Positions 1 to 64,000 of a DNA stretch of 64,000 nucleotides are shown piece after piece. The position numbers were made by a program, and so were the translations under genes. Below the pieces are notes generated by a model, which did not search any database, had not been told where the DNA came from, and saw only the letters and a program-made list of their open reading frames with translations. The DNA comes from Trissonchulus latispiculum. Its lineage: Eukaryota > Nematoda > Enoplea > Enoplida > Ironidae. Position 1 is the first letter of the stretch. Every line of letters starts with the position of its first letter. The stretch covers positions 1 to 64,000 of the forward strand of contig JASAND010021206.1 in NCBI GenBank assembly GCA_030248195.1. Direction: 5' to 3'.

Positions 1-2570
1 TTTCGGCTCAGCAAACTCGAAATTGGACGGAAGTAGAAATCGTCAAAAAACAAATTCGAAAGTTTGAACTAGAGGAAATTGAGAAAACCTTGGGAAGGGT
101 TAGAAGAAAGCAAGAATTGTGTGATAGCTACACAATTCTTCAAGCGAAGAAAATTGAGAAAGCAGAGGGGGAAAAGCGATACTTTTATTCCTTAAAAACA
201 GAAGCGGGGGAAACCGTTACTGGAAATAACAACATCTTGGGGGAGATGAGAAATCAATATCTAAAATTGTTTGATTAGTGGCGGAATTGATCAAGGAAAA
301 AGCTGATCAATCTCTAAATTCAACGGAGGTTAAAGTTCCAGATATTTCGCTTTCTGCCCTAGAAAGCGAAATAACCGTGGAAGAAGTTGCAAATGCAATT
401 AAGCAATTTGCTACCGGAAAGGTACCCGGGAAAGACGGACTCACAATTGAGTTCTATCTTTCAATAATTGAGGTAGTTGCCCCGTGGCTGGCTAAGGTAT
501 ACAACCTTAGTTTGGCTCGGGGGCAATTACCGGAGGATATGTAAATGGGGATAGTTTTATCACTTTTATATAAGGGAAAAGGGACAGGGCTGACTGAAAA
601 ACTGGCGCCCTCTGAGTATGTTGAATGTTGATTACATAATTTTGGACTAAATTCTAAGATATAGGTTAGCGGGGGTCATGAAATTTCTCATTCGAAATAC
701 TCAAACCTGCGGAGTTCCAGGAAGAGACATTAGGGACGGAATTTTGACTTTGTTGGGGATTTTGGATTATGCAAAACACAAGGAAAAGCCTTGTGTTTTC
801 TTGTCAGTAGACCAAATGTCTGCTTTCGATATGGTGGAGTGGGAATTTTTGAGAAAAGTTTTGGAAAAATTTGGGTTTGGGCCAAAATTTCGAGATTGGA
901 TCAACTTAATATACAAGGAAAACTTTGTCCAAAGTTCTCTGTTAGTGAACGGGTATCTCTCGATCCCGTTCACTTTAAGTCGAGGGATCCGGCAAGGATG
1001 CCCTTTATCTCCTCTTTTATACGTTTTGTGCAATGAAACGTTCCTAAATTTCGTTAGGAAATCAAATTCAATTCGAGGCATACCAATTTTGGGCCGTGAG
1101 GTAAAGGTCATTGCCTACGCAGATGACACAAATTTCACTGTGAGAGATTTCAGATCAGTCCACCAAATTTTCAAATACTACGAAATTTACGAAACTGTCT
1201 CTGGAGGAAAGCTAAAAGTCGAAAAGACCCAAATTTTGTTATACAACGGAGTTTTGGAGGCCAATGTGCCCCCAGAATACAGGAAATTCCTTTGCAAAAT
1301 AATCAAAGTTTTTGGCGTTTACATCAGCGAACAAGGGCTCAAAAACTCAAAAACAGATGCTGTTTTTAACGATCTAACCGAGAATTTGACCAGAGCAGTA
1401 CCGCCTACCAAAATTTCTGCCTACGGAAAAGTGACTGGCTTAATGACTTCATTTTTGTTCACTCTCTGGTACACAACTTGGTTTGTGTCACCAGAGAGTG
1501 ACAAAAGCAAGCAAATTATGAATTTTGATGTCAAAATACATTTGGCACCCGGTTACTACAAATTTCGCCAGCATAGATTGCGCTGTGCTCCCCAAAAACA
1601 AAGGGGGCATAGGTTTACCTCATATTGACCTAAGATTACTGGCGCAAAGGTTAGCTTTTCTAATTAGACGCAAACTTGGCGGAGACCAGGCATGGCACTT
1701 GACCTTTGACTATTTCTACGAAATGGTCAAAGGAAAAGGGCCAGCTGCCACCAAAATTGCAAAAGTACCAAAATTCTACAAAGAATTGAAGCAGGCGGAA
1801 CGCCAAATTGAATTGGGGTTCACTCCTGCCTCGGTTAGTTTTGGAGGTAAAATTTACACGTTAGAAACTGCCAAACTAAAGCCAATTTATGAATTCTTAG
1901 TGCTTAAGAAATTTTCGAGCAAAAGACAAGAAATCCAAAATGGCTGCAAAAATTTCCTGCAATTAATCCAAATGACTGGGAGTATATTTGGGCTTCCATG
2001 AAAACAAAATTTGTGCAAGGAATTGCTTCGGATGTTCACTTAAAATTAGTTCACAATAATTTAATGACGAACAAAAGAAAGAATCAAATCGATGCCAATA
2101 ATAGTCCATTTTGCGATTTTTGCTTACAAAATAATCTCAATTCGGTGGAAGATTTGATTCATGTATTCGGAACTTGCCCCAGGCTCCTCAATTTTTGGAG
2201 AAATGTTTGTAGATTGTTAAGATTGGTGGCTACTCCTCGGGTGACTTCCGGTGGTGGGTAGAAGTCAACTTTCTATCGTGACGGTAACACAGGAAAAACT
2301 TCTGATTTGTTGAACGGAAAAACCAAAAACTCCATCTGAATGCCAATTCAATTCAGACGGTACAAGGCGCGATTTGGTACAGTAGAGAGCTTTTTAAGAA
2401 AAGGAAAAGGACTAAAAGGTCCGTGGGACATTTTTCAGAAATCGGTTGGGAAAATTAGGGTTAATGCTAGTGCCTTTTTTGGGAGAAATGGGGATTAGTA
2501 AGCACCTCGAGGGAGAATTTCGGATTGTTTGAATTTGATGCTGATATTTGTCATTGAAATGTGTGTAATA
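1..2570 (+). pseudogene. LINE ORF2 3' part (reverse transcriptase and C-terminal zinc motif), left copy
   Basis: This is the same L1/Tx1-like ORF2 as the minus-strand copy at 10664-14195, cut at its 5' side by the window edge. The RT palm core is continuous at 678-1628, including the YADD box near 1126. The C-terminal cysteine/histidine motif (CDFC...H...C) lies near 2118-2180. The frame is broken repeatedly: a frameshift near 275, TAA at 542-544, damage at 545-680, a frameshift near 1525-1628, a TGA at 1999-2001 and further breaks after 2240. The TAA and the 1999-2001 TGA are also in the right copy, while the other breaks are private to this arm. The copy cannot make a functional protein. 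Confidence 0.9.
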
Positions 2571-4005
2571 TTTGGGCGCTATTTAGGAAAAAATTGAAAA
2601 CAAAAACTTTCCAAATTTTGAAAAAAGACTAAAGTCATTTTGGAGACTTCGAATTTGGACTGTTTTCAGGAAGTTAATTCCTGAAAATAGTTCAAAGTCA
2701 AGTTTTCAAGACTTTGTCGCTGGAGTGGAAGGGCAGGCGAGGCCGCCGATCCTCAGCAATTTTCTATTTAAAGTTGGAATTATAGTCATTTTTAATAAAA
2801 CTGACGCTGCAGCATTTTTCAAGAAGTATCAATAAAAACAGGATCTTTTTCTGGCTGTGTTTAAATCTTGGAAGCAGCCTTGAGTGGCAGACACTTTGTC
2901 TGCAGCACACACTCAGACGCACACACTAGGCGCAGCTCAACGTGCAGCTCTGCAGGAGCGTTTCTACATATGCGTAAAAACACAGGCCTGGGACGCTCCA
3001 ATACAGCTAAATAAACCCCATCGGGTTGATGCTGCAGCTCTAGTGTAGCTATATATACTTTCGGGTTTTTGAACTTTGAAACGCTTTGTTAACTTAGTTT
3101 TCAAATGACTTTCAAAACATAAATTTGACAGAAATTGGCAAAATCAAAGGTTTTTTAAGCAAATTACTTGAAGTATCTGCTTGAATCTGCAATGATTTAA
3201 TGACTTTGGCGTAAAATATTCTTTATTATTTAGTAGTATTAGTTTGGAAAACAGTTCATTAATTATGTAATTTGGTCGTATTTTGTGTTAATTTTTGACT
3301 TTTGTTTGTATTTCAGGCTAGAAATCAATTTTGAAGAAACTTGATTCGAATAGAAGACCGAATAGTTGGGGAAAACAGCATTTCAAAAAGAAATTTTCAT
3401 CAAATTTTCGCAAAGTTAGGAGTAATTCGGGTTCCAAAGGGACCTCCCTCCCCCCTTTTTGCCAGCTCCTAGTTTCATTTAGTTCATCTATTTAATGGAA
3501 TTTAAACGGCCCTATTTTCATTAATAATTATAGAAACTTTTAAAATCAACTGATTAAATTGCGACAATGTCGCCAAAATGCTGTTCCAAGTGCTAAGCAG
3601 CGAGTCAGGCTGCGGATCAAATCTGGCACAAAAGCAGTAGAAATCATACTTGGCGGCAGAGTAGCTAATTCTGCCGCCAAAGTCACGCAAATGCCAAAAA
3701 TTGGCGTCAAATCAGCAATAAAATGCCGCCCAAATATGGGCGGCAGGCATAGAAAAAGCATAGTTTTGGGCTGCTGGTGGAAAGTACAAATTCCGCCAGC
3801 AGCCTCCGCAGAGCAGTGCAGCATTTTGTTGACGTTAAAATAGACATTAACTTAAGGTTTCCAACGACTAAATGAATAAGCGTAGCACGCAGAATACAGG
3901 ACTGGATTGGCAGCTTGACTTCAAAGTCGGCGTATTAAAAGACTTAGTGCTTTCCTTTCGCAACAAATTTAATGCAAAGGTTGCTCTAAAAGGGTTTGAC
4001 ACAAA
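2571..4005. other. Gene-free DNA between LINE and tRNA-like gene (left arm)
   Basis: No coding potential was recognised here. Around 2870-3060 there is a GC-richer block with repeated CTGCAG/GCAGC words. Around 3570-3800 several short perfect inverted repeats occur, for example a 20-bp GCCGCCC...GGGCGGC palindrome near 3727. The whole stretch has its mirror copy at about 9220-10660. Short frames here look like by-products of the palindromic sequence. Confidence 0.6.
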
Positions 4006-4077
4006 GGGGCTGTAGCGCAGTGAGGAAAGCACCGGATCCGTAATCCGGGGATCCTGGGTTCAAGCCCCAGCACCCCT
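4006..4077 (+). tRNA. tRNA-like gene (possible anticodon CGT), left palindrome arm
   Basis: A cloverleaf can be drawn. The acceptor is GGGGCTG against CACCCCT (one C-C mismatch), and an A-box TAGCGCAGTGAGG is present. The anticodon stem CCGGA/TCCGG has loop TCCGTAA. The T-arm CTGGG/CCCAG carries the B-box GGTTCAAGCCC, and a T5 run follows directly. The simplest anticodon is CGT (Thr), but position 33 would be C rather than T and the D-stem has a mismatch. It may therefore be a pseudogene or a tRNA-derived repeat head. The inverted copy at 9144-9216 has one extra G in the anticodon arm. Confidence 0.65.
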
Positions 4078-4080
4078 CAA

Positions 4081-4085
4081 TTTTT
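4081..4085 (+). terminator. Pol III T5 terminator after tRNA-like gene
   Basis: A run of five T begins three bases after the tRNA-like body, where an RNA polymerase III stop is expected. The mirrored copy keeps the same run. Confidence 0.5.
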
Positions 4086-4980
4086 AATTTCAGTTTCTAA
4101 TGCAAAAACTAACTTCTTACTTTCAAATGCACACAATTTGAGAAAACTTAAAGAAAAGAAAGGTCCATGCATGGAATCAAATTTCTGCAAAATTGCTTTC
4201 ACCAATCTGCAAATGTGCTTTTGATACTTTATGTATGCTTGATACTGTTTCAGGTCTGAACGTGAATACATGGAAAAAAGGGAAATTAGTAGCTTTGCTT
4301 TCTATTTCTTGATAAACGATAAATCATTAAAAGTGCTGAACATTGTTAAATTTAAGTATTCGTTAATGATAAATAATTATGCCTTAGGGTAATAATATTC
4401 GCTGTAAATAATAACTTAGTGCAGTATTGTTCCAGTTTGTGCATTACTGTGTTTCTTCTGTTTCAGATTGGCAGGAGAAAACAGAAAAATGAGAAATGGC
4501 TAAGTTTCTGGCAGTTATTATTCCATTCTTTTAAGATTAGACTCTAGTGAAACATGCAGATCTCTTCGTTCTAAAGTGTCATACTAAAGTTAAGATACAG
4601 AACGAATCGCGACAAATCATAAAATCTAACTCTAAAACTAGGAAGCATTTGGTTCTCATTTTTTCTGTTTTCTTTGTTTGATTTAGTTGTAGAAATACAG
4701 ATTGGTAGCTTTGTTTTGTGTTCTTGTTTCTTATACAAATCTTTATATTTTAGCAAGATACAGTAAAAGAAAATGAAGATTAATGTTAAATGGAATAAAA
4801 TCAAAGCTTTCTTGAAAAATTTTTGTATTGAACGTTTGTAACAGAATGTCATATTAGTTTCCTTGTATAATACTGATTAATTGTGGTACTTTGATGCATT
4901 TTTGTATACAAAATTGTATTTTTATGCACTATTATTGGTTATGTAAACGGTATATGCGTGATCTAATAAATGACATAGAC
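4086..4980. other. AT-rich DNA without a recognised gene
   Basis: This is AT-rich sequence with no supported frame. Short frames on both strands show no domain or motif. It has a closely matching inverted copy at about 8230-9140, so its conservation reflects the palindrome and not coding constraint. Confidence 0.55.
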
Positions 4981-4984
4981 TTCG

Positions 4985-5480
4985 GTGAATAACGCTTATT
5001 GGAAATGCATTTTACGGCTAAGTGTTGGAACGATGTGGGCATTTTGGCACCATACTACTATTATATGTTGGTGGACAGGATCCCCCCATGCTACCTTTTT
5101 TTGGTCATTTTGGCACCTGGCCAATTTTGGCTCTGTGCCAAGGTCCCAAAGTCGGACTTTCGCTATTTTTCGCAAATTTTGGTCACACTTTTCTAGAACT
5201 GGGTAGAAGCTGGAGAGGTCTAGTATCTTTTGTTGAAAATTACCAGTAGGGGTGCAGTAAAGTAACGAGGGGGATTTTTTAATTTTGCTCCCTAGCTTTC
5301 AGGAGATGGGTCCAAACTTTGCATTTTTTTGGCCTGTTTGGGCGAAAAGTTTCTAAGTCCCACTTTCACTGGAAATAAATCAAAAAGTCGCCAAAAACGG
5401 CGTTTTTCGGCCTCGGGGTGGTCCCCATATATAGTAAATCGGGGTCGCTGAAAACGATGAGCATACTGCCGATACCGCCC
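4985..5480 (+). repeat. Dispersed repeat module (copies also at 7725-8225 and 19965-20510)
   Basis: Near-identical text occurs inverted at 7725-8225, and a diverged minus-type copy lies inside an AKAP10 intron at 19965-20510. Recognisable pieces are the GCCAAAATGCCCA block, the CTCCTGAAAGCTA block and the CGAAAAACGCCGTTTTT block. The identical short frames in both arms (65-75 codons) follow from this repetition and show no protein motif. The module is probably part of a non-coding mobile repeat. Confidence 0.75.
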
Positions 5481-5484
5481 GAAG

Positions 5485-5990
5485 TGACCACTGGTCAGCA
5501 TGGCTCCCGTGGTTCCTCGCCCAGGGTCAAAATTGGGAAAACTCCCTCTAAACAGCGTTTTTCGGCGTTTTGGTCGGGGGCATATATAGTAAATCGACTA
5601 CGCTCGTTTCAATGGGCATATCGCCGAAACCGACGGAAGTGACCACTGGTCACTACAGCCTACGGGGCCTATTGACCACTGGTCAAACGGCCTAAAACTG
5701 CGTTTTTCGGCGTTTTGGTCGGGGGCATATATAGTAAATCGACTACGCTCGTTTCAGTGGGCACATTTTCGAAACCGACGGAAGTGACCACTTCACTACG
5801 GCCTAGGGGTCCTGTTTACCACTGGTCAAACCTCCTAAAACAGCGTTTTTCGGCGTTTTGGTTGGGGGTATATATTGTAAATCGACTACGCTCTTTTCAA
5901 TGGGCATATTTTCGAAACCGACGGAAGTGACCACTGGTCACTACGGTCTATGGGGCCTATTGACCAGTGGTCAAACCTCTTAAAGCAGCG
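5485..5990 (+). repeat. About 150-bp tandem repeats carrying TGACC-N3-GGTCA palindromes
   Basis: Three to four head-to-tail units each contain the CGTTTTTCGGCGTTTTGG block, a TATATAGTAAATCGACTACGCTCG-type block, and one or two 13-bp palindromes TGACCACTGGTCA or TGACCAGTGGTCA. Copies of the palindrome start near 5485, 5640, 5673, 5928 and 5960, and one near 5785 is degraded. The right palindrome arm carries the mirrored array at about 7230-7730. Each palindrome is an everted GGTCA pair with a 3-bp spacer. Whether anything binds it is unknown. Confidence 0.8.
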
Positions 5991-6466
5991 ATTTTCGGTC
6001 AAAAAGAAGAAGGGAAGGGAAACCCCTTAAAACAGCTTTGTCATAGACCCCAGAGGGGAAGGGGGGGGGGGGGGTTTTCGGCGTTTTGTTGGTAAAAAGA
6101 AAGGGCATATATTCTAAATCGACTAAGCTCGTTTAGCATAGCACTGTTCAAGCTCCTTGTATCCATGGGAGGGGAAGTATTTATTAGGATATATATTTTA
6201 TTTATTATATATTAAGTATATATATAGTACCGCATTGCCATATATATAGGGAAGGGATCCTTTAAAATGACTTGTAGAAGGACAATAGAATAAAAAATGC
6301 TCCTCTGGAGCATGAAAAAGTAATAGGGGTGATGGTGAGGTTGCAAAATCAAGAGAGGACTAGTCTTTAAAATGCTTAATATGGGGCTAGGTTAAAAAAT
6401 AGAAAAGGACTAGGTTGTGAGCGAATTAATATGGGCACAGCTTCGCCGAACAACCCATATTCGCGG
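5991..6466. other. Inner left arm: poly-G run and TA-rich insert
   Basis: A G-run lies at about 6057-6073 and a TA-rich stretch (about 6180-6245) that is mostly absent from the right arm. The segment 6290-6466 matches 6913-7095 inverted. No gene was recognised. Confidence 0.6.
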
Positions 6467-6912
6467 TTTGTAAATGTAAATTATTATGCATATCCACGAT
6501 ACATTTGGTTTATAGTTCATAAATAACCTACAGCTACGGTATGTGCTCGAGCTTTATTCGATCTTTTATTTTAGCAAACGTTTTCTTCGATAAGTGCTTC
6601 ATGCTAACCAGCGCATTTTACGTATCCATTTATAAGGAAAATTTACGTACATTCAAGAATATATAATTTAGGACTCTCCCACGATCTTCTATTTCCTCCT
6701 GACTTGTACCAATAGCTTTAGCATCATATCCTTAGACTTCTCCTAGTAGTAGAGCCTGCGGTAGTTCAACACAACAAAATGATGATAGTATACGTATATT
6801 CCTAGCAGCTAGTCTAACAGTACATGCAAACAGCTATATTCGATGAGTATTCAACTGCTTAATTTTTATTGACTGACATTGATAGCTCTAAGCTAAGACG
6901 AAACGTGAAATC
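6467..6912. other. Unique spacer at the centre of the palindrome
   Basis: About 446 bp of AT-rich sequence lies between the two arms. It has no inverted partner in the window, no ORF of note and no recognised motif. Confidence 0.7.
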
Positions 6913-9900
6913 CCGCGAATATGGGTTGTTCGGCGAAGCTGTGCCCATATTAATTCGCTCACAACCTAGTCCTCTTCTATTTTTTAACCTAGCCCCATAT
7001 TAAGCATTTTAAAGACTAGTCCTCTCTTGATTTTGCAACCTCACCATCACCCATATTACTTTTTCATGCTCCAGAGGAGCATTTTTATTTCTTGTCCTTC
7101 TGTCATTTTAAAGGATCCCTTTCCAGCAATGCGGTAATAGATACAAGGAGCTTGAACAGTGCTATGCTAAACGAGCGTAGTCGATTTAGAATATATGCCC
7201 CCAACAAAACGCCGAAAAACGCTGTTTTAAGGGGTTTGACCACTGGTCAATAGGCCCCATAGACCGTAGTGATCACTGGTCACTCCCTCGATTTCTGCAA
7301 TATGCCCATTGAAACGAGCGTAGTCGATTTACTATATATGCCCCCAACCAAAACGCCGCAAAACCATGTTTTAAGGGGTTTGACCAGTGGTCAATAGGAC
7401 TCCTAGGCCGTAGTGACCAGCGGTCACTTCCGTCGGTGTCGGCAATATGCCCATTGAAACGAGCGTAGTCGATTTACTATATATGCCCCCGACCAAAACG
7501 CCGAAAAACGCAGTTTTAGGCCGTTTAACCAGTGGTCAATAGGCCCCGTAGGCTGTAGTGACCAGTGGTCACTTCCGTCGGTTTCGGCGATATGCCCATT
7601 GAAACGAGCGTAGTCGATTTACTATATATGCCCCCGGTCAAAACGCCGAAAAACGCTGTTTAGAGGGAGTTTTCCCAATTTTGACCCTGGGCGAGGAACC
7701 ACGGGAGCCATGCTGACCAGTGGTCACTTCGGGCGGTATCGGCAGTATGCTCATCGTTTTCAGCGACCCCGATTTACTATATATGGGAACCACCCCGAGG
7801 CCGAAAAACGCCGTTTTTGGCGACTTTTTGACTATTTCCAGTGAAAGTGGGACTTAGAAACTTTTCGCCCAAACAGGCCAAAAAAATGCAAAGTTTGGGC
7901 CCATCTCCTGAAAGCTAGGGAGCAAAATTAAAAAATCCCCCTCGTTACTTTATGCACCCCTACTGGTAATTTTCAACAAAAGATACTAGACCTCTCCAGC
8001 TTCTACCCAGTTCTAGAAAAGTGTGACCAAAATTTGCGAAAAATAGCGAAAGTCCGACTTTGGGACCTTGGCACAGAGCCAAAATTGGCCAGGTGCCAAA
8101 ATGACCAAAAAAAGGTAGCATGGGGGGATCCTGTCCACCAACATATAATAGTAGTATGGTGCCAAAATGCCCACATCGTTCCAACACTTAGCCGTAAAAT
8201 GCATTTCCAATAAGCGTTATTCACCGAAGTCTATGTCATTTATTAGATCACGCATATACCGTTTACATAACCAATAATAGTGCATAAAAATACAATTTTG
8301 TATACAAAAATGCATCAAAGTACCACAATTAATCAGTATTATACAAGGAAACTAATATGACATTCTGTTACAAACGTTCAATACAAAAATTTTTCAAGAA
8401 AGCTTTGATTTTATTCCATTTAACATTAATCTTCATTTTCTTTACTGTATCTTGCTAAAATATAAAGATTTGTATAAGAAACAAGAACACAAAACAAAGC
8501 TACCAATCTGTATTTCTACAACTAAATCAAACAAAGAAAACAGAAAAAATGAGAACCAAATGCTTCCTAGTTTTTTAGAGTTAGATTTTATGATTTGTCG
8601 CGATTCGTTCTGTATCTTAACTTTAGTATGACACTTTGTGAACGAAGAGATCTGCATGTTTCACTTAGAGTCTAATCTTAAAAGAATGGAATAATAACTG
8701 CCAAGAAACTTAGCCATTTCTCATTTTTCTGTTTTCTCCTGCCAATCTGAAACAGAAGAAAACACAGTAATGCACAAACTGGAACAATACTGCACTAAGT
8801 TATTATTTACAGCGAATATTATTACCCTAAGGCATAATTATTATTTATCATTAACGAATACTTAAATTTAACAATGTTCAGCACTTTTAATGATTTATCG
8901 TTTATCAAAGAAATAGAAAGCAAAGCTACTAATTTCCCTTTTTTCCATGTATTCACGTTCAGACCTGAAACAGTATCAAGCATACATAAAGTATCAAAAA
9001 GCACATTTGCAGATTGGTGAAAGCAATTTTGCAGAAATTTGATTCCATGCATGGACCTTTCTTTTCTTTTAAGTTTTCTCAAATTGTGTGCATTTGAAAG
9101 TAAGAAGTTAGTTTTTTGCATTAGAAACTGAAATTAAAAATTGAGGGGTGCTGGGGCTTGAACCCAGGATCCCCGGATTACGGATCCCGGTGCTTTCCTC
9201 ACTGCGCTACAGCCCCTTTGTGTCAAACCCTTTTAGAGCAACCTTTGCATTAAATTTGTTGCGAAAGGAAAGCACTAAGTCTTTAATACGCCGACTTTGA
9301 AGTCAAGCTGCCAATCCAGTCCTGTATTCTGCGTGCTACGCTTTTATTCATTTAGTCGTTGGAAACCTTAAGTTAATGTCTATTTTAACGTCAACAAAAT
9401 GCTGCACTGCTCTTCGGAAGGCTGCTGGCGGAATTTGTACTTTCCACCAGCAGCCCAAAACTATGCTTTTTTCTTATGCCTGCCGTTCATATTTGGGCGG
9501 CATTTCATCGCTGATTTGACGCCAATTTTTGGCATTTGCGTGACTTTGGCGGCGAGAATTAGCTACTCTGCCGCCAAGTTATGATTTCTACTGCTTTTGT
9601 GCCAGATTTGATCCGCAGCCTGACTCGCTGCTTAGCACTTGGAACAGCATTTTGGCGACATTGTCGCAATTTAATCAGTTGATTTTAAAAGTTTTTATAA
9701 TTATTAATGAAAATAGGGCCGTTTTAAATTCCAGTCAATAGATGAACTAAATGAAACTAGGAGCTGGCAAAAAGGGGGAGGGAGGTCCCTTTGCGAACCC
9801 GAATTACTCCTAACTTGCGAAAATTTGTCGAAAATTTTTTTGGAAATGCTGTTTTTCCCAACTATTCGGTCTTCTATTCGAATCAAGTTTCTTCAAAATT

Positions 9901-12900
9901 GATTTCTAGCCTGAAATACAAACAAAAGTCAAAAATTAACACAAAATACGACCAAATTACATAATTAATGAACTGTTTTCCAAACTAATACTACTAAATA
10001 ATAAAGAATATTTTACGCCAAAGTCATTAAATCATTGCAGATTCAAGCAGATACTTCAAGTAATTTGCTTAAAAAACCTTTGATTTTGCCAATTTCTGTC
10101 AAATTTATGTTTTGAAAGTCATTTGAAAACTAAGTTAACAAAGCGTTTCAAAGTTCAAAAACCCGAAAGTATATATAGCTACACTAGAGCTGCAGCATCA
10201 ACCCGATGGGGTTTATTTAGCTGTATTGGAGCGTCCCAGGCCTGTGTTTTTACGCATATGTAGAAACGCTCCTGCAGAGCTGCACGTTGAGCTGCGCCTA
10301 GTGTGTGCGTCTGAGTGTGCTGCAGACAAAGTGTCTGCCACTCAGGCTGCTTCCAAGATTTAAACACAGCCAGAAAAGATCCTGTTTTTATTGATACTTC
10401 TTGAAAAATGCTGCAGCGTCAGTTTATTAAAAATGACTATAATTCCAACTTTAAATAGAAAATTGCTGAGGATCGGCGGCCTCGCCTGCCCTTCCACTCC
10501 AGCGACAAAGTCTTGAAAACTTGACTTTGAACTATTTTCAGGAATTAACTTCCTGAAAACAGTCCAAATTCAAGTCTCCAAAATGACTTTGGTCTTTTGT
10601 CAAAATTTGGAAAGTTTTTGTTTTCAATTTTTTCCTAAATAGCGCCCAAATATTACACACATTTCAATGACAAATATCAGCATCAAATTCAAACAATCCA
10701 AATTCTCCCTCGAGGTGCTTACTAATCCCCATTTCTCCCAAAAAGGCACTAGCATTAACCCCAATTTTCCCAACCGATTTCTGAAAAATGTCCCACGGAC
10801 CTTTTAGTCCTTTTCCTTTCTTAAAAAGCTCTCTACTGTACCAAATCGCGCCTTGTGCCGTCTGAATTGCCAGATTGGCATTCAGATGGAGTTTTTGGTT
10901 TTTCCGTTCAACAAATCCAAGAAGTTTTTCCTGTGTTACCAAATCACGATAGAAAAGTTGACTTCTACCCACCACCGAGTCACCCGAGGGAGTAGCCACC
11001 AATCTTAACAATCTACAAACATTTCTCCAAAAATTGAGGAGCCTGGGGCAAGTTCCGAATACATGAATCAAATCTTCCACCGAATTGAGATTATTTTGTA
11101 AGCAAAAATCGCAAAATGGACTATTATTGGCATCGATTTGATTCTTTCTTTTGTTCGTCATTAAATTATTGTGAACTAATTTTAAGTGAACATCCGAAGC
11201 AATTCCTTGCACAAATTTTGTTTTCATGGAAGCCCAAATATACTCCCAGTCATTTGGATTAATTGCAGGAAATTTTTGCAGCCATTTTGGATTTCTTGTC
11301 TTTTGCTCGAAAATTTCTTAAGCACTAAGAATTCATAAATTGGCTTTAGTTTGGCAGTTTCTAACGTGTAAATTTTACCTCCAAAACTAACCGAGGCAGG
11401 AGTGAACCCCAATTCAATTTGGCGTTCCGCCTGCTTCAATTCTTTGTAGAATTTTGGTACTTTTGCAATTTTGGTGGCAGCTGGCCCTTTTCCTTTGACC
11501 ATTTCGTAGAAATAGTCAAAGGTCAAGTGCCATGCCTGGTCTCCGCCAAGTTTGCGTCTAATTAGAAAAGCTAACCTTTGCGCCAGTAATCTTAGGTCAA
11601 TATGAGGTAAACCTATGCCCCCTTTGTTTTTGGGGAGCACAGCGCAATCTATGCTAACCAAATTTGTAGTAACCGGGTGCCAAATGTATTTTGACATCAA
11701 ATTCATAATTTGCTTGCTTTTGTCACTCTCTGGTGACACAAACCAAGTTGTGTACCAGAGAGTGAACAAAAAGTAAGTCATTAAGCCGGTCACTTTTCCG
11801 TAGGCAGAAATTTTGGTAGGCGGTACTGCTCTGGTCAAATTCTCGGTTAGATCGTTAAAAACAGCATCTGTTTTTGAGTTTTTGAGCCCTTGTTCGCTGA
11901 TGTAAACGCCAAAAACTTTGATTATTTTGCAAAGGAATTTCCTGTATTCTGGGGGCACATTGGCCTCCAAAACTCCGTTGTATAACAAAATTTGGGTCTT
12001 TTCGACTTTTAGCTTTCCTCCAGAGACAGTTTCGTAAATTTCGTAGTATTTGAAAATTTGGTGGACTGATCTGAAATCTCTCACAGTGAAATTTGTGTCA
12101 TCTGCGTAGGCAATGACCTTTACCTCACGGCCCAAAATTGGTATGCCTCGAATTGAATTTGATTTCTAACGAAATTTAGGAACGTTTCACCCAAAACGTA
12201 TAAAAGAGGAGATAAAGGGCATCCTTGCCGGATCCCTCGACTTAAAGTGAACGGGATCGAGAGATACCCGTTCACTAACAGAGAACTTTGGACAAAGTTT
12301 TCCTTGTATATTAAGTTGATCCAATCTCGAAATTTTGGCCCAAACCCAAATTTTTCCAAAACTTTTCTCAAAAATTCCCACTCCACCATATCGAAAGCAG
12401 ACATTTGGTCTACTGACAAGAAAACACAAGGCTTTTCCTTGTGTTTTGCATAATCCAAAATCCCCAACAAAGTCAAAATTCCGTCCCTAATGTCTCTTCC
12501 TGGAACTCCGCAGGTTTGAGTATTTCGAATGAGAAATTTCATGACCCCCGCTAACCTATTGGTTAGAATTTTGGCCAAAATTTTGTAATCAACATTCAAC
12601 ATACTCAGAGGGCGCCAGTTTTTCCGGTCGGCCCTGTCCCCTTTTCCCTTATATAAAAGTGATATTATCCCCATTTACATATCCTCCGGTAATTGCCCCC
12701 GAGCCAAACTAAGGTTGTAAACCTTAGCCAGCCACGGGGCAACTACCTCAATTATTGAAAGATAGAACTCAATTGTGAGTCCGTCTTTCCCGGGTACCTT
12801 TCCGGTAGCAAATTGCTTAATTGCATTTGCAACTTCTTCCACGGTTATTTCGCTTTCTAGGGCAGAAAGCGAAATATCTGGAACTTTAACCTCCGTTGAA

Positions 12901-13216
12901 TTTAGGAATTGATCAGCTTTTTCCTGATCAATTCCGCCACTAGTAAACAATTTTAGATATTGATTTCTCATCTCCCCCAAGATGTTGTTATTTCCAGTAA
13001 CGGTTTCCCCCGCTTCTGTTTTTAAGGAATAAAAGTATCGCTTTTCCCCCTCTGCTTTCTCAATTTTCTTCGCTTGAAGAATTGTGTAGCTATCACACAA
13101 TTCTTGCTTTCTTCTAACCCTTCCCAAGGTTTTCTCAATTTCCTCTAGTTCAAACTTTCGAATTTGTTTTTTGACGATTTCTACTTCCGTCCAATTTCGA
13201 GTTTGCTGAGCCGAAA
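6913..13216 (-). repeat. Right arm of the 13-kb imperfect palindrome
   Basis: Reverse-complement partner of 1-6466. It carries, reading inward, the LINE ORF2 3' half (13216-10664), gene-free DNA (10660-9220), the tRNA-like gene (9216-9144), AT-rich DNA (9140-8230), the dispersed module (8225-7725) and the tandem array with TGACC palindromes (7730-7230). It differs from the left arm by scattered substitutions and indels, including private frameshifts, which argues against a simple read-duplication artefact. Confidence 0.93.
9144..9216 (-). tRNA. tRNA-like gene, right palindrome arm
   Basis: Mirror copy of the gene at 4006-4077, with the same acceptor, A-box, B-box and downstream T5. One extra G sits in the 5' half of the anticodon stem, which would bulge or break the arm. 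This copy is more likely a pseudogene than the left one. Confidence 0.6.
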
Positions 13217-14195
13217 ATAACTGCTTTTGTAAAATTTCCTTCTCTTCTCTTCGTCTTTGAGCGATTAATTTGGCATGAAATTTAAACAAATTTCGCATTT
13301 GTTCTTTGAAATTCTCCCATTCCGAAATAATTTCAGAATCGGGGGAATTTTCAAGTTTCTGCTGACCTTCATAGAGAACTTCCATAAAGTCTTGTTCGAA
13401 CATTAGGTCTTGAAAACAGTTTATATTCATTTTCCAGTATGAACGGCCTCGAGCCTGGCTCAACAAATTTTCTGAAATTTTAAAGTTTAAGGCGCTATGA
13501 TCCGAAAAATGTACTGGATCATAGCCAATTGAAAGGCAGGCGCCAGCTTGTCTACTGAACATGTACAGTCTGTCTAGTCTGCTGGCACAGACTCGACTTC
13601 GGTTTACATGACTGTACGCCTTCTCATTTGCATATTTCAGTCTAAAAACATCAACTAAATCAAATTTTTGTGTAATCTGACTAAATTCTCTATGCCCAAT
13701 TTTTGCTTGATAAGTAGAAGCAACTTTCGAATTTCTGTCCAATTCGGGATTTTCCACAAAATTAAAGTCACCGGTCATGAAAAAAGCATCATGACCGCGG
13801 ATTTTTTCTTCCAAAATTTTCAGTAAATTTTTGAAAAAGGGCATTCGTTTTTGATCGTTCGCGGGAGCGTAAACTTTCACTAGCAAAATTTTCTGTTTGC
13901 CAATTTTTGCACTCACACAAATTAATCTCCCTTCCAATTCCAAAACCTGATCAAAAACACCTGCAACTGAATGATTAATTAATAGAATGACCCCACCGCC
14001 TTGTCTAGCAGTAAATGAATAATAAATTTTAAATTTTGGTGCAAAAACTTTCTCAAAGTAAAAATGTTTTGTAGTATAATTTGATTCTTGAATAAAGGCA
14101 ATATCTGTTGATTTTATCAAACAAAAAACATGCTCAATTTTTGAATTTTGATTCAATCCATTTACATTCAAGCTAGTAAAGCTCAGTGGGGCCAT
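10664..14195 (-). pseudogene. LINE ORF2: APE endonuclease and reverse transcriptase
   Basis: The ATG at 14195 opens a 506-codon frame (to 12675) with a complete APE-like endonuclease: NVNG near residue 10, FIQES near 35, GDFNF near 142, SRLDRLY near 207 and FSDHSALN near 230. A coiled linker and the start of the RT follow. A TAA near 12675 stops this frame. The RT continues at 12674-12120 (GIISLLYKGKGD, KNWRPLSMLN, RQGCPLSPLL), then after a frameshift at 12135-11224 (YADD near 12110). A final 187-codon frame at 11227-10664 overlaps the previous stop by ATGA and holds the CDFC...H...C motif. The TAA and the ATGA break are shared with the left arm, so they predate the duplication. The frameshift near 12160 is private. 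Confidence 0.9.
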
Positions 14196-14234
14196 TTAAT
14201 ACAAGGGGGAGGGGGGAAGGGGGGTGAGTGGGGG

Positions 14235-15883
14235 CTATTTTGGTCTCTTATCCGCAGCTCCTGTTCCAGAATCTTCCGGCAATGGTCTTTTCTGGCTTTG
14301 ATTCGCCTTCCTGAATTGTTCCAGTTCAGCCGTCATCTCCGGTGTTCTCAGCATCTTGATCCGCAGTGTGGTGAGCATGTCGCCCAGCACATTGCGCCCT
14401 GGCCAGAGCTTGGAATCAGATACCTTGGGATCGTTTATTCCAAGCCCGCAGCTCCAGACCATATCTGAGGGATTGGCCTCCACCAGTCTTCGGCCGTCCG
14501 TCATCAGTAGAGCCCGCCTGAGCTCCGGATTTTGCTCGAACTTAAGGTAGAGTCCGTACCACATGGCCCTGTATTGTTCCTTCTCTTCCCAGGTCCGGTG
14601 CTGTTCCGGGGTCCCGCGGATCCGGTCTCCCATCATCTTGACCTCGCCCGGGTTCTCCGTGTCCAGTATCTTGGCCGCCACCTCCTTGTTGTCCATGTGC
14701 CGGGCTTTCCTCCAGAAGTAGTAGTGCTCATTGGTCCGGTAGGTGAGCCCATCGTGAACAAAAGGGGACTTATGATGGTTGGAATAAGGATATTTCCTTG
14801 TAAAAAGGAAACGATCTTGTCCCCATAGGTCCTGGCGTAGTACTTGCTCTTCGCCTCCATGATCTCCTTCCAGGTTGGACCCGCGTCCAGGGACATACTG
14901 GACACTGAATGGGACCTGGGCCTTTCCTCGGGTTCCATTTCCGGGTTGTCCCCGTCAGCCTCTTGGGTCCCTGTTGTTCCCACATCCCCAGGAACCTCAC
15001 GCTTCTTTGCCTCTGCACCCCCTAGGGTTACCATTCCGTCCCCTTCGCCCTCTGCACCGCCGTCCCCCAGGGTTCCGGGATGGGCCCCATCTGGAAGCTG
15101 CTGGGTCGTCTCCCATCGCCTCGGGGGGACCGCCGGGTTGGACCGCCTGGAATTTTGAGGGGGAATGGCTTCCGGATTTTCGCACTCCCGTTTGTAGTGA
15201 CCCGGACCGAAGCACCGGTTGCACCAGGTGCCCCAGTCCGGGTACCATAGCTGGACCTTGATCTTGTGGGTGGCCCCTTCCGGAGTGTAGACGGCATACC
15301 CTGGGACCACCATCTCCCGGGGCACCTTGACCAAAACTGAGCGCCCCCCATCCCGGATGGAGGACCTCTTCCCGTTCTCCCCCTTGTAATATGTCCATCT
15401 GAAGGGGGACGCCTTCTCTAAACCCAGGGTCCCCAACCACCTGCTCAAATGCTGCTCCGAATCTGAGATCGGGACATTGTAGATGTAGATGGACCTGATA
15501 GAGAGGGACATCCTTTCCTCCTCCCGGGGAACCTCTAAATTGACCATCAGGTTGTCCAATTTGACCCCCTCCCGGAGAACCCGATCCCTGAGGGCCTTTC
15601 CATTATAGATGAGTTTTAGATGGAAAGGCCCTGCCCGCCTTACGAATTCGGGCAGGACCTCCCCATCGTTACTGCTTTCTAACCTTTGAACCAATTTCAG
15701 GGTGGAATCTCCTTGAAATTCGTCCGGAATAGGGAGGTACCCCGTCCGTTGGAGTACCTCCTTCTTCGCGTTCTCCATGGCGTCTGTAGCTGGAGTGAAT
15801 TGGCTTCGGCTGTCCTCTTCTTCCATGGTGATATCGTTTTCCGTGGCCGCCGAGGCGGCCTGATCCGTGGCAGCGTGAGCCAT
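14235..15883 (-). pseudogene. LINE ORF1: RRM-like/CCHC nucleic-acid-binding protein with C-terminal NADAR domain
   Basis: The ATG at 15883 is preferred over an upstream in-frame GTG. The frame encodes an acidic N-terminus, an RRM-like region (about residues 60-200) and a CCHC knuckle CNRCFGPGHYKREC near residue 225. A proline/glycine-rich linker follows. A frameshift near 14775-14790 then moves the frame into a NADAR domain, with SNHHKSPF, DGLTYRTNEHYYFWRKA, KFEQNPELRRALL, the D-x2-W-x-C-G-L block, WPGRNVLGDML and a basic tail. These match the DUF1768/YbiA family signature, including the glutamate of the EHYY box. NADAR proteins remove ADP-ribose from modified bases or related compounds. The role in an ORF1 is unknown. 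Apart from the one frameshift the coding sequence looks intact. Confidence 0.82.
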
Positions 15884-16004
15884 AATGGCCCACACTCTTC
15901 GACTGAACTGGAAGGCTGAGGCAGATGAATTGAGATCAATCTAGGCAATATGGCAGTAAAAGTAAACTGAATCAGTGTTGACGTTGATGAAGCTCTGAGA
16001 GCCG

Positions 16005-16255
16005 AGAAGCGTTATTCACCGAGAAAAAAAACGCACCGTAACTATCGCCTAGTGCAAAAATTCAAAGTTTCGAATTCGAACCAAAAGTATGGTGGTACTT
16101 GTAGTACTACTCGAGTTGTTTACGATGGTAACCTTTTTACCACCGCCGGACCTCTAATTAGCTGGCACCAGGCCAACACGGTCTCCAGAGGGCCGCGCAG
16201 ACGCCTTTATACCCATATTATGTAGGGGCGCTATCGCGCCCCTACATAATACAGT
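16005..16255 (+). repeat. Hairpin-terminated dispersed repeat, copy 1
   Basis: About 250 bp is shared with 20500-20745: the GCGTTATTCACCG start, GGTAACCTTTTTACC, ATTAGCTGGCACCAG, GGCCGCGCAGACGCC and a terminal hairpin. The hairpin at 16217-16250 has a perfect 15-bp stem (ATTATGTAGGGGCGC) and a TATC loop. It sits just upstream of LINE ORF1, so it is either the LINE's 5' region or an older repeat into which the LINE inserted. Confidence 0.8.
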
Positions 16256-16259
16256 TAAA

Positions 16260-17177
16260 ACTCGAAATTGATACGTTAAAAATCACAAATATAGTTATTG
16301 CCACATATAAAGGGGTTTATTCTGGATAAACAGCACAGTAGGGATGGATCTTCTTTTTCACCGAAAGAAAAATTCCACAATTACATTTAATTTTTTTTAA
16401 ATTTAGACAGCCATTGTTGCTAAAGCAAAAATTTTAAGCGAAAATTGCAAAACATGATCACGAACAGGCTTTTCGAAATCGGCTGTGTAAATTTCTATTT
16501 CATTTTAGCTTTCTTTCAGACATTTCACTGTAATGTCTATCGCATAACCCACAAAATTAGGACTTTCAAAACGCACCTATTTCAACTCACATTAAGCTAC
16601 AAATTGAATTTGAAATCCATGTGTACGTAAAGTTAGCGCCGCTGGCCCGAAAAATTTTGAAAATTCAGTTAGAAAAGCGCTGCAGGCCCGAAAAATTTTG
16701 AAAATTCAGTTAGAAAAGCGCCGCAGGCCCGAAAAATTTTAAAAATCGGGATAGAAAAGCACCGCAGGCGAGAAAAATTTTAAAAATCGGGATAGAAAAG
16801 CGCCACAGGCGAGAAAAATTATAAAAATCGAGATAGAAAAGCGCCGCAGGCGCGAAAAATTTTCATAATTTTTAATTTTATGCACTAAAAATAGCTCAAT
16901 TTTTGCTTTTCCCCCGAAAATTCCCGGGGGGGTCGGACAAAAAAGGGGGGGGGGTCGGAACCCCAACCCCCCCCTGGGTGCGCCCATGGTAAAGTAGTGT
17001 GCGCTTTCACGTAAATCTGTAGTTTGAACAGAAAATCGGGGACAGCGCAGTTAACACAAATTAAATTAAAGATAATGTAGGAAGATTTAGGTTCCACTAC
17101 AGTAAACTGGGCCCCGGTACGTCGCTAGCCTACTAAACAACTACAGAACTATATACAGATAGGAAGATATATTATTA
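16260..17177. repeat. 41-bp tandem repeat and low-complexity DNA
   Basis: At 16636-16870 a unit of about 41 bp (GCGCCGCAGGCCCGAAAAATT plus an AT-rich half) repeats five to six times with drift. At 16915-16990 come G/C runs and the end-like motif CCTGGGTGCGCCCATGG, which resembles a hAT-MITE terminus, but no matching left end was found. The part nearest 17177 may include the 3' UTR of the AKAP10-like gene. Confidence 0.6.
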
Positions 17178-17285
17178 TCAGGACTGGCCAAGAAAAAGGT
17201 TTTCGCCAGAGTTGGAATTCTGTGTCATTTCCTGTACATCGTGAATAATAAGCTGAGCCACCTGCGCTGCTATCTCTTGTTGTAG
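17178..17285 (-). CDS. AKAP10: AKAP10-like terminal exon: PKA-binding amphipathic helix
   Basis: The 36-codon last exon starts after a TTTTAG acceptor in phase 0 and encodes QQEIAAQVAQLIIHDVQ, then a short polar tail and TGA at 17178-17180. Alternating aliphatic residues fit the type I/II regulatory-subunit docking helix found at the C-terminus of AKAP10. The vertebrate PDZ-type end is not evident. Confidence 0.87.
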   Translation of the reverse strand, partial: LQQEIAAQVAQLIIHDVQEMTQNSNSGENLFLGQS

Positions 17286-20200
17286 CTAAAATACATTAGA
17301 ATAATGATAGAAAAATAATTCTAACGAAACCAGCTTTTTCCAAAATCACAAATTGTACTTCACTGATTCCTTCTCGTATTACTATGGAGGCTTCATTATT
17401 ATGTAGGTAAACAAAAAAGACTGCCTTTCATTTTGAATAGCATTCTTGATTGATATTAAATTTTAAAACGTTTTATGATTTTGCAACATACTTTTACACA
17501 CTTTTTGACCTACTGACCACTAAACTTGCTTATCTTTTGCGATAAAAATTTACTGTAGAAACAATGAAAACAACACAAGTTTTGGCATGCTTTAATAACT
17601 ACTTGTACCCAACCCCTTGCCTTTATTCTTAGGGATGCAAGGAACCCCTCTTACAACGAAAACCCTGGAATAACCCAAACAAACGAAGCAGAGCTTTAAA
17701 CACGCTACGTCGCCTAGACAGGATGTGTGCAGATGTTTTGTTTTGTGAACCTATGAGGTCAACAAAATAATAAGTAAGCACATTATGGGACAAGAAGCAC
17801 ATTATGGGACAAGCGATGACAGTCCAAAAGTGCCGAACCGCAACTTTTTTGATAACGTTCGAAATAATAAATTTATAAGAAAATTCCCAGAAAAGCTAAC
17901 CATAACCACAACTTTGTCGTGTACCTTATCAGGTTCTCGATTGACAAGCTTCTTTACTGCTTGGGCCAACTTTAGAGACGCTAAAAAAGCACAGTTAAAA
18001 TACAAAAATTCAATAGTTTACCGGCACTTACGTACATAACATTATCTCATTATCATTTCACGAAAGTCGGTCGAAGTCGGAAAATTTCAAAACTGATTTC
18101 AAATTTCACAATTCACAGTTGAAAAAACAATTTCAACCAATCAATCAATCAATCTATGCGCGGGACTCCAATTTCTCCCTATATAAACTGTATCAAAAAG
18201 CAGCTCAAAAATATTACAATATTAACAAATATTTTTAAACGTCAAGCACAGTTTAATTATAGCCCAATTATTGTTCCCAATCAATCGCTAATTTCAGTCA
18301 AAACGTAAATGCAAAGAGATACCTTTCTGTTTTAACTTTGAATTGGGCTCTTCGTTTACTTCACGAACATAGCCGCCAAGACCATCAATGTGACCAAGGG
18401 ACAACCTAAATAATAGGGGCCTACTTTTAATGGAATAAGGGCTACTCTTGCTCTAACCAACACAAGCTACAGCCAGGGGAATGGGTGATGGATTATACTG
18501 GATTTGCAAGAAAACTTAAAATTATTAGAATTGTCTCTGTCGAATTTCCAACCGTTGGAAAGCACGGATAAGTTTAATTTTTCTTCGACTGGCAGTGAGT
18601 GGACTAATTAACAATTTCTTTCAGAAACAAACAAACAAATTAGAATAGCAAATTAAATTCGAGTAAGAGAAAAGCATAGAGAACAGTAGTTAATCACTGA
18701 CCCAGATCCATCTCTTTTCCAAAGGGCATCTGGATTGTAGTTGAAAACATCAATGTTCATGCTATCAGAGGAGAGATTATGCGCTTGCTTCTGACGAGCC
18801 AAAGCCTGAGGATTTGAAACTCTGGACAAGAATGATCTGCGATTACTGGATCGCTTTGTGGGCGGACAGCTCTGAATACTGTCCAGACTGTGATCACTAC
18901 TCACATCACTTGTGGCACTGCTGGCTACAACAGAACAAGCACAAATTACATGCGCCAGAAAACGAAAATGAAAGCGGAGTAATCGGAAAGACAGTGGAAC
19001 TAAACAAACATCAACTGCGTTTAGATGAGCTTTAATAGAACCTGGTGTAAGCAGCATAAGAGTAATTACCGTCTATCGATGGCAGCAGCGAAAAATTTAA
19101 GTTCAGATTTTGGACATTTTTATTAATAGGAATGGAAAGTTTGAGTGCCCCAGAAGTTTTTATTCCTGCAAGAAATGATACTACTTCCATGAATTGTGTA
19201 GGATCTGGGCATGGGGGCACAGTCCCACCGAAATCAGCGAACGTTTCACCAAAGAATGTAAATTTTTAAATCAGGCGGCCTTCCTTCTTAATGTGCTGGT
19301 ATCGCTTTGTCTAAATTTGACCTTACAGGCTTCAAATCGTTATGAAAGTGGATTAAACTTTCCATATGTTATTTTAGTGCTCTTTAACATTCTGGAAACA
19401 GTCCTGCATTTTTGAGTGCAAAGATAAGAAAGTTTAGTTTTGCCATTATTCTCTCAGTACGTAGTCGAAACACCGGATTGGTTGTTATGGCTGGAAAGAG
19501 GGCGCCAGAATGAACATTTTTGCTTCTACAACCTTTGAGCTATCTCTAGTGGTTAAGGCATTATAAGCCAAAAACAAGTTTTGGGGTCAAAAAATGGTCA
19601 TTTCCGAATTTTCAAAATCACTGCCAAATCTTACAATTTTGGGTTATTTGTACTCAATCGATACATCGTCCAATTGCGAATTTTATAAATGCCTATTCGC
19701 TGGAGTTCGTTGCTTTAAGCTAGAAAATTGGCCGAAAAACCATATTAGCAAAGCTGCGATTTTTTTGTATGTTCTGATTCTGAACATCGATTTTTCAAAA
19801 GCTACCCAATGGATTCGTATGATTTTTGACATCCACCCACAGGCCGATACAGCCACGTTTTGTGGGTGGTAGAATTAAAGAAGTTGTTCAAAGTTGTTCG
19901 CCTCACCTGTTGTTGTTGGCTTTTATTTGATACCAAACTTGACCACTTTTGAAGACTTTCATTTTTGACTCCTACCGCACACCTGACCCCCAGGCCCGTG
20001 GAGGTCAGGGATCACCTCCACCGGTTCCGACAGTATGCCCATCGTGTTCAGCGACCCCCATTTACTATGTGGGGACCACCACAATGCCGAAAAACGCCAT
20101 TTTTAGTGACTTTTAAGCCAATTCTAGTGAAGTGGGACTTAGAAACTTTTCGTCAAAACAGGTGAAAAATGCAAAGTTTGTGTCCATCTCCTGAAGGCTA

Positions 20201-23200
20201 CAGAGCGAAATTAAAAAATCCCCTCGTTACATTCCGTGCATAGTCCGAAATATTCAAATAAAACAAACCAAACCGATCTACATAGATGCTAGCTTGTGAA
20301 AAAGTCGATCACAGCCTTAGTGCCAAAATAGCGAAAGTCCGATTTTGGGGACTTAGCGCAGAGCCAAAATTGGCAGTGTGCCAAAATGACCAAAAACGAT
20401 TGCATGGAGGACCATGCTGCCTACCAAAATATAATAGTAGTATCGGGCCAAAATGCCCATATCGTTCCAACACTGCGCTGACAAATGCACTTCCGAAAAG
20501 CGTTAATAACCGAGGAAAAAAACAATCGCACGGTAACTCCCGCCTAGTGTGCAAAATTTCGAAGTTCGGAATTTTAACCAAAATATGATAATACTTGTAC
20601 TACTGCTCGAGTACTTTATGATGGTAACCTTTTTACCCCTCCCGGACCTCCAATTAGCTGGCACCAGACCAACACTTTCTCCAGGGGGCCGCGCAGACGC
20701 CTTTATGCCCATATTATGTAGGGGCACTGGCGCCCCTACATAATTTTGAGGGTCAAAAAACGGCCATTTTCGAGGAAATCAAGTTTTGAAAATTGCTGCC
20801 ACAATGTTAAGGACAAAGTTGGCTTATTTATACTCAGCGCACAGCGTCCAATGCACATTTTATGAATGCCCATTAGCCAGACTTTATCGCTTTAAGCTAG
20901 AGATTTGGCCGAAAAACCATTTTGGCATAACTGCGATTATTTTGTTTTGAACATCGATTTCTCAAAAACTACTCGATGAATTCTGGAGATTTTTGGCAGA
21001 GTGGAAATTCTCACTTTTCTTGGTGTGCGCTACAGGGTTTTTTGGTCGCCGAACTTTAAGCCAAATGGCCTCAACGATTCAAATTTTTTAGGCCATCACC
21101 CAAAAAATTTAGGCCATCCAAATAAATTTTGTTAATTTTTAGGTTGCGCGTTATTGCACGCATTGTTAAAATTTCAGTTATCATGTATTCATGCGTTATA
21201 TATTCAAAAATCACTGTTTAACACACCAGAAAAACTACGTTTTTACCTTAAAATGGCAGAAACAGAAACTTGTTAGCATAGAAATAATAGTGCACTTCAG
21301 TTAATGAATTTTTAATGAAAATTAAACCAGGTATATAGGAGCATACTAGTATAGAGAACCACAGAAAGAAGAAAATTAAACCAATAGAAATAAAGTTAAA
21401 CGACTAAAAAATAGCATTTCTTCGATGAAATCTATATAACAGTAAAATGAAATTCTAACTTGAATGTGAATTTATAAGCGTAAATAGACAATGGAACTAG
21501 CTGGCGGCTGGCGCAGCCCAGAAATATAAGTGAAAATGCATGAATTTGCGCCGAAGGCGCGAAAAATTTTTTAGAAAAATACTGTTTTTACTTAAAAATC
21601 AATAAAATTTAACTAGGTTTTCGTCGAAAAATTTAGGCCATGGCCTTAGCTATGGCCTATTAAAAAACCTTGGTGGGCTAAAACATCTCCAGTTGCAAGA
21701 AAGCTGAATATAATGTTGCGAAATTTCGTGTTACAGTGCATGTGGCCGATTTTCTCGACCGTTAAGACCTGCTGAGAGAATCCAAAAAACGTCACTCGGC
21801 CCCCTTCATATCATGGCACAAAAAGAACAGTTTTGAGAAATATGTCCTGATTGTAAGCTTTAAAACGATGCCTAAAGCTCTTTCCAACTCCAAAAATTGC
21901 AAAATTTATAGCGTTTTAAAAACCACCATAAAAGCACTGCACAAAACGATACAGTCACCTTAAACTAAGCACCGACCTAAAAACGACGGCTTGCCGTCTT
22001 GTATTCCACGTTGCAGAATAAGTTGACGGCTATGAGCGAGATATAACATAAAGATCAAGAAAGACTTACCGCCGCGTCTTCGGCAAGTATTAGGTAAGTC
22101 TAAGTTAGTCTGAATCCGGTTAATGAGATCAGTCAGGTACTTTAGATACAAACAGCTTTTTAAGAATGCTGGTAAGTAGTTCTGCAACAATACAAAGTTA
22201 ATAGTTAAAGTCACATCACTGACTGTGGTATCGAGAATTTTCTTTTTTAAATCAAATCGGAAATAAGCAATATTTTCCAGATAGTAGCGTCCAGAAATAG
22301 CACTGGCAAAAGCGATTGTTTGTATAATAGATCTAGCCAAAAGCCACGAACTACAAGTTTAGTACAATCGACTAATTTATAAAAACCGAAAAACAGTACG
22401 GGATTACTGGACTGCTCTTCCAGCAAAGCCAGTTTCAAGAACTTGCAACTAGACAGTTAGTATCTCACGAAGTCAAACACTGGATAAAAAGGCCCCCCCC
22501 ATTAAGCGAATAAAAAAGATGTCTGTGGTACTGGTGGTCCGTCCGTCCGGTAGGCCCTAAGACGCCAGTTAATGTGTAGTAATATAGCCACACTCTATGG
22601 GTCCACCCACATATATACTAAGCCGACTTACTTCAAGTAAAAACTTATGGGGAGGCTCACCGAAAATGGGGGACACATTTGTGACAAATTTTTTGAAAAT
22701 TTTTAAAGAAAATTTCCATAGAAGTAAATTTCCTTTCTTTTCTTTCTTTAGGTTTTTATGGGTAAAAACTGCTAAAAATCGCTAAAAATCACTAATTTTA
22801 GTTGTTTTTAAGGTAAAAAACCCCCAAAATTTCGATAAAAACCCGGCAAAGCCGGAAAATTTCTCAAAATGATAAAATTTGGCAATTTTTCGGCTTATGG
22901 GAGGGGGGAGATCGAAAATTACAGGTCTCTTCAAATGGGGAAAACCTTCCAAATGGGGGCGCCCCTCCCTAGTAGAAGTAAGCCAGTAAGACTATGAGAT
23001 CCCTAGGCCCGGTGCAAAGTTTGTGGTCAAAGTCTTCAAAATATACTTTGTGGAAGCTCTGCTTCAGAATGTTGCGAGGCTTGGTGGATTCTGCGAACTT
23101 GAGTTGTTGAGTTACGCATGCTGTAATAATAGGAAATAACCTAAAAATGTTTAGATACGTATATAAAGCTTGCATTTGGCTTTTTCAAATTTTAATACAG

Positions 23201-26200
23201 AAAGAAACTCTTACCCTAGACATCGAATCCCATATAAGTCTCATGGGATGGTCAAAACAGTCGGCTATGGACACTCCACCTTCTCGACAAATGTCATTTT
23301 CTAGCTGAAGTCGGACATCATCACCAAGGCCAAGGGGTTGATGAGCTTGTAAAGAAAAATATCTGAAAAGTAAAGCAATTTAACAAAATTCCAAATAATT
23401 ATAAAGAAAGAAGACAAGAAACGGAAACTCAGGCTCTAAATAAGGCAATGACAAGAAACGTCAATCTCAATCACAGTTTTGACAATCCAGTAGGAACAAT
23501 TAACATAGGTGAACGTGGTTCCCCATCGTCTTTACCTCCATTTCCGAAAATATCCACCATATTCGTACATATGAAAAGACAACTTCTCCTCAAACAAACC
23601 GTAAACATCTAGTAATGGTTTGGTCAGAGGTTTGAAAAAGTACGCATAGGTTTTCGTTGCACACCCTAAAGCTATTTGGCATTAACGACAACCATCGTCG
23701 AAAATGTGTAGGCTACCAATTTTAATTTGCTTAGCCCTACAAACGAATACGTAAGTCAAATCACATTGTCTCAATAGCCCAAACATTTAGGCCTTCGGCT
23801 GCTGCACCGACATAAACTACTGACTTAAAAAGCTGAATTTCCAGCTTTCACGTAGTCAAGCCATAGTTCAGTAGCTATTACCTATCATACAAAACCATAG
23901 CATCGGCTTGAGCATTAGCGAAATCGCCAGTCTCTGTGGACGTTGATGGCACAGAATACTGTTGGCGAAAATTGTCAGCAGCCAACCAAAATTCCAAAAA
24001 ACCCCTCACACCATTATCATCCATGTACTGAAATACACCACCAAGAATTAGTAAATTGAGTAAATTTTGCACCAAAGCCATTCAAAAGTGGCGAAACTGA
24101 AGGCATCTTCGGCCGAGCACATACCATAACTTTGGGATAGCAAATTGTATCAACAGCAAAGCTCACAGGTGACGCGTAAGGCTGTCCAATCATATAGTTA
24201 AGAATAATGCATATAACTGTAAATCTGTAATAAATGTAATTACCGTATAATGTATTGTAAATACTTTCAACACATTTTGTGAAAACCAAATTTACACGCC
24301 AAACAGACGACTGTTGAAACTGCATTTCTGAATGATGCAAACGAATTCTATTACTAACTTCCGCAAAATAGAACAGCGCAGAATCATTGTAGATTATGTC
24401 AGCCAAGCAAACGGAACCACTAGTAAGGACATCCACAACATGTTTACAATGATAAACACTCCGGAGGAAATCGGGAAAGTATCTAAAATAATACTTGAGA
24501 CTCTTTAAGAATAAAGATTTTAATAGGAGAGCCTGACACAAACAAGGGAAATCCCAAGTTGAAGACATTTTGGAGTACCGATACAGATACGAAATTTTGA
24601 CGGTATTACTACAAACTATGATGGAAATCGTACAAAATCAAATCTAACGTAGCAACAAAGCGAGGAAATAACCTGCAGCAAAATCGGACACGGTTTGCCC
24701 TCTGCCTTAGCTAGTCCAACGACAATTAAAAGATGAGACATGATTACAAGTCAAATATTACTAAAGAGTGAATACCTTTTCTCCATTAAATAAACAACGA
24801 AATCTTGAGCAGGTGAAAAGCATTCAGGATCAAGTTCTCCACTAGGACAGCACATTCTTTCTATAACACAAAAATCTTAAGATTTACAAAAATGTTATGT
24901 CGTCTTCGTCGTCGAAGAATCGAGAACCTGATAATTAGTACTATCTGTTATGACGACATTAGGTACCAAATCGTATTCACTGTTTCGTTGTTAGCTGTAG
25001 AATAGCGGAACAACATATAAATACAAACAACACAAGCAATAGGAATATGCGTACCAATTACAATATTGCGAATGGCATCAGTTAATCCAATTGAATGAGA
25101 GGCATCTTTGCTAATGTACCGGGAGAAAATGTCCAATGCATCTTGTTGGGTCACTGAAGAAAAAACTAGCAAAGATGCCGTTGGCTGTCAAATACATACT
25201 GACCTTTCTGTATGCGTATAAATGTACACTGACCGACCTACCACATCTTTGACAACTGTGCCATTCTATAACGGTCGCTGAACAAAGCTTTGGTGTCTAC
25301 ATTCAGGTAAATTAGCCGTGGATCGAAGATGGCTAGCTACGTGGCCAGTGTAGGGGAGTCAAATGAAAATTTGCACTCCAGGCTCCAGACAAATGTGCAC
25401 TCCAGGCTGCAGAACTGGACAAGACCTGGAGTGGTCTTTTTGGCAGCTGGTCGATGCACCTATTCCAGCCCAACCGGCGTGTGCCTGCGGCCGGGTAAAG
25501 GACGACGGAGTGAATATATTATGGTTCCTTGTGGCAGGCGCCCGCAGGCCCACCTGAAGAATTGATTCAAAATAGAAAGAAAAACATGTCATATACGTAT
25601 AGACTCACTATGATTTAAACTGGAGGACTCAAATCTGTCCTCATCCACAGGCTGAGTGGTGGCACAGGATAATTTGGAACAAGTACCATCCGTTAAACTG
25701 TGCAAGCTTGAACGATCTTCCACCAACACACCACTATCCGTGCTAACACTGCAGCCATCAACGCAAACAGGAGACCCAGATAAGCTGCAGACCGATGACT
25801 GATGCAATCCATTTCTGGTCCGGCCACCCATGGAAACACGAAAACTTTCGGCATCCAGCCAAAACTTAACCAAATGGCGCACACCTTTTCCTTCCATGAA
25901 CTGCATAAAGTAACTGAGTGCTGAAGGATCTTGCAAAATTTCGAGCAAGTTTTTTGAAAGACGAGATTTCCGCTTCAGCAGGTAGGACTGAGTTGCGCTG
26001 AGTCCTGAAAGTACGTGCACGAGAGACGGAAAAGAGAGTCAGTAGCCAATACAATTAATATATACACATGGTTACAGTGGCAGAACAAGCTTTAACCATG
26101 AAATAAAATTTATAAAGAATTATATGCATTTAATAACATGTATATACGTATATGAATTAAAATATATAAATATGTATACTCTACTACCTGTACACCCAAC

Positions 26201-26400
26201 TCACCGATATCAGTGTCATGTTGATTGAAGGCATTGTTAGCGTTAACCTGCGTGTCACAGGAAGAATTATTCCCGCACTCAACATGGGAATCTATTTTAA
26301 ACGTCAACTGAGTTTCAAATGTTGATTCCGGAGTCAACAAAGCATCCTCGAGATTATTTGACATAATAACTGATTCAACCAAACTGTCTGATCTGAAGAG
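17178..26400 (-). CDS. AKAP10: AKAP10/D-AKAP2-like A-kinase anchoring protein with two RGS domains (5' end not found)
   Basis: Thirteen minus-strand exons join with GT-AG borders and consistent phases: 26205-26400, 25609-26004, 25055-25153, 24776-24860, 24359-24482, 23882-24027, 23215-23362, 22070-22181, 19070-19165, 18702-18924, 18323-18405, 17925-17980 and 17178-17285. They give 623 codons and a TGA; the human protein has 662 residues, so only a short 5' exon is missing. RGS-A contains FMQFMEGKGVRHLVKFW. RGS-B contains LADIIYNDSALFYF, FLEFWLAADNF and LPAFLKSCLYLKYLTDLI. The last exon holds the amphipathic PKA-regulatory-subunit-binding helix. The protein would tether protein kinase A to membranes or mitochondria and bind small GTPases, as known for the family. 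This is the one clearly host gene here. Confidence 0.92.
19166..22069. repeat. AKAP10 intron filled by dispersed repeats
   Basis: This 2.9-kb intron contains a diverged copy of the palindrome-arm module (19965-20510), followed directly by the hairpin-terminated repeat (20500-20745, hairpin 20713-20744, 13-bp stem). Before it, at 19500-19860, and after it, at 20750-21010, are two related stretches sharing TTGGCCGAAAAACCAT and GAACATCGATTT words. AT-rich DNA with repeated TTTAGGCCAT words occupies about 21060-21660. No coding exon was seen. Confidence 0.7.
22182..23214. other. AKAP10 intron with C/G-run-bounded insert
   Basis: Between exons 22070-22181 and 23215-23362. The segment from about 22490 to 22975 begins with a C-run, ends with GGGCGCCCCTCCC and is AT-rich inside. 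It looks like a small MITE, but no clear terminal repeat was identified. A frame near 23020-23115 was considered as an exon and rejected because the flanking exons join without it. Confidence 0.5.
25609..26004 (-). CDS. AKAP10: AKAP10-like exon: first half of RGS-A domain
   Basis: This 396-bp exon is bounded by an acceptor (...TTTCAG) and a donor GTGAGTC. It encodes the start of the first RGS domain (LLEILQDPSALSYFMQFMEG, then HLVKFWLDAESF) followed by a long serine-rich insert. In vertebrate AKAP10 the first RGS domain is also split by such an insert. The domain resumes in exon 25055-25153 with IFSRYISKDA. Confidence 0.9.
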
Positions 26401-27430
26401 CTAAAAAAGCATAACCGCAAATATGGCATTATTAGTCCAGGTATGTATATATAATTAATATAGATGTGTTCCCGGTTACTTATGTATGAGCTCTGGGTAT
26501 GTCTTCCGGTTACTTATGAGCTCTGGGTTTTCTCTAGGCCAAAAAAGTGGGGGGAGGAGTGGGGGCCAGGCGCGTAGCCAGGGGGAATGGGGGAATTCTC
26601 CCCGAAATTGTGTACCCCCCGGAATTTTTTCCATGGCACGTGTAAAACGATCATTTTTCAAAATTTTTTCGAGCCCTCAGGGGAAAAAAAGTGTCGGACC
26701 ATATAATGGTTTCTCAACCCAAAATGAGAACAAAAAGCAAGGGAGGTACCAAAAAAATTAAAAACATTGGGGTGGGCGGGGGGGGGGGGGGGGGGGGGGG
26801 GGGCAGGAGACCGGACCGGCGGAGGACGTGAGAACTATTTGGAGAAGTATGGGGGAATCTTGGGGGCGGTTTTTGGGGGTTTTTGGTGGTGTTTTTGGGG
26901 TTTTTTGTGATTTTTTGTGTTTTTTTGGTTTTTTCGGGTTTTGTCTGGTTTTTGTCTTTTTTTTGTCTTTTTTCAGTTTTTTTTCGGTTTTTTGTGGGTT
27001 TCTGTCATTTGGTTCTTTTTGGCTTTTTTGGGGTTTTCGGTTTTCTGGGTGGTTGGGTTGGTTTTGGTGGGGGTGTTTTGTGGGGGGTTTGTGCATTTTT
27101 GTGTGCTTTTTGAAAATTGGTGTGAATTTGGGGAAAATGGGTGATTTTGTATATACGTATATTGTGGTTTGGGTGTTTTTTGGGTGTTTGTGTTTTGCCT
27201 GTATTTGGGGTTTACTGGTTATCGTTGTGTTTTATTGTGTTTTACGGTTTTTGGGTTAAGTGGTTATACGCTATTCTGATTAAAAGATTATTAAATTTAT
27301 GTATATTTGTTTTGTTGGGGGCGTGGCGTCGCGGTATGTGATCCATTATATTTTGAAAAACCTGGAAAAATTGGAAAAAATAGACAGGCAATTTTCATCT
27401 ATTACTACGTACTTACTTATATAAATATAT
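26401..27430. other. Low-complexity DNA with a hAT-like terminus
   Basis: At 26567 begins CAGGCGCGTAGCCAGGGGG, a form often seen at hAT-type MITE ends; the partner end was not found. A run of about 25 G at 26778-26803 is followed by 300 bp of T/G-rich sequence (26870-27250). Long frames there are artefacts of composition. A missing first AKAP10 exon could lie here or farther right but was not recognised. Confidence 0.55.
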
Positions 27431-27440
27431 ATATATATAT

Positions 27441-28188
27441 ACAAGAACAAAAAGTGCTCCTTCGTCGCATGTAAAATACATATGAGTCTTCGTAGGCAGG
27501 TTGTACATAAGCAAAAACTAGCCTGTAAAATACATATGAGTTCCGTAGGGAGGTTGTAAATTAAGGAAAACAAGTTGCAACCGCTTAACATATGAGCCTG
27601 TCCTACAACGAGGCTCATATTGGCGTATGTCATAATACGAATAATTTGCAGATTTACTTTTATATAAATACATACTGCATAAAGCTTTTCATTACAAATT
27701 ATCCTTCATATATATAATGTTGATCAGTCATTATATATAGTGTGCATATGCTCAATACGGTACGCCATGAGGCGCTCTGACTCACAGCCAAGTGGGAACG
27801 CATTCTGCGTGTGTATAATGTGAAAGTGTTTCGAGAATGCATTAGAGGTGTGCCATAGTGTTTCAGGAAACAGGTTGCATGTACAGTTCAGCTTGAGCAG
27901 TCGTAGTTCACTTCAGTCCTGGGCCATGACGTCTATTCTTTTTTCCGTAATGTGGATGAAGCTGAGGTTCTTTAATGAGGCTTTAATGTGGAATGCACTG
28001 TGACGCCAATATGAGCCTCGTTGTAGGACAGGCTCATATGTTAAGCGGTTGCAACTTGTTTTCCTTAATTTACAACCTCCCTACGGAACTCATATGTATT
28101 TTACAGGCTAGTTTTTGCTTATGTACAACCTGCCTACGAAGACTCATATGTATTTTACATGCGACGAAGGAGCACTTTTTGTTCTTGT
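27441..28188. mobile_element. 748-bp element with 186-bp terminal inverted repeats
   Basis: Bases 27441-27626 and 28003-28188 are inverted copies; both ends give coordinate sum 55,629, so there are no net indels. The inner 376 bp is unique. The termini read ACAAGAACAAAAAGTGCTCC. Within each TIR a roughly 60-bp subunit (GTAAAATACATATGAGT...AGGTTGTA) is itself repeated. It lies between AT-rich stretches, no coding sequence was seen and no target duplication was resolved. It is probably a non-autonomous fold-back or MITE-type element. Confidence 0.8.
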
Positions 28189-28244
28189 TTTCTATTATTT
28201 TATATATGTATGCTCATGAAGGTATGTATAGATATCTTTCAACG

Positions 28245-29257
28245 GTAGCAAGCAAGCCAACCACAGCACTCCACAACCACTTTGAGCATGCAGTTCTATG
28301 ACAATGTTGCTCAGCTCGCTCAGGGCTTTCATTTGGTACCAAATTTGACCACTTTTGAAAAATTTCATTTTTGACCGAAAATCGCCAAGTCCCCAATCCA
28401 CCCCACCACAGCACTCTACAGCCACTTTGAGCATGCAGTTCTATGACAAAAGTTGCTCAGCTCGCTTAGGGCTTTCATTTGGTACCAAATTTGACCACTT
28501 TTGAAAAATTTCATTTTTGACCGAAAATCGCCTAAGTCCCCACCCCACCCCACCACAGCACTCTACAGCCACTTTGAGCATGCAGTTCTATGACAAAAGT
28601 TGCTCAGCTCGCTCAGGGCTTTCATTTGGTACCAAATTTGACCACTTTTGAAAAATTTCATTTTTGACCGAAAATCGCCTAAGTCCCCACCCCACCCCAC
28701 CACAGCACTCTACAGCCACTTTGAACATGCAGTTCTATGACAAAAGTTGCTCAGCTCGCTTAGGGCTTTCATTTGGTACCAGATTTGACCACTTTTGAAA
28801 AATTTCATTTTTGACCGAAAATCGCCTAAGTCCCCACCCCACCCCACCACAGCACTCTACAGCCACTTTGAACATGCAGTTCTATGACAAAAGTTGCTCA
28901 GCTCGCTTAGGGCTTTCATTTGGTACCAGATTTGACCACTTTTGAAAAATTTCATTTTTGACCGAAAATCGCCTAAGTCCCCACCCCACCCCACCACAGC
29001 ACTCTACAGCCACTTTGAACATGCAGTTCTATGACAAAAGTTGCTCAGCTCGCTTAGGGCTTTCATTTGGTACCAGATTTGACCACTTTTGAAAAATTTC
29101 ATTTTTGACCGAAAATCGCCTAAGTCCCCACCCCACCCCACCACAGCACTCTACAGCCACTTTGAACATGCAGTTCTATGACAAAAGTTGCTCAGCTCGC
29201 TTAGGGCTTTCATTTGGTACCAAATTTGACCACTTTTGAAAAATTTCATTTTTGACC
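28245..29257 (+). repeat. Satellite of about 147-bp units (seven copies)
   Basis: GGTACC marks each unit at about 28335, 28480, 28628, 28775, 28922, 29069 and 29216, so spacing is 145-148 and mostly 147 bp. Units contain CAGCACTCTACAGCC, GCAGTTCTATGACAA, TTGCTCAGCTCGCT and a TTTTTGACCGAAAATCGCC tail. Inner units are nearly identical, suggesting recent homogenisation. Related units in the opposite orientation occur at 33705-33820 and 37215-37575. Confidence 0.92.
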
Positions 29258-29276
29258 CCATGACCTCCCACCGACC

Positions 29277-29700
29277 TGACCCTCCAGATGGCAAAGTGGA
29301 ACCAGCACAGCAAGATGGGTGGGTCAGACGGCAAAACGGATGCCAGGAATGAGCTGGGCGCACCAGAAAACCCCTATACACAATGTTTTGTCGGGCTATG
29401 TACAGTCCTATATGGTGTTCCCGGAAGTTGGTACCGACCGGACCCTCCAGACGGCAAAGTGGAACCAGCACAGCTAGATGGGTGGGTCAGACGGCAAAAC
29501 GGACACCGGGAATGAGCTGGGCGCACCAGAAAACCCCTATAGACAAAGTTTGGAGAGGCCAAGTAAAGCCTACTATGGACCTCCGGGAAGCGGTTACCGA
29601 CATGACCCCTCAGACGGTCAAGTGGAACCAGCCCAGCAACTTGGGTTACTCGGGCAGCAAAACTGATAGCGGGAATCGATTCTCCGTCCCAAAAAACCTT
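29277..29700 (+). repeat. Second tandem repeat, about 163-bp units
   Basis: Three units start near 29279, 29441 and 29605 with CCCTCCAGACGGCAAAGTGG-like text and share GGGTGGGTCAGACGGCAAAA and CACCAGAAAACCCCTAT. Inverted copies occupy about 36770-37200. They adjoin the 147-bp satellite in both places, so the two families travel together. Confidence 0.85.
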
Positions 29701-30059
29701 TGTATGCAAAATTTGAGCCACCCATGTAGCAAAATAAGCGAAAAAATTAAGTTCAAAGTTCGACCCAAAATTCACCAACTTTGGCCGGCCAGTACCGAAA
29801 AATTACGCATGAAGACGGAAAATCATATAGCATTTGAACGACCCCGATATGTGTACTGTTTAACCATATAGTCAGTATTGCCCCATATATAGCCCAATCT
29901 GACTTATTAAGGCGCCTTTGAAGCATACTTTTTGGCCATTTTAGCGTTTTGGCCGACTTTGGCCCCCAGCCAAAAATTTTTTCCGGCCCTGGGAGGCATA
30001 AAAACTAGCTTATTTTCTTATTTTTGATTTGTACTACAAGAATATATATGGGTTTCATA
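29701..30059. other. Unassigned repeat-like DNA
   Basis: No gene was seen. The text has the CCGAAAA/GGCCAAA word style of the neighbouring non-coding repeats and probably belongs to the same composite. Confidence 0.4.
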
Positions 30060-30352
30060 GGCAAAAATTTTTCTATCTGTAGTTATTCAAGCTACAAAAC
30101 CCCCTTATGAGACATCAAAAGCGAGAAACCGGAAAAAAACATCACTCTCGTAAGCGATTTTTGGCATAACTTTTTAACGGAAAGTGGTACGGGGATGAAA
30201 CTTCGCACACATACTAAACTCGACACGTACAATTTTTTGCGCACATAATCTGCGCAGGAATCTGCGCAGCTTCTGCGCAGCCTTGTTTTACACGGTCATT
30301 CGACCATTTTCACTCATATTATAGGGGTCGCTACCGCGACCCCTATGATATA
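30060..30352 (+). repeat. Hairpin-bearing repeat, plus copy
   Basis: Shares GATGAAACTTCGCAC-like text, three CTGCGCAG palindromes in a row (30245-30285) and a terminal hairpin at 30317-30350 (stem TATTATAGGGGTCGC with one mismatch, loop TACC) with the minus copy at 36137-36420. The hairpin is a variant of the one at 16217-16250. Confidence 0.8.
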
Positions 30353-31020
30353 ATTCAAGAATTTCAAAGTAACGATAAAATTCCGAGCTGAAATTGCGGA
30401 CTGATGTAATTCAGCCCCGCTAATATCTATATAAAGAAGAAATTTGATTGAAACTCGATGCCGGGGGTCTGGGAGGCGGACTCCCCCAGAAGCTGAAAAT
30501 TTTTTGGAATTTTGGACACGAAAGAAATTTTTATGAACAATTTCTTACCGTTTTAACTGATTAATAAACGGAAATGAGAGAGCTAGCATTGTACGCGACG
30601 AACCGTTGTAAAGGAAGAAAATGTAAAGAAATAGTTTAAGAGAAATTGGCTTCAGCCGTTTATTTTTGACGATGAAGGAACGCTAACGCACAGTATAATA
30701 TGTATAAATACTTACAACCTAAAGCAAAAATATTTCAATAATTAATTAGTGGCTTTAGTGAAGAAGAATAAAACAAAGTAAGGTCCTTGCGACCTTGCCA
30801 TGACCGAAAAATATATAGTAAGGAAAGCGGGGGTCTGGGGGCGGCAGCCCCCAGCTAAAAGCTAGAGCTTTTTTTAAAATTTTAAGCACTTTGGAAATTT
30901 TTTAGAACATTTTGTGGTTAGCGGAAGCAAAATTTGACTGAGCATTTATGTGTGCATTTTTAAATTTGAGTGTGCATTTTGCAAAAAAAGTGTGCATATG
31001 CACAATAATATGCACAAAAA
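30353..31020. other. Unassigned DNA
   Basis: Contains two GGGGGTCTGGGGGCGG-type blocks (30463-30490 and 30828-30850) in AT-rich sequence. No gene, tRNA or clear element boundary was recognised. Confidence 0.45.
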
Positions 31021-31024
31021 ACCC

Positions 31025-31330
31025 TGTTTCCAGAGATTTTCCAGACATTTTCCGGACATTTTCAAGACTTTTTCTAGGCTTTTTCCAGGTTTTTTCTGAA
31101 TCAATCTGGTTTATATACTTTCTAGAGATTTTCCGGACATTTTTCAGACATTTTCTTGGCTTTTTCCAGTGTTTTTCTGAATCGATCTGGTTTACTTTCC
31201 AGACATTTTCCGGACATTTTCCAGACTTTTCCAGCTTCTGTCCGGACATTTTCTAAACTTTTTCGAGACTTTTTATGAATCACATTGACTTGCTTTCCAG
31301 ACATTTTCCCGGGTTTTCTAAACATTTCTG
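31025..31330. repeat. Pyrimidine-rich minisatellite (TTTTCCAGACATTTTCCGG words)
   Basis: Irregular repeats of TTTTCCRGACAT and relatives. A purine-rich relative, partly inverted within itself, lies at 38640-38950. Open frames of phenylalanine/serine composition arise from the repeat and are not genes. Confidence 0.75.
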
Positions 31331-32202
31331 CCAATTTTTGGTTTTCCGGCCAAATTCACAAAAATGGTTCTTGATTGCTCAGAAGTCGTTCTCATAGCAA
31401 GTTTAAAAACGCCCTTTCACGTCCACGTGAACAATTCAAAATGGCATTTGGACTTCACAATTTTCGGTAGAAGGTAAAAACCTGTCTTTGGTGGAGAGCA
31501 TGTTTGGCTACGTAAAGCTAACGTGGCCAGAAAAGCACTCTGGAAGTAAGAGAAACGGGATATATAATACTGAAACAACGCTTATATATTTTATTTCATC
31601 GAATTTCGTAAGATTTATATAAACAATTAAACTGACAACTTTGACGAAATCTATCCAGTTGATTCTGCAAATTTTGATGTCCGACTTTCTCATTTATTGT
31701 TAGAACTTATCGCAAAAATAACGGCAGATATACGTATATGTACGTAGTCAGTGAAGCCGATTTTACCTGTTTCAAGCATAAAATCGATAATGAGTTATCG
31801 AGACCGAATCTCAGGGTATATATATTTTTACCGGGGGGGGGGGGCGGGGGGCCGACCACCAAAATTGACCTCTCCCCGAAAATGCCTTCCCCCCCCCCAA
31901 GAAATCGCCCTCTCCCGGGATTTTTGCTTCCCCCCCCTGGATTTTTTGGGAGCCCAAATGATTGCCACAAATAGGCAAAGTTTCATTGACAAAAAATTGG
32001 ACAGCTTCGCCGGAGATTATTTCGTAAAAAAAGGCTGTTTTTAGCTTATATAAATCCTGGCATTTTTGAAGACTTTTTGCTTCTCTACGTGCAAAATGCG
32101 CCAAAAATACCAATTTTTGGCTCATTTTTACAAAAAATCCCCCGAAAATTTCTTCCTCCCTTCGGGCGGGAAGCCCCCAAAACCCTAAACCTGAATATTA
32201 CA
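31331..32202. other. No gene recognised; G/C runs near 31830-31950
   Basis: AT-rich DNA with a G-run at about 31831-31850 and C-runs at 31890-31940. Nothing coding was identified. Confidence 0.5.
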
Positions 32203-32262
32203 AATGAAAGAACAAACGAAACTAAGATTGTCGCTACAGCACCTCCGACCCGAAAAATTCGG

Positions 32263-32334
32263 GCCCGAGGTGGGGATCGAACCCACAACCTTTGGCTGTC
32301 TAGGCCAACGCTCTACCGATTGAGCCACCCGGGC
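32263..32334 (-). tRNA. tRNA gene, anticodon loop CTAGACA (anticodon AGA), copy 1
   Basis: Seventy-two bases fold cleanly. The acceptor is GCCCGGG/CTCGGGC (one G-U), the D-arm GCTC/GAGC, the anticodon stem TTGGC/GCCAA with loop CTAGACA, the variable loop AGGTT, and the T-arm GTGGG/CCCAC with TTCGATC. T33 is followed by AGA, which would read the serine codon UCU. However, the variable loop is short (type I), unlike normal serine tRNAs. A T5 run lies about 12 bp downstream. It may be a decoding variant, a mutated tRNA of other identity, or an element-derived tRNA. Confidence 0.88.
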
Positions 32335-32524
32335 ACAATCGAACCAAGCTTAAGTTGGAATTCGTTCCCAAACTGTAGTGACATTTTAGAAGACGCTTTC
32401 GCGCCAGCCCACACAGTCTGATGGGAGCAAACCTCGACCGTTTCACACCGTAATGGGCAAGACAAATGAAAGAACAAACGAAACTAAGATTGTCACTACA
32501 GCACCTCCGACCCGAAAAATTCGG

Positions 32525-32596
32525 GCCCGAGGTGGGGATCGAACCCACAACCTTTGGCTGTCTAGGCCAACGCTCTACCGATTGAGCCACCCGGGC
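32525..32596 (-). tRNA. tRNA gene, anticodon AGA, copy 2
   Basis: Identical in all stems and loops to the copy at 32263-32334, 262 bp away. The same A-box, B-box GGTTCGATCCC and downstream T5 are present. Confidence 0.88.
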
Positions 32597-32785
32597 ACAA
32601 TCGAACCAAGCTTAAGTTGGAATTCGTTCCCAAACTGTAGTGACATTTTAGAAGACGCTTTCGCGCCAGCCCACACAGTCTGATGGAAGCAAACCTCGAC
32701 CGTTTCAAACCGTAATGGGCAAGACAAATGAAAGAACAAACGAAACAAGATTGTCACTACAGCACCTCCGACCCGAAAAATTCGG

Positions 32786-32857
32786 GCCCGAGGTGGGGAT
32801 CGAACCCACAACCTTTGGCTGTCTAGGCCAACGCTCTACCGATTGAGCCACCCGGGC
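32786..32857 (-). tRNA. tRNA gene, anticodon AGA, copy 3
   Basis: Third full copy in the tandem array, unchanged in the cloverleaf. Flanks differ from the other units only by small changes. Confidence 0.88.
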
Positions 32858-33047
32858 ACAATCGAACCAAGCTTAAGTTGGAATTCGTTCCCAAACTGTA
32901 GTGACATTTTAGAAGACGCTTTCGCGCCAGCCCACACAGTCTGATGGGAGCAAATCTCGACCGTTTCAAACCGTAATGGGCAAGACAAATGAAAGAACAA
33001 ACGAAACTAAGATTGTCACAACAGCACCTCCGACCCGAAAAATTCGG

Positions 33048-33097
33048 GCCCGAGGTGGGGATCGAACCCACAACCTTTGGCTGTCTAGGCCAACGCT
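33048..33097 (-). pseudogene. Truncated tRNA copy 4
   Basis: Keeps the T-arm, anticodon arm and acceptor 3' strand, then ends after AGCGTTGG at the D-arm. Unrelated sequence begins at about 33098, marking the end of the array. Confidence 0.85.
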
Positions 33098-33954
33098 AGT
33101 TCAATTGTTCAAAGTTCAATTGTTGCTTCTCCCTCCCCCAATATTGCTGGGCCGGGGGTCGGATGGAACCCCCCGGTGCGACCATGTGTTATATACAGTA
33201 CACCAATGGTATATACCTATGTATACGTAGACGGTTTAATCCAACAGGTTTTGGATGTTCGGAAAGTCAAAAAATTAGATAATTTTTGCTAAAAATGTTC
33301 ATTTTTGGAAACATTTTCTCAGTGCTGCAATTATTTACGCAACTTCCGAAACGTTTGTGCTACCCCCAATTTGTTGCTGGGCGTACCCTTCCTTTTTTAG
33401 CCAGAAGAACCCTCTCTACTTTTCATGTGATGGATTTTTTGTTTAGGTACGCGTGAATGGAATGTAAATCTGCTTGATTTTTTACTCGTCCGAATGCAAT
33501 TTGTGTTTTTTCGACTGAAAGGTGACTATCAAAAACCTTGTAAGTCGAAAATGCCGTATTGCTTACTTTCCTTCAAGAGAATTTGAGAATTGCTGCAGCT
33601 GGAAATATCGAAATGCTGGAGCTGGATCAACATCTGGATAACTCTTCTGGCTTCTGGGTATGTACTCTGTTGTTTCTATTTATTTGTACATATATACTTG
33701 GCGATTTTGGGCCAAAAATAAAATTTTTCAAAAGTGGTCAAATTTGGTATCAAATGAAAGCCCTAAGTGAGCTGAGCAACTTTTGTCATAGAACTGCATA
33801 CCCAAAGTGGCTATAGAGTGGCTATAGCCAAATAACGTCACGTGCCTATGAAACTTTTGTCTTTACTTCTTCAACCGGAATTAAAAAAATATAATATAGA
33901 CACAGCCAACACACACATATTATCCTCTTTTGTGCAGAGCATTTTTGTTACTTG

Positions 33955-33992
<38 letters not shown>

Positions 33993-33999
33993 GTCCAAG
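33098..33999. other. Gene-free DNA with one satellite unit and a GT microsatellite
   Basis: A single 147-bp-family unit in reverse orientation lies at about 33705-33820. A (GT)n run occupies about 33967-33991 and leads into GGTCCAAG, the left target duplication of the next element. Confidence 0.6.
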
Positions 34000-35958
34000 C
34001 AGGGGCGTATCCAGGGGGGTGGTCCAGGGGGTCCGGACCCACCCCTTTTTGAGCCCTGACCCCCCCCCTCATCTTCACTGGCAGGTGATCATTTTTCATT
34101 AAACTATTGAAAAGCAAATAAAAATAGAAATTCCGCGCCTGCGGCGCGATTAGTGTGTTCATTTACATTATTCTAAACTTAAATGTGTGTAAATCAAAAT
34201 TCAAACATTTATTGGAACAGGTTATTTCAAATCCAGAAATAGTGAGTCATAAACGTTTCTACTAGAGATGCACCGGGGCCGCCAGTACCGGGGCCGGGAC
34301 CTCATCGTGGCCCCGGCTTGGCCCCGGTAACGGGGCCTGAAAATTGGGGGCCCAAATCGAAAACTTTCAAAAATTTTCTGGAAAATTTAAATTTTTGCAA
34401 TAATTTTTGATATACAAACGTTACTATCGTCGTTTTCATTCATATCGGCGGGAAAGCTTTGTAACAATTTTTGACTTTCGAAAATTCAAAATTTTGGTCA
34501 AAAAATGTCAAAAATTTACAAAATTTTGCTAATTTTTGGCCCCGGTCTGACCACCGGGGCCGGGGCCCGACTACCGGGGCCGGGGCCAGATCCTTGGTGC
34601 ATCCGAGATTCAGTCCAGGTTTTGTGGTCAAAAATACCGTCGTTTGTAGAAATGAATAATAATTTTGACGATCCAAAAAAATTTGGGTTTTTTCCCGCCG
34701 CGCTATATATATATATCCACAAAATTTCGCGAGTGCGTATACATACGTATATATATTTCCAACGTTTTCACCAGATTTTCGGATAGAAAAACTCTAAAAT
34801 GTCATTCGATTTTAGCAAAAATTTCTTAGTTTGCCATCAAAAAGTGTTAATTTTTTTGAATTTTCTTGTTTCTGCAAAACGAAAGAAATTTAAGATTTGA
34901 AGAACGATTTCATCTAAAAAGCAAAAACTTTCTTCAACTTCCACCCAAATGGTATTCTGTTATTCTGATTATTGTTAATACTCACTAATGTTACATGCAT
35001 ATTAGACACCATACATGCGCAAGGGGTGTACTGAGGGTGTACCAGGTACACCCTAATTTCCGGGGGGACCGCGCAGTGCGCAAGCAAAATCAGGGGAATC
35101 GCGCAGCGCGAGCTTTCCATTTCCAAAATTCACAAAATTTCCATAATTTCCACAAAAATGAAAGTTTTGAATAGCTTCGCAAGCAGATTAATTATAATCT
35201 GTGAAATGAATGAAAAAGGAATGAGAAATTCAACATGTGTGCATATGTGCGAATACTTTGAAAATGTCGCGATCCCTGTTGCGTGTTCTATCGCTCTCGC
35301 CCCTCCATGTCGCCCCCCCCCCGATTGTGCGAAGGGGGACCGCGCAAACTGATTTCTGGTACACCCTGTGAAGAGAGACCTTGCCCATGTATGTTAGACA
35401 CTCATATTTGTAAGTGCGTATATACGTGAGTCAGAATATATGCTTGCGGGACAGTGTGAACTATGAAGCAACACACGCCAGCACACAGGAGGGTGAGTAC
35501 TGGCTTTTTCCTATTTGGAGGGGGCCCCCCAGAAAATCGTCCCCCCAAAGACTTAGGTCGCCCCCCCAAGGATTCGGGCCTTCCCCCCCTCAGAACTCTA
35601 AAGTGCCTAAAAATAGTGTTTTGAGGGTAAATTTTGAAAAAAAATTCCGGCTTCGCCGGATTTTTACCTATTTTTAAGCATTTTCTTAGCTGTGTTAAGC
35701 TTAAATTTAAGTTAAAAATAGTTAATTTTTTAGCTCAGCAGCAAAAAATAGCTATTTTTAGGCATTTTTCGGAAAATTTTTCTTCCCCCCTAGACTTCCC
35801 CCCCCCCAGAAATTTTTGCCTAGGAAAAAGCCAGGCTTCGCTTGTGCAGTCTCTTGTTGAACTGGACTGGATAAAAACAGTTCAGTTGGGTGGTCCTGGG
35901 GGAGGAGGATAAAATTTTTTTGGACCCACCCCTTTTCAAAATCCTGGATACGCCGGTG
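34000..35958. mobile_element. hAT-like non-autonomous element with 8-bp target duplication
   Basis: The left end CAGGGGCGTATCCAGG (34000) and the right end, read inward, CACCGGCGTATCCAGG (35958) match in 14 of 16 positions. Both are flanked by GGTCCAAG (33992-33999 and 35959-35966). An 8-bp duplication with CA-starting termini fits the hAT superfamily. The interior has no transposase and contains smaller repeats, including likely nested MITEs at 34264-34607 and 35030-35370. Length is 1959 bp with the insertions. Confidence 0.78.
34264..34607. mobile_element. Probable nested MITE with GATGCACC ends
   Basis: The left end is TAGAGATGCACCGGGGCC and the right end, read inward, TCGGATGCACCAAGG. 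Such GATGCACC termini are common in hAT-type MITEs. The sub-terminal regions are rich in CCGGGGCCGGGG on both sides. No matching 8-bp duplication was found, so the borders are approximate. Confidence 0.5.
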
Positions 35959-35966
35959 GGTCCAAG

Positions 35967-36136
35967 TGGCCAAAATCAGACATGGTGCCTTTTCAAGCCA
36001 AATTTTTCAATTTCGTCAAAAATCGCCAATTTTTCACTAGAATAGGTAGGGTTTGGCATTAAATTCAACAACACGTTTTCTATGGGATAGGATGCTTAAA
36101 CTGCAGGAATAAAGCAAATTTCCAAAATTTGCCTGT
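35967..36136. other. Short spacer, nothing recognised
   Basis: AT-rich sequence between the hAT-like element and the hairpin repeat. Confidence 0.4.
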
Positions 36137-36420
36137 TTATCATAGGGGTCGCGGCAGCGACCCCTATAATATGTGTGAAAAGTGGCTGGAGACAGTGTAA
36201 AATAAGCTGCGCAGAAGCTGCGCAAAATCCTGCGCAGATTTTATGCGCAAATTGTAGAGCACATCGAGTTTAGTATGACTGTGAAGTTTCAGCCCCGTAT
36301 CACCTACCGTTAAAAAGTTGCGCCCCGGACCGGTTATGGCGGCGATGTTTTTTCCGGTTTCTCCTATTTGATGGTTGTATTGTACATAATGTTCGCCGCT
36401 TTCACGTGATCTGCAGCGGT
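36137..36420 (-). repeat. Hairpin-bearing repeat, minus copy
   Basis: Inverted relative of 30060-30352. The hairpin at 36138-36171 (TATCATAGGGGTCGC stem, GGCA loop) comes first, then CTGCGCAG palindromes and the shared GTTAAAAAGTTGCGCC region. Together with the satellites on each side it forms an imperfect 9-kb inverted structure from 28.2 to 37.6 kb. Confidence 0.8.
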
Positions 36421-36765
36421 GGGCCAACCTAAAGGGCTATAGGGTCTAGTAGTACCCTCTAAAGAATTTAAGAATCACAACTTTTTTGCGCCGCAGCTGC
36501 GCCATAGCGCCGCAGTGGCGCCGCAAAGTCGGCTCATAGCGAAAAGTGGCCATTTTTGTGGTCGTCGCTCAGGTCGAACGTTACGAGCTGTAGCTGATTT
36601 CTTTTTATATTCAGAAATTACATATATTGAACTAACTAACCGTCCAGGTTGCGTTTCTCTATCACTTCCCTAGCGACCACAGTGGCCCGTCAAAGATGGC
36701 GAAAATTCGAAAAATGAAAAATCGAAATTTCTCGCTATTTAACTTTGAAAGCTCAAATCTTCCAT
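36421..36765. other. No gene recognised
   Basis: Contains CGCCGCAG/TGGCGCCGCAA words near 36490-36525. No coding or structural call was possible. Confidence 0.4.
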
Positions 36766-37575
36766 ACAATGGTTTTCTGGCACGGAGAATCGATTCCCGC
36801 AGTCAGTTTTACCGTTAGACCCACCCACCTTGCTGGGCTGGTTCCACTTTGCCGTCGGGAGGGTCAAGTCGGAAACCGCTTCCTGGAGGTCCATAGTAGG
36901 CTCTACCTGGCCTCTCAAAACTTTGTCTATAGGGGTTTTCTGGTGTGCCCAGCTCATTCCCGGTATCAGTTTTGCCGTCCGACGTGTCTATATTGCTGGG
37001 CTGGTTCTACTTTGCCGTCGGGAGGGTCTAGTCGGAAACCGCTTCCTGGAGGTCCATAGTAGGCCGCTCTACCTGGCCTCTCAAAACTTTGTCTATAGGG
37101 GTTTTCTGGTGTGCCCAGCTCATTCCCGGTATTCGTTTTGCCGTCCGACGTACCTATTTTGCTGGGCTGGTTCTACTTTGCCGTTTGAAGGGTCAGTCGG
37201 GTGGGAGGGTCAAATGGTCGAATTAAAGTTTCTCAAAAGTGGTCAAATTTGGTATCAAATGAAAGCCCTAAGTGAGCTGAGCAACCTTTGTCATAGAACT
37301 GCGTACCCAAAGTGGCTGTAGAGTGCTGTGGTGGGGACTTAGGCGATTTTGGGTCAAAAATAAAATTTTTCAAAAGTGGTAAAATTTGGTATCAAATGAA
37401 AGCCCTAAGTGAGCTGAGCAACTTTTGCCATAGAACTGCACACCCAAAGTGGCTGTAGAGTGCTGTGGTTGGGTGGGGTGGGGACTTTGGCGATTTTGGG
37501 TCAAAAATAAAATTTTTCAAAAGTGGTAAAATTTGGTATCAAATGAAAGCCCTAAGTGAGCTGAACAACTTTTGC
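36766..37575 (-). repeat. Inverted copies of the 163-bp and 147-bp satellites
   Basis: 36766-37200 holds three 163-bp-family units reading on the minus strand. 37215-37575 holds about three 147-bp-family units with GGTATCAAATGAAAGCCC at about 37250, 37388 and 37535. The order is the mirror image of 28245-29700. Confidence 0.85.
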
Positions 37576-38639
37576 GGTGTCGAATTTATGCCTTTCTCAA
37601 CCGGAATTCAAAGGATAGACATAGGCCCAACACACATATTATCCCCTTTTGTGCGGAGCATTTTTGTTACTTGTATATATATACGTGTTAAACATACAAA
37701 AACTTCAAAAGTTAATTTGACATGAATTTTTTCAAAAATATTGATATATACTTTTTGATGCAGGCAGAGATACTAAAAATGACCCGCTCTTTGACAAAAC
37801 TGTTCTAGGTCTGGCATACTTCCAGCAAAAATTTCGGCTGGGTTTTTTCCCGCCCATGGGTTTTTCCCCATCGCTTTGGTCGAAAATTTCTCACCAACCG
37901 TAAGTGCTACAGAGATGTTTTATGGCTCATTTTGAAGCTCTTCGCAAGGCCTCATGGTAGTTATCATGTGATTTTGATTTGTCGCTTAATAAAAAGTTAG
38001 CCAAAATTCGAAAATTTGGGATTTTATTTCCTGACCCCACCCAAATGGGCAAATCCCAGACCCCACCCACCCAAATTTGCCAGACCCCACCCTCAAAATT
38101 TTCGAAATTTTAGGTCAGTCAGAAAAAATTCTAACTTTTAACAAAATTCCAAATTTTTTCAAACAATGATCAAATCGGTTTTAAAATTGCTAATTTTGGG
38201 TTGTAAATATATAGCGTTTTTTAGCAAAATCAAAACTTTTTTCTTAAAATTTTTAAGAAAAATTTTTTACCCCCAACCGCAAATTTGATTTTTCCGGACA
38301 CTATACATACATATATACCTATACCGGCTGGCTGACACAGACCACCTACCCTAATTTCGGCTACACCCATCCCAACTTTTTCTCAAGGTACACGTCAAGG
38401 TACAAGTCAAGAAGTCACAACTCACAACGACAAATACATACAAGCCTTGTTTTTGAAGAAAGGCACTTTTGTGTTTTAAGCTATTTTTGGAATTTCTGAT
38501 CTCCGGACTTGTCCGGCCTTACATTAAGGGTGTCCACCATCAAAATTCCGAAATTTAACCCCCCCCCCCCCCGCCATAGCTAATATGCTTAGATTAACCG
38601 TAAATATCTTCTAAAAACATGTTTTTCAGATGTTTTCAA
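37576..38639. other. Gene-free DNA
   Basis: AT-rich with short C-runs (38555-38572) and repeated CCCCACCCAAAT words near 38035-38095. No ORF with a recognisable motif was found. Confidence 0.5.
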
Positions 38640-38950
38640 GATTTACTAGATTTGCAAAATATCTGGAAAAAGTCTGGAAAATGCCTGGAAAAAACCTGGA
38701 AAGACTAGAAAAAGTCTGGAAAAAATCTGGAAAATGCCTGGAAAAACGTTTTCTAGACTTTTTTCAGGGATTTTCCAGATTTTTTCCAGACATTTTCCAA
38801 ATCTAGAAAATACCTTGAAAATATCTGGAAAAGGTCTGGAAAAATTTTTCCAGGTATTTGCCCAGACTTTTTCCAAACAAAAGAAAAAACCTGGAAAAAG
38901 TCTCGAAAAATTTTAGCGTTAAAAAATTTTTCCAGACTTTTTCCGGATAA
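38640..38950. repeat. Purine-rich CTGGAAAA minisatellite with internal inversion
   Basis: Units of CTGGAAAAAGT and CTGGAAAATGC run on the plus strand to about 38745, then flip to TTTTCCAGA units near 38750-38800, and alternate again afterwards. It can form long imperfect hairpins. It is related to 31025-31330. Confidence 0.75.
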
Positions 38951-39622
38951 ACTTTTTCTGTTAACCCAAATCCCCGTTACACCCTTACCCATTGTGGCTG
39001 GCCGAAAAAAGTGGGGGTGGGGGTTTTTAAAAAAAGTAGGGAGGGGGTTTGGCAAAAAAGGGGGAGGGGGGTCGAAAAAAGTCGATTTGGGGGGAGGGGT
39101 AAGAAAAAGTTTCGAGGGGGGGGGGGTCGGCGTAAAATCGGTTTTTCGTTAAAAAACTGAAAAATTTTCTCAATTTTCAACTATTGTCAGCTATTTTTAA
39201 GGTAATTAAGCGAATTTCAGCAATTTTTCGCTAATTTTTTGAAAAATTTCGAATTTAAATACTACAAATTTTCAAAAATTTAGATGTGTTGAATATTTTT
39301 AGGAGGGGTGGGGGTCGGCCGAAGGCCGATTTGGGGGTAGGGGTAGCCAAAATTTTTTAGGGGGGAGCACAGGTGTGGCTGGCGAAAAAAGTGGGGGTGG
39401 GGGGTTTGAAAAAAGGGATCTAGTCACCTTGGGGGGGGGGGGGAAATCAGAAACGTATTTTTATGCAATAAAGTTGATATTTCTCTGCTGAGGACGACGA
39501 GACGAGTCGAACAACTACTATATTGTGCATGCAGTAGACGAAAGTATGAGTATTACCTTATATCGGATAGGCTTCGTTGATTTGTGATATCAGATGTCCG
39601 TACGTATGATTAGGGAAACGTC
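38951..39622. other. G-rich low-complexity DNA
   Basis: Alternating GGGGGTGGGGG runs with TTTTTCG stretches. A similar text occurs at 41860-42180. No gene was identified. Confidence 0.5.
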
Positions 39623-39630
39623 GTCTCCAC

Positions 39631-40194
39631 CATAGGTGTACCACCTGTTTGGGTTGGGGGGGGGGGAGTAGAAGGTCCAAATTTGGCTCGGGGGACCCCA
39701 CCCAAATCCGAAATTTGGGGGGGGGGGACCCCCCCTAAACTGTACCCAAGTTTTTTTAGCTAAAAATGCTCCTTTTTCGATGTACATTACATTAAACGTA
39801 CTCAAAAGCTTCTGTCAATAGTTTTCGTATGCGAAAATAGGGCTTGAAAATTGACAAATTTGCACTAAAATATGCTTAAATTAGCCCAGATTGTGGTTTA
39901 TAATTGCGTATATTATCTTCTAATTGCTATAAATAACCATCTTTAGCTGTTTATAGGTGATTTATAGCCTATTTTTCAAATTTTTTTCAAAAATTTTCAG
40001 AAGTTGCAAAAAATTTTCAAAAATTTTGCATTTTTTACTTGATTTGGACCCAATTTTAGGGGGGGAGGGGGGTTTGACTTTGAGCTCGGCTTGGGAGGGG
40101 GGGAGTAGTTGAGGTCGGGTAGGGGGGGGAGGGGGGTCTGGCCTCTCCGTGGGGGGGTCTCACAGGGGGTAAACTGTAGCCTGGTACACCTATG
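39631..40194. mobile_element. 564-bp hAT-type MITE inserted in the Merlin transposase gene
   Basis: The termini are 13-bp perfect inverted repeats CATAGGTGTACCA. The flanks are direct 8-bp copies GTCTCCAC at 39623-39630 and 40195-40202, the duplication size of hAT elements. The interior is G-rich and has no ORF. Beyond the left copy the sequence resumes a reading frame compatible with the host transposase C-terminus, so the insertion split that gene. Confidence 0.9.
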
Positions 40195-41134
40195 GTCTCC
40201 ACATAAACTCGAGTAGTTTTCTCCTGATCATCGTTTGTGTTGTTCCTCTTTGTGTGCGCAGCCAATGTTTTAGGGAACCCCATAAACTTTCAATTGTTTG
40301 TGTGTGGATTTCGGGATTTGCTGGATCGACGAAATGTTCGGCATGAACTACGTATCTGTGACGGTAGGGACTTGGCTGTGGAATGTAAGCTGAGAATCCA
40401 TGTACGTATGTTCCGTATGCGTCGGTCATTATTGTTGTTCCCGGCTTCACATGGCGCTGGATGCAGGGAATGAGCGTGGCAATGTCTCTGTTGCGTACGG
40501 GGAATATCAGGCAAAGTTTTGTGTCTCGTTCTATCATTCCTAGGACCCAGTGATGAGCTCCCGCTGCATGGCTGACGTTATATTTGCGTTTAAAGAAATA
40601 GCTTTCATCAATTTCAACAATTTTTCCCGGACCACCGATTCTGGCACCGTGCCAGTGCAGCATGTCAAATCGTACAGGGATGTCTCTCATGAAGTTGTAC
40701 CATGTTGATGCTGCTTTATGACTAATATCTGCCTCACGCATGCACACTTCGTGTGGCAGGTTCCATGTCCAGCATACTGTAATGATTATAATCTGCTGTA
40801 AAGTCAGTAAGCTGTTTGCAAAAAATGAATCAGTTCGTATTGAAAGTCGTTTTCTGCAAATAGGTTCAGTCGAACAGTTCCATAAGTATTTGTCTGATCG
40901 ATTGTCTTCGGTTCGCGGTGAAAGATGCATTGGATGATTGCATCTTGGACATGTCCGTTGGTTCGCAATAAGTTTCCATTTTGCGCAGAGCTCAATCCAG
41001 GCATTATAATTAGTCAATATCTGTCCGAAGCCAAATAAAGTCGGATTTAAAGCAATAATGTCGTTATTCGTTAGTATTTCGTTTTGATTAACAATAGTGA
41101 AACGCAAATTTCGTGGACGTCCACGTCCAGGCAT
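40191..41134 (-). pseudogene. Merlin (IS1016/IS1595-like) DDE transposase, C-terminus cut by a MITE
   Basis: The ATG at 41134 is chosen over an upstream in-frame GTG at 41149. The frame has no break for about 314 codons. An N-terminal GRGRPR patch is followed by a zinc-binding part (CPRCNHPMHL ... CRKRL) and helical DNA-binding text. The catalytic acidic residues are visible in EIDESYFFKRKY, IMTDAYGTY and HTQTIESLWGSLK. NPEIHTQTIE and FMWR are typical of the family. The frame ends with a stop inside the MITE terminus at 40191-40193; further transposase-like codons lie left of the MITE, just below 39630. The lost tail is short, so activity cannot be excluded. Merlin terminal repeats were not found. 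Confidence 0.88.
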
Positions 41135-41204
41135 TATTTCCTGTAACACATAGTAGTACTTACACTGTGTAATTGGTTTCTGTTTAGTTATATATATGCT
41201 TTAT

Positions 41205-41289
41205 CTAAGCCTAAGCCTAAACCTAAGCCTAAGCCTAAGCCTAAGCCTAAGCCTAAGCCTAAGCCTAAGCCTAAGCCTAAGCCTAAGCC
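41205..41289 (+). repeat. TTAGGC telomere-type array (about 14 units)
   Basis: CCTAAG repeats on the plus strand, so TTAGGC on the minus strand, with one variant unit CTAAAC. It begins 71 bp upstream of the Merlin ATG. Since normal sequence lies on both sides, it is an interstitial copy and not a chromosome end. TTAGGC is the telomere unit of many nematodes. Confidence 0.93.
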
Positions 41290-42260
41290 AGGGCTTTTCT
41301 GAAAGCATCATTTGTGTTCTTATTTAAGACCTAGTGTAAGGCAGGGGTTTTCTGAAAGATTCACTTGTTTTCTTATTTTTGTGCGACTGCCACATGGTTA
41401 GGGCAGTTTGCAGGTGTTTTTATAGTGAGCTGTTGTTCGTGTTTCCTATGGGTCTTTTTTTAGTTGACGGGAGCATCAGTTGGCGTAGTGATGCTGTGTG
41501 TTACGATGCTGTGAAAGGAAACTAAAGTTTTTTGAAAAAGGACTTCTGCTGATCGCATATCATAATATTATAGAGCGATACATAGCTAGAAAGAAAGAGC
41601 GTGAAAAATTGACCCCCCCCCCTAGGGGGTGGGGGATATAGGGGGGCCCAAAACGGAACGCATAAAAATGCGTCTATAAGAAGTTATACTCACTTTAACC
41701 TGACGAGGTACCCTCTTAGTGTCTTATTTTTAGAAAAGGGGCGACAAATAAAATCTTTTGGGGGCTAGAGATCGAGATTGGGGGCTTGTGACGATGGGGG
41801 ACACACTTTTAGAAAAGATGGGTGCCCAGTGATTTTTCCCCCCTCAGGGTGACTAGTGCCAAAATTTTCGAGGGGGGTCGGCGAAAAATCGGTTTTCCGT
41901 TAAAAAACTGAACAATTTTCTCAATTTTCGGCTATTTTTTGCGATTTCTAAGGTAATTAAGCGAATTTTAGCAATTTTTCGCTAATTTTTTGTTTTTTGA
42001 AAATTTTCTAATTTTTGGATGAAAAGTTGCAAAAATTCAGGTAGGGGGTCGAAAATTTTTAGGGGGGGTCGGCGAAGGCCGATTTGGGGGGAGGGGTAGA
42101 AAAAATTTAATTTTGGGGGGGAGGGTCGGCGACCCCCCCCCCCACTCCCCCCTAACACACCTATGGGAGGGGGGGGGTTGGCGACCCCTCCTGCCGAATC
42201 CACGGGCTTGGAGCTGTCATCCTAAAGACAACATTGGGATCTGCTGGCGTGATTCGTCAT
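41290..42260. other. Gene-free DNA, G-rich from 41.6 kb
   Basis: A GCCAGGGCTTTTCTGAAAG sentence occurs next to the telomere-type array and again, varied, near 41341. 41600-42190 is G-run-rich and resembles 39000-39400. No gene was found. Confidence 0.5.
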
Positions 42261-42269
42261 CTCCTCGCT

Positions 42270-43383
42270 CAAATTGTATTCCAAGGATGTAGTGGAGTGG
42301 GCCCAGGTCGTTCATTTGGAAACTTGTTGTTAGGATTTTTTACCTTAGGTTAATCATTTCCTCCTGAGTCTCTGTCATCAAAATGAGGCCATCAACATAC
42401 ACAGTGATCATGGTCAAGTCATTCATGGGGGGAAAACATAAAAACAGTGAGAAATCTGACTTTGACTGAGTGAAACCTTTTGTTTTCAGAAATTCAACCA
42501 ACTTTTGATTCCAGCATCGGCCAGCCTGTCGCGAGCCATATAAGCTTTTACGCTTCTACGCTTTTACGCTTTAATACTGTTCCTTTCCTTTTCCTACATA
42601 ACCAGGTGGCTGGTCCATATAAATTTCTTCAGTCAGAGATCGCCATTCAGGTGAGCGGTTGCCACGTCCATTTGATGAATTTCCATTCTTCGTTGAACAG
42701 CCAACGCGAGCAAAACTCATAAGGACGTCTCCTTAACTACTGGAGCAAAAGTCTCAGTGAAGTCCACGCCATATTTTTGAGAAAAGCCTTTCGCGACAAG
42801 TCGGGCCTTGTACTTGTCTATGCTCCCATCTACCTTCCTCGTTATGCGAAAAACCCACTTACATCCAACAGCTTGGCGTCCTTCAATGGGGCAATTCCGT
42901 CAATTCCCATGTTCCCATTTCCGTCAAAGAAGCAAACTCTTTGTCAGCCGCTTCTTTCCACGCTTTCCCATCAGGATTGGTAAGTGCTTGGTCAATCGTT
43001 GTGAGCACTTTCATCAGCAACAATGGCATGGCATAGGCGGTGGGCAACTTCCGGGACGGAGAAATCTAGCTCTGTAGCTTCTGCTGCCACGATCCATTCA
43101 CCAAGACACTCTGGTGCATTTTAGGACGTTGTGACGGTTCTCTTGTTGCTTCTTGTTGTTTGTCTTTATTCGATTCTTGAGTGTTTCCTTTGTCAATTGC
43201 TTGAATGTTCTCGAAAGGAAAATTGGCTTCGTCAAATGAAACATCTCTTCGGATAAGTACTAGTTTCTTGTCTAAATCGTAGAGCTTGTATCCTTTAACA
43301 CCATTGGGATACCCAAGGGATATGCATTTGTTGCCTTTTTCATCAAACTTTGTTCTTTCATTTTCCGGACATATGCGAGGCAA
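42270..43383 (-). pseudogene. Copia reverse transcriptase remnant
   Basis: At 43383-43066 there is a frame with the segment after integrase (CISLGYPNGVKGYKLYD, LIRRDVSFDE). From about 42900 to 42340 the RVT_2-type RT is readable on the minus strand in pieces: [34 protein letters not shown], the QMDVATAHLNGDL block and TVYVDGLIL. In-frame stops and frameshifts interrupt it, and the usual YVDD catalytic pair reads YVDG. RNase H is largely absent. This is a dead Ty1/copia copy. Confidence 0.85.
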
Positions 43384-43399
43384 CCAAATACTTTCAGGT

Positions 43400-44298
43400 G
43401 CGCCATGCTAGGTTTTCTTCCTGTCCAGCGCTGAAAAGGCGTTTTTCCAGTTGACGATACCAGTCGGTTCTGATGCTAGACGGCTGTGGAGGCGGCTTCG
43501 CCCCAAAACTGCCTTGGTAGTCCTGAATGGGATAGCAGTGAAACACTCATTTCCTGAATAATGCCATTCCACCGCTCGGCCACTCCGTTTTGAGCAGGAC
43601 AATAAGGAACAGTTTTTTCCGATGCCGAATTCCATGCTCTGCATGGTATTGCTCGAATACGCCTGAGCAATACTCACCTCCGTTGTCCGTCAGCAGCACT
43701 TTTATTCTTTTTCGAAACTGATTTTCAGTCTGGGCTTGTATGCTTTGAATGCTTCAATAACATCAGACTTGTTTCTGAGGAAGTATATTGTGCAGTATCT
43801 TATGAGTAGTCGTCGATGAACGTAGCAAAATACCTTTCTCCGCCGACCGACTGAGTAGACATGGGTCTACAGACATCACTGTGTCAAGTCACTAAGTTAC
43901 TAAGTCAAGTGGTTCTGCCGATTGGCTTTGGCTTAGCTTTGGATATGGTTTTCTTTTTAACTTCCCTTAGCTTAGCTTAGATCGATCTGGTTCTGACTTA
44001 ACTTTATACCTCGAGCATGGTTCTCCTTGACCAAAAGCTGCAGACGTCGTGCTGAACAGTGACCAAAACGATAGTGCCAAAGCGTACCTGGAGTGTCTGC
44101 GGTAACGTTGTAAAGTCCGTTATTTCTTGGAACTTCACAGTGTAGCACGCAGCTCTTGTTTTCCCAGGTACCTAGGGCCAGAGGTTTTCCAGAAGGAGAG
44201 TTAAGTGTAACACCTTCTCGATCAAATTTCACTATGGTTCCATAGTCTTTAGCCGATCTTACCAAGAAGAAATTACAGGTAAGATCCGGTACATACAA
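43400..44298 (-). pseudogene. Copia GAG-pre-integrase and integrase remnant
   Basis: 44298-43972 encodes the pre-integrase part (LWHYRFGHCSARRLQLL, with the expected H-x-R-x-GH pattern). The integrase core lies at about 43970-43400 but is split over several frames. One frame around 43670-43600 reads the NGVAERWNG block that normally carries the catalytic glutamate region. Several stops interrupt it. Confidence 0.8.
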
Positions 44299-44329
44299 GA
44301 CTTCTTGAAACCATAGGATATTGATTTCG

Positions 44330-45420
44330 TCACTTTAGTTTCATCTTTCCGACGCCTTCAGCCATACACGCATGGCCGTCTCCAAGCGTTACGCGCTGTG
44401 GCTGCTTAAACAGTACATAATCGTAAAGCAGAAATTTGTCGCGAACCATATGTGCCGTTGCCCCTGAGTTCACAATGAACTGTGATCGTTCTACTTGGGC
44501 CCCATATAACGCAGTAACGAGCCCATTGTCTGATTCGTCTTGCTTTTCTACACCAGCTTGCCTCACTTGCTTGTTTCGACCAGATGGACAGTCTCGTGCG
44601 AGGTGTCCGACACCTCCACAAGTGTAGCAGGAACCATCGCTTGTGTTCCAGTGCCGGGATGTTCCGCGACCGCGACGAAAGTCATTTCTCCCCCGAGGTT
44701 TACCCCGATCACGAAAACCCGAGTAAGTCCGTTCCCCCAATGATAGAACAGAGTTGTTGAAGGTACGCTGATCTTGTGTCTTTCTATCTTCTTCACTCCG
44801 AAGTGCTTCTTCAAGTTCGCCGAGGGAAACATCGCCTTTAGTGAGGAACGATTGGCACATCAGCTGAATGCTTGGGTCAGGATGTTCTTCGAGTCCGTGC
44901 AGCCATATGCCAACTTGCAAGTCGTTTCCTATATTGACTTGAATGTTAGCAAGTCGTTGCACAATGTCTTGGTACTCGCTGAAATATTGGGTGACAGTTT
45001 TGCTGGTGGTGAATCTTAAATTCAACAGTCTGTCCATTAACTGAAGTTTATTCGATAGGGAAGGACGGTCAAAGTTCTGCACAAGGGCGTCCCATTTCGT
45101 TTTTTTGGTGTCCAAGCCGTCTTTCATAATCACATGAAGCACAGTGTCTTCGACAGTTCGATTCAGAATATTCCTGACTCGAGCGGCCTTTACGTTGTAG
45201 CGCTCGATCTCTTGCATCTGCTGCCTATGGCCTCGACGTTGTGCTGCGGTGGGATCTTCAGGTAAGGCCTCTGGAATGGGGGCTCACGTTCAGTTCCATC
45301 GATTAATTTCCACAGTTCATGGGCCTTCAGATAATCTTTCATACAAAGCTTCCAGATTGGCCAGTTTGAGTTTTCTGCCAACTTCTTAAAACCAGGAAGC
45401 TTATCATCCTTTGCAGCCAT
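44330..45420 (-). pseudogene. Copia Gag and protease
   Basis: The likely start is the ATG at 45420 (MAAKDDKLPGFKKL). The Gag frame shifts near 45215-45250 into a 295-codon frame. That frame contains the UBN2-type Gag body, an RG-rich stretch, the zinc knuckle CYTCGGVGHLARDC and the protease core FIVNSGATAHM. Copia proteases normally have DSGAT here; the catalytic Asp is replaced by Asn, which should inactivate the enzyme. Long tracts remain open, so decay is moderate. Confidence 0.88.
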
Positions 45421-45529
45421 GGTGGGTTCTTCACTTCCACTGAGAGTGGCAAGCACAAATGCAGATCCCATTTTGTTGACCAGAGGCAGGAATGACGTTC
45501 CATCCATTCCAAACATCGGGTGCGAGCCG

Positions 45530-46910
45530 CCCCACTGCGACAAAGCGGAGATCCATGGAGCAGAGTCGTTGGAGGCTAAATCTAAAAGCTGGGGCTGCGA
45601 AAAGGAAGACCTTCGCCTCTTGTATCTCACGTTCATCAGATCGGCCATAGAGTACTGTGCGGGGGCATGGATGCCAGCAGCAGCGGAATCACACCGGCAA
45701 ACCATGGAAAAAATTCAAAGTCTGGCGGCCCGATCTATGACGGATTGCGTCAGAGCGGCACCGGTCGAGACCCTCCAACTGGAAGCCAATCTAATCCCAC
45801 ACCACCTCAGGGGCCAGGAACTGTCTGCACTGGCATACGAACGATCCCTGCGGCTATCGGAAAATAACCCACGGAAATCCATCGCTGCCAACCAACCAGA
45901 TCACTGCCGGAGCCTAAAATCTCAGCCTTCCTGGAGCACAAGTGTCAGAAGGATCGTAGAGCAGTGTGACTGGCTTGGCTGGCTCCTCACTTGGCCAAGG
46001 GAGCCAATCCACCCAATCATAGACCTGCGGCCAGACGAACGTGCGGTAGACTGCTCAGTGGGCCTCGACCTGGCCAGACTAACCAAGAAGACTGATCCGC
46101 CAGAAATTGGAAGAGCAGCAGCCATCGAAACCCTTGCAGGCTTTCCTCGGGCGGACGTAGAAGTGTGGACTGACGGATCAGCCGTAAACTCGGTCGCCAA
46201 TGGAGGAAGCGGTATCTGTGTCATCTTCAAGGAAGGCAGGCCCCCTGTCCATCCCAGCTACCCGGCTGGAAGGCATTGCTCCAGCTTCAGATCAGAAATC
46301 ACAGCGGTGGCCCGTGCACTGAACTGGTTAGACCAGAACCTCGACCCGCAGACACCTACGTCGATCGGAATTTGCACTGAGTCATAGTCAGAAGTCAGGC
46401 TAATTAAGAGTGGAATCAAAGCCTCATTCAATGCCATCCTCTTAGAAGTCTGGAACGGCCTCAGGGCACTGTCAGCCCACCGCCTAGTAATCCAGTGGGT
46501 CCCGGGACATGCCGGCCTGCCCGGGAACGAGACGGCTGATCGCCTCGCGGGCGAGGGTTCAGCAATTCCACAGAAGAACAATCCGTGTGACAATCCTATC
46601 GCCAAATCCATCATCAACCGCCACTTCCGACAAAAATGGATTACCTCACCCCAACACCCAAGAGCGGTATCAATCTATCAGAACCAAGGACCCTTGCCCC
46701 CGGACCGGGAAGCAGGAATGGCCAGAGCAGATCGGGTACTCCTCAGTCAGCTCAGGTCTGGCAAAACCTGGCTCCTAACCTCCTATCGCCACTCTATTGA
46801 CCCCGACAGCTACCTAAGCCTCTGATTGTCAGGTGCCCAAAGTTTGCTCGCGAACGATTTAGAACTGGGAATCTCACCGGATCTCTCCTGCCTCAGGGAA
46901 AAACCTTAGG
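45530..46910 (+). pseudogene. LINE fragment with RT thumb and RNase H domain
   Basis: The RT C-terminal part (LRLLYLTFIRSAIEYCAGAW, then ALRRS-like helices) leads to an RNase H domain: VEVWTDGSAV near 46160, CSSFRSEITAVARAL near 46280, SIGICT near 46370 and WVPGHAGLPGNETADRLA at 46496-46550. These supply the acidic D-E-D set, although the third Asp position reads Glu (CTES). A TAG at 46384-46386 breaks the frame. RNase H at the C-terminus points to the I/R1/ingi group. The 5' side abuts the copia element head to head. Confidence 0.85.
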
Positions 46911-47158
46911 CGGTTCTTCGCTTCCTTAGTGGCAGTGGGCTTCTGGCTCGCAGTGTATAGGATTTGCCTGATCGATCACCTACGACGACGACGACGAGCC
47001 ATGGTTGGATTCTAATCCTTTGTCCCCGTAGCACTGAACAAAGATTTACTGCTAAGACAGGAGATAAAGTACACTAGCAGTTATGGAAGTGAAAAATATT
47101 CAATTTTGGAAAGTGGGTTTTCCCGCCAACTCTAGGTCACCCCAAGGTCGCACCGGAG

Positions 47159-47805
47159 GGGTCAGAGCAGTATGGCATATATCATCGTGAAGCGCAACAC
47201 TTACCATACACGCACATATAATCCGTTTTGGTCTAATTTTTTCCAGTAGTTCAGGGTGGCCCGGCAGTTTGTCAAATTTTGGCACTTGGACTCAACATTT
47301 CAACATTTCAACATTTCGAAGTCCCATAAAATTTGGAAGGAAGCAGCGGGCGCTACAACAATACACCCTCTAGGGTAGTTTTGGACGCTTTTCAAGATAT
47401 ATAGGCTATTTATATAGGCTATTAAAATCCTATATAGCTCATACCGGTAAGCCCACACTGGGTGTGGGTGTTTCCCCGCATACGTTGTCGAGTTGGTTAT
47501 TTTCCCTCTTAACTATATATAGAGCAGTATGGCAGATATCATCGTGAAGCGCAACACTTACCATACACGCACATATAATTCGTTTTGGTCTAATTTTTTT
47601 CAGTAGTTCAGGGTGGCCCGGCAGTTTGTCAAATTTTGGCACTTGGACGGAACATTTCAACATTTCAAGTTTTGTACGCTTTTCAAGATATATAGGCTAT
47701 TTATATAGGCTATTAAAATCCTATATAGCTCATACCGGTAAGCCCACACTGGGTGTGGGTGTTTCCCCACATACGTTGTCGAGTGGGTTATTTCCCTCTT
47801 AACTA
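47159..47805 (+). repeat. Two-part direct duplication, about 360-bp offset
   Basis: Block A (GAGCAGTATGGC...GGCACTTGGAC) occurs at 47165-47290 and 47522-47650. Block B (TTTTCAAGATATATAGGC...CATACGTTGTCGAG) occurs at 47390-47505 and 47680-47795. Copies are nearly identical. Nothing coding was recognised. Confidence 0.8.
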
Positions 47806-47807
47806 TG

Positions 47808-47811
<4 letters not shown>

Positions 47812-47861
<50 letters not shown>
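47812..47861. repeat. (TA)n microsatellite
   Basis: About 25 TA units, directly left of the fold-back element. Confidence 0.9.
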
Positions 47862-47863
<2 letters not shown>

Positions 47864-47901
47864 TGAATTTCTGATAAGTTCGGACTAGGTGTGTTAGAGG
47901 T

Positions 47902-49573
47902 CGCGATGGGTCAAAAATTTAATTTCGCTTATACTTTGCTCATTTGTAGACCCAATGCATTGTATTCACATGGCAAAATATGAAGGAATTTGGTTCAGTC
48001 GAATTTGAGCTGTTTTTGGTTCCCAGGCGGTGTGGTTCGGATATCAGTTTTGAACTATTTATTGACGTGCTAAAGGCCATTAACCCATGAGTTCCACATC
48101 ATAAACAAGGTCTACTATTGCGGTTTCATTCGTGCTAACCCAAATGTAATTTCACTTTTACCATCTTAAGAAAAATTACAAAACAGGAGCATAGGAGGCT
48201 ATATTGAGTACATGCTTTTGCATGCTTTTTGCTAAAAAATCGTTTTGTATAAAAAACCTAGTCGGGATTTTTTCTGTGCTCTTTTCTAGTTGTATTAGGT
48301 ATATGCATGCCAAATATTGCCCAGAAAAAGTGGAACCTCCGCCTTCCACACTCATAAAGGTACGTATCGTCCACCTCTGTAACCTCGTAATGTCCTACCA
48401 TCCACAACGCTAGAAGGAGCTATGAACGGAAGCTAGTTCTCATTTTTGTTCTGAACAGGTTTTTGATGGAACGGACGTTAGACATGCGAAAAGGTTTAGG
48501 AAAAATGGATCCTGCTATGCCCAAGCCGATTTCAGATCAAATCCCAGTTATCACCTCATCAGGTGGAACAAGCCATAGCGTTACAAGGGGCTATGAGCGG
48601 ATACACCTTCATAATTTTTATCTGTGCATGTTTGTGTTGGAACGGGCTTTAAAACATGCTAAAAAGTTCTAAAACTAAATGGAACCGGCTTTGTTGATTT
48701 CGTATCTGATCACAAATCAGAGCTACCACATATCATCGTGTCGTCAGAACAATCCAAGGCAGAACTACTACACCGTACACGAAAGCTAGTAATGATTTTT
48801 TAAAGAGTACAAACTTTTTAGCATGTCTAACGTCTGCTCCAGCACAAACATGCACAGCTAAAAATTATGAAGGGGTATCCGCTCATAGCCCCTTGTAACG
48901 CTGCTGGTTGTTCGACCTGATGATGTGATATTTGGGATTTGATCCGAAATCGGCTTTTACATAGCAGGATCCATTTTTTCCTAAACGTTTTCGCATGCCT
49001 AACGTCCGTTCCATCGAAAACTTGTACATAAAAAATTGAGAACTAGCATCCGTTGATAGCTCCTTCTAGCGTTGTAGACTGTAGGATCACGAGATTACAG
49101 ATGTAAACGATACGTACCTTTATGAGTGTGGAAGGCGGAGGTTCCACTTTTTCTGGGCAATATTTGGCATGCATATACCTAATACAACTAGAAAAGAGCA
49201 CAGAAAAAATCCCGACTCGGTTTTTTAAACAAAACGATTTTTTAGCAAAAAGCATGCAAAAGCGCGTACTCAATGTAATTTTTCTTAAGATGGTGAAAGT
49301 GAAATTACACATAGGTTAGCACAAACAAAAGCACAATAGTAGACCTTGTTTATGATTTGGAACTCATGGGTTGATGCTCTTTAGCACATCAATAAATAGG
49401 CCAAAACTGATATCCGAACCACACCGCCTGGGAACCAAAAACAGCTCAAATTCAACTGCTTATATCTCGAAATTGGCTGAACCAAATTCCTTCATATTTT
49501 GTCATGTGAATACAATGCATTGGGTCTACAAATGGGCAAAGTATAAGCGAAATTAATTTTTTGACCCATCGCG
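47902..49573. mobile_element. 1.7-kb fold-back element with about 770-bp inverted arms
   Basis: The arms 47902-48669 and 48808-49573 are inverted copies (coordinate sums near 97,475), separated by about 138 bp. The outer ends read CGCGATGGGTCAAAAA. The arms contain a few indels and substitutions. Short frames shared by both arms show no known domain. No target duplication was recognised. The right end abuts a LINE fragment. Confidence 0.85.
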
Positions 49574-49639
49574 CTGAAGTCGGCATGTACCAGAAACTGA
49601 CTGATATGTATATATATACCGATTTGCCATGCTTTCGGA

Positions 49640-52600
49640 CCGTCAGTTTTCTGGCCAGCAAGAAGACTTTAATCTGGGAAGCGTTCTCTGATATAGTCAA
49701 CTCTGAACTGAAAGCCCTTCCTCGGAGACCGCGGAAACAAGTACGGTGGGTAACGGACCAGTCGGTAGACCTTGCTAAGGATTTGGCGACTGCTCCCACA
49801 GAAACCAAACCTCTACTAAGGCAAACACTTGATGCTAGTCTGAACAAGGATATGGAAGAGAGATGGTAGCAGGCAGCCACAGAACTCAATCGATGTGCTG
49901 ATGTTCACGACTACGGAAAACTGTTTGGTAAGGTGAGACAACTGTCAAAGTGTCCGTCTCGCCCTTCTTGCCCTATTCGCAACATCAACGGCGATCTGAT
50001 CCGGAGTTCAGAAGATCAAGCAAAGCGATGGCGCGAACATTTTGAGTCTCTGTTGAATGCCCAGCCTCCTGGTAATCTTTTATCCGTCGAAAAGTTGGCG
50101 TTCAAGGGTGAATACGACGCCAAAGACCATTTAGAACCACCTTCTCGGGAAGATGTTGCTGCCGCGGTGAAATCATTGAAGCCCACCAAAGCGGTTGGTT
50201 TGGACCGCATTCCACCAGAAGTATTTATAGAAGGTGGCGACGCCATTATTGATGAGCTTGTGTACTTGTTTGCTTTAATGTGGCACTATGAAAGGATCCC
50301 GGTGAGCTGGAGGACTGTTGTAATCGTCCCGATCCATACGAAGGGAGACCGAAGCAGCTGTAGCAACTACAGGGGAATTTCCTTACTGTGCATTGCACTT
50401 AAGGGGGGGGGGTCGCCAGGTACCAAATTTTATAGTCACCGATTTCGCTAATTTTTGGGTATAATATACCCCCATGTGTGCCCAAAAACATGACAAATTT
50501 TTAGAGTCCAGGGTCAATCCAGGCTAGAGATATTGCAGTTCAAATCCCTACAATTTAGTATTTACGTTAGTATGCCTCGCTGAGGGCTTCGAAGTCGCGT
50601 ACACATAGGATGACAAGAGACTGCGGCAAGTGTTTATTACCGCATAAATTGCAGTGGCAAGCCAAGCAACGAGCGAGACACGGCATTTGGACGATTTGGT
50701 AAAGCTTATTCCGACTGTCATTTGCTTCAAACTTTAACTCGCTCTAACTTTCTCATACTGCTTTGTAGAGACTTGGTGCAAGAAGATAAAATGTTCAGGA
50801 CATTGAGAGCTTCAATTTGATATAAAATATGGCTATATTTGAAAAAGTTGAACATTTGACATTTTTTGCCCATAGGTGTCCGCCATGCTATGGTAGTATG
50901 TCACCGGAGATAAACACAGGCTATTGGCATGAAACTTTACATACAGGTAGGTTTTATGCCAGCCTATTAGCATGCCAAGTTTTATTGAGATACCTTAAGA
51001 TTTGACTGACTTATGAAGCAGCAAACATGAAATTTTCGAAAATGACGATTTTTGAGGAAAAATGGAATTTCTGCTACCAAAACTGTGAGCTACTGAAAAG
51101 GTCTGATAGGGATTGGTTATATGCAAAATAAAGCTCTAACAATATACTGTGCTAATATCTAAACGCGAAGTTTCTACATCAAAGGGTTAGTTCAGGACAG
51201 GCCAAAACGTCGACTGACCTACACACTCGTAGAGCGATTTTGAGCAAAAATCTACTTCTCCGGACTTTGAAAATTCGTATAAAATCAGCAACCCTACGGA
51301 AAATAATCTCGTATAGATATTAGCACTTTACCTAGTCCAAATTAGGTTGACGCCGCGTGGTAGCCGATTTGCTCTTACACAGCGCTCAAACTTTTGGTAG
51401 CAGAAAAATTTTCCTAACTTTTTCATTTTCCTATGTTTAACACATGTCGGGGTCACCTTTGGAGGGCTATTGTGAATGATAGGAAAAGTTTTGCAACAAA
51501 TGCACATGTCTTGTTTTGCGGACCCATGAGGACTACAAAATATGTGAAAATGAGAAAAATCGGAGATGGTCGAAAAATCGCGACCCCCCCCCCTTAAGCT
51601 CTTTGAGATAATCATATTCAACAGATTTCGGACGAAATACAATGAACTGATCAGAGAAAGCAAGCCGGTTTTCGTCCAGGACGAGGATGCGTGAATCAAA
51701 TCTTCGCGTTACGTCAAATCCTTCAGCGCCGGCATGAGTTCCGAAAACCTACGGTCGCCGCGTTTATCGATTTTAAAGCTGCTTTCGATTCCATCGACCG
51801 AGCTGCTCTTTTCTCAATCATGACCGCAGAAGGTGTTCCGGTAAACCTTGTCAGGCTCATCGAACTGCTTTATGCGGATACTAACTGTAAGGCCCGCAAC
51901 GACATCCAATTATCGGATTCTTTTGCCATCAAGACCGGGGTGCGCCAAGGATCCGTGCTGTCCCCATCCTTGTTCAAATACGTGGTTGACTGGGTTATGT
52001 CCGTTGCTCTAAATCTTGCAGACGGAGTGTCTATATCAGACGAGCATGCTCAAATCACTGATCTGTACTATGCAGATGATATTGTTATTCTCGCTGAGTC
52101 GATCCCACAAATCCAGGATATGATCTCGCGCATAGCCACTGCTGTGGCTCGGGTGGGTCTGATTATCAGCGCAGCAAAGACTAAAATAATGTCATGCTGC
52201 TGCGATGACCCTCCAATTGTCAACCTGTACGGCTCCCCATTAGCAGCTGTTAGTGAGTTTTGCTATCTTGGATCTGTCATTACAGCTGCTGGCGACGCTG
52301 GCTCAGAGGAGGAAGGAACAGGAACAAAATCGCCAAGGCATCTCGTTCCTTTGCATCCTTCCATAAATGCCTGTGGTCTAAACCTACTGTCAGTCTGCAG
52401 ACACAGCTTGCCGTTTTTAATGCGGCAGTCATGCCCACCTTACTCTATGGGTGCGAGACGTGGGTTACCAAACATGTGGATGGCATTGCTCTGAGAACGT
52501 TTGAAAACCTAATGTTTGCGGCGACTTCTGGGCGTAAGCAAAAGGGATAGAATCCGAACCTCCATCATTCATCAGTCTTGTCACCGTGCCCAACCGGTAG

Positions 52601-52887
52601 ACGAGCTTGTAAGAAGGCGGAGATTGCAGTGGTTAGGACATGTCCTACGGATGGGTCCACAGCGATTTCCGAAGACATGCCTGACATCCAACGTCCCAGC
52701 TGACTGGAAACGGTCCCGAGGAAGAGCATTTGATACGTGGGCCCGCGTTGTCGTCAAGGAAATGGAGCCCGCCTTCAGAGAACTTCCTTGGAAACGGTTG
52801 AAAAAAGATCCTTTTCGTGAGATGCTGACAACTGCCGAAGATCGCGATCGATGGCGAGGAAAAGTTGCTATGTATATGAATATATAG
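49640..52887 (+). pseudogene. LINE reverse transcriptase, split by a TTAA element
   Basis: 49640-50398 carries the pre-RT region and RT blocks up to NYRGISLL. 51598-52887 carries the rest: FIDFKAAFDSIDR near 51760, GVRQGSVLSPSLF near 51940, YYADDIVIL near 52070, then the thumb and a C-terminal LQWLGHVLRM region. A TAG at 49867-49869, frameshifts near 51665 and 52270, and another near 52520 break it. Without the insertion at 50403-51593 the two parts abut at a TTAA inside one frame. No RNase H is present, which suggests an RTE/Jockey-type lineage. The endonuclease is not seen. Confidence 0.87.
50403..51593. mobile_element. piggyBac-type non-autonomous element (TTAA duplication)
   Basis: It is flanked by TTAA on both sides (50399-50402, 51594-51597). 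The termini are inverted: GGGGGGGGGGTCGC at the left and its complement GCGACCCCCCCCCC at the right. The interior of 1191 bp has no transposase. It lies exactly between two consecutive RT blocks of the host LINE, so the empty site is evident. A TTAA duplication with G/C-run termini fits the piggyBac superfamily. Confidence 0.85.
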
Positions 52888-53204
52888 TGGGGTATCCAAC
52901 CAACCCTCCTTCCCATTTTTGGGAACTCAAAGGAAATTTTTTAGCTATTTATATATATTGAAAATTTGAATTTGAAAAAATTTAGGTTAGGACCTCATTC
53001 CTTCGATTTTCGAGTCGTCCGCGATGTTCCATATTTTCGTTTGTCGTTTGATTTAATAAAGCCGTAAGCATTTTTCTTTGGTGGCTAAGAAAAGCTAGGC
53101 TTTTTATGCATTACATCGCTTATGAAACAGTATTTTTACTGTTTGTAGTCGCGATTAGCATTATGGAAGCTCAGACGCAGTATATGTATGAGCGAAGCAA
53201 TTTT
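52888..53204. other. No gene recognised
   Basis: 3' flank of the LINE fragment; AT-rich, no motif identified. Confidence 0.4.
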
Positions 53205-53565
53205 TCTTCATTTAGAAAATAATTATAAATTAATTAGAAAACAATTAGAAAGCAATGAGAAATTATTAGAAAATAAAGCCAAAGCAAATCTTCAGAAAAT
53301 AATAGAAACATTTTAGAAAACAAGAAATTATTTAGAAAACAATTAGAAAAATCGGCATTTTTTCCTGAAAACAATATAAAATCCATTTGAAAACAATGAG
53401 AAATTAATTAGAAAAAATCCAGAAACTAATTAGAAAATGGACACTTTCAGTTTAGAAAATAATTAGAAAACAATAAAAAACAATGAGAAAATAAATAAAA
53501 AATTTGGAGAAAATATTAAGGAAAAAATACGAAAATTTATCTTTTAAATCTATCTGTTTTCTAAA
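53205..53565. repeat. ATTAGAAAA minisatellite
   Basis: Irregular repeats of ATTAGAAAACAATTAGAAA words. It is strongly A-rich on the plus strand, and no coding content was seen. Confidence 0.8.
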
Positions 53566-53682
53566 AAAGACCTTCGTGTGCTTGTGGGAGCGGGGGAGGC
53601 CAAAAGTGGAGGGATAAAATGGAATAACAATGCTAAAAATACGGTAAAAGTAGTAAGGTCCGCACCACAGGTCGCGCTTGGG

Positions 53683-53840
53683 GGAGGAGGAGGAGGAGGA
53701 TGTGGTGAATGTGGTGAATGTGGTGAATGTGGTGCATGTGGCGCTGGGGGAGGAGGAGGAGGATGTGGTGAATGTGGTGAATGTGGTGCATGTGGCGCTG
53801 GGGGAGGAGGAGGATGTGGTGAATGTGGTGCATGTGGCGC
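53683..53840. repeat. GGAGGA / TGTGGTGAA minisatellite
   Basis: GGAGGAGGA blocks alternate with 9-bp TGTGGTGAA and TGTGGTGCA units. The open frames on both strands (Gly-Cys-Glu or His-His-Ile repeats) are by-products of the period of nine. Confidence 0.85.
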
Positions 53841-53874
53841 TGGTGTAAGAGGCTCCGCTGTAGCTTCTGGGAGA

Positions 53875-54180
53875 CCGGAACCATGGCTGACCCAAGCTTA
53901 AAATTAAAGTTTCTCTATTTTTAACGGGAAAAGTTTATCTAGAGGGTTTTCGACCATGTAGAATTCAAATATGCGCTTAGTTTTCCTCTACAACCTAAGC
54001 TCCACGCTGCAAGTGGCCCTCGACCGGAACCATGGCTGACCCAAGCTTAAATTTGAAAATTGTTTATTCTTAACGGGAAAAGTTTATCTAGGGGGTTTTC
54101 GACCATGTAGAATTCAAATATGAGCTTAGTTTTCCTCTGCAAAGTAAGCTCCGTGCTGTATGTGGCCGGAACCATGATTG
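53875..54180 (+). repeat. Two 149-bp direct repeats beginning CCGGAACCATGG
   Basis: Units start at 53875 and 54024, with a partial third start near 54166. They share TTAACGGGAAAAGTTTATCT, GGGTTTTCGACCATGTAGAA and CTTAGTTTTCCTCT. They lie just outside the CARD-like frame and could belong to the outer terminal region of the Polinton-like element. Confidence 0.75.
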
Positions 54181-54306
54181 TTGTAGAGATAATGTTAAGG
54201 TAAGCCAGGCGAACTGGCGGAAAAATTTTAGTTCAAGCAGTATACAGCATACAGGGTTTACAAGTGACTACATATTATACAAGGTATAAATACAGTTACG
54301 GTAAGT

Positions 54307-54802
54307 TCAATGACTACAATCATAATGGTTCCACGGTGCTATAAACCATTCGGGAACAGTCCATCGCTTGCAGGGATGATTTCCCAACCATTCCGTGAAT
54401 TCCACAGTTCGAGCATCACAGTCCATGGGTCCCAGAACAAATACGACGTCCAACCGTGCGGCATCCATAGACTGAAACGTTTTATGACTTTGTTGCTGAA
54501 GCATCTTTAGGCGGGAATAAATCTTCCAGGTAACACCTCTCTGCAATGGCTGATCAGGTTCCGGCAAAATCATCATAAGGTCGTTCTGCCCTGATGTTCG
54601 CAATGCTTCTCTAAGTAGAATTGAAGCATTGGCTCCGTAGCGATTAAGAGTCGTTAACAGTTCGTAGTTTCTGTAGGTCTCAAAGCCTGAGATCTGCAGC
54701 TAAGTTTGTGGTAAATAGTCCCACTTCCACCAGGTAATCCAATATCGGTTCCGCTTTCATGTCATTGCAAAATAGCACCAAGTTATCGTAAACAAGATCC
54801 AT
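54307..54802 (-). pseudogene. CARD-like (death-fold) protein, one frameshift
   Basis: The ATG at 54802 opens a short frame to a TGA at 54680-54682. A frame offset by one continues from about 54686 to 54307. Read separately, the two pieces match the CARD pattern: the first has a helix-rich start with an ILDYLVE block, and the second has NYELLTTLNRYG and LREALRTSGQNDL blocks, as in caspase-recruitment domains. The rest (LQRGVTWKIYSRLK, VVFVLGPMDCD, TVPEWF) is not recognised. It lies 0.8 kb left of the Polinton zinc-finger exons on the opposite strand. It could be viral cargo that modulates host cell death or a host gene fragment. The CARD call rests on pattern recognition only. Confidence 0.55.
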
Positions 54803-55039
54803 AATAGCTATAATAAAATGACAAGAGTATAATAGCATCTAGTAGAAGAAAAAGCAACACATTACAACATTTGAAATAACAAACAACACACTACAAAAAC
54901 TAACATTGAGGCGCCCTGCTGTGTTTGCACCTGCCTCAAAATTTCAAACAGTTTTAAACGATCATTTGGCTCTAGCAGTGACAATACAATGGAAGGAGAA
55001 ACCAATGTTCAGGTAATAGTTTTACAGAGGTTTTCAGTT

Positions 55040-55500
55040 TTGAGGTTATGAGGTTAGAGGTTTCTTGAGGTTTGAGGTAAGAGGTTTCAGTTTTTGAGGT
55101 TATAATGTTGGCGGGACTGAGGACTGGGGTTTGAGGCTTTGAGGTTAGAGGCCTGGAAATTAGAGGATCTGACGTTGGAGGTTTTGATGTAAGAAGCTCT
55201 GAGGTAAGAGATTTTAAATTAAGAGGGTTTGAGGTAAGAGGGTTTGAGCTTAGAGGTTGAGGTAAGAGGTTGTGAGATTAGTGGTTTAGGGATAAGAGGA
55301 TTTGAGTCACGAGGTTTAGAGATAAGAGGTTGAGGTAAGAGGTTGTGAGATAAGCGGATTAGTGGTTTAGAGATAAGCGGATTAGTGGTTTAGAGATAAG
55401 CGGATTAGTGGTTTAGAGATAAGCGGATTAGCGGTTTAGAGATAAGAGGATTAGTGGTTTAGAGATAAGCGGTTTTGAGGTAAGAGTTTTAGAGGTAATA
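55040..55500 (+). repeat. GAGGTTTGAGGTAAGAG minisatellite
   Basis: Degenerate G/T/A-rich units of about 10-22 bp (GAGGTAAGAGGTT, later AGATAAGCGGATTAGTGGTTT repeated four to five times at 55340-55440). No coding content was seen. Confidence 0.85.
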
Positions 55501-55632
55501 GGGCTTCTTTACTCGCTCTGAGTTACACTGACATTCTCCGACGAAGGCCAATGTGGCTATTTGCTTTGTTGTTATCCAAACTGGCTATCTGCTTATCCAA
55601 TCAAAACAAGACCTCGAACCGTTTTATTTTAG

Positions 55633-55975
55633 AGCTATTGCAATATATGTGGAATGACATTCGGCCGGAAAGATGCATTGGTGCGGCACATGGATACCAA
55701 GCATTTCGAAAAGGTAATGTGGCTCCAATACGGATAGTACCACATTTTGCTTGACTGCAAGCATGCCTTGTCTTTAGTCGAGTTCTTATTTCATGTGTCG
55801 AGTTTTTTGTTTCAGGTCAGGATTCAGTGCGGTCATTGCGAACAGTCGCTTCTGCGTACAGATACCTACCAGCGCCACATTCGAGAACAGCATGAACAAT
55901 TGAGGAAGTTCATCTGTGAAGAATGTTATCGTGCCTTTACAAGAAAGGAAGAGCTAGCCGCACATCAGAAACGTC
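55633..55975 (+). pseudogene. C2H2 zinc-finger gene 5' part, cut at the inverted-repeat border
   Basis: Exon 55633-55713 follows a TTTTAG acceptor and encodes CNICGMTF...HMDTKH. A 102-bp intron (GTAATG...TTTCAG) follows. The exon from 55816 encodes fingers CGHC...HIREQH and CEECYRAFTRKEELAAH. In the third finger similarity to the right-hand gene ends after AAACG at 55973, and the second zinc histidine is lost. The left copy is thus the 5' piece of the same gene that continues intact on the minus strand at the right edge. Confidence 0.8.
55865..55973 (+). repeat. Inner part of left terminal inverted repeat
   Basis: Matches 64000-63892 in reverse complement with three mismatches in 109 bp (coordinate sum 119,865 throughout). 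Similarity stops sharply at 55973/63892. The outward extent cannot be measured because the right copy runs off the window. Confidence 0.85.
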
Positions 55976-55978
55976 AGG

Positions 55979-56188
55979 GAAAAGGTGCGGCAAAATGCTG
56001 ATATTGAGCGGCTACTGATGGACACTGGTGATGGGATAATTGCGGCTGCTACAGGATCAATAGACAATTATTGGGGTATTGGTCTGGATGCAGATGATCG
56101 CCTTGCCATAAACCCAAAGAAATGGCGTGGTGAAAACGTTCTTGGCAAGATGTAGATGAAGATTAGAGAAGAAGCGAGAACCTGCTAA
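55979..56188 (+). pseudogene. NADAR (YbiA-like) domain fragment inside the Polinton-like element
   Basis: In the frame +1 to the zinc fingers, codons from 55979 read EKVRQNADIERLLMDTGDG, then SIDNYWGIGLDADD and NPKKWRGENVLGKM, a TAG at 56153-56155, and MKIREEAR. This is the C-terminal half of a NADAR/DUF1768 domain, with the D-x2-YWGIGL, W-x-G-x-N-x-LG and VRE-like blocks in order. The N-terminal half with the catalytic-region glutamate is missing, apparently lost at the junction with the zinc-finger segment. The family cleaves N-glycosidic bonds of ADP-ribose or riboflavin precursors. It sits between the inverted repeat and the ATPase, so it is element cargo. Confidence 0.8.
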
Positions 56189-56295
56189 TTGATGAACTTT
56201 TGTGTAATTGTGAACGTTGTAAACAATAAAAACAACGTTTCCGCCAATCATCAAACACGATGAAAATGGCACTTATACCTACTCCTTTTTTGATG

Positions 56296-56879
56296 CTCCA
56301 TTCCATTTACCTGCGTAGTTGCAGCGCCAACTAAAGCTGGAAAGACTACATTCGTTTCAAAGCTATTACAGCATGCGGATCAAATGATACAACCCCAACC
56401 AGATCGGATTTTGTGGTGTTACACCGAATGGCAAGAAGCCTATGAAAATCTACCGTATGTTACCTTTCAAAAGGGACTACCCAATTTAGAAGAACTGAAA
56501 CGTAACAAGCACATGAATACTCTCATCGTTTTGGATGATCTCATGTCGGAAGTAACAAAGGATTCGAAACTGGTGGAATTGTTTACGCGTGGGTGCCATC
56601 ACTCAAGACATATTCTTTGCAAGGAGGACAAGCAGGATAAATGCTCAGTACATTGTACTAATGAAGAATCCTGCCGACAAGCTAACTCCACTGAATCTCG
56701 CCAAGCAAATGTACCCTGGTCAAGTAGATGGCTTCATGCAAGCCTTCAATCATGCCACAAGCAAGCCTCATGGATACCTGCTGATTGATCTGGATCAAGC
56801 AACGCCAGAAGAATTTCGACTACGAACAAACATATTTCCAGATGAACTTAATGGGGTGTATACACTACAGAAGACATAA
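56296..56879 (+). pseudogene. Polinton packaging ATPase (FtsK/HerA type), frame broken
   Basis: Walker A (APTKAGKTTF) is at 56332-56361 and Walker B (LIVLDDLM) near 56520-56545. After about 56605 the frame changes. The C-terminal part is read at 56589-56879 in another frame (YIVLMKNPADKL, LAKQMYPGQ, EFRLRTNIFP). Family alignment from memory suggests that a short out-of-frame deletion removed a hydrophobic strand at the junction. A TGA precedes the N-terminal part near 56295, so the start is also lost. The intact enzyme would pump DNA into capsids. Confidence 0.88.
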
Positions 56880-56953
56880 ATACATGCGATGTAAACAATA
56901 TTAACCGTAAAAAAGACATAAAAGCTATTCCCGATTAATGTATCATCAGCGAT

Positions 56954-57292
56954 ATGGCTCAACGATTTGAAAAGAACGTAGTCTATTTGAGTGTTCTATG
57001 CAAGTGTAACCCAAAACAACGTAAAGCTATACTCAAGACAGCAGACAATCAGCTCATAGGAGTCATTTGTGACTGTGTGGAAAACGTACTAGCGGGTAAC
57101 GTACCGCTTAGCGACGAAGAAAAGCATCGTCTGAGAAAACGTATCAACGTTCTCAGAAGAATTCGCGCAAAGAAGACTTTGGCCAGCAAACGAAAGGAGA
57201 TTGTTCAACACGGAGGATTGTTGCCTGCAGTTTTGGCTCCTCTCATTGGCGTTGTTCGTGGATTACTCAGTGATCTGATACTCAGAAGATGA
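56954..57292 (+). CDS. Small basic protein with C-terminal hydrophobic segment
   Basis: The 112-residue intact frame has a lysine/arginine-rich middle (KHRLRKRINVLRRIRAKK) and a hydrophobic end (LLPAVLAPLIGVVRGLLSDL) preceded by VQHGG. Similar small proteins with that ending are common between ATPase and integrase in Polinton-like elements. They have been compared with adenovirus core or membrane-active peptides, but the role is not established. Its stop overlaps the next ATG by ATGATGG, suggesting coupled expression. Confidence 0.75.
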   Translation: MAQRFEKNVVYLSVLCKCNPKQRKAILKTADNQLIGVICDCVENVLAGNVPLSDEEKHRLRKRINVLRRIRAKKTLASKRKEIVQHGGLLPAVLAPLIGVVRGLLSDLILRR

Positions 57293-57858
57293 TGGAATAC
57301 TCAGTACTGGTTAGACCAGATTATTTCGAGCAGCATGGAGACGTTGCAGCCCAGCAAATCAAGGAAGCGCTGGAGCAGAAAGTACCCTCAGATGTGAAAC
57401 TTGCCCTATACCGCCAGCAAAACTACCGGAACCGGCTGATTAAAGAAAAGCCAAAAACGACAATGACTGTTAAAAGGGAGTCATCTCCCCAGACTGACAG
57501 CATTATTGTGGATAACCTTCCACCAGCAGTTCAAACGAAAGGTAGAATGCTTATCCAGCATTTGCAAGGCATTAAGGGTTTTAGAGTAAACGATAGGGGA
57601 GAAATTGAGTATAAAGGACAAATTGCCGAAGACTCACGGATATTTGATTTTATTAATGACTTTGTTAGGAAACGGAAGACAAAAACGTCTCAACCTGGCG
57701 ACGATTTATTTGTCGAAGCTCTACGAGATAGCAATGTACCCCGCGAATTTATAGGTAACTCAGCCCGATTGGCTCATATTCGAAAACATAAAAAGCAAAT
57801 TGGACGCGGATCTAATATATCCAGTGTTCTAAAACGTTTAAAATGGAAGCGATCTTAG
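57289..57858 (+). CDS. Conserved Polinton-type protein of unknown function
   Basis: The 189-residue intact frame starts four bases before the previous stop. It is highly charged, with motifs LVRPDYFEQ, KVPSDVKLALY and LIKEKPKT at the N-terminus and a basic C-terminus ending RLKWKRS. It contains no membrane segment and no recognised catalytic motif. Its position between the small basic protein and the integrase is kept in related elements as far as I recall. It overlaps the integrase start by 16 bp. Virion or nucleic-acid binding is possible but unproven. Confidence 0.7.
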   Translation: MMEYSVLVRPDYFEQHGDVAAQQIKEALEQKVPSDVKLALYRQQNYRNRLIKEKPKTTMTVKRESSPQTDSIIVDNLPPAVQTKGRMLIQHLQGIKGFRVNDRGEIEYKGQIAEDSRIFDFINDFVRKRKTKTSQPGDDLFVEALRDSNVPREFIGNSARLAHIRKHKKQIGRGSNISSVLKRLKWKRS

Positions 57859-58906
57859 ATGAACTATATTATAACCCTAGCAAAAACACTGCTTTCACAG
57901 GTCAGCAGGCACTGCTGAGTAAAGCTGCCGGTGCTACTGCCAAAAACGTGCGAGACTATCTAAAGAAGCAGTATACCTATACTATGCACAAACCCATCAA
58001 GCGAAACTATAGAAGAAGGCGCTATGAAGTTGCTGGAATAGATAAGCTTTGGCAGGTCGATTTGGCCGACATGGTCAGAGTAGCAGATGACAACGATGGG
58101 TACAAGTATCTACTTACTTGTGTTGACGTGTTTTCCAAGTACGCCTGGGTTGTTCCAGTCAAATCAAAGGCAGGTACAGATGTAGCCAATGCCTTTAAAA
58201 CCATTCTGGACAGCGGACGGCTACCTAAAGCACTACAATCAGACAAGGGAAAGGAATTTCTCAATAGCACCTTTCAGAAACTGCTAAAGGAAAACGACAT
58301 TCACTTTTACACATGCAATAATCCCGATATCAAGTGTAGTCTTGTTGAGAGGTTTAACAGAACCATAAAGACAAAACTATTCAAGTACTTTACCAAAAAC
58401 AGAACCTACAGGTACATAGATGTGCTACCTCAACTGGTAGCAGGATATAACGATTCCAAACACCAAGCATTAAAATGAGTCCAAATATGGCCTCGGATCC
58501 ACAAAACCAGTATAAGGTCTTCAAGAACCTATATGGTAAAATAGTACCATTTAAGGCCCCGACATTTAGTGAAGGAAATATTGTGAGAATTAGCCGATCA
58601 AAAGGCATTTTTGAAAAGGGATATCTCCCAAATTGGTCAGAAGAACTGTTTAAAATTACCAAACCTTCTCCAGGCCAACCTCCAATGTATAAACTAAGTG
58701 ACATGCAAGGGGAACCAATTGAGGGTGGTTTCTATGAGGAGGAACTTCAGGCAATAACTGAATCAGAGACGTATTGGATCGAAAAGATCATCAAAACTAG
58801 AGGAAGAGGCAAAAATAAGCAATATCTGGTCAAGTGGTTAGGATACCCTGACAAATTCAACAGCTGGATTAACGAAAATGACGGATTTTTACCTTCATCT
58901 ACCTAG
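57843..58906 (+). pseudogene. Retroviral-type integrase with C-terminal chromodomain, one frame change
   Basis: The first frame (57843-58478) contains an N-terminal helical part and the rve core: WQVDLADM (first Asp), ACVDVF-type strand TCVDVFSKYAWV, LQSDKGKEF (second Asp) and SLVERFNRT (Glu). It stops at TGA 58476-58478. The second frame (58475-58906) starts inside this stop (ATGA) and carries the SH3-like end and a chromodomain near 58770-58880 (YWIEKIIKTRG, YLVKWLGYP, SWINENDG). A single-base loss in the A-run at 58472-58474 is the likely cause. Chromodomains may steer integration to heterochromatin. All catalytic residues are present in the first part. Confidence 0.9.
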
Positions 58907-59714
58907 CAATACAAACAACTTTAACACTTTAAGCAGTTTTAGTGTAAAGCTTCCACACCGTATAGATCTCGACGGCCAATGGGAAGTTGCTCTTGTTGAG
59001 TTTATTTATCCCGTGACATGGGCTAATCTGGGCAGAAAAGTTGACGCTATAGCGAGTATTCATTTCTCTAATGACAGCTCTAAGGCTAAAGCGCTTCCTG
59101 CAAGGCATTACGCAACAGTGGAAGATTTATGCGAAGGCATAAACAAGAGCATTCAGTATATGAAAAATGAGACCGGTGAAGTGGCTGAGTGCAAGTTCTA
59201 CTTTGACCAGGACCTACATCGTGTAGTGTTTAAAGTGTTTGAAAACCCAGACAATCTTGAGCACCCAGACTTTTTCAGTATCAAGTTTAGCGAAAAGTTG
59301 GCGTATATGCTGGGTTTCAATGAAATACTGCTAGATTCTCAGCCACCTACTGAGGAAAGAGAAGATATTGACGACTGGGATTCTCTAACATCAAGCGTCG
59401 TTACAAAACACAAGATTATTGCAACTGGAGAACCCGATATGAGGGCTGGATTCTATTCTATGTACGTCTACTGTGACATTGTAGCACCTCAAATCGTCGG
59501 AAATACAACAGCGCCCATTCTGAGAGTGGTTCACGTTGAAGGTGAACACGGAGACATTATAGATAAGATATACAACAACCCGCACTACGTTCCAGTACTA
59601 AAAAAGGAGTTTGACACAATCGAAATCAATATAAACGACGATAATGCTAGACACATTGCACTTAATTACGGAAGAGTGTTTGCAAAACTGCACTTTAGAA
59701 GACAGCAATTATGA
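58878..59714 (+). CDS. Polinton minor-capsid/penton-like protein
   Basis: The 278-residue intact frame begins MTDFYLHLPSN and continues with LSSFSVKLPHRIDLDG, WEVALVEFIYP and a beta-rich body. This N-terminus is a hallmark of a protein found next to the capsid gene in many animal Polinton-like elements. I read it as the single jelly-roll vertex protein on context and length, not on structure. It overlaps the integrase chromodomain end by 29 bp and the next gene by four (ATGA). Confidence 0.75.
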   Translation: MTDFYLHLPSNTNNFNTLSSFSVKLPHRIDLDGQWEVALVEFIYPVTWANLGRKVDAIASIHFSNDSSKAKALPARHYATVEDLCEGINKSIQYMKNETGEVAECKFYFDQDLHRVVFKVFENPDNLEHPDFFSIKFSEKLAYMLGFNEILLDSQPPTEEREDIDDWDSLTSSVVTKHKIIATGEPDMRAGFYSMYVYCDIVAPQIVGNTTAPILRVVHVEGEHGDIIDKIYNNPHYVPVLKKEFDTIEININDDNARHIALNYGRVFAKLHFRRQQL

Positions 59715-60130
59715 GAACTCCATATTATCCCGAAAGCGTGAAAACCTGGGAGCATAGTTTGCTTCAAACAGGTGGGGCATTTTACAAAGGTGTGGCCTAT
59801 CAGGATGGTGGTGGTGGTGGATTCGGTAAAGTCCTTGGTGGCATCTTCAGAGCTATATGGCCGACAGTACGGAAAATAGGTGCTGAAGTAGGCAAGGAAG
59901 CACTACGGACAGGCTCAGAGGTTGCGAGAGACTACTTGAATAGAGGCGAAGACATTGGGACGTCGTTTAAACGACACTCAAAACAAGCCGTCGGTCGAGT
60001 CTTGGAAACCACGGGTAAGGACTTACAGGTTGGAAAACGCCTCGGATCAAGAAAGCGCGCCAATAACATAAAAACAATAGGCAGAAGCAAAACTAAGCGT
60101 CGAAAAAGAGACATTTTAGACTATGACTAA
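59711..60130 (+). CDS. Glycine-rich/basic virion-like protein (pVI-like candidate)
   Basis: The 139-residue intact frame starts within the previous stop. It has an aromatic N-terminus, the tract DGGGGGFGKVLGGIFRAI that can form an amphipathic helix, a helical middle with alternating charged residues, and a strongly basic C-terminus (RSKTKRRKRD). Layout and position resemble the membrane-active protein that precedes the capsid gene in adintovirus-like genomes. The functional call is inference. It overlaps the capsid start by eight bases. Confidence 0.7.
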   Translation: MRTPYYPESVKTWEHSLLQTGGAFYKGVAYQDGGGGGFGKVLGGIFRAIWPTVRKIGAEVGKEALRTGSEVARDYLNRGEDIGTSFKRHSKQAVGRVLETTGKDLQVGKRLGSRKRANNIKTIGRSKTKRRKRDILDYD

Positions 60131-61450
60131 GCGACTTGACGCAAATTCTGTTCCCGGTTTCAAGAGTGAACTGGACTTATTCTCACTCCCACCCACTCAG
60201 GTGCCCGTTGAGAAAGGATACTGGTCAGAATATTACCCTCAAAACCCTGTAACCAATTCTGGTCCATACAGGATATTCGTCCCAAGGGACGCGTACATGT
60301 TAGATCTTAATAAAAACTACCTTTACATAAAACTCAGAGTGGCAACGGATGCTGGCGCAGCTGTGACTCAGACGGCAGCTGCTGATGGAACTGTAGACGC
60401 GGATGACTCTCCCGTTGCGCCAATCAATTTGAATGGGAAAACACTATTTGAGCGCCTGATAGTTAAACTCAGCGACAAGGAAATCTACAACTCTGGCCCA
60501 CTTTATGCATACCAAGCGTACTTGGAGACTCTGCTAAACTACGGATGGGACGCCAAAAACTCTCATCAACAACTCAGTTTGTTTTACAAGGATGACAATT
60601 TTGAACTAGCCTCGAAAGCAGCCGGAAAAAGAGTTAAGCCATTTCTAGATAACAACGCAGTTGAACTACTTGCTCCACTGCATTGTGACTTGTTTAAGTA
60701 GGAAAGATACTTGCTGAGCGATTGTGAGCTAGCACTGGAATTACACAGAAACAGTGATAATTTCATCAGTAACGGTACAAAGCACAAGATATTAGTAGAC
60801 GATATTAGATGGTACGTCTGGAAAGTAAAGCCACAAGAGTCCCTTTCCCTAGCAATCGAACAAATCTGACGCCAAATACCGCAAAATATCCTATACGAAG
60901 GATTAAAATGGCTACAAGACATATAGCTGCAGGATCTCAGCATATAATTGAAAACTCAATTTATAGTGGCCAATTACCACGAAGAGTGGTCATAAGCCTT
61001 GTAGAGGCTGAAGCATTCAACGGATCTTTCACAAAGAACCCTTTCAAGTTTGAACACTGCAATGTCACAGAAATTGCCCTTAAATGTGGAGACGAATATG
61101 TGCCCAAGTATCCCTTGAAGATGGACTGGAAAACTTATCAGTACAGTTTTCCATACATGTACCTGTACGAAAACTGCGACATGGCCAACTTGGATAGGGG
61201 CATGGATATATCCTACAACAACTTTGTTAAAGGATTCACCATGTTCACCTTTAGTCTAACTGCCGATAACGTGGATACTGGAGCTATGTAATTGATTAGA
61301 GAAGGCGACTTGAGCCTCTGCATGAATCTGAAGGAGCCTTTGCCTGCTGCGGATTTCCCTCAAGGCATCGCCATAATCATATATGGAAAATTTGATAACT
61401 TGATTGCCATTGATGCCAACAGAACACCATTCTTTGACTACGCAATATGA
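60123..61450 (+). pseudogene. Major capsid-like protein (F54H12.2-like family), three breaks
   Basis: The ATG at 60123 starts a frame with SELDLFSLPPTQVPVEKGYW and a beta-rich N-terminal half, stopped by TAG at 60699-60701. The same frame is readable a little farther, then changes near 60810-60870 to a second frame (60809-61291, with YSGQLPRRVVISLVEAEAF). A TAA at 61289-61291 interrupts that frame before its natural end near 61450. This family is the probable double jelly-roll capsid of these elements. With two stops and one frameshift it cannot form a capsid. Confidence 0.82.
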
Positions 61451-62270
61451 ATACTAAAGAGATTACAGAGACAATGAAACGGTGTAAAGACTTCATTGGG
61501 GATTTGCCAGTGATTGTCTACCAAACATCAAGTCAAGACCTGCCTGCTTTATTGCCAACACCGACCCCGCAGATTCTTCTTCTGATCTGGGCTCGTCAGC
61601 AAAATGCTATATGAGGGCACTTCAGCAAGCAGCAATCCAGCACACGTCTTCGCATGTTGATGATCCAGGACATCCAGGGGATGATGGGGATGGATCCACC
61701 AGCTCGGTAGCATATTTAAGGAATGATGCCACGCTTCCATGTTAATCCGACACGGCAAATTAATACCGTGGCCCCAGGAGTGTGGAACCCATTCGCGCCG
61801 TTGACCAGACGGATGCCAGGGAGCACCTGTGGGGATCTCCATTTGATGGGGTCCATGTCCATCGGATTTCCCACGGAGGTGGTTCCAAACTCCCCAAGTT
61901 TTAAGGTTCCACCGAGATCAGCCTGGCCAACACTGGGTTGCACTCTATGTTGGTAACAATATAGAATACTTTGACAGTTATGGACTGCCTCCCATTTGGC
62001 AAGTACGATGTTAATAAATACAACCCTTATTGCCTCCAGAACTTTGATACTAACGTTTGTGGAGAATACTGCATCTACTTTCTACTCAAACGATGCCAAG
62101 GGCATAGTCTTGAATCTATTGTGGAATACCTGAGAAGGTGTGACAACGACCGGGTTGTAAAGAAGTTTGTGGACAGGATACGAGCAACGTGTGAAGCTGG
62201 TGGACAGTGCTGCAAATGCCGATCGTCAACGTTGTGCTTACTGGAAAGCTTGGAAAAGAAATTGCCCTGA
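61447..62270 (+). pseudogene. Adenain-type cysteine protease, frameshift and 344-bp insertion
   Basis: The ATG at 61447 overlaps the capsid stop. The N-terminal part shifts frame near 61535-61550, then is interrupted at 61575. Reading resumes after 61918 with the catalytic histidine block (HWVALYV, near 61930), an aspartate block (FDSYGLPPFG) and the cysteine block (NVCGEYCIYFLLKRCQG, near 62060). These fit the Ulp1-like adenain fold that matures viral capsids. The C-terminus contains a CCKCRSS segment and ends at 62270, overlapping the next gene by 55 bp. It is inactive as it stands. Confidence 0.85.
61575..61918. mobile_element. 344-bp insertion in the protease gene
   Basis: The protease coding sequence is interrupted here. 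AGAT occurs on both sides (61571-61574 and 61915-61918), consistent with a 4-bp duplication. The insert is GC-richer than its surroundings, has no clear terminal inverted repeat and no recognised ORF. It could be a short non-autonomous transposon. Confidence 0.65.
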
Positions 62271-62710
62271 CGAAGCTGGATGATGTCTACTATCAACCTA
62301 AACGATTCAGCGGGGCTATACTGCATGATGGCTGCACATTTCTGATATTCAAGAGTGGATCTTTCAACTGTGTTGGTTCAACCTCAACCTCAGATGCGAT
62401 AGAAAATGCCCATAAACTCGCTGAAAGGATGGATGCTAGCTTGGAGAATTATAGGATATGCAACCTTGTATTCTCAAACAAGGCCAAATCAGCTGTGGAC
62501 TTGGACTCACTCTATGAATACCTGCGCCCTTACGGTTACGTTATGATGGATCATGAGCTATTCAGTGGACTCACCTGGAAACTCAATGGAGCTACTGTAC
62601 GATTATTTCACAATGGCCAATACTTCATCACTGGACTAAAGACGGAAGAGCATGCACAGCTTGCTGATTGCACTGTGCAACAACTATGTGATGAATTCAT
62701 GAAGAAGTAA
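62216..62710 (+). CDS. TATA-binding-protein-like protein
   Basis: The ATG at 62216 (an in-frame GTG lies at 62207) opens an intact 164-residue frame. It shows the TBP twofold repeat. Repeat 1 has IVNVVLTGKL, YYQPKRFSGAI, CTFLIFKSGSFNCVGSTST and a helix. Repeat 2 has YRICNLVFSN, DLDSLYEYL, HELFSGLTWKL, VRLFHNGQYFITGLKT and a final helix. The PKRF and IFKSG...G blocks and the ELFSGL block match TBP positions, including phenylalanines that insert into DNA. It lacks an N-terminal extension and is slightly shorter than the usual 180-residue core. The probable role is recognition of viral late or early promoters. It overlaps the protease end and stays open while its neighbours are broken. Confidence 0.85.
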   Translation: MPIVNVVLTGKLGKEIALTKLDDVYYQPKRFSGAILHDGCTFLIFKSGSFNCVGSTSTSDAIENAHKLAERMDASLENYRICNLVFSNKAKSAVDLDSLYEYLRPYGYVMMDHELFSGLTWKLNGATVRLFHNGQYFITGLKTEEHAQLADCTVQQLCDEFMKK

Positions 62711-62747
62711 TAAAAGGCGCTGAAATCTGACAAGAAACTGACTGACA

Positions 62748-63035
62748 ATGGAATATCAGACGAAACGAGATTATATCTTATCCACTGCCAACTTGAGGTG
62801 TGTGGAAGCGGAACTTACAGCAATCAATGGTAACACTGTGGAGTCATCAGATATCAGAGATTTTATGCTGCTCAAGTTCCAAAACTGGACGAATGATGAC
62901 AAAATGTACTTGCTTATCACGGATGAATGCTACCATATTCTCTTTAAAGGATGGGTCCAGAAGTCAACAGTTGCTGACGTTTGCTCATTTCCAGAAAGAA
63001 GGAAGCTGACGGTGCTGGCTATTCACCTTGACTGA
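62748..63035 (+). CDS. Small protein of unknown function
   Basis: The 95-residue intact frame is acidic at the N-terminus and beta-rich towards the C-terminus (MYLLITDECYHILFKGW, KLTVLAIHLD). It has no signal, membrane segment or recognised domain. It starts 37 bp after the TBP-like stop, in the same direction, so it likely shares that transcript. It could be a partner or a transcription-related accessory protein, but nothing proves this. Confidence 0.6.
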   Translation: MEYQTKRDYILSTANLRCVEAELTAINGNTVESSDIRDFMLLKFQNWTNDDKMYLLITDECYHILFKGWVQKSTVADVCSFPERRKLTVLAIHLD

Positions 63036-63155
63036 ACGAAATCATCAAACCTCTCCGGAGGTTCCGCCTGAAGCCACAGCGTGGCGGATGGCTTTATTTC
63101 AGGTAAAAAGGCATTTATACATACAGAATAACTTGTTTACATATAACACATATCT

Positions 63156-64000
63156 TTACAAAATGGGAACATTGAGTTTGTCAACAATAATTGTCACATT
63201 TGCGATTCTTTCTACTGAATATCTTGATCCAGGTCGTTGCAGACGAGCCCATTCTAGTACATCCACCACATCCAGTTGATTCATAACCTTGTCAAAGTCT
63301 GCTCGGTTTCCAACTGTCATCGGGTATTTCAGCACATTTGTATTTCCGCTGGCGTAGAAATACGTCAATTCATCAGTAACAACGTTCCGCAAAACATAGC
63401 CAAAGCAGATACTCCACTTGCCAGTGGCCCTCTGTCTGCTAAAAGTTTCTTCACAATAGCTCTTAATCTCATCCATATCCATGTGATTGAGCTGGTAGTT
63501 GTATCGGCATTGTAATTTTGTCTCTCGGTGTTGAGTTTTGATGAAATGCCAGTTTGTTTGATAAATCATATTCATTGCGGCATCTCCAAACACTGTCGGC
63601 GAATCATTCTCCTCGGTGGTCTTCAGTGTTTTTATTGCTGGTGGTGTTTGTTCCGTTGTTGGTTCAGGTCCCCGCTTCTTTGTTCCCTGTGAATGAATTC
63701 GTTTGCAATGTGCCATTAGGAGATCCTGCCTGGCAAACACGCGACCACATTTTATACAGGCAACCGGCAATGATTGCCCATGCTGCTCTCTGATATGGCG
63801 TTGATACGTATCTGACCGGGAGAATGTCCGGGAGCAGTCGAAGCAATGCTCAGGTTCTCCCTCACTAGCCTTGCCACCATCGATATGAATCCGTTTATGA
63901 TGTGCGGCTAGCTCTTCCTTTCTTGTAAAGGCACGATTACATTCTTCACAGATGAACTTCCTCAATTGTTCATGCTGTTCTCGAATGTGGCTCTGGTAGG
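63156..64000 (-). CDS. C2H2 zinc-finger protein with Polinton-type N-domain (5' end outside window)
   Basis: Reading leftward from the window edge come a partial finger (HIREQH), then CEECNRAFTRKEELAAHHKRIH, CFDCSRTF...HIREQH and CIKCGRVF...HCKRIH, a basic linker (GTKKRGPEP), and a domain with FGDAAMNM, WSICFGYVLRN, YFYASGNTN, VLEWARLQRPGSRY and VERIANVTIIVDKL. That second domain is common in animal Polinton-like elements, often ahead of DNA polymerase B. Here a TAA follows at 63156-63158 and no polymerase is seen. The first fingers lie inside the inverted repeat shared with 55633-55975. Confidence 0.8.
   Translation of the reverse strand, partial: YQSHIREQHEQLRKFICEECNRAFTRKEELAAHHKRIHIDGGKASEGEPEHCFDCSRTFSRSDTYQRHIREQHGQSLPVACIKCGRVFARQDLLMAHCKRIHSQGTKKRGPEPTTEQTPPAIKTLKTTEENDSPTVFGDAAMNMIYQTNWHFIKTQHRETKLQCRYNYQLNHMDMDEIKSYCEETFSRQRATGKWSICFGYVLRNVVTDELTYFYASGNTNVLKYPMTVGNRADFDKVMNQLDVVDVLEWARLQRPGSRYSVERIANVTIIVDKLNVPIL
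63892..64000 (-). repeat. Inner part of right terminal inverted repeat
   Basis: Reverse complement of 55865-55973 with three mismatches. It continues past the window edge. The gene reading inward crosses this border intact on this side. Confidence 0.85.

Follow-up and report, generated by a model that had tools for sequence, protein, structure and literature searches.

A LINE copy with a NADAR domain at the end of ORF1

The window analysed here is a stretch of 64,000 nucleotides from the nematode Trissonchulus latispiculum (assembly GCA_030248195.1, contig JASAND010021206.1, positions 1 to 64,000 of the forward strand). It contains a decayed L1-like LINE in which a NADAR domain forms the end of the ORF1 protein, with the following features:

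15884-16005, minus strand: likely 5' leader; homology with the sister copy L040 stops at 16005
14235-15883, minus strand: LINE ORF1; ATG at 15883-15881, stop at 14237-14235, frame change near 14802-14806
15239-15496, minus strand: RRM-like region of ORF1, approximate, placed by eye from the model of a relative (L030)
15182-15223, minus strand: CCHC zinc knuckle, its C-x2-C-x4-H-x4-C spacing read directly from the sequence
14352-14795, minus strand: NADAR domain, match to the Pfam profile PF08719
14727-14729, minus strand: Glu codon equivalent to E43 of P. nicotianae NADAR
14706-14708, minus strand: Lys codon equivalent to K50
14478-14480, minus strand: Glu codon equivalent to E125, the mark of the YbiA subfamily
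12675-14195, minus strand: first part of ORF2, covering the APE endonuclease and the beginning of the reverse transcriptase region (Exo_endo_phos E 6.1e-8; LINE-1 ORF2p E 4.5e-30)
11224-12674, minus strand: reverse transcriptase of ORF2, split here between two frames (RVT_1; LINE-1 ORF2p E 3.2e-23)
10664-11317, minus strand: C-terminal part of ORF2, zf-RVT-like (zf-RVT E 0.0019, under cut-off)
1-5998, plus strand: inverted duplicate of 7212-13216 at 97.7%, a second copy of most of ORF2 without ORF1

The first-pass annotation described an ORF1 that runs into NADAR. In the window copy the reading changes at a T run near 14802-14806 from the N-terminal frame (14633-15940) to that of NADAR (14235-14954), whereas in many other copies the N-terminal part and NADAR share a single stop-free frame of ~550 aa. 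The same annotation placed an RRM-like region and a CCHC knuckle ahead of NADAR. The spacing of the knuckle is directly readable and all four ligands are invariant in 13/13 ORF1 rows, with a zf-CCHC_3 match in the window under the Pfam cut-off (E 0.0013). The RRM-like region is suggested by strands and helices predicted in an AlphaFold model of the L030 ORF1 (mean pLDDT 54 overall), for which Foldseek returned RRM chains as weak matches (E >0.1, probability up to 0.96). The window and its sister copy L040 align by blastn over 14448-16005 at 84%.

ORF2 begins (ATG at 14195) 39 bases past the end of the NADAR frame and is interrupted by an in-frame stop at 12675-12677, followed by further frame changes. 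The RVT_1 match is strong on 12120-12674 (E 3.1e-23) and under cut-off on 11224-12165 (E 0.072). Among solved structures, to which the comparison was confined, both ORF2 pieces lie nearest LINE-1 ORF2p, with R2 at E 1.5e-10 for the reverse transcriptase piece; by its sequence, an APE endonuclease followed by a reverse transcriptase nearer to L1 than to R2, the element is assigned to the L1-like non-LTR retrotransposons. With a frameshifted ORF1 and an ORF2 carrying an in-frame stop and frame changes, the window copy is ruled out as a working element.

Comparison of the two arms of the 6-kb inverted duplication gives 73 substitutions and 49 indel events (single-base in 37 cases), and the duplication may be a true palindrome or an artefact of unpolished long-read assembly. 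Inside the duplicated stretch, tRNA-Thr-like genes lie downstream of both LINE copies (9143-9216 and 4006-4078), and 9010-9727 matches a repeat in another locus (L056) at 75%. A 2-kb junction read for a target site gave no clear target at this one junction.

The first-pass annotation had proposed NADAR at the C-terminus of ORF1, and a profile search bears this out: the minus-strand frame 14235-14954, which covers the proposed 14235-14800, matches PF08719 with 117 bits (cut-off 35.1; E 1.1e-33) over profile positions 10-161 of 163. The NADAR fold is a confident prediction, and it is that of YbiA. Residue numbers below follow P. nicotianae NADAR (8bau), in which E43, K50 and E125 surround the bound ADP-ribose (PMC11543638). 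The window domain has equivalents of all three. In an alignment of 27 rows from the window's LINE family, here called LINE-A (window included, identical domains counted once, some decayed copies among them), E43 and E125 are Glu in 27/27, K50 is Lys in 25/27 with one Arg and one gap, and W89, D130 and W133 are each kept in 27/27. In the E. coli enzyme, a Lys-to-Arg change is reported to retain in-vitro activity and to lose rescue from toxicity (PMC11543638). Glu at position 125 is described as typical of the YbiA subfamily rather than the DarT1-linked one (PMC11543638, PMC11125620), and by these residues the LINE NADAR is placed in the YbiA subfamily of PF08719.

Two further ADP-ribose contacts of 8bau differ in LINE-A, a change in the phosphate-binding wall. 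R79, which touches the ADP-ribose pyrophosphate in 8bau, is replaced in 27/27 LINE-A rows (Asp in 13, the window among them, and Glu in 14), and R93 is replaced by Lys in 22 and Gln in 2, the window having Gln, with Arg in the remaining 3. Because these equivalents are replaced, ligand preference may differ in LINE-A; both positions also vary among other NADAR rows of the same alignment.

Conservation of the fusion across the genome

The genome (734 Mb, 21,732 contigs) was searched with the window NADAR, and the best 150 of 1608 candidates were scored. Of the 149 non-self matches listed, 64 have a stop-free frame that reaches 500 aa or more, and internal stops occur in 24; 29 were read, and the others are probably LINE copies as well, judging by score and frame length. 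Thirty loci were cut out by NADAR score (the window being L029), 29 of which show homology to the ORF1 N-terminal part and 28 to APE. To approach the fusion from its other side, the ORF1 N-terminal part alone was used as query, with the best 150 of 296 candidates scored and only near-complete matches retained (from query residue 22 or earlier to residue 216 or later of 228; partial ones were dropped). NADAR follows on the same strand within 1.6 kb in 84/96 of the near-complete matches listed, or 83/95 when the window is excluded, and other LINE copies with the fusion, which the first-pass annotation had advised looking for in related animals, are present in this same genome. The remaining 12/96 have no listed NADAR downstream and may reflect contig ends, NADARs outside the matches listed, or copies truly lacking the domain.

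The frameshift at the ORF1-NADAR junction of the window copy, together with the many one-base differences in the inverted duplication that contains the adjacent ORF2 part, might be read as a chance fusion or misassembly that put a host NADAR behind a LINE ORF1. We regard this as vanishingly improbable, as the same order recurs on many contigs, often in one frame, and the LINE-A NADARs form a single clade; the 149 non-self matches listed and the 84/96 pairing refute it. The joining of ORF1 to NADAR is a family trait, for which chance does not account.

Selection on the domain was measured by the Nei-Gojobori method on unsaturated pairs (dS 0.1-1.2) from the 17 ORF1 frames that reach 470 aa, out of 28 in the 30 loci. 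Median dN/dS was 0.051 for RRM-CCHC (9 pairs), 0.42 for the linker (26), 0.057 for NADAR (10) and 0.094 for APE (17), values drawn from 136 pairs in all that are non-independent, with most NADAR pairs saturated. From the medians of 0.057 and 0.051, NADAR is constrained about as tightly as RRM-CCHC; the dN/dS check suggested by the first-pass annotation thus returned strong purifying selection on the domain. For 17 loci and the window (represented in the ORF1 tree by its N-terminal frame only), trees of ORF1 and APE were built, and the two histories differ: L058 is sister to L057 by ORF1 (100/100) and falls in the window's group by APE (100/99). This conflict suggests that NADAR travels with ORF1. 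Separately, LINE-NADAR matches occur in clusters on some contigs, with seven on one strand at 6.0-7.7 kb spacing on C1314, eight on C8862 and six on C15243, which may reflect site-specific or nested insertion.

NADAR in a second ORF1 type and in other mobile elements

Protein searches for relatives returned none for the window NADAR frame (306 candidates) or for the ORF1 N-terminal frame (7352 candidates). A 13-row ORF1 profile recovered three metagenomic proteins, P0001-P0003, among 7996 candidates scored, and no relative among viral contigs. Residues 57-209 of P0001 match L1 ORF1p (2ykp, E 4.1e-8), with Pfam Transposase_22 under cut-off (E 0.0018), and NADAR follows at 247-392. P0002 and P0003 align nearly full-length with P0001 at 29% and 27% identity, and by this full-length alignment both are probably L1-type; P0002 as a lone query gave no L1 ORF1p match among solved structures. 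Together, the P0001 match and the two alignments point to a second ORF1 type carrying a C-terminal NADAR. The three are presumed to be LINE proteins. They resemble LINE-A in having a C-terminal NADAR on a LINE-type ORF1 and differ in what precedes it, which is an RRM and C-terminal domain of L1 type, plus a coiled coil recognised by eye, in place of the RRM-like region and CCHC knuckle of LINE-A. A search of the window's genome with P0002 showed no L1-type ORF1 among the 88 matches listed, all of which lie within residues 306-487 of P0002, comprising NADAR and its edge.

In a NADAR tree of 73 rows, LINE-A forms one clade (support 100/99), to which the three L1-type rows, all long-branched, do not belong. 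Forcing LINE-A and the L1-type rows together costs 10 log units and is not rejected (p-AU 0.109), and neither are the L1-type rows alone (p 0.133) or LINE-A with P0001 (p 0.454); these groups were chosen after the tree was seen and the p values serve as guides only. The two ORF1 types may accordingly share one NADAR origin or may each have captured the domain. On the same footing, an exclusive clade uniting LINE-A and the Polinton-like NADARs is rejected (AU test, p 0.00125).

The Polinton-like NADARs belong to a further set of carriers. A Pfam NADAR search of the genome scored the best 150 of 2478 candidates, all above cut-off, and 27 loci read from this list (L001-L019 and L021-L028, some read only 1.5 kb each side) contain NADAR without homology to LINE-A. 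The neighbours of NADAR at L001 are a TATA-binding-protein (TBP) gene (E 5.7e-37) and an ATPase resembling poxvirus A32 (E 5.2e-9). Other loci look Polinton-like by eye: their NADAR is attached to C2H2 zinc fingers and has an ATPase and an integrase nearby. L022 and L024 seem to represent a third type. Given the TBP/ATPase, Polinton-like and LINE carriers, a single genome has NADAR in several mobile elements that seem unrelated. One such element also lies in the window:

55865-64000: Polinton-like element, ATPase and integrase frames, with a partial NADAR at 55973-56185

Its ATPase frames are 64-71% and its integrase frames 57-62% identical to those of L009. The segment 55865-55973 is repeated inverted at 63892-64000, a possible terminal inverted repeat. 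The arrangement of NADAR by a TATA-binding-protein gene and A32-like ATPase appears as a multi-copy element in L001-L006 (by Pfam at L001 and by eye at the others). In L007 and L008, NADAR ends a 645-aa open stretch of unknown type; related NADARs occur in shorter frames at L019 and L012, the latter beside LTR pol frames by eye.

A NADAR in a LINE ORF1 is an architecture already known, as PMC12477816 reports that several Tx1 families among the LINEs of Crassostrea gigas, the Pacific oyster, have a YbiA-family NADAR in ORF1, and the first-pass annotation's impression that it was undescribed does not hold. This was the only report of NADAR in retrotransposons found in our literature search, from whose scope most subscription papers and all preprints were excluded. 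The oyster domains came from a Repbase protein search and are worded cautiously ("divergent hits", "appear to constitute"). They share with LINE-A a YbiA-family NADAR in an animal LINE ORF1, but the accessible text of PMC12477816 makes no mention of the selection, active site or copy-by-copy conservation described here for LINE-A. From that paper, Tx1 is a candidate clade for LINE-A. It also reports a YbiA-family NADAR in Gypsy elements of Ectocarpus, likewise in a retrotransposon protein but differing from LINE-A in that the element is an LTR element of a brown alga with NADAR in the N-terminal region of Pol. Within the literature searched, the genome-wide copy conservation, selection, active-site state, L1-type fusions and parallel carriers are new, and they take the oyster remark beyond annotation, to a domain that many copies retain, that is under strong selection and that occurs in two ORF1 types. 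P. nicotianae NADAR (8bau) and E. coli YbiA (2b3w) have the fold and the catalytic Glu/Lys/Glu in common with LINE-A, but both have Arg at R79 where the LINE-A rows have Asp or Glu. To our knowledge, neither of these two proteins is part of a mobile-element protein.

Possible roles of the ORF1 NADAR

We lean towards the view that the ORF1 NADAR is a predicted ADP-ribose remover, held on the element's RNA or new cDNA, that undoes host ADP-ribosylation. ORF1p would coat the element RNA through its likely RNA-binding part, the RRM-like region and CCHC knuckle; NADAR would remove ADP-ribose, most likely from guanine, on RNA, cDNA or the target site; and the benefit would be counter-defence, with the element shielded from host ADP-ribosylation. 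The enzyme activity in LINE-A, the guanine-ADP-ribose substrate and the counter-defence benefit are all inferred. NADARs of several branches are reported to hydrolyse guanine-ADP-ribose, and guanine-modifying transferases are described in animals (butterfly pierisins, clam CARP-1), where erasure of these marks by NADAR is stated as an experimentally unconfirmed assumption (PMC11543638, PMC11125620). NADARs of eukaryotic RNA viruses have been proposed to target host ADP-ribosylation (PMC9503650). Two observations count against the counter-defence view: R79 is replaced in LINE-A, and a Pfam search of the genome gave no DarT match as a candidate writer of the mark. A DarT-NADAR toxin-antitoxin identity was also considered and is ruled out: LINE-A shares the NADAR hydrolase fold with DarT1-NADAR, but DarT1-linked NADARs have Asp (PMC11543638) where LINE-A has the YbiA-type Glu, no transferase family was found by Pfam in the six ORF1/ORF2 frames scanned, and a Pfam search of the genome for DarT yielded 0 candidates and no match (control positive in 1/14 genomes).

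The fusion of NADAR to RRM-like and CCHC parts would also suit a domain that serves the element's own RNA handling, acting on NAD-derived or damaged RNA ends or in RNA-protein contact, and not in anti-defence. The C. elegans SNA-3 NADARs are reported to be needed for trans-splicing, SNA-3 sitting with RNA factors (PMC9303266), and the authors of PMC12477816 propose processing of an RNA intermediate. However, the DNA-based-looking elements of this genome carry NADAR too, without an RNA intermediate shared with LINEs, and the kept catalytic set argues against a mere binding role, though not against RNA processing; on balance we regard this explanation as unlikely. Less probable still is that NADAR clears soluble ADP-ribose or a riboflavin-type N-glycoside, with ORF1 linkage only localising it. 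E. coli YbiA is reported to cleave riboflavin intermediates and NADARs unconnected with DarT may have other substrates (PMC11543638, PMC11125620, PMC9503650), and the loss of R79 from every LINE row fits such a role, but fusion to a likely RNA-binding protein would give a small-molecule enzyme no obvious gain.

If the predicted ADP-ribose remover of LINE-A is active, an animal retrotransposon encodes, as part of its RNA-binding protein, an eraser of ADP-ribose marks on nucleic acids; this would point to such a mark as an invertebrate genome defence, directly testable by genetics. The range of carriers, comprising the L1-like LINE, the Polinton-like and TBP/ATPase elements and others, and elsewhere the second LINE ORF1 type, allows a broader and more doubtful proposal: mobile DNA of this animal could share NADAR as an anti-defence module, in a host that marks foreign nucleic acid with ADP-ribose, with LINE ORF1 acting as an RNP-tethered eraser. 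Were this tentative reading true, a defence by nucleic-acid ADP-ribosylation would be new to animals.

Elsewhere in the window, three tRNA-Ser(AGA) genes lie in a tandem repeat of ~262 bases at 32261-32857, and a long frame at 40190-41200 resembles an IS1595-type transposase by eye.
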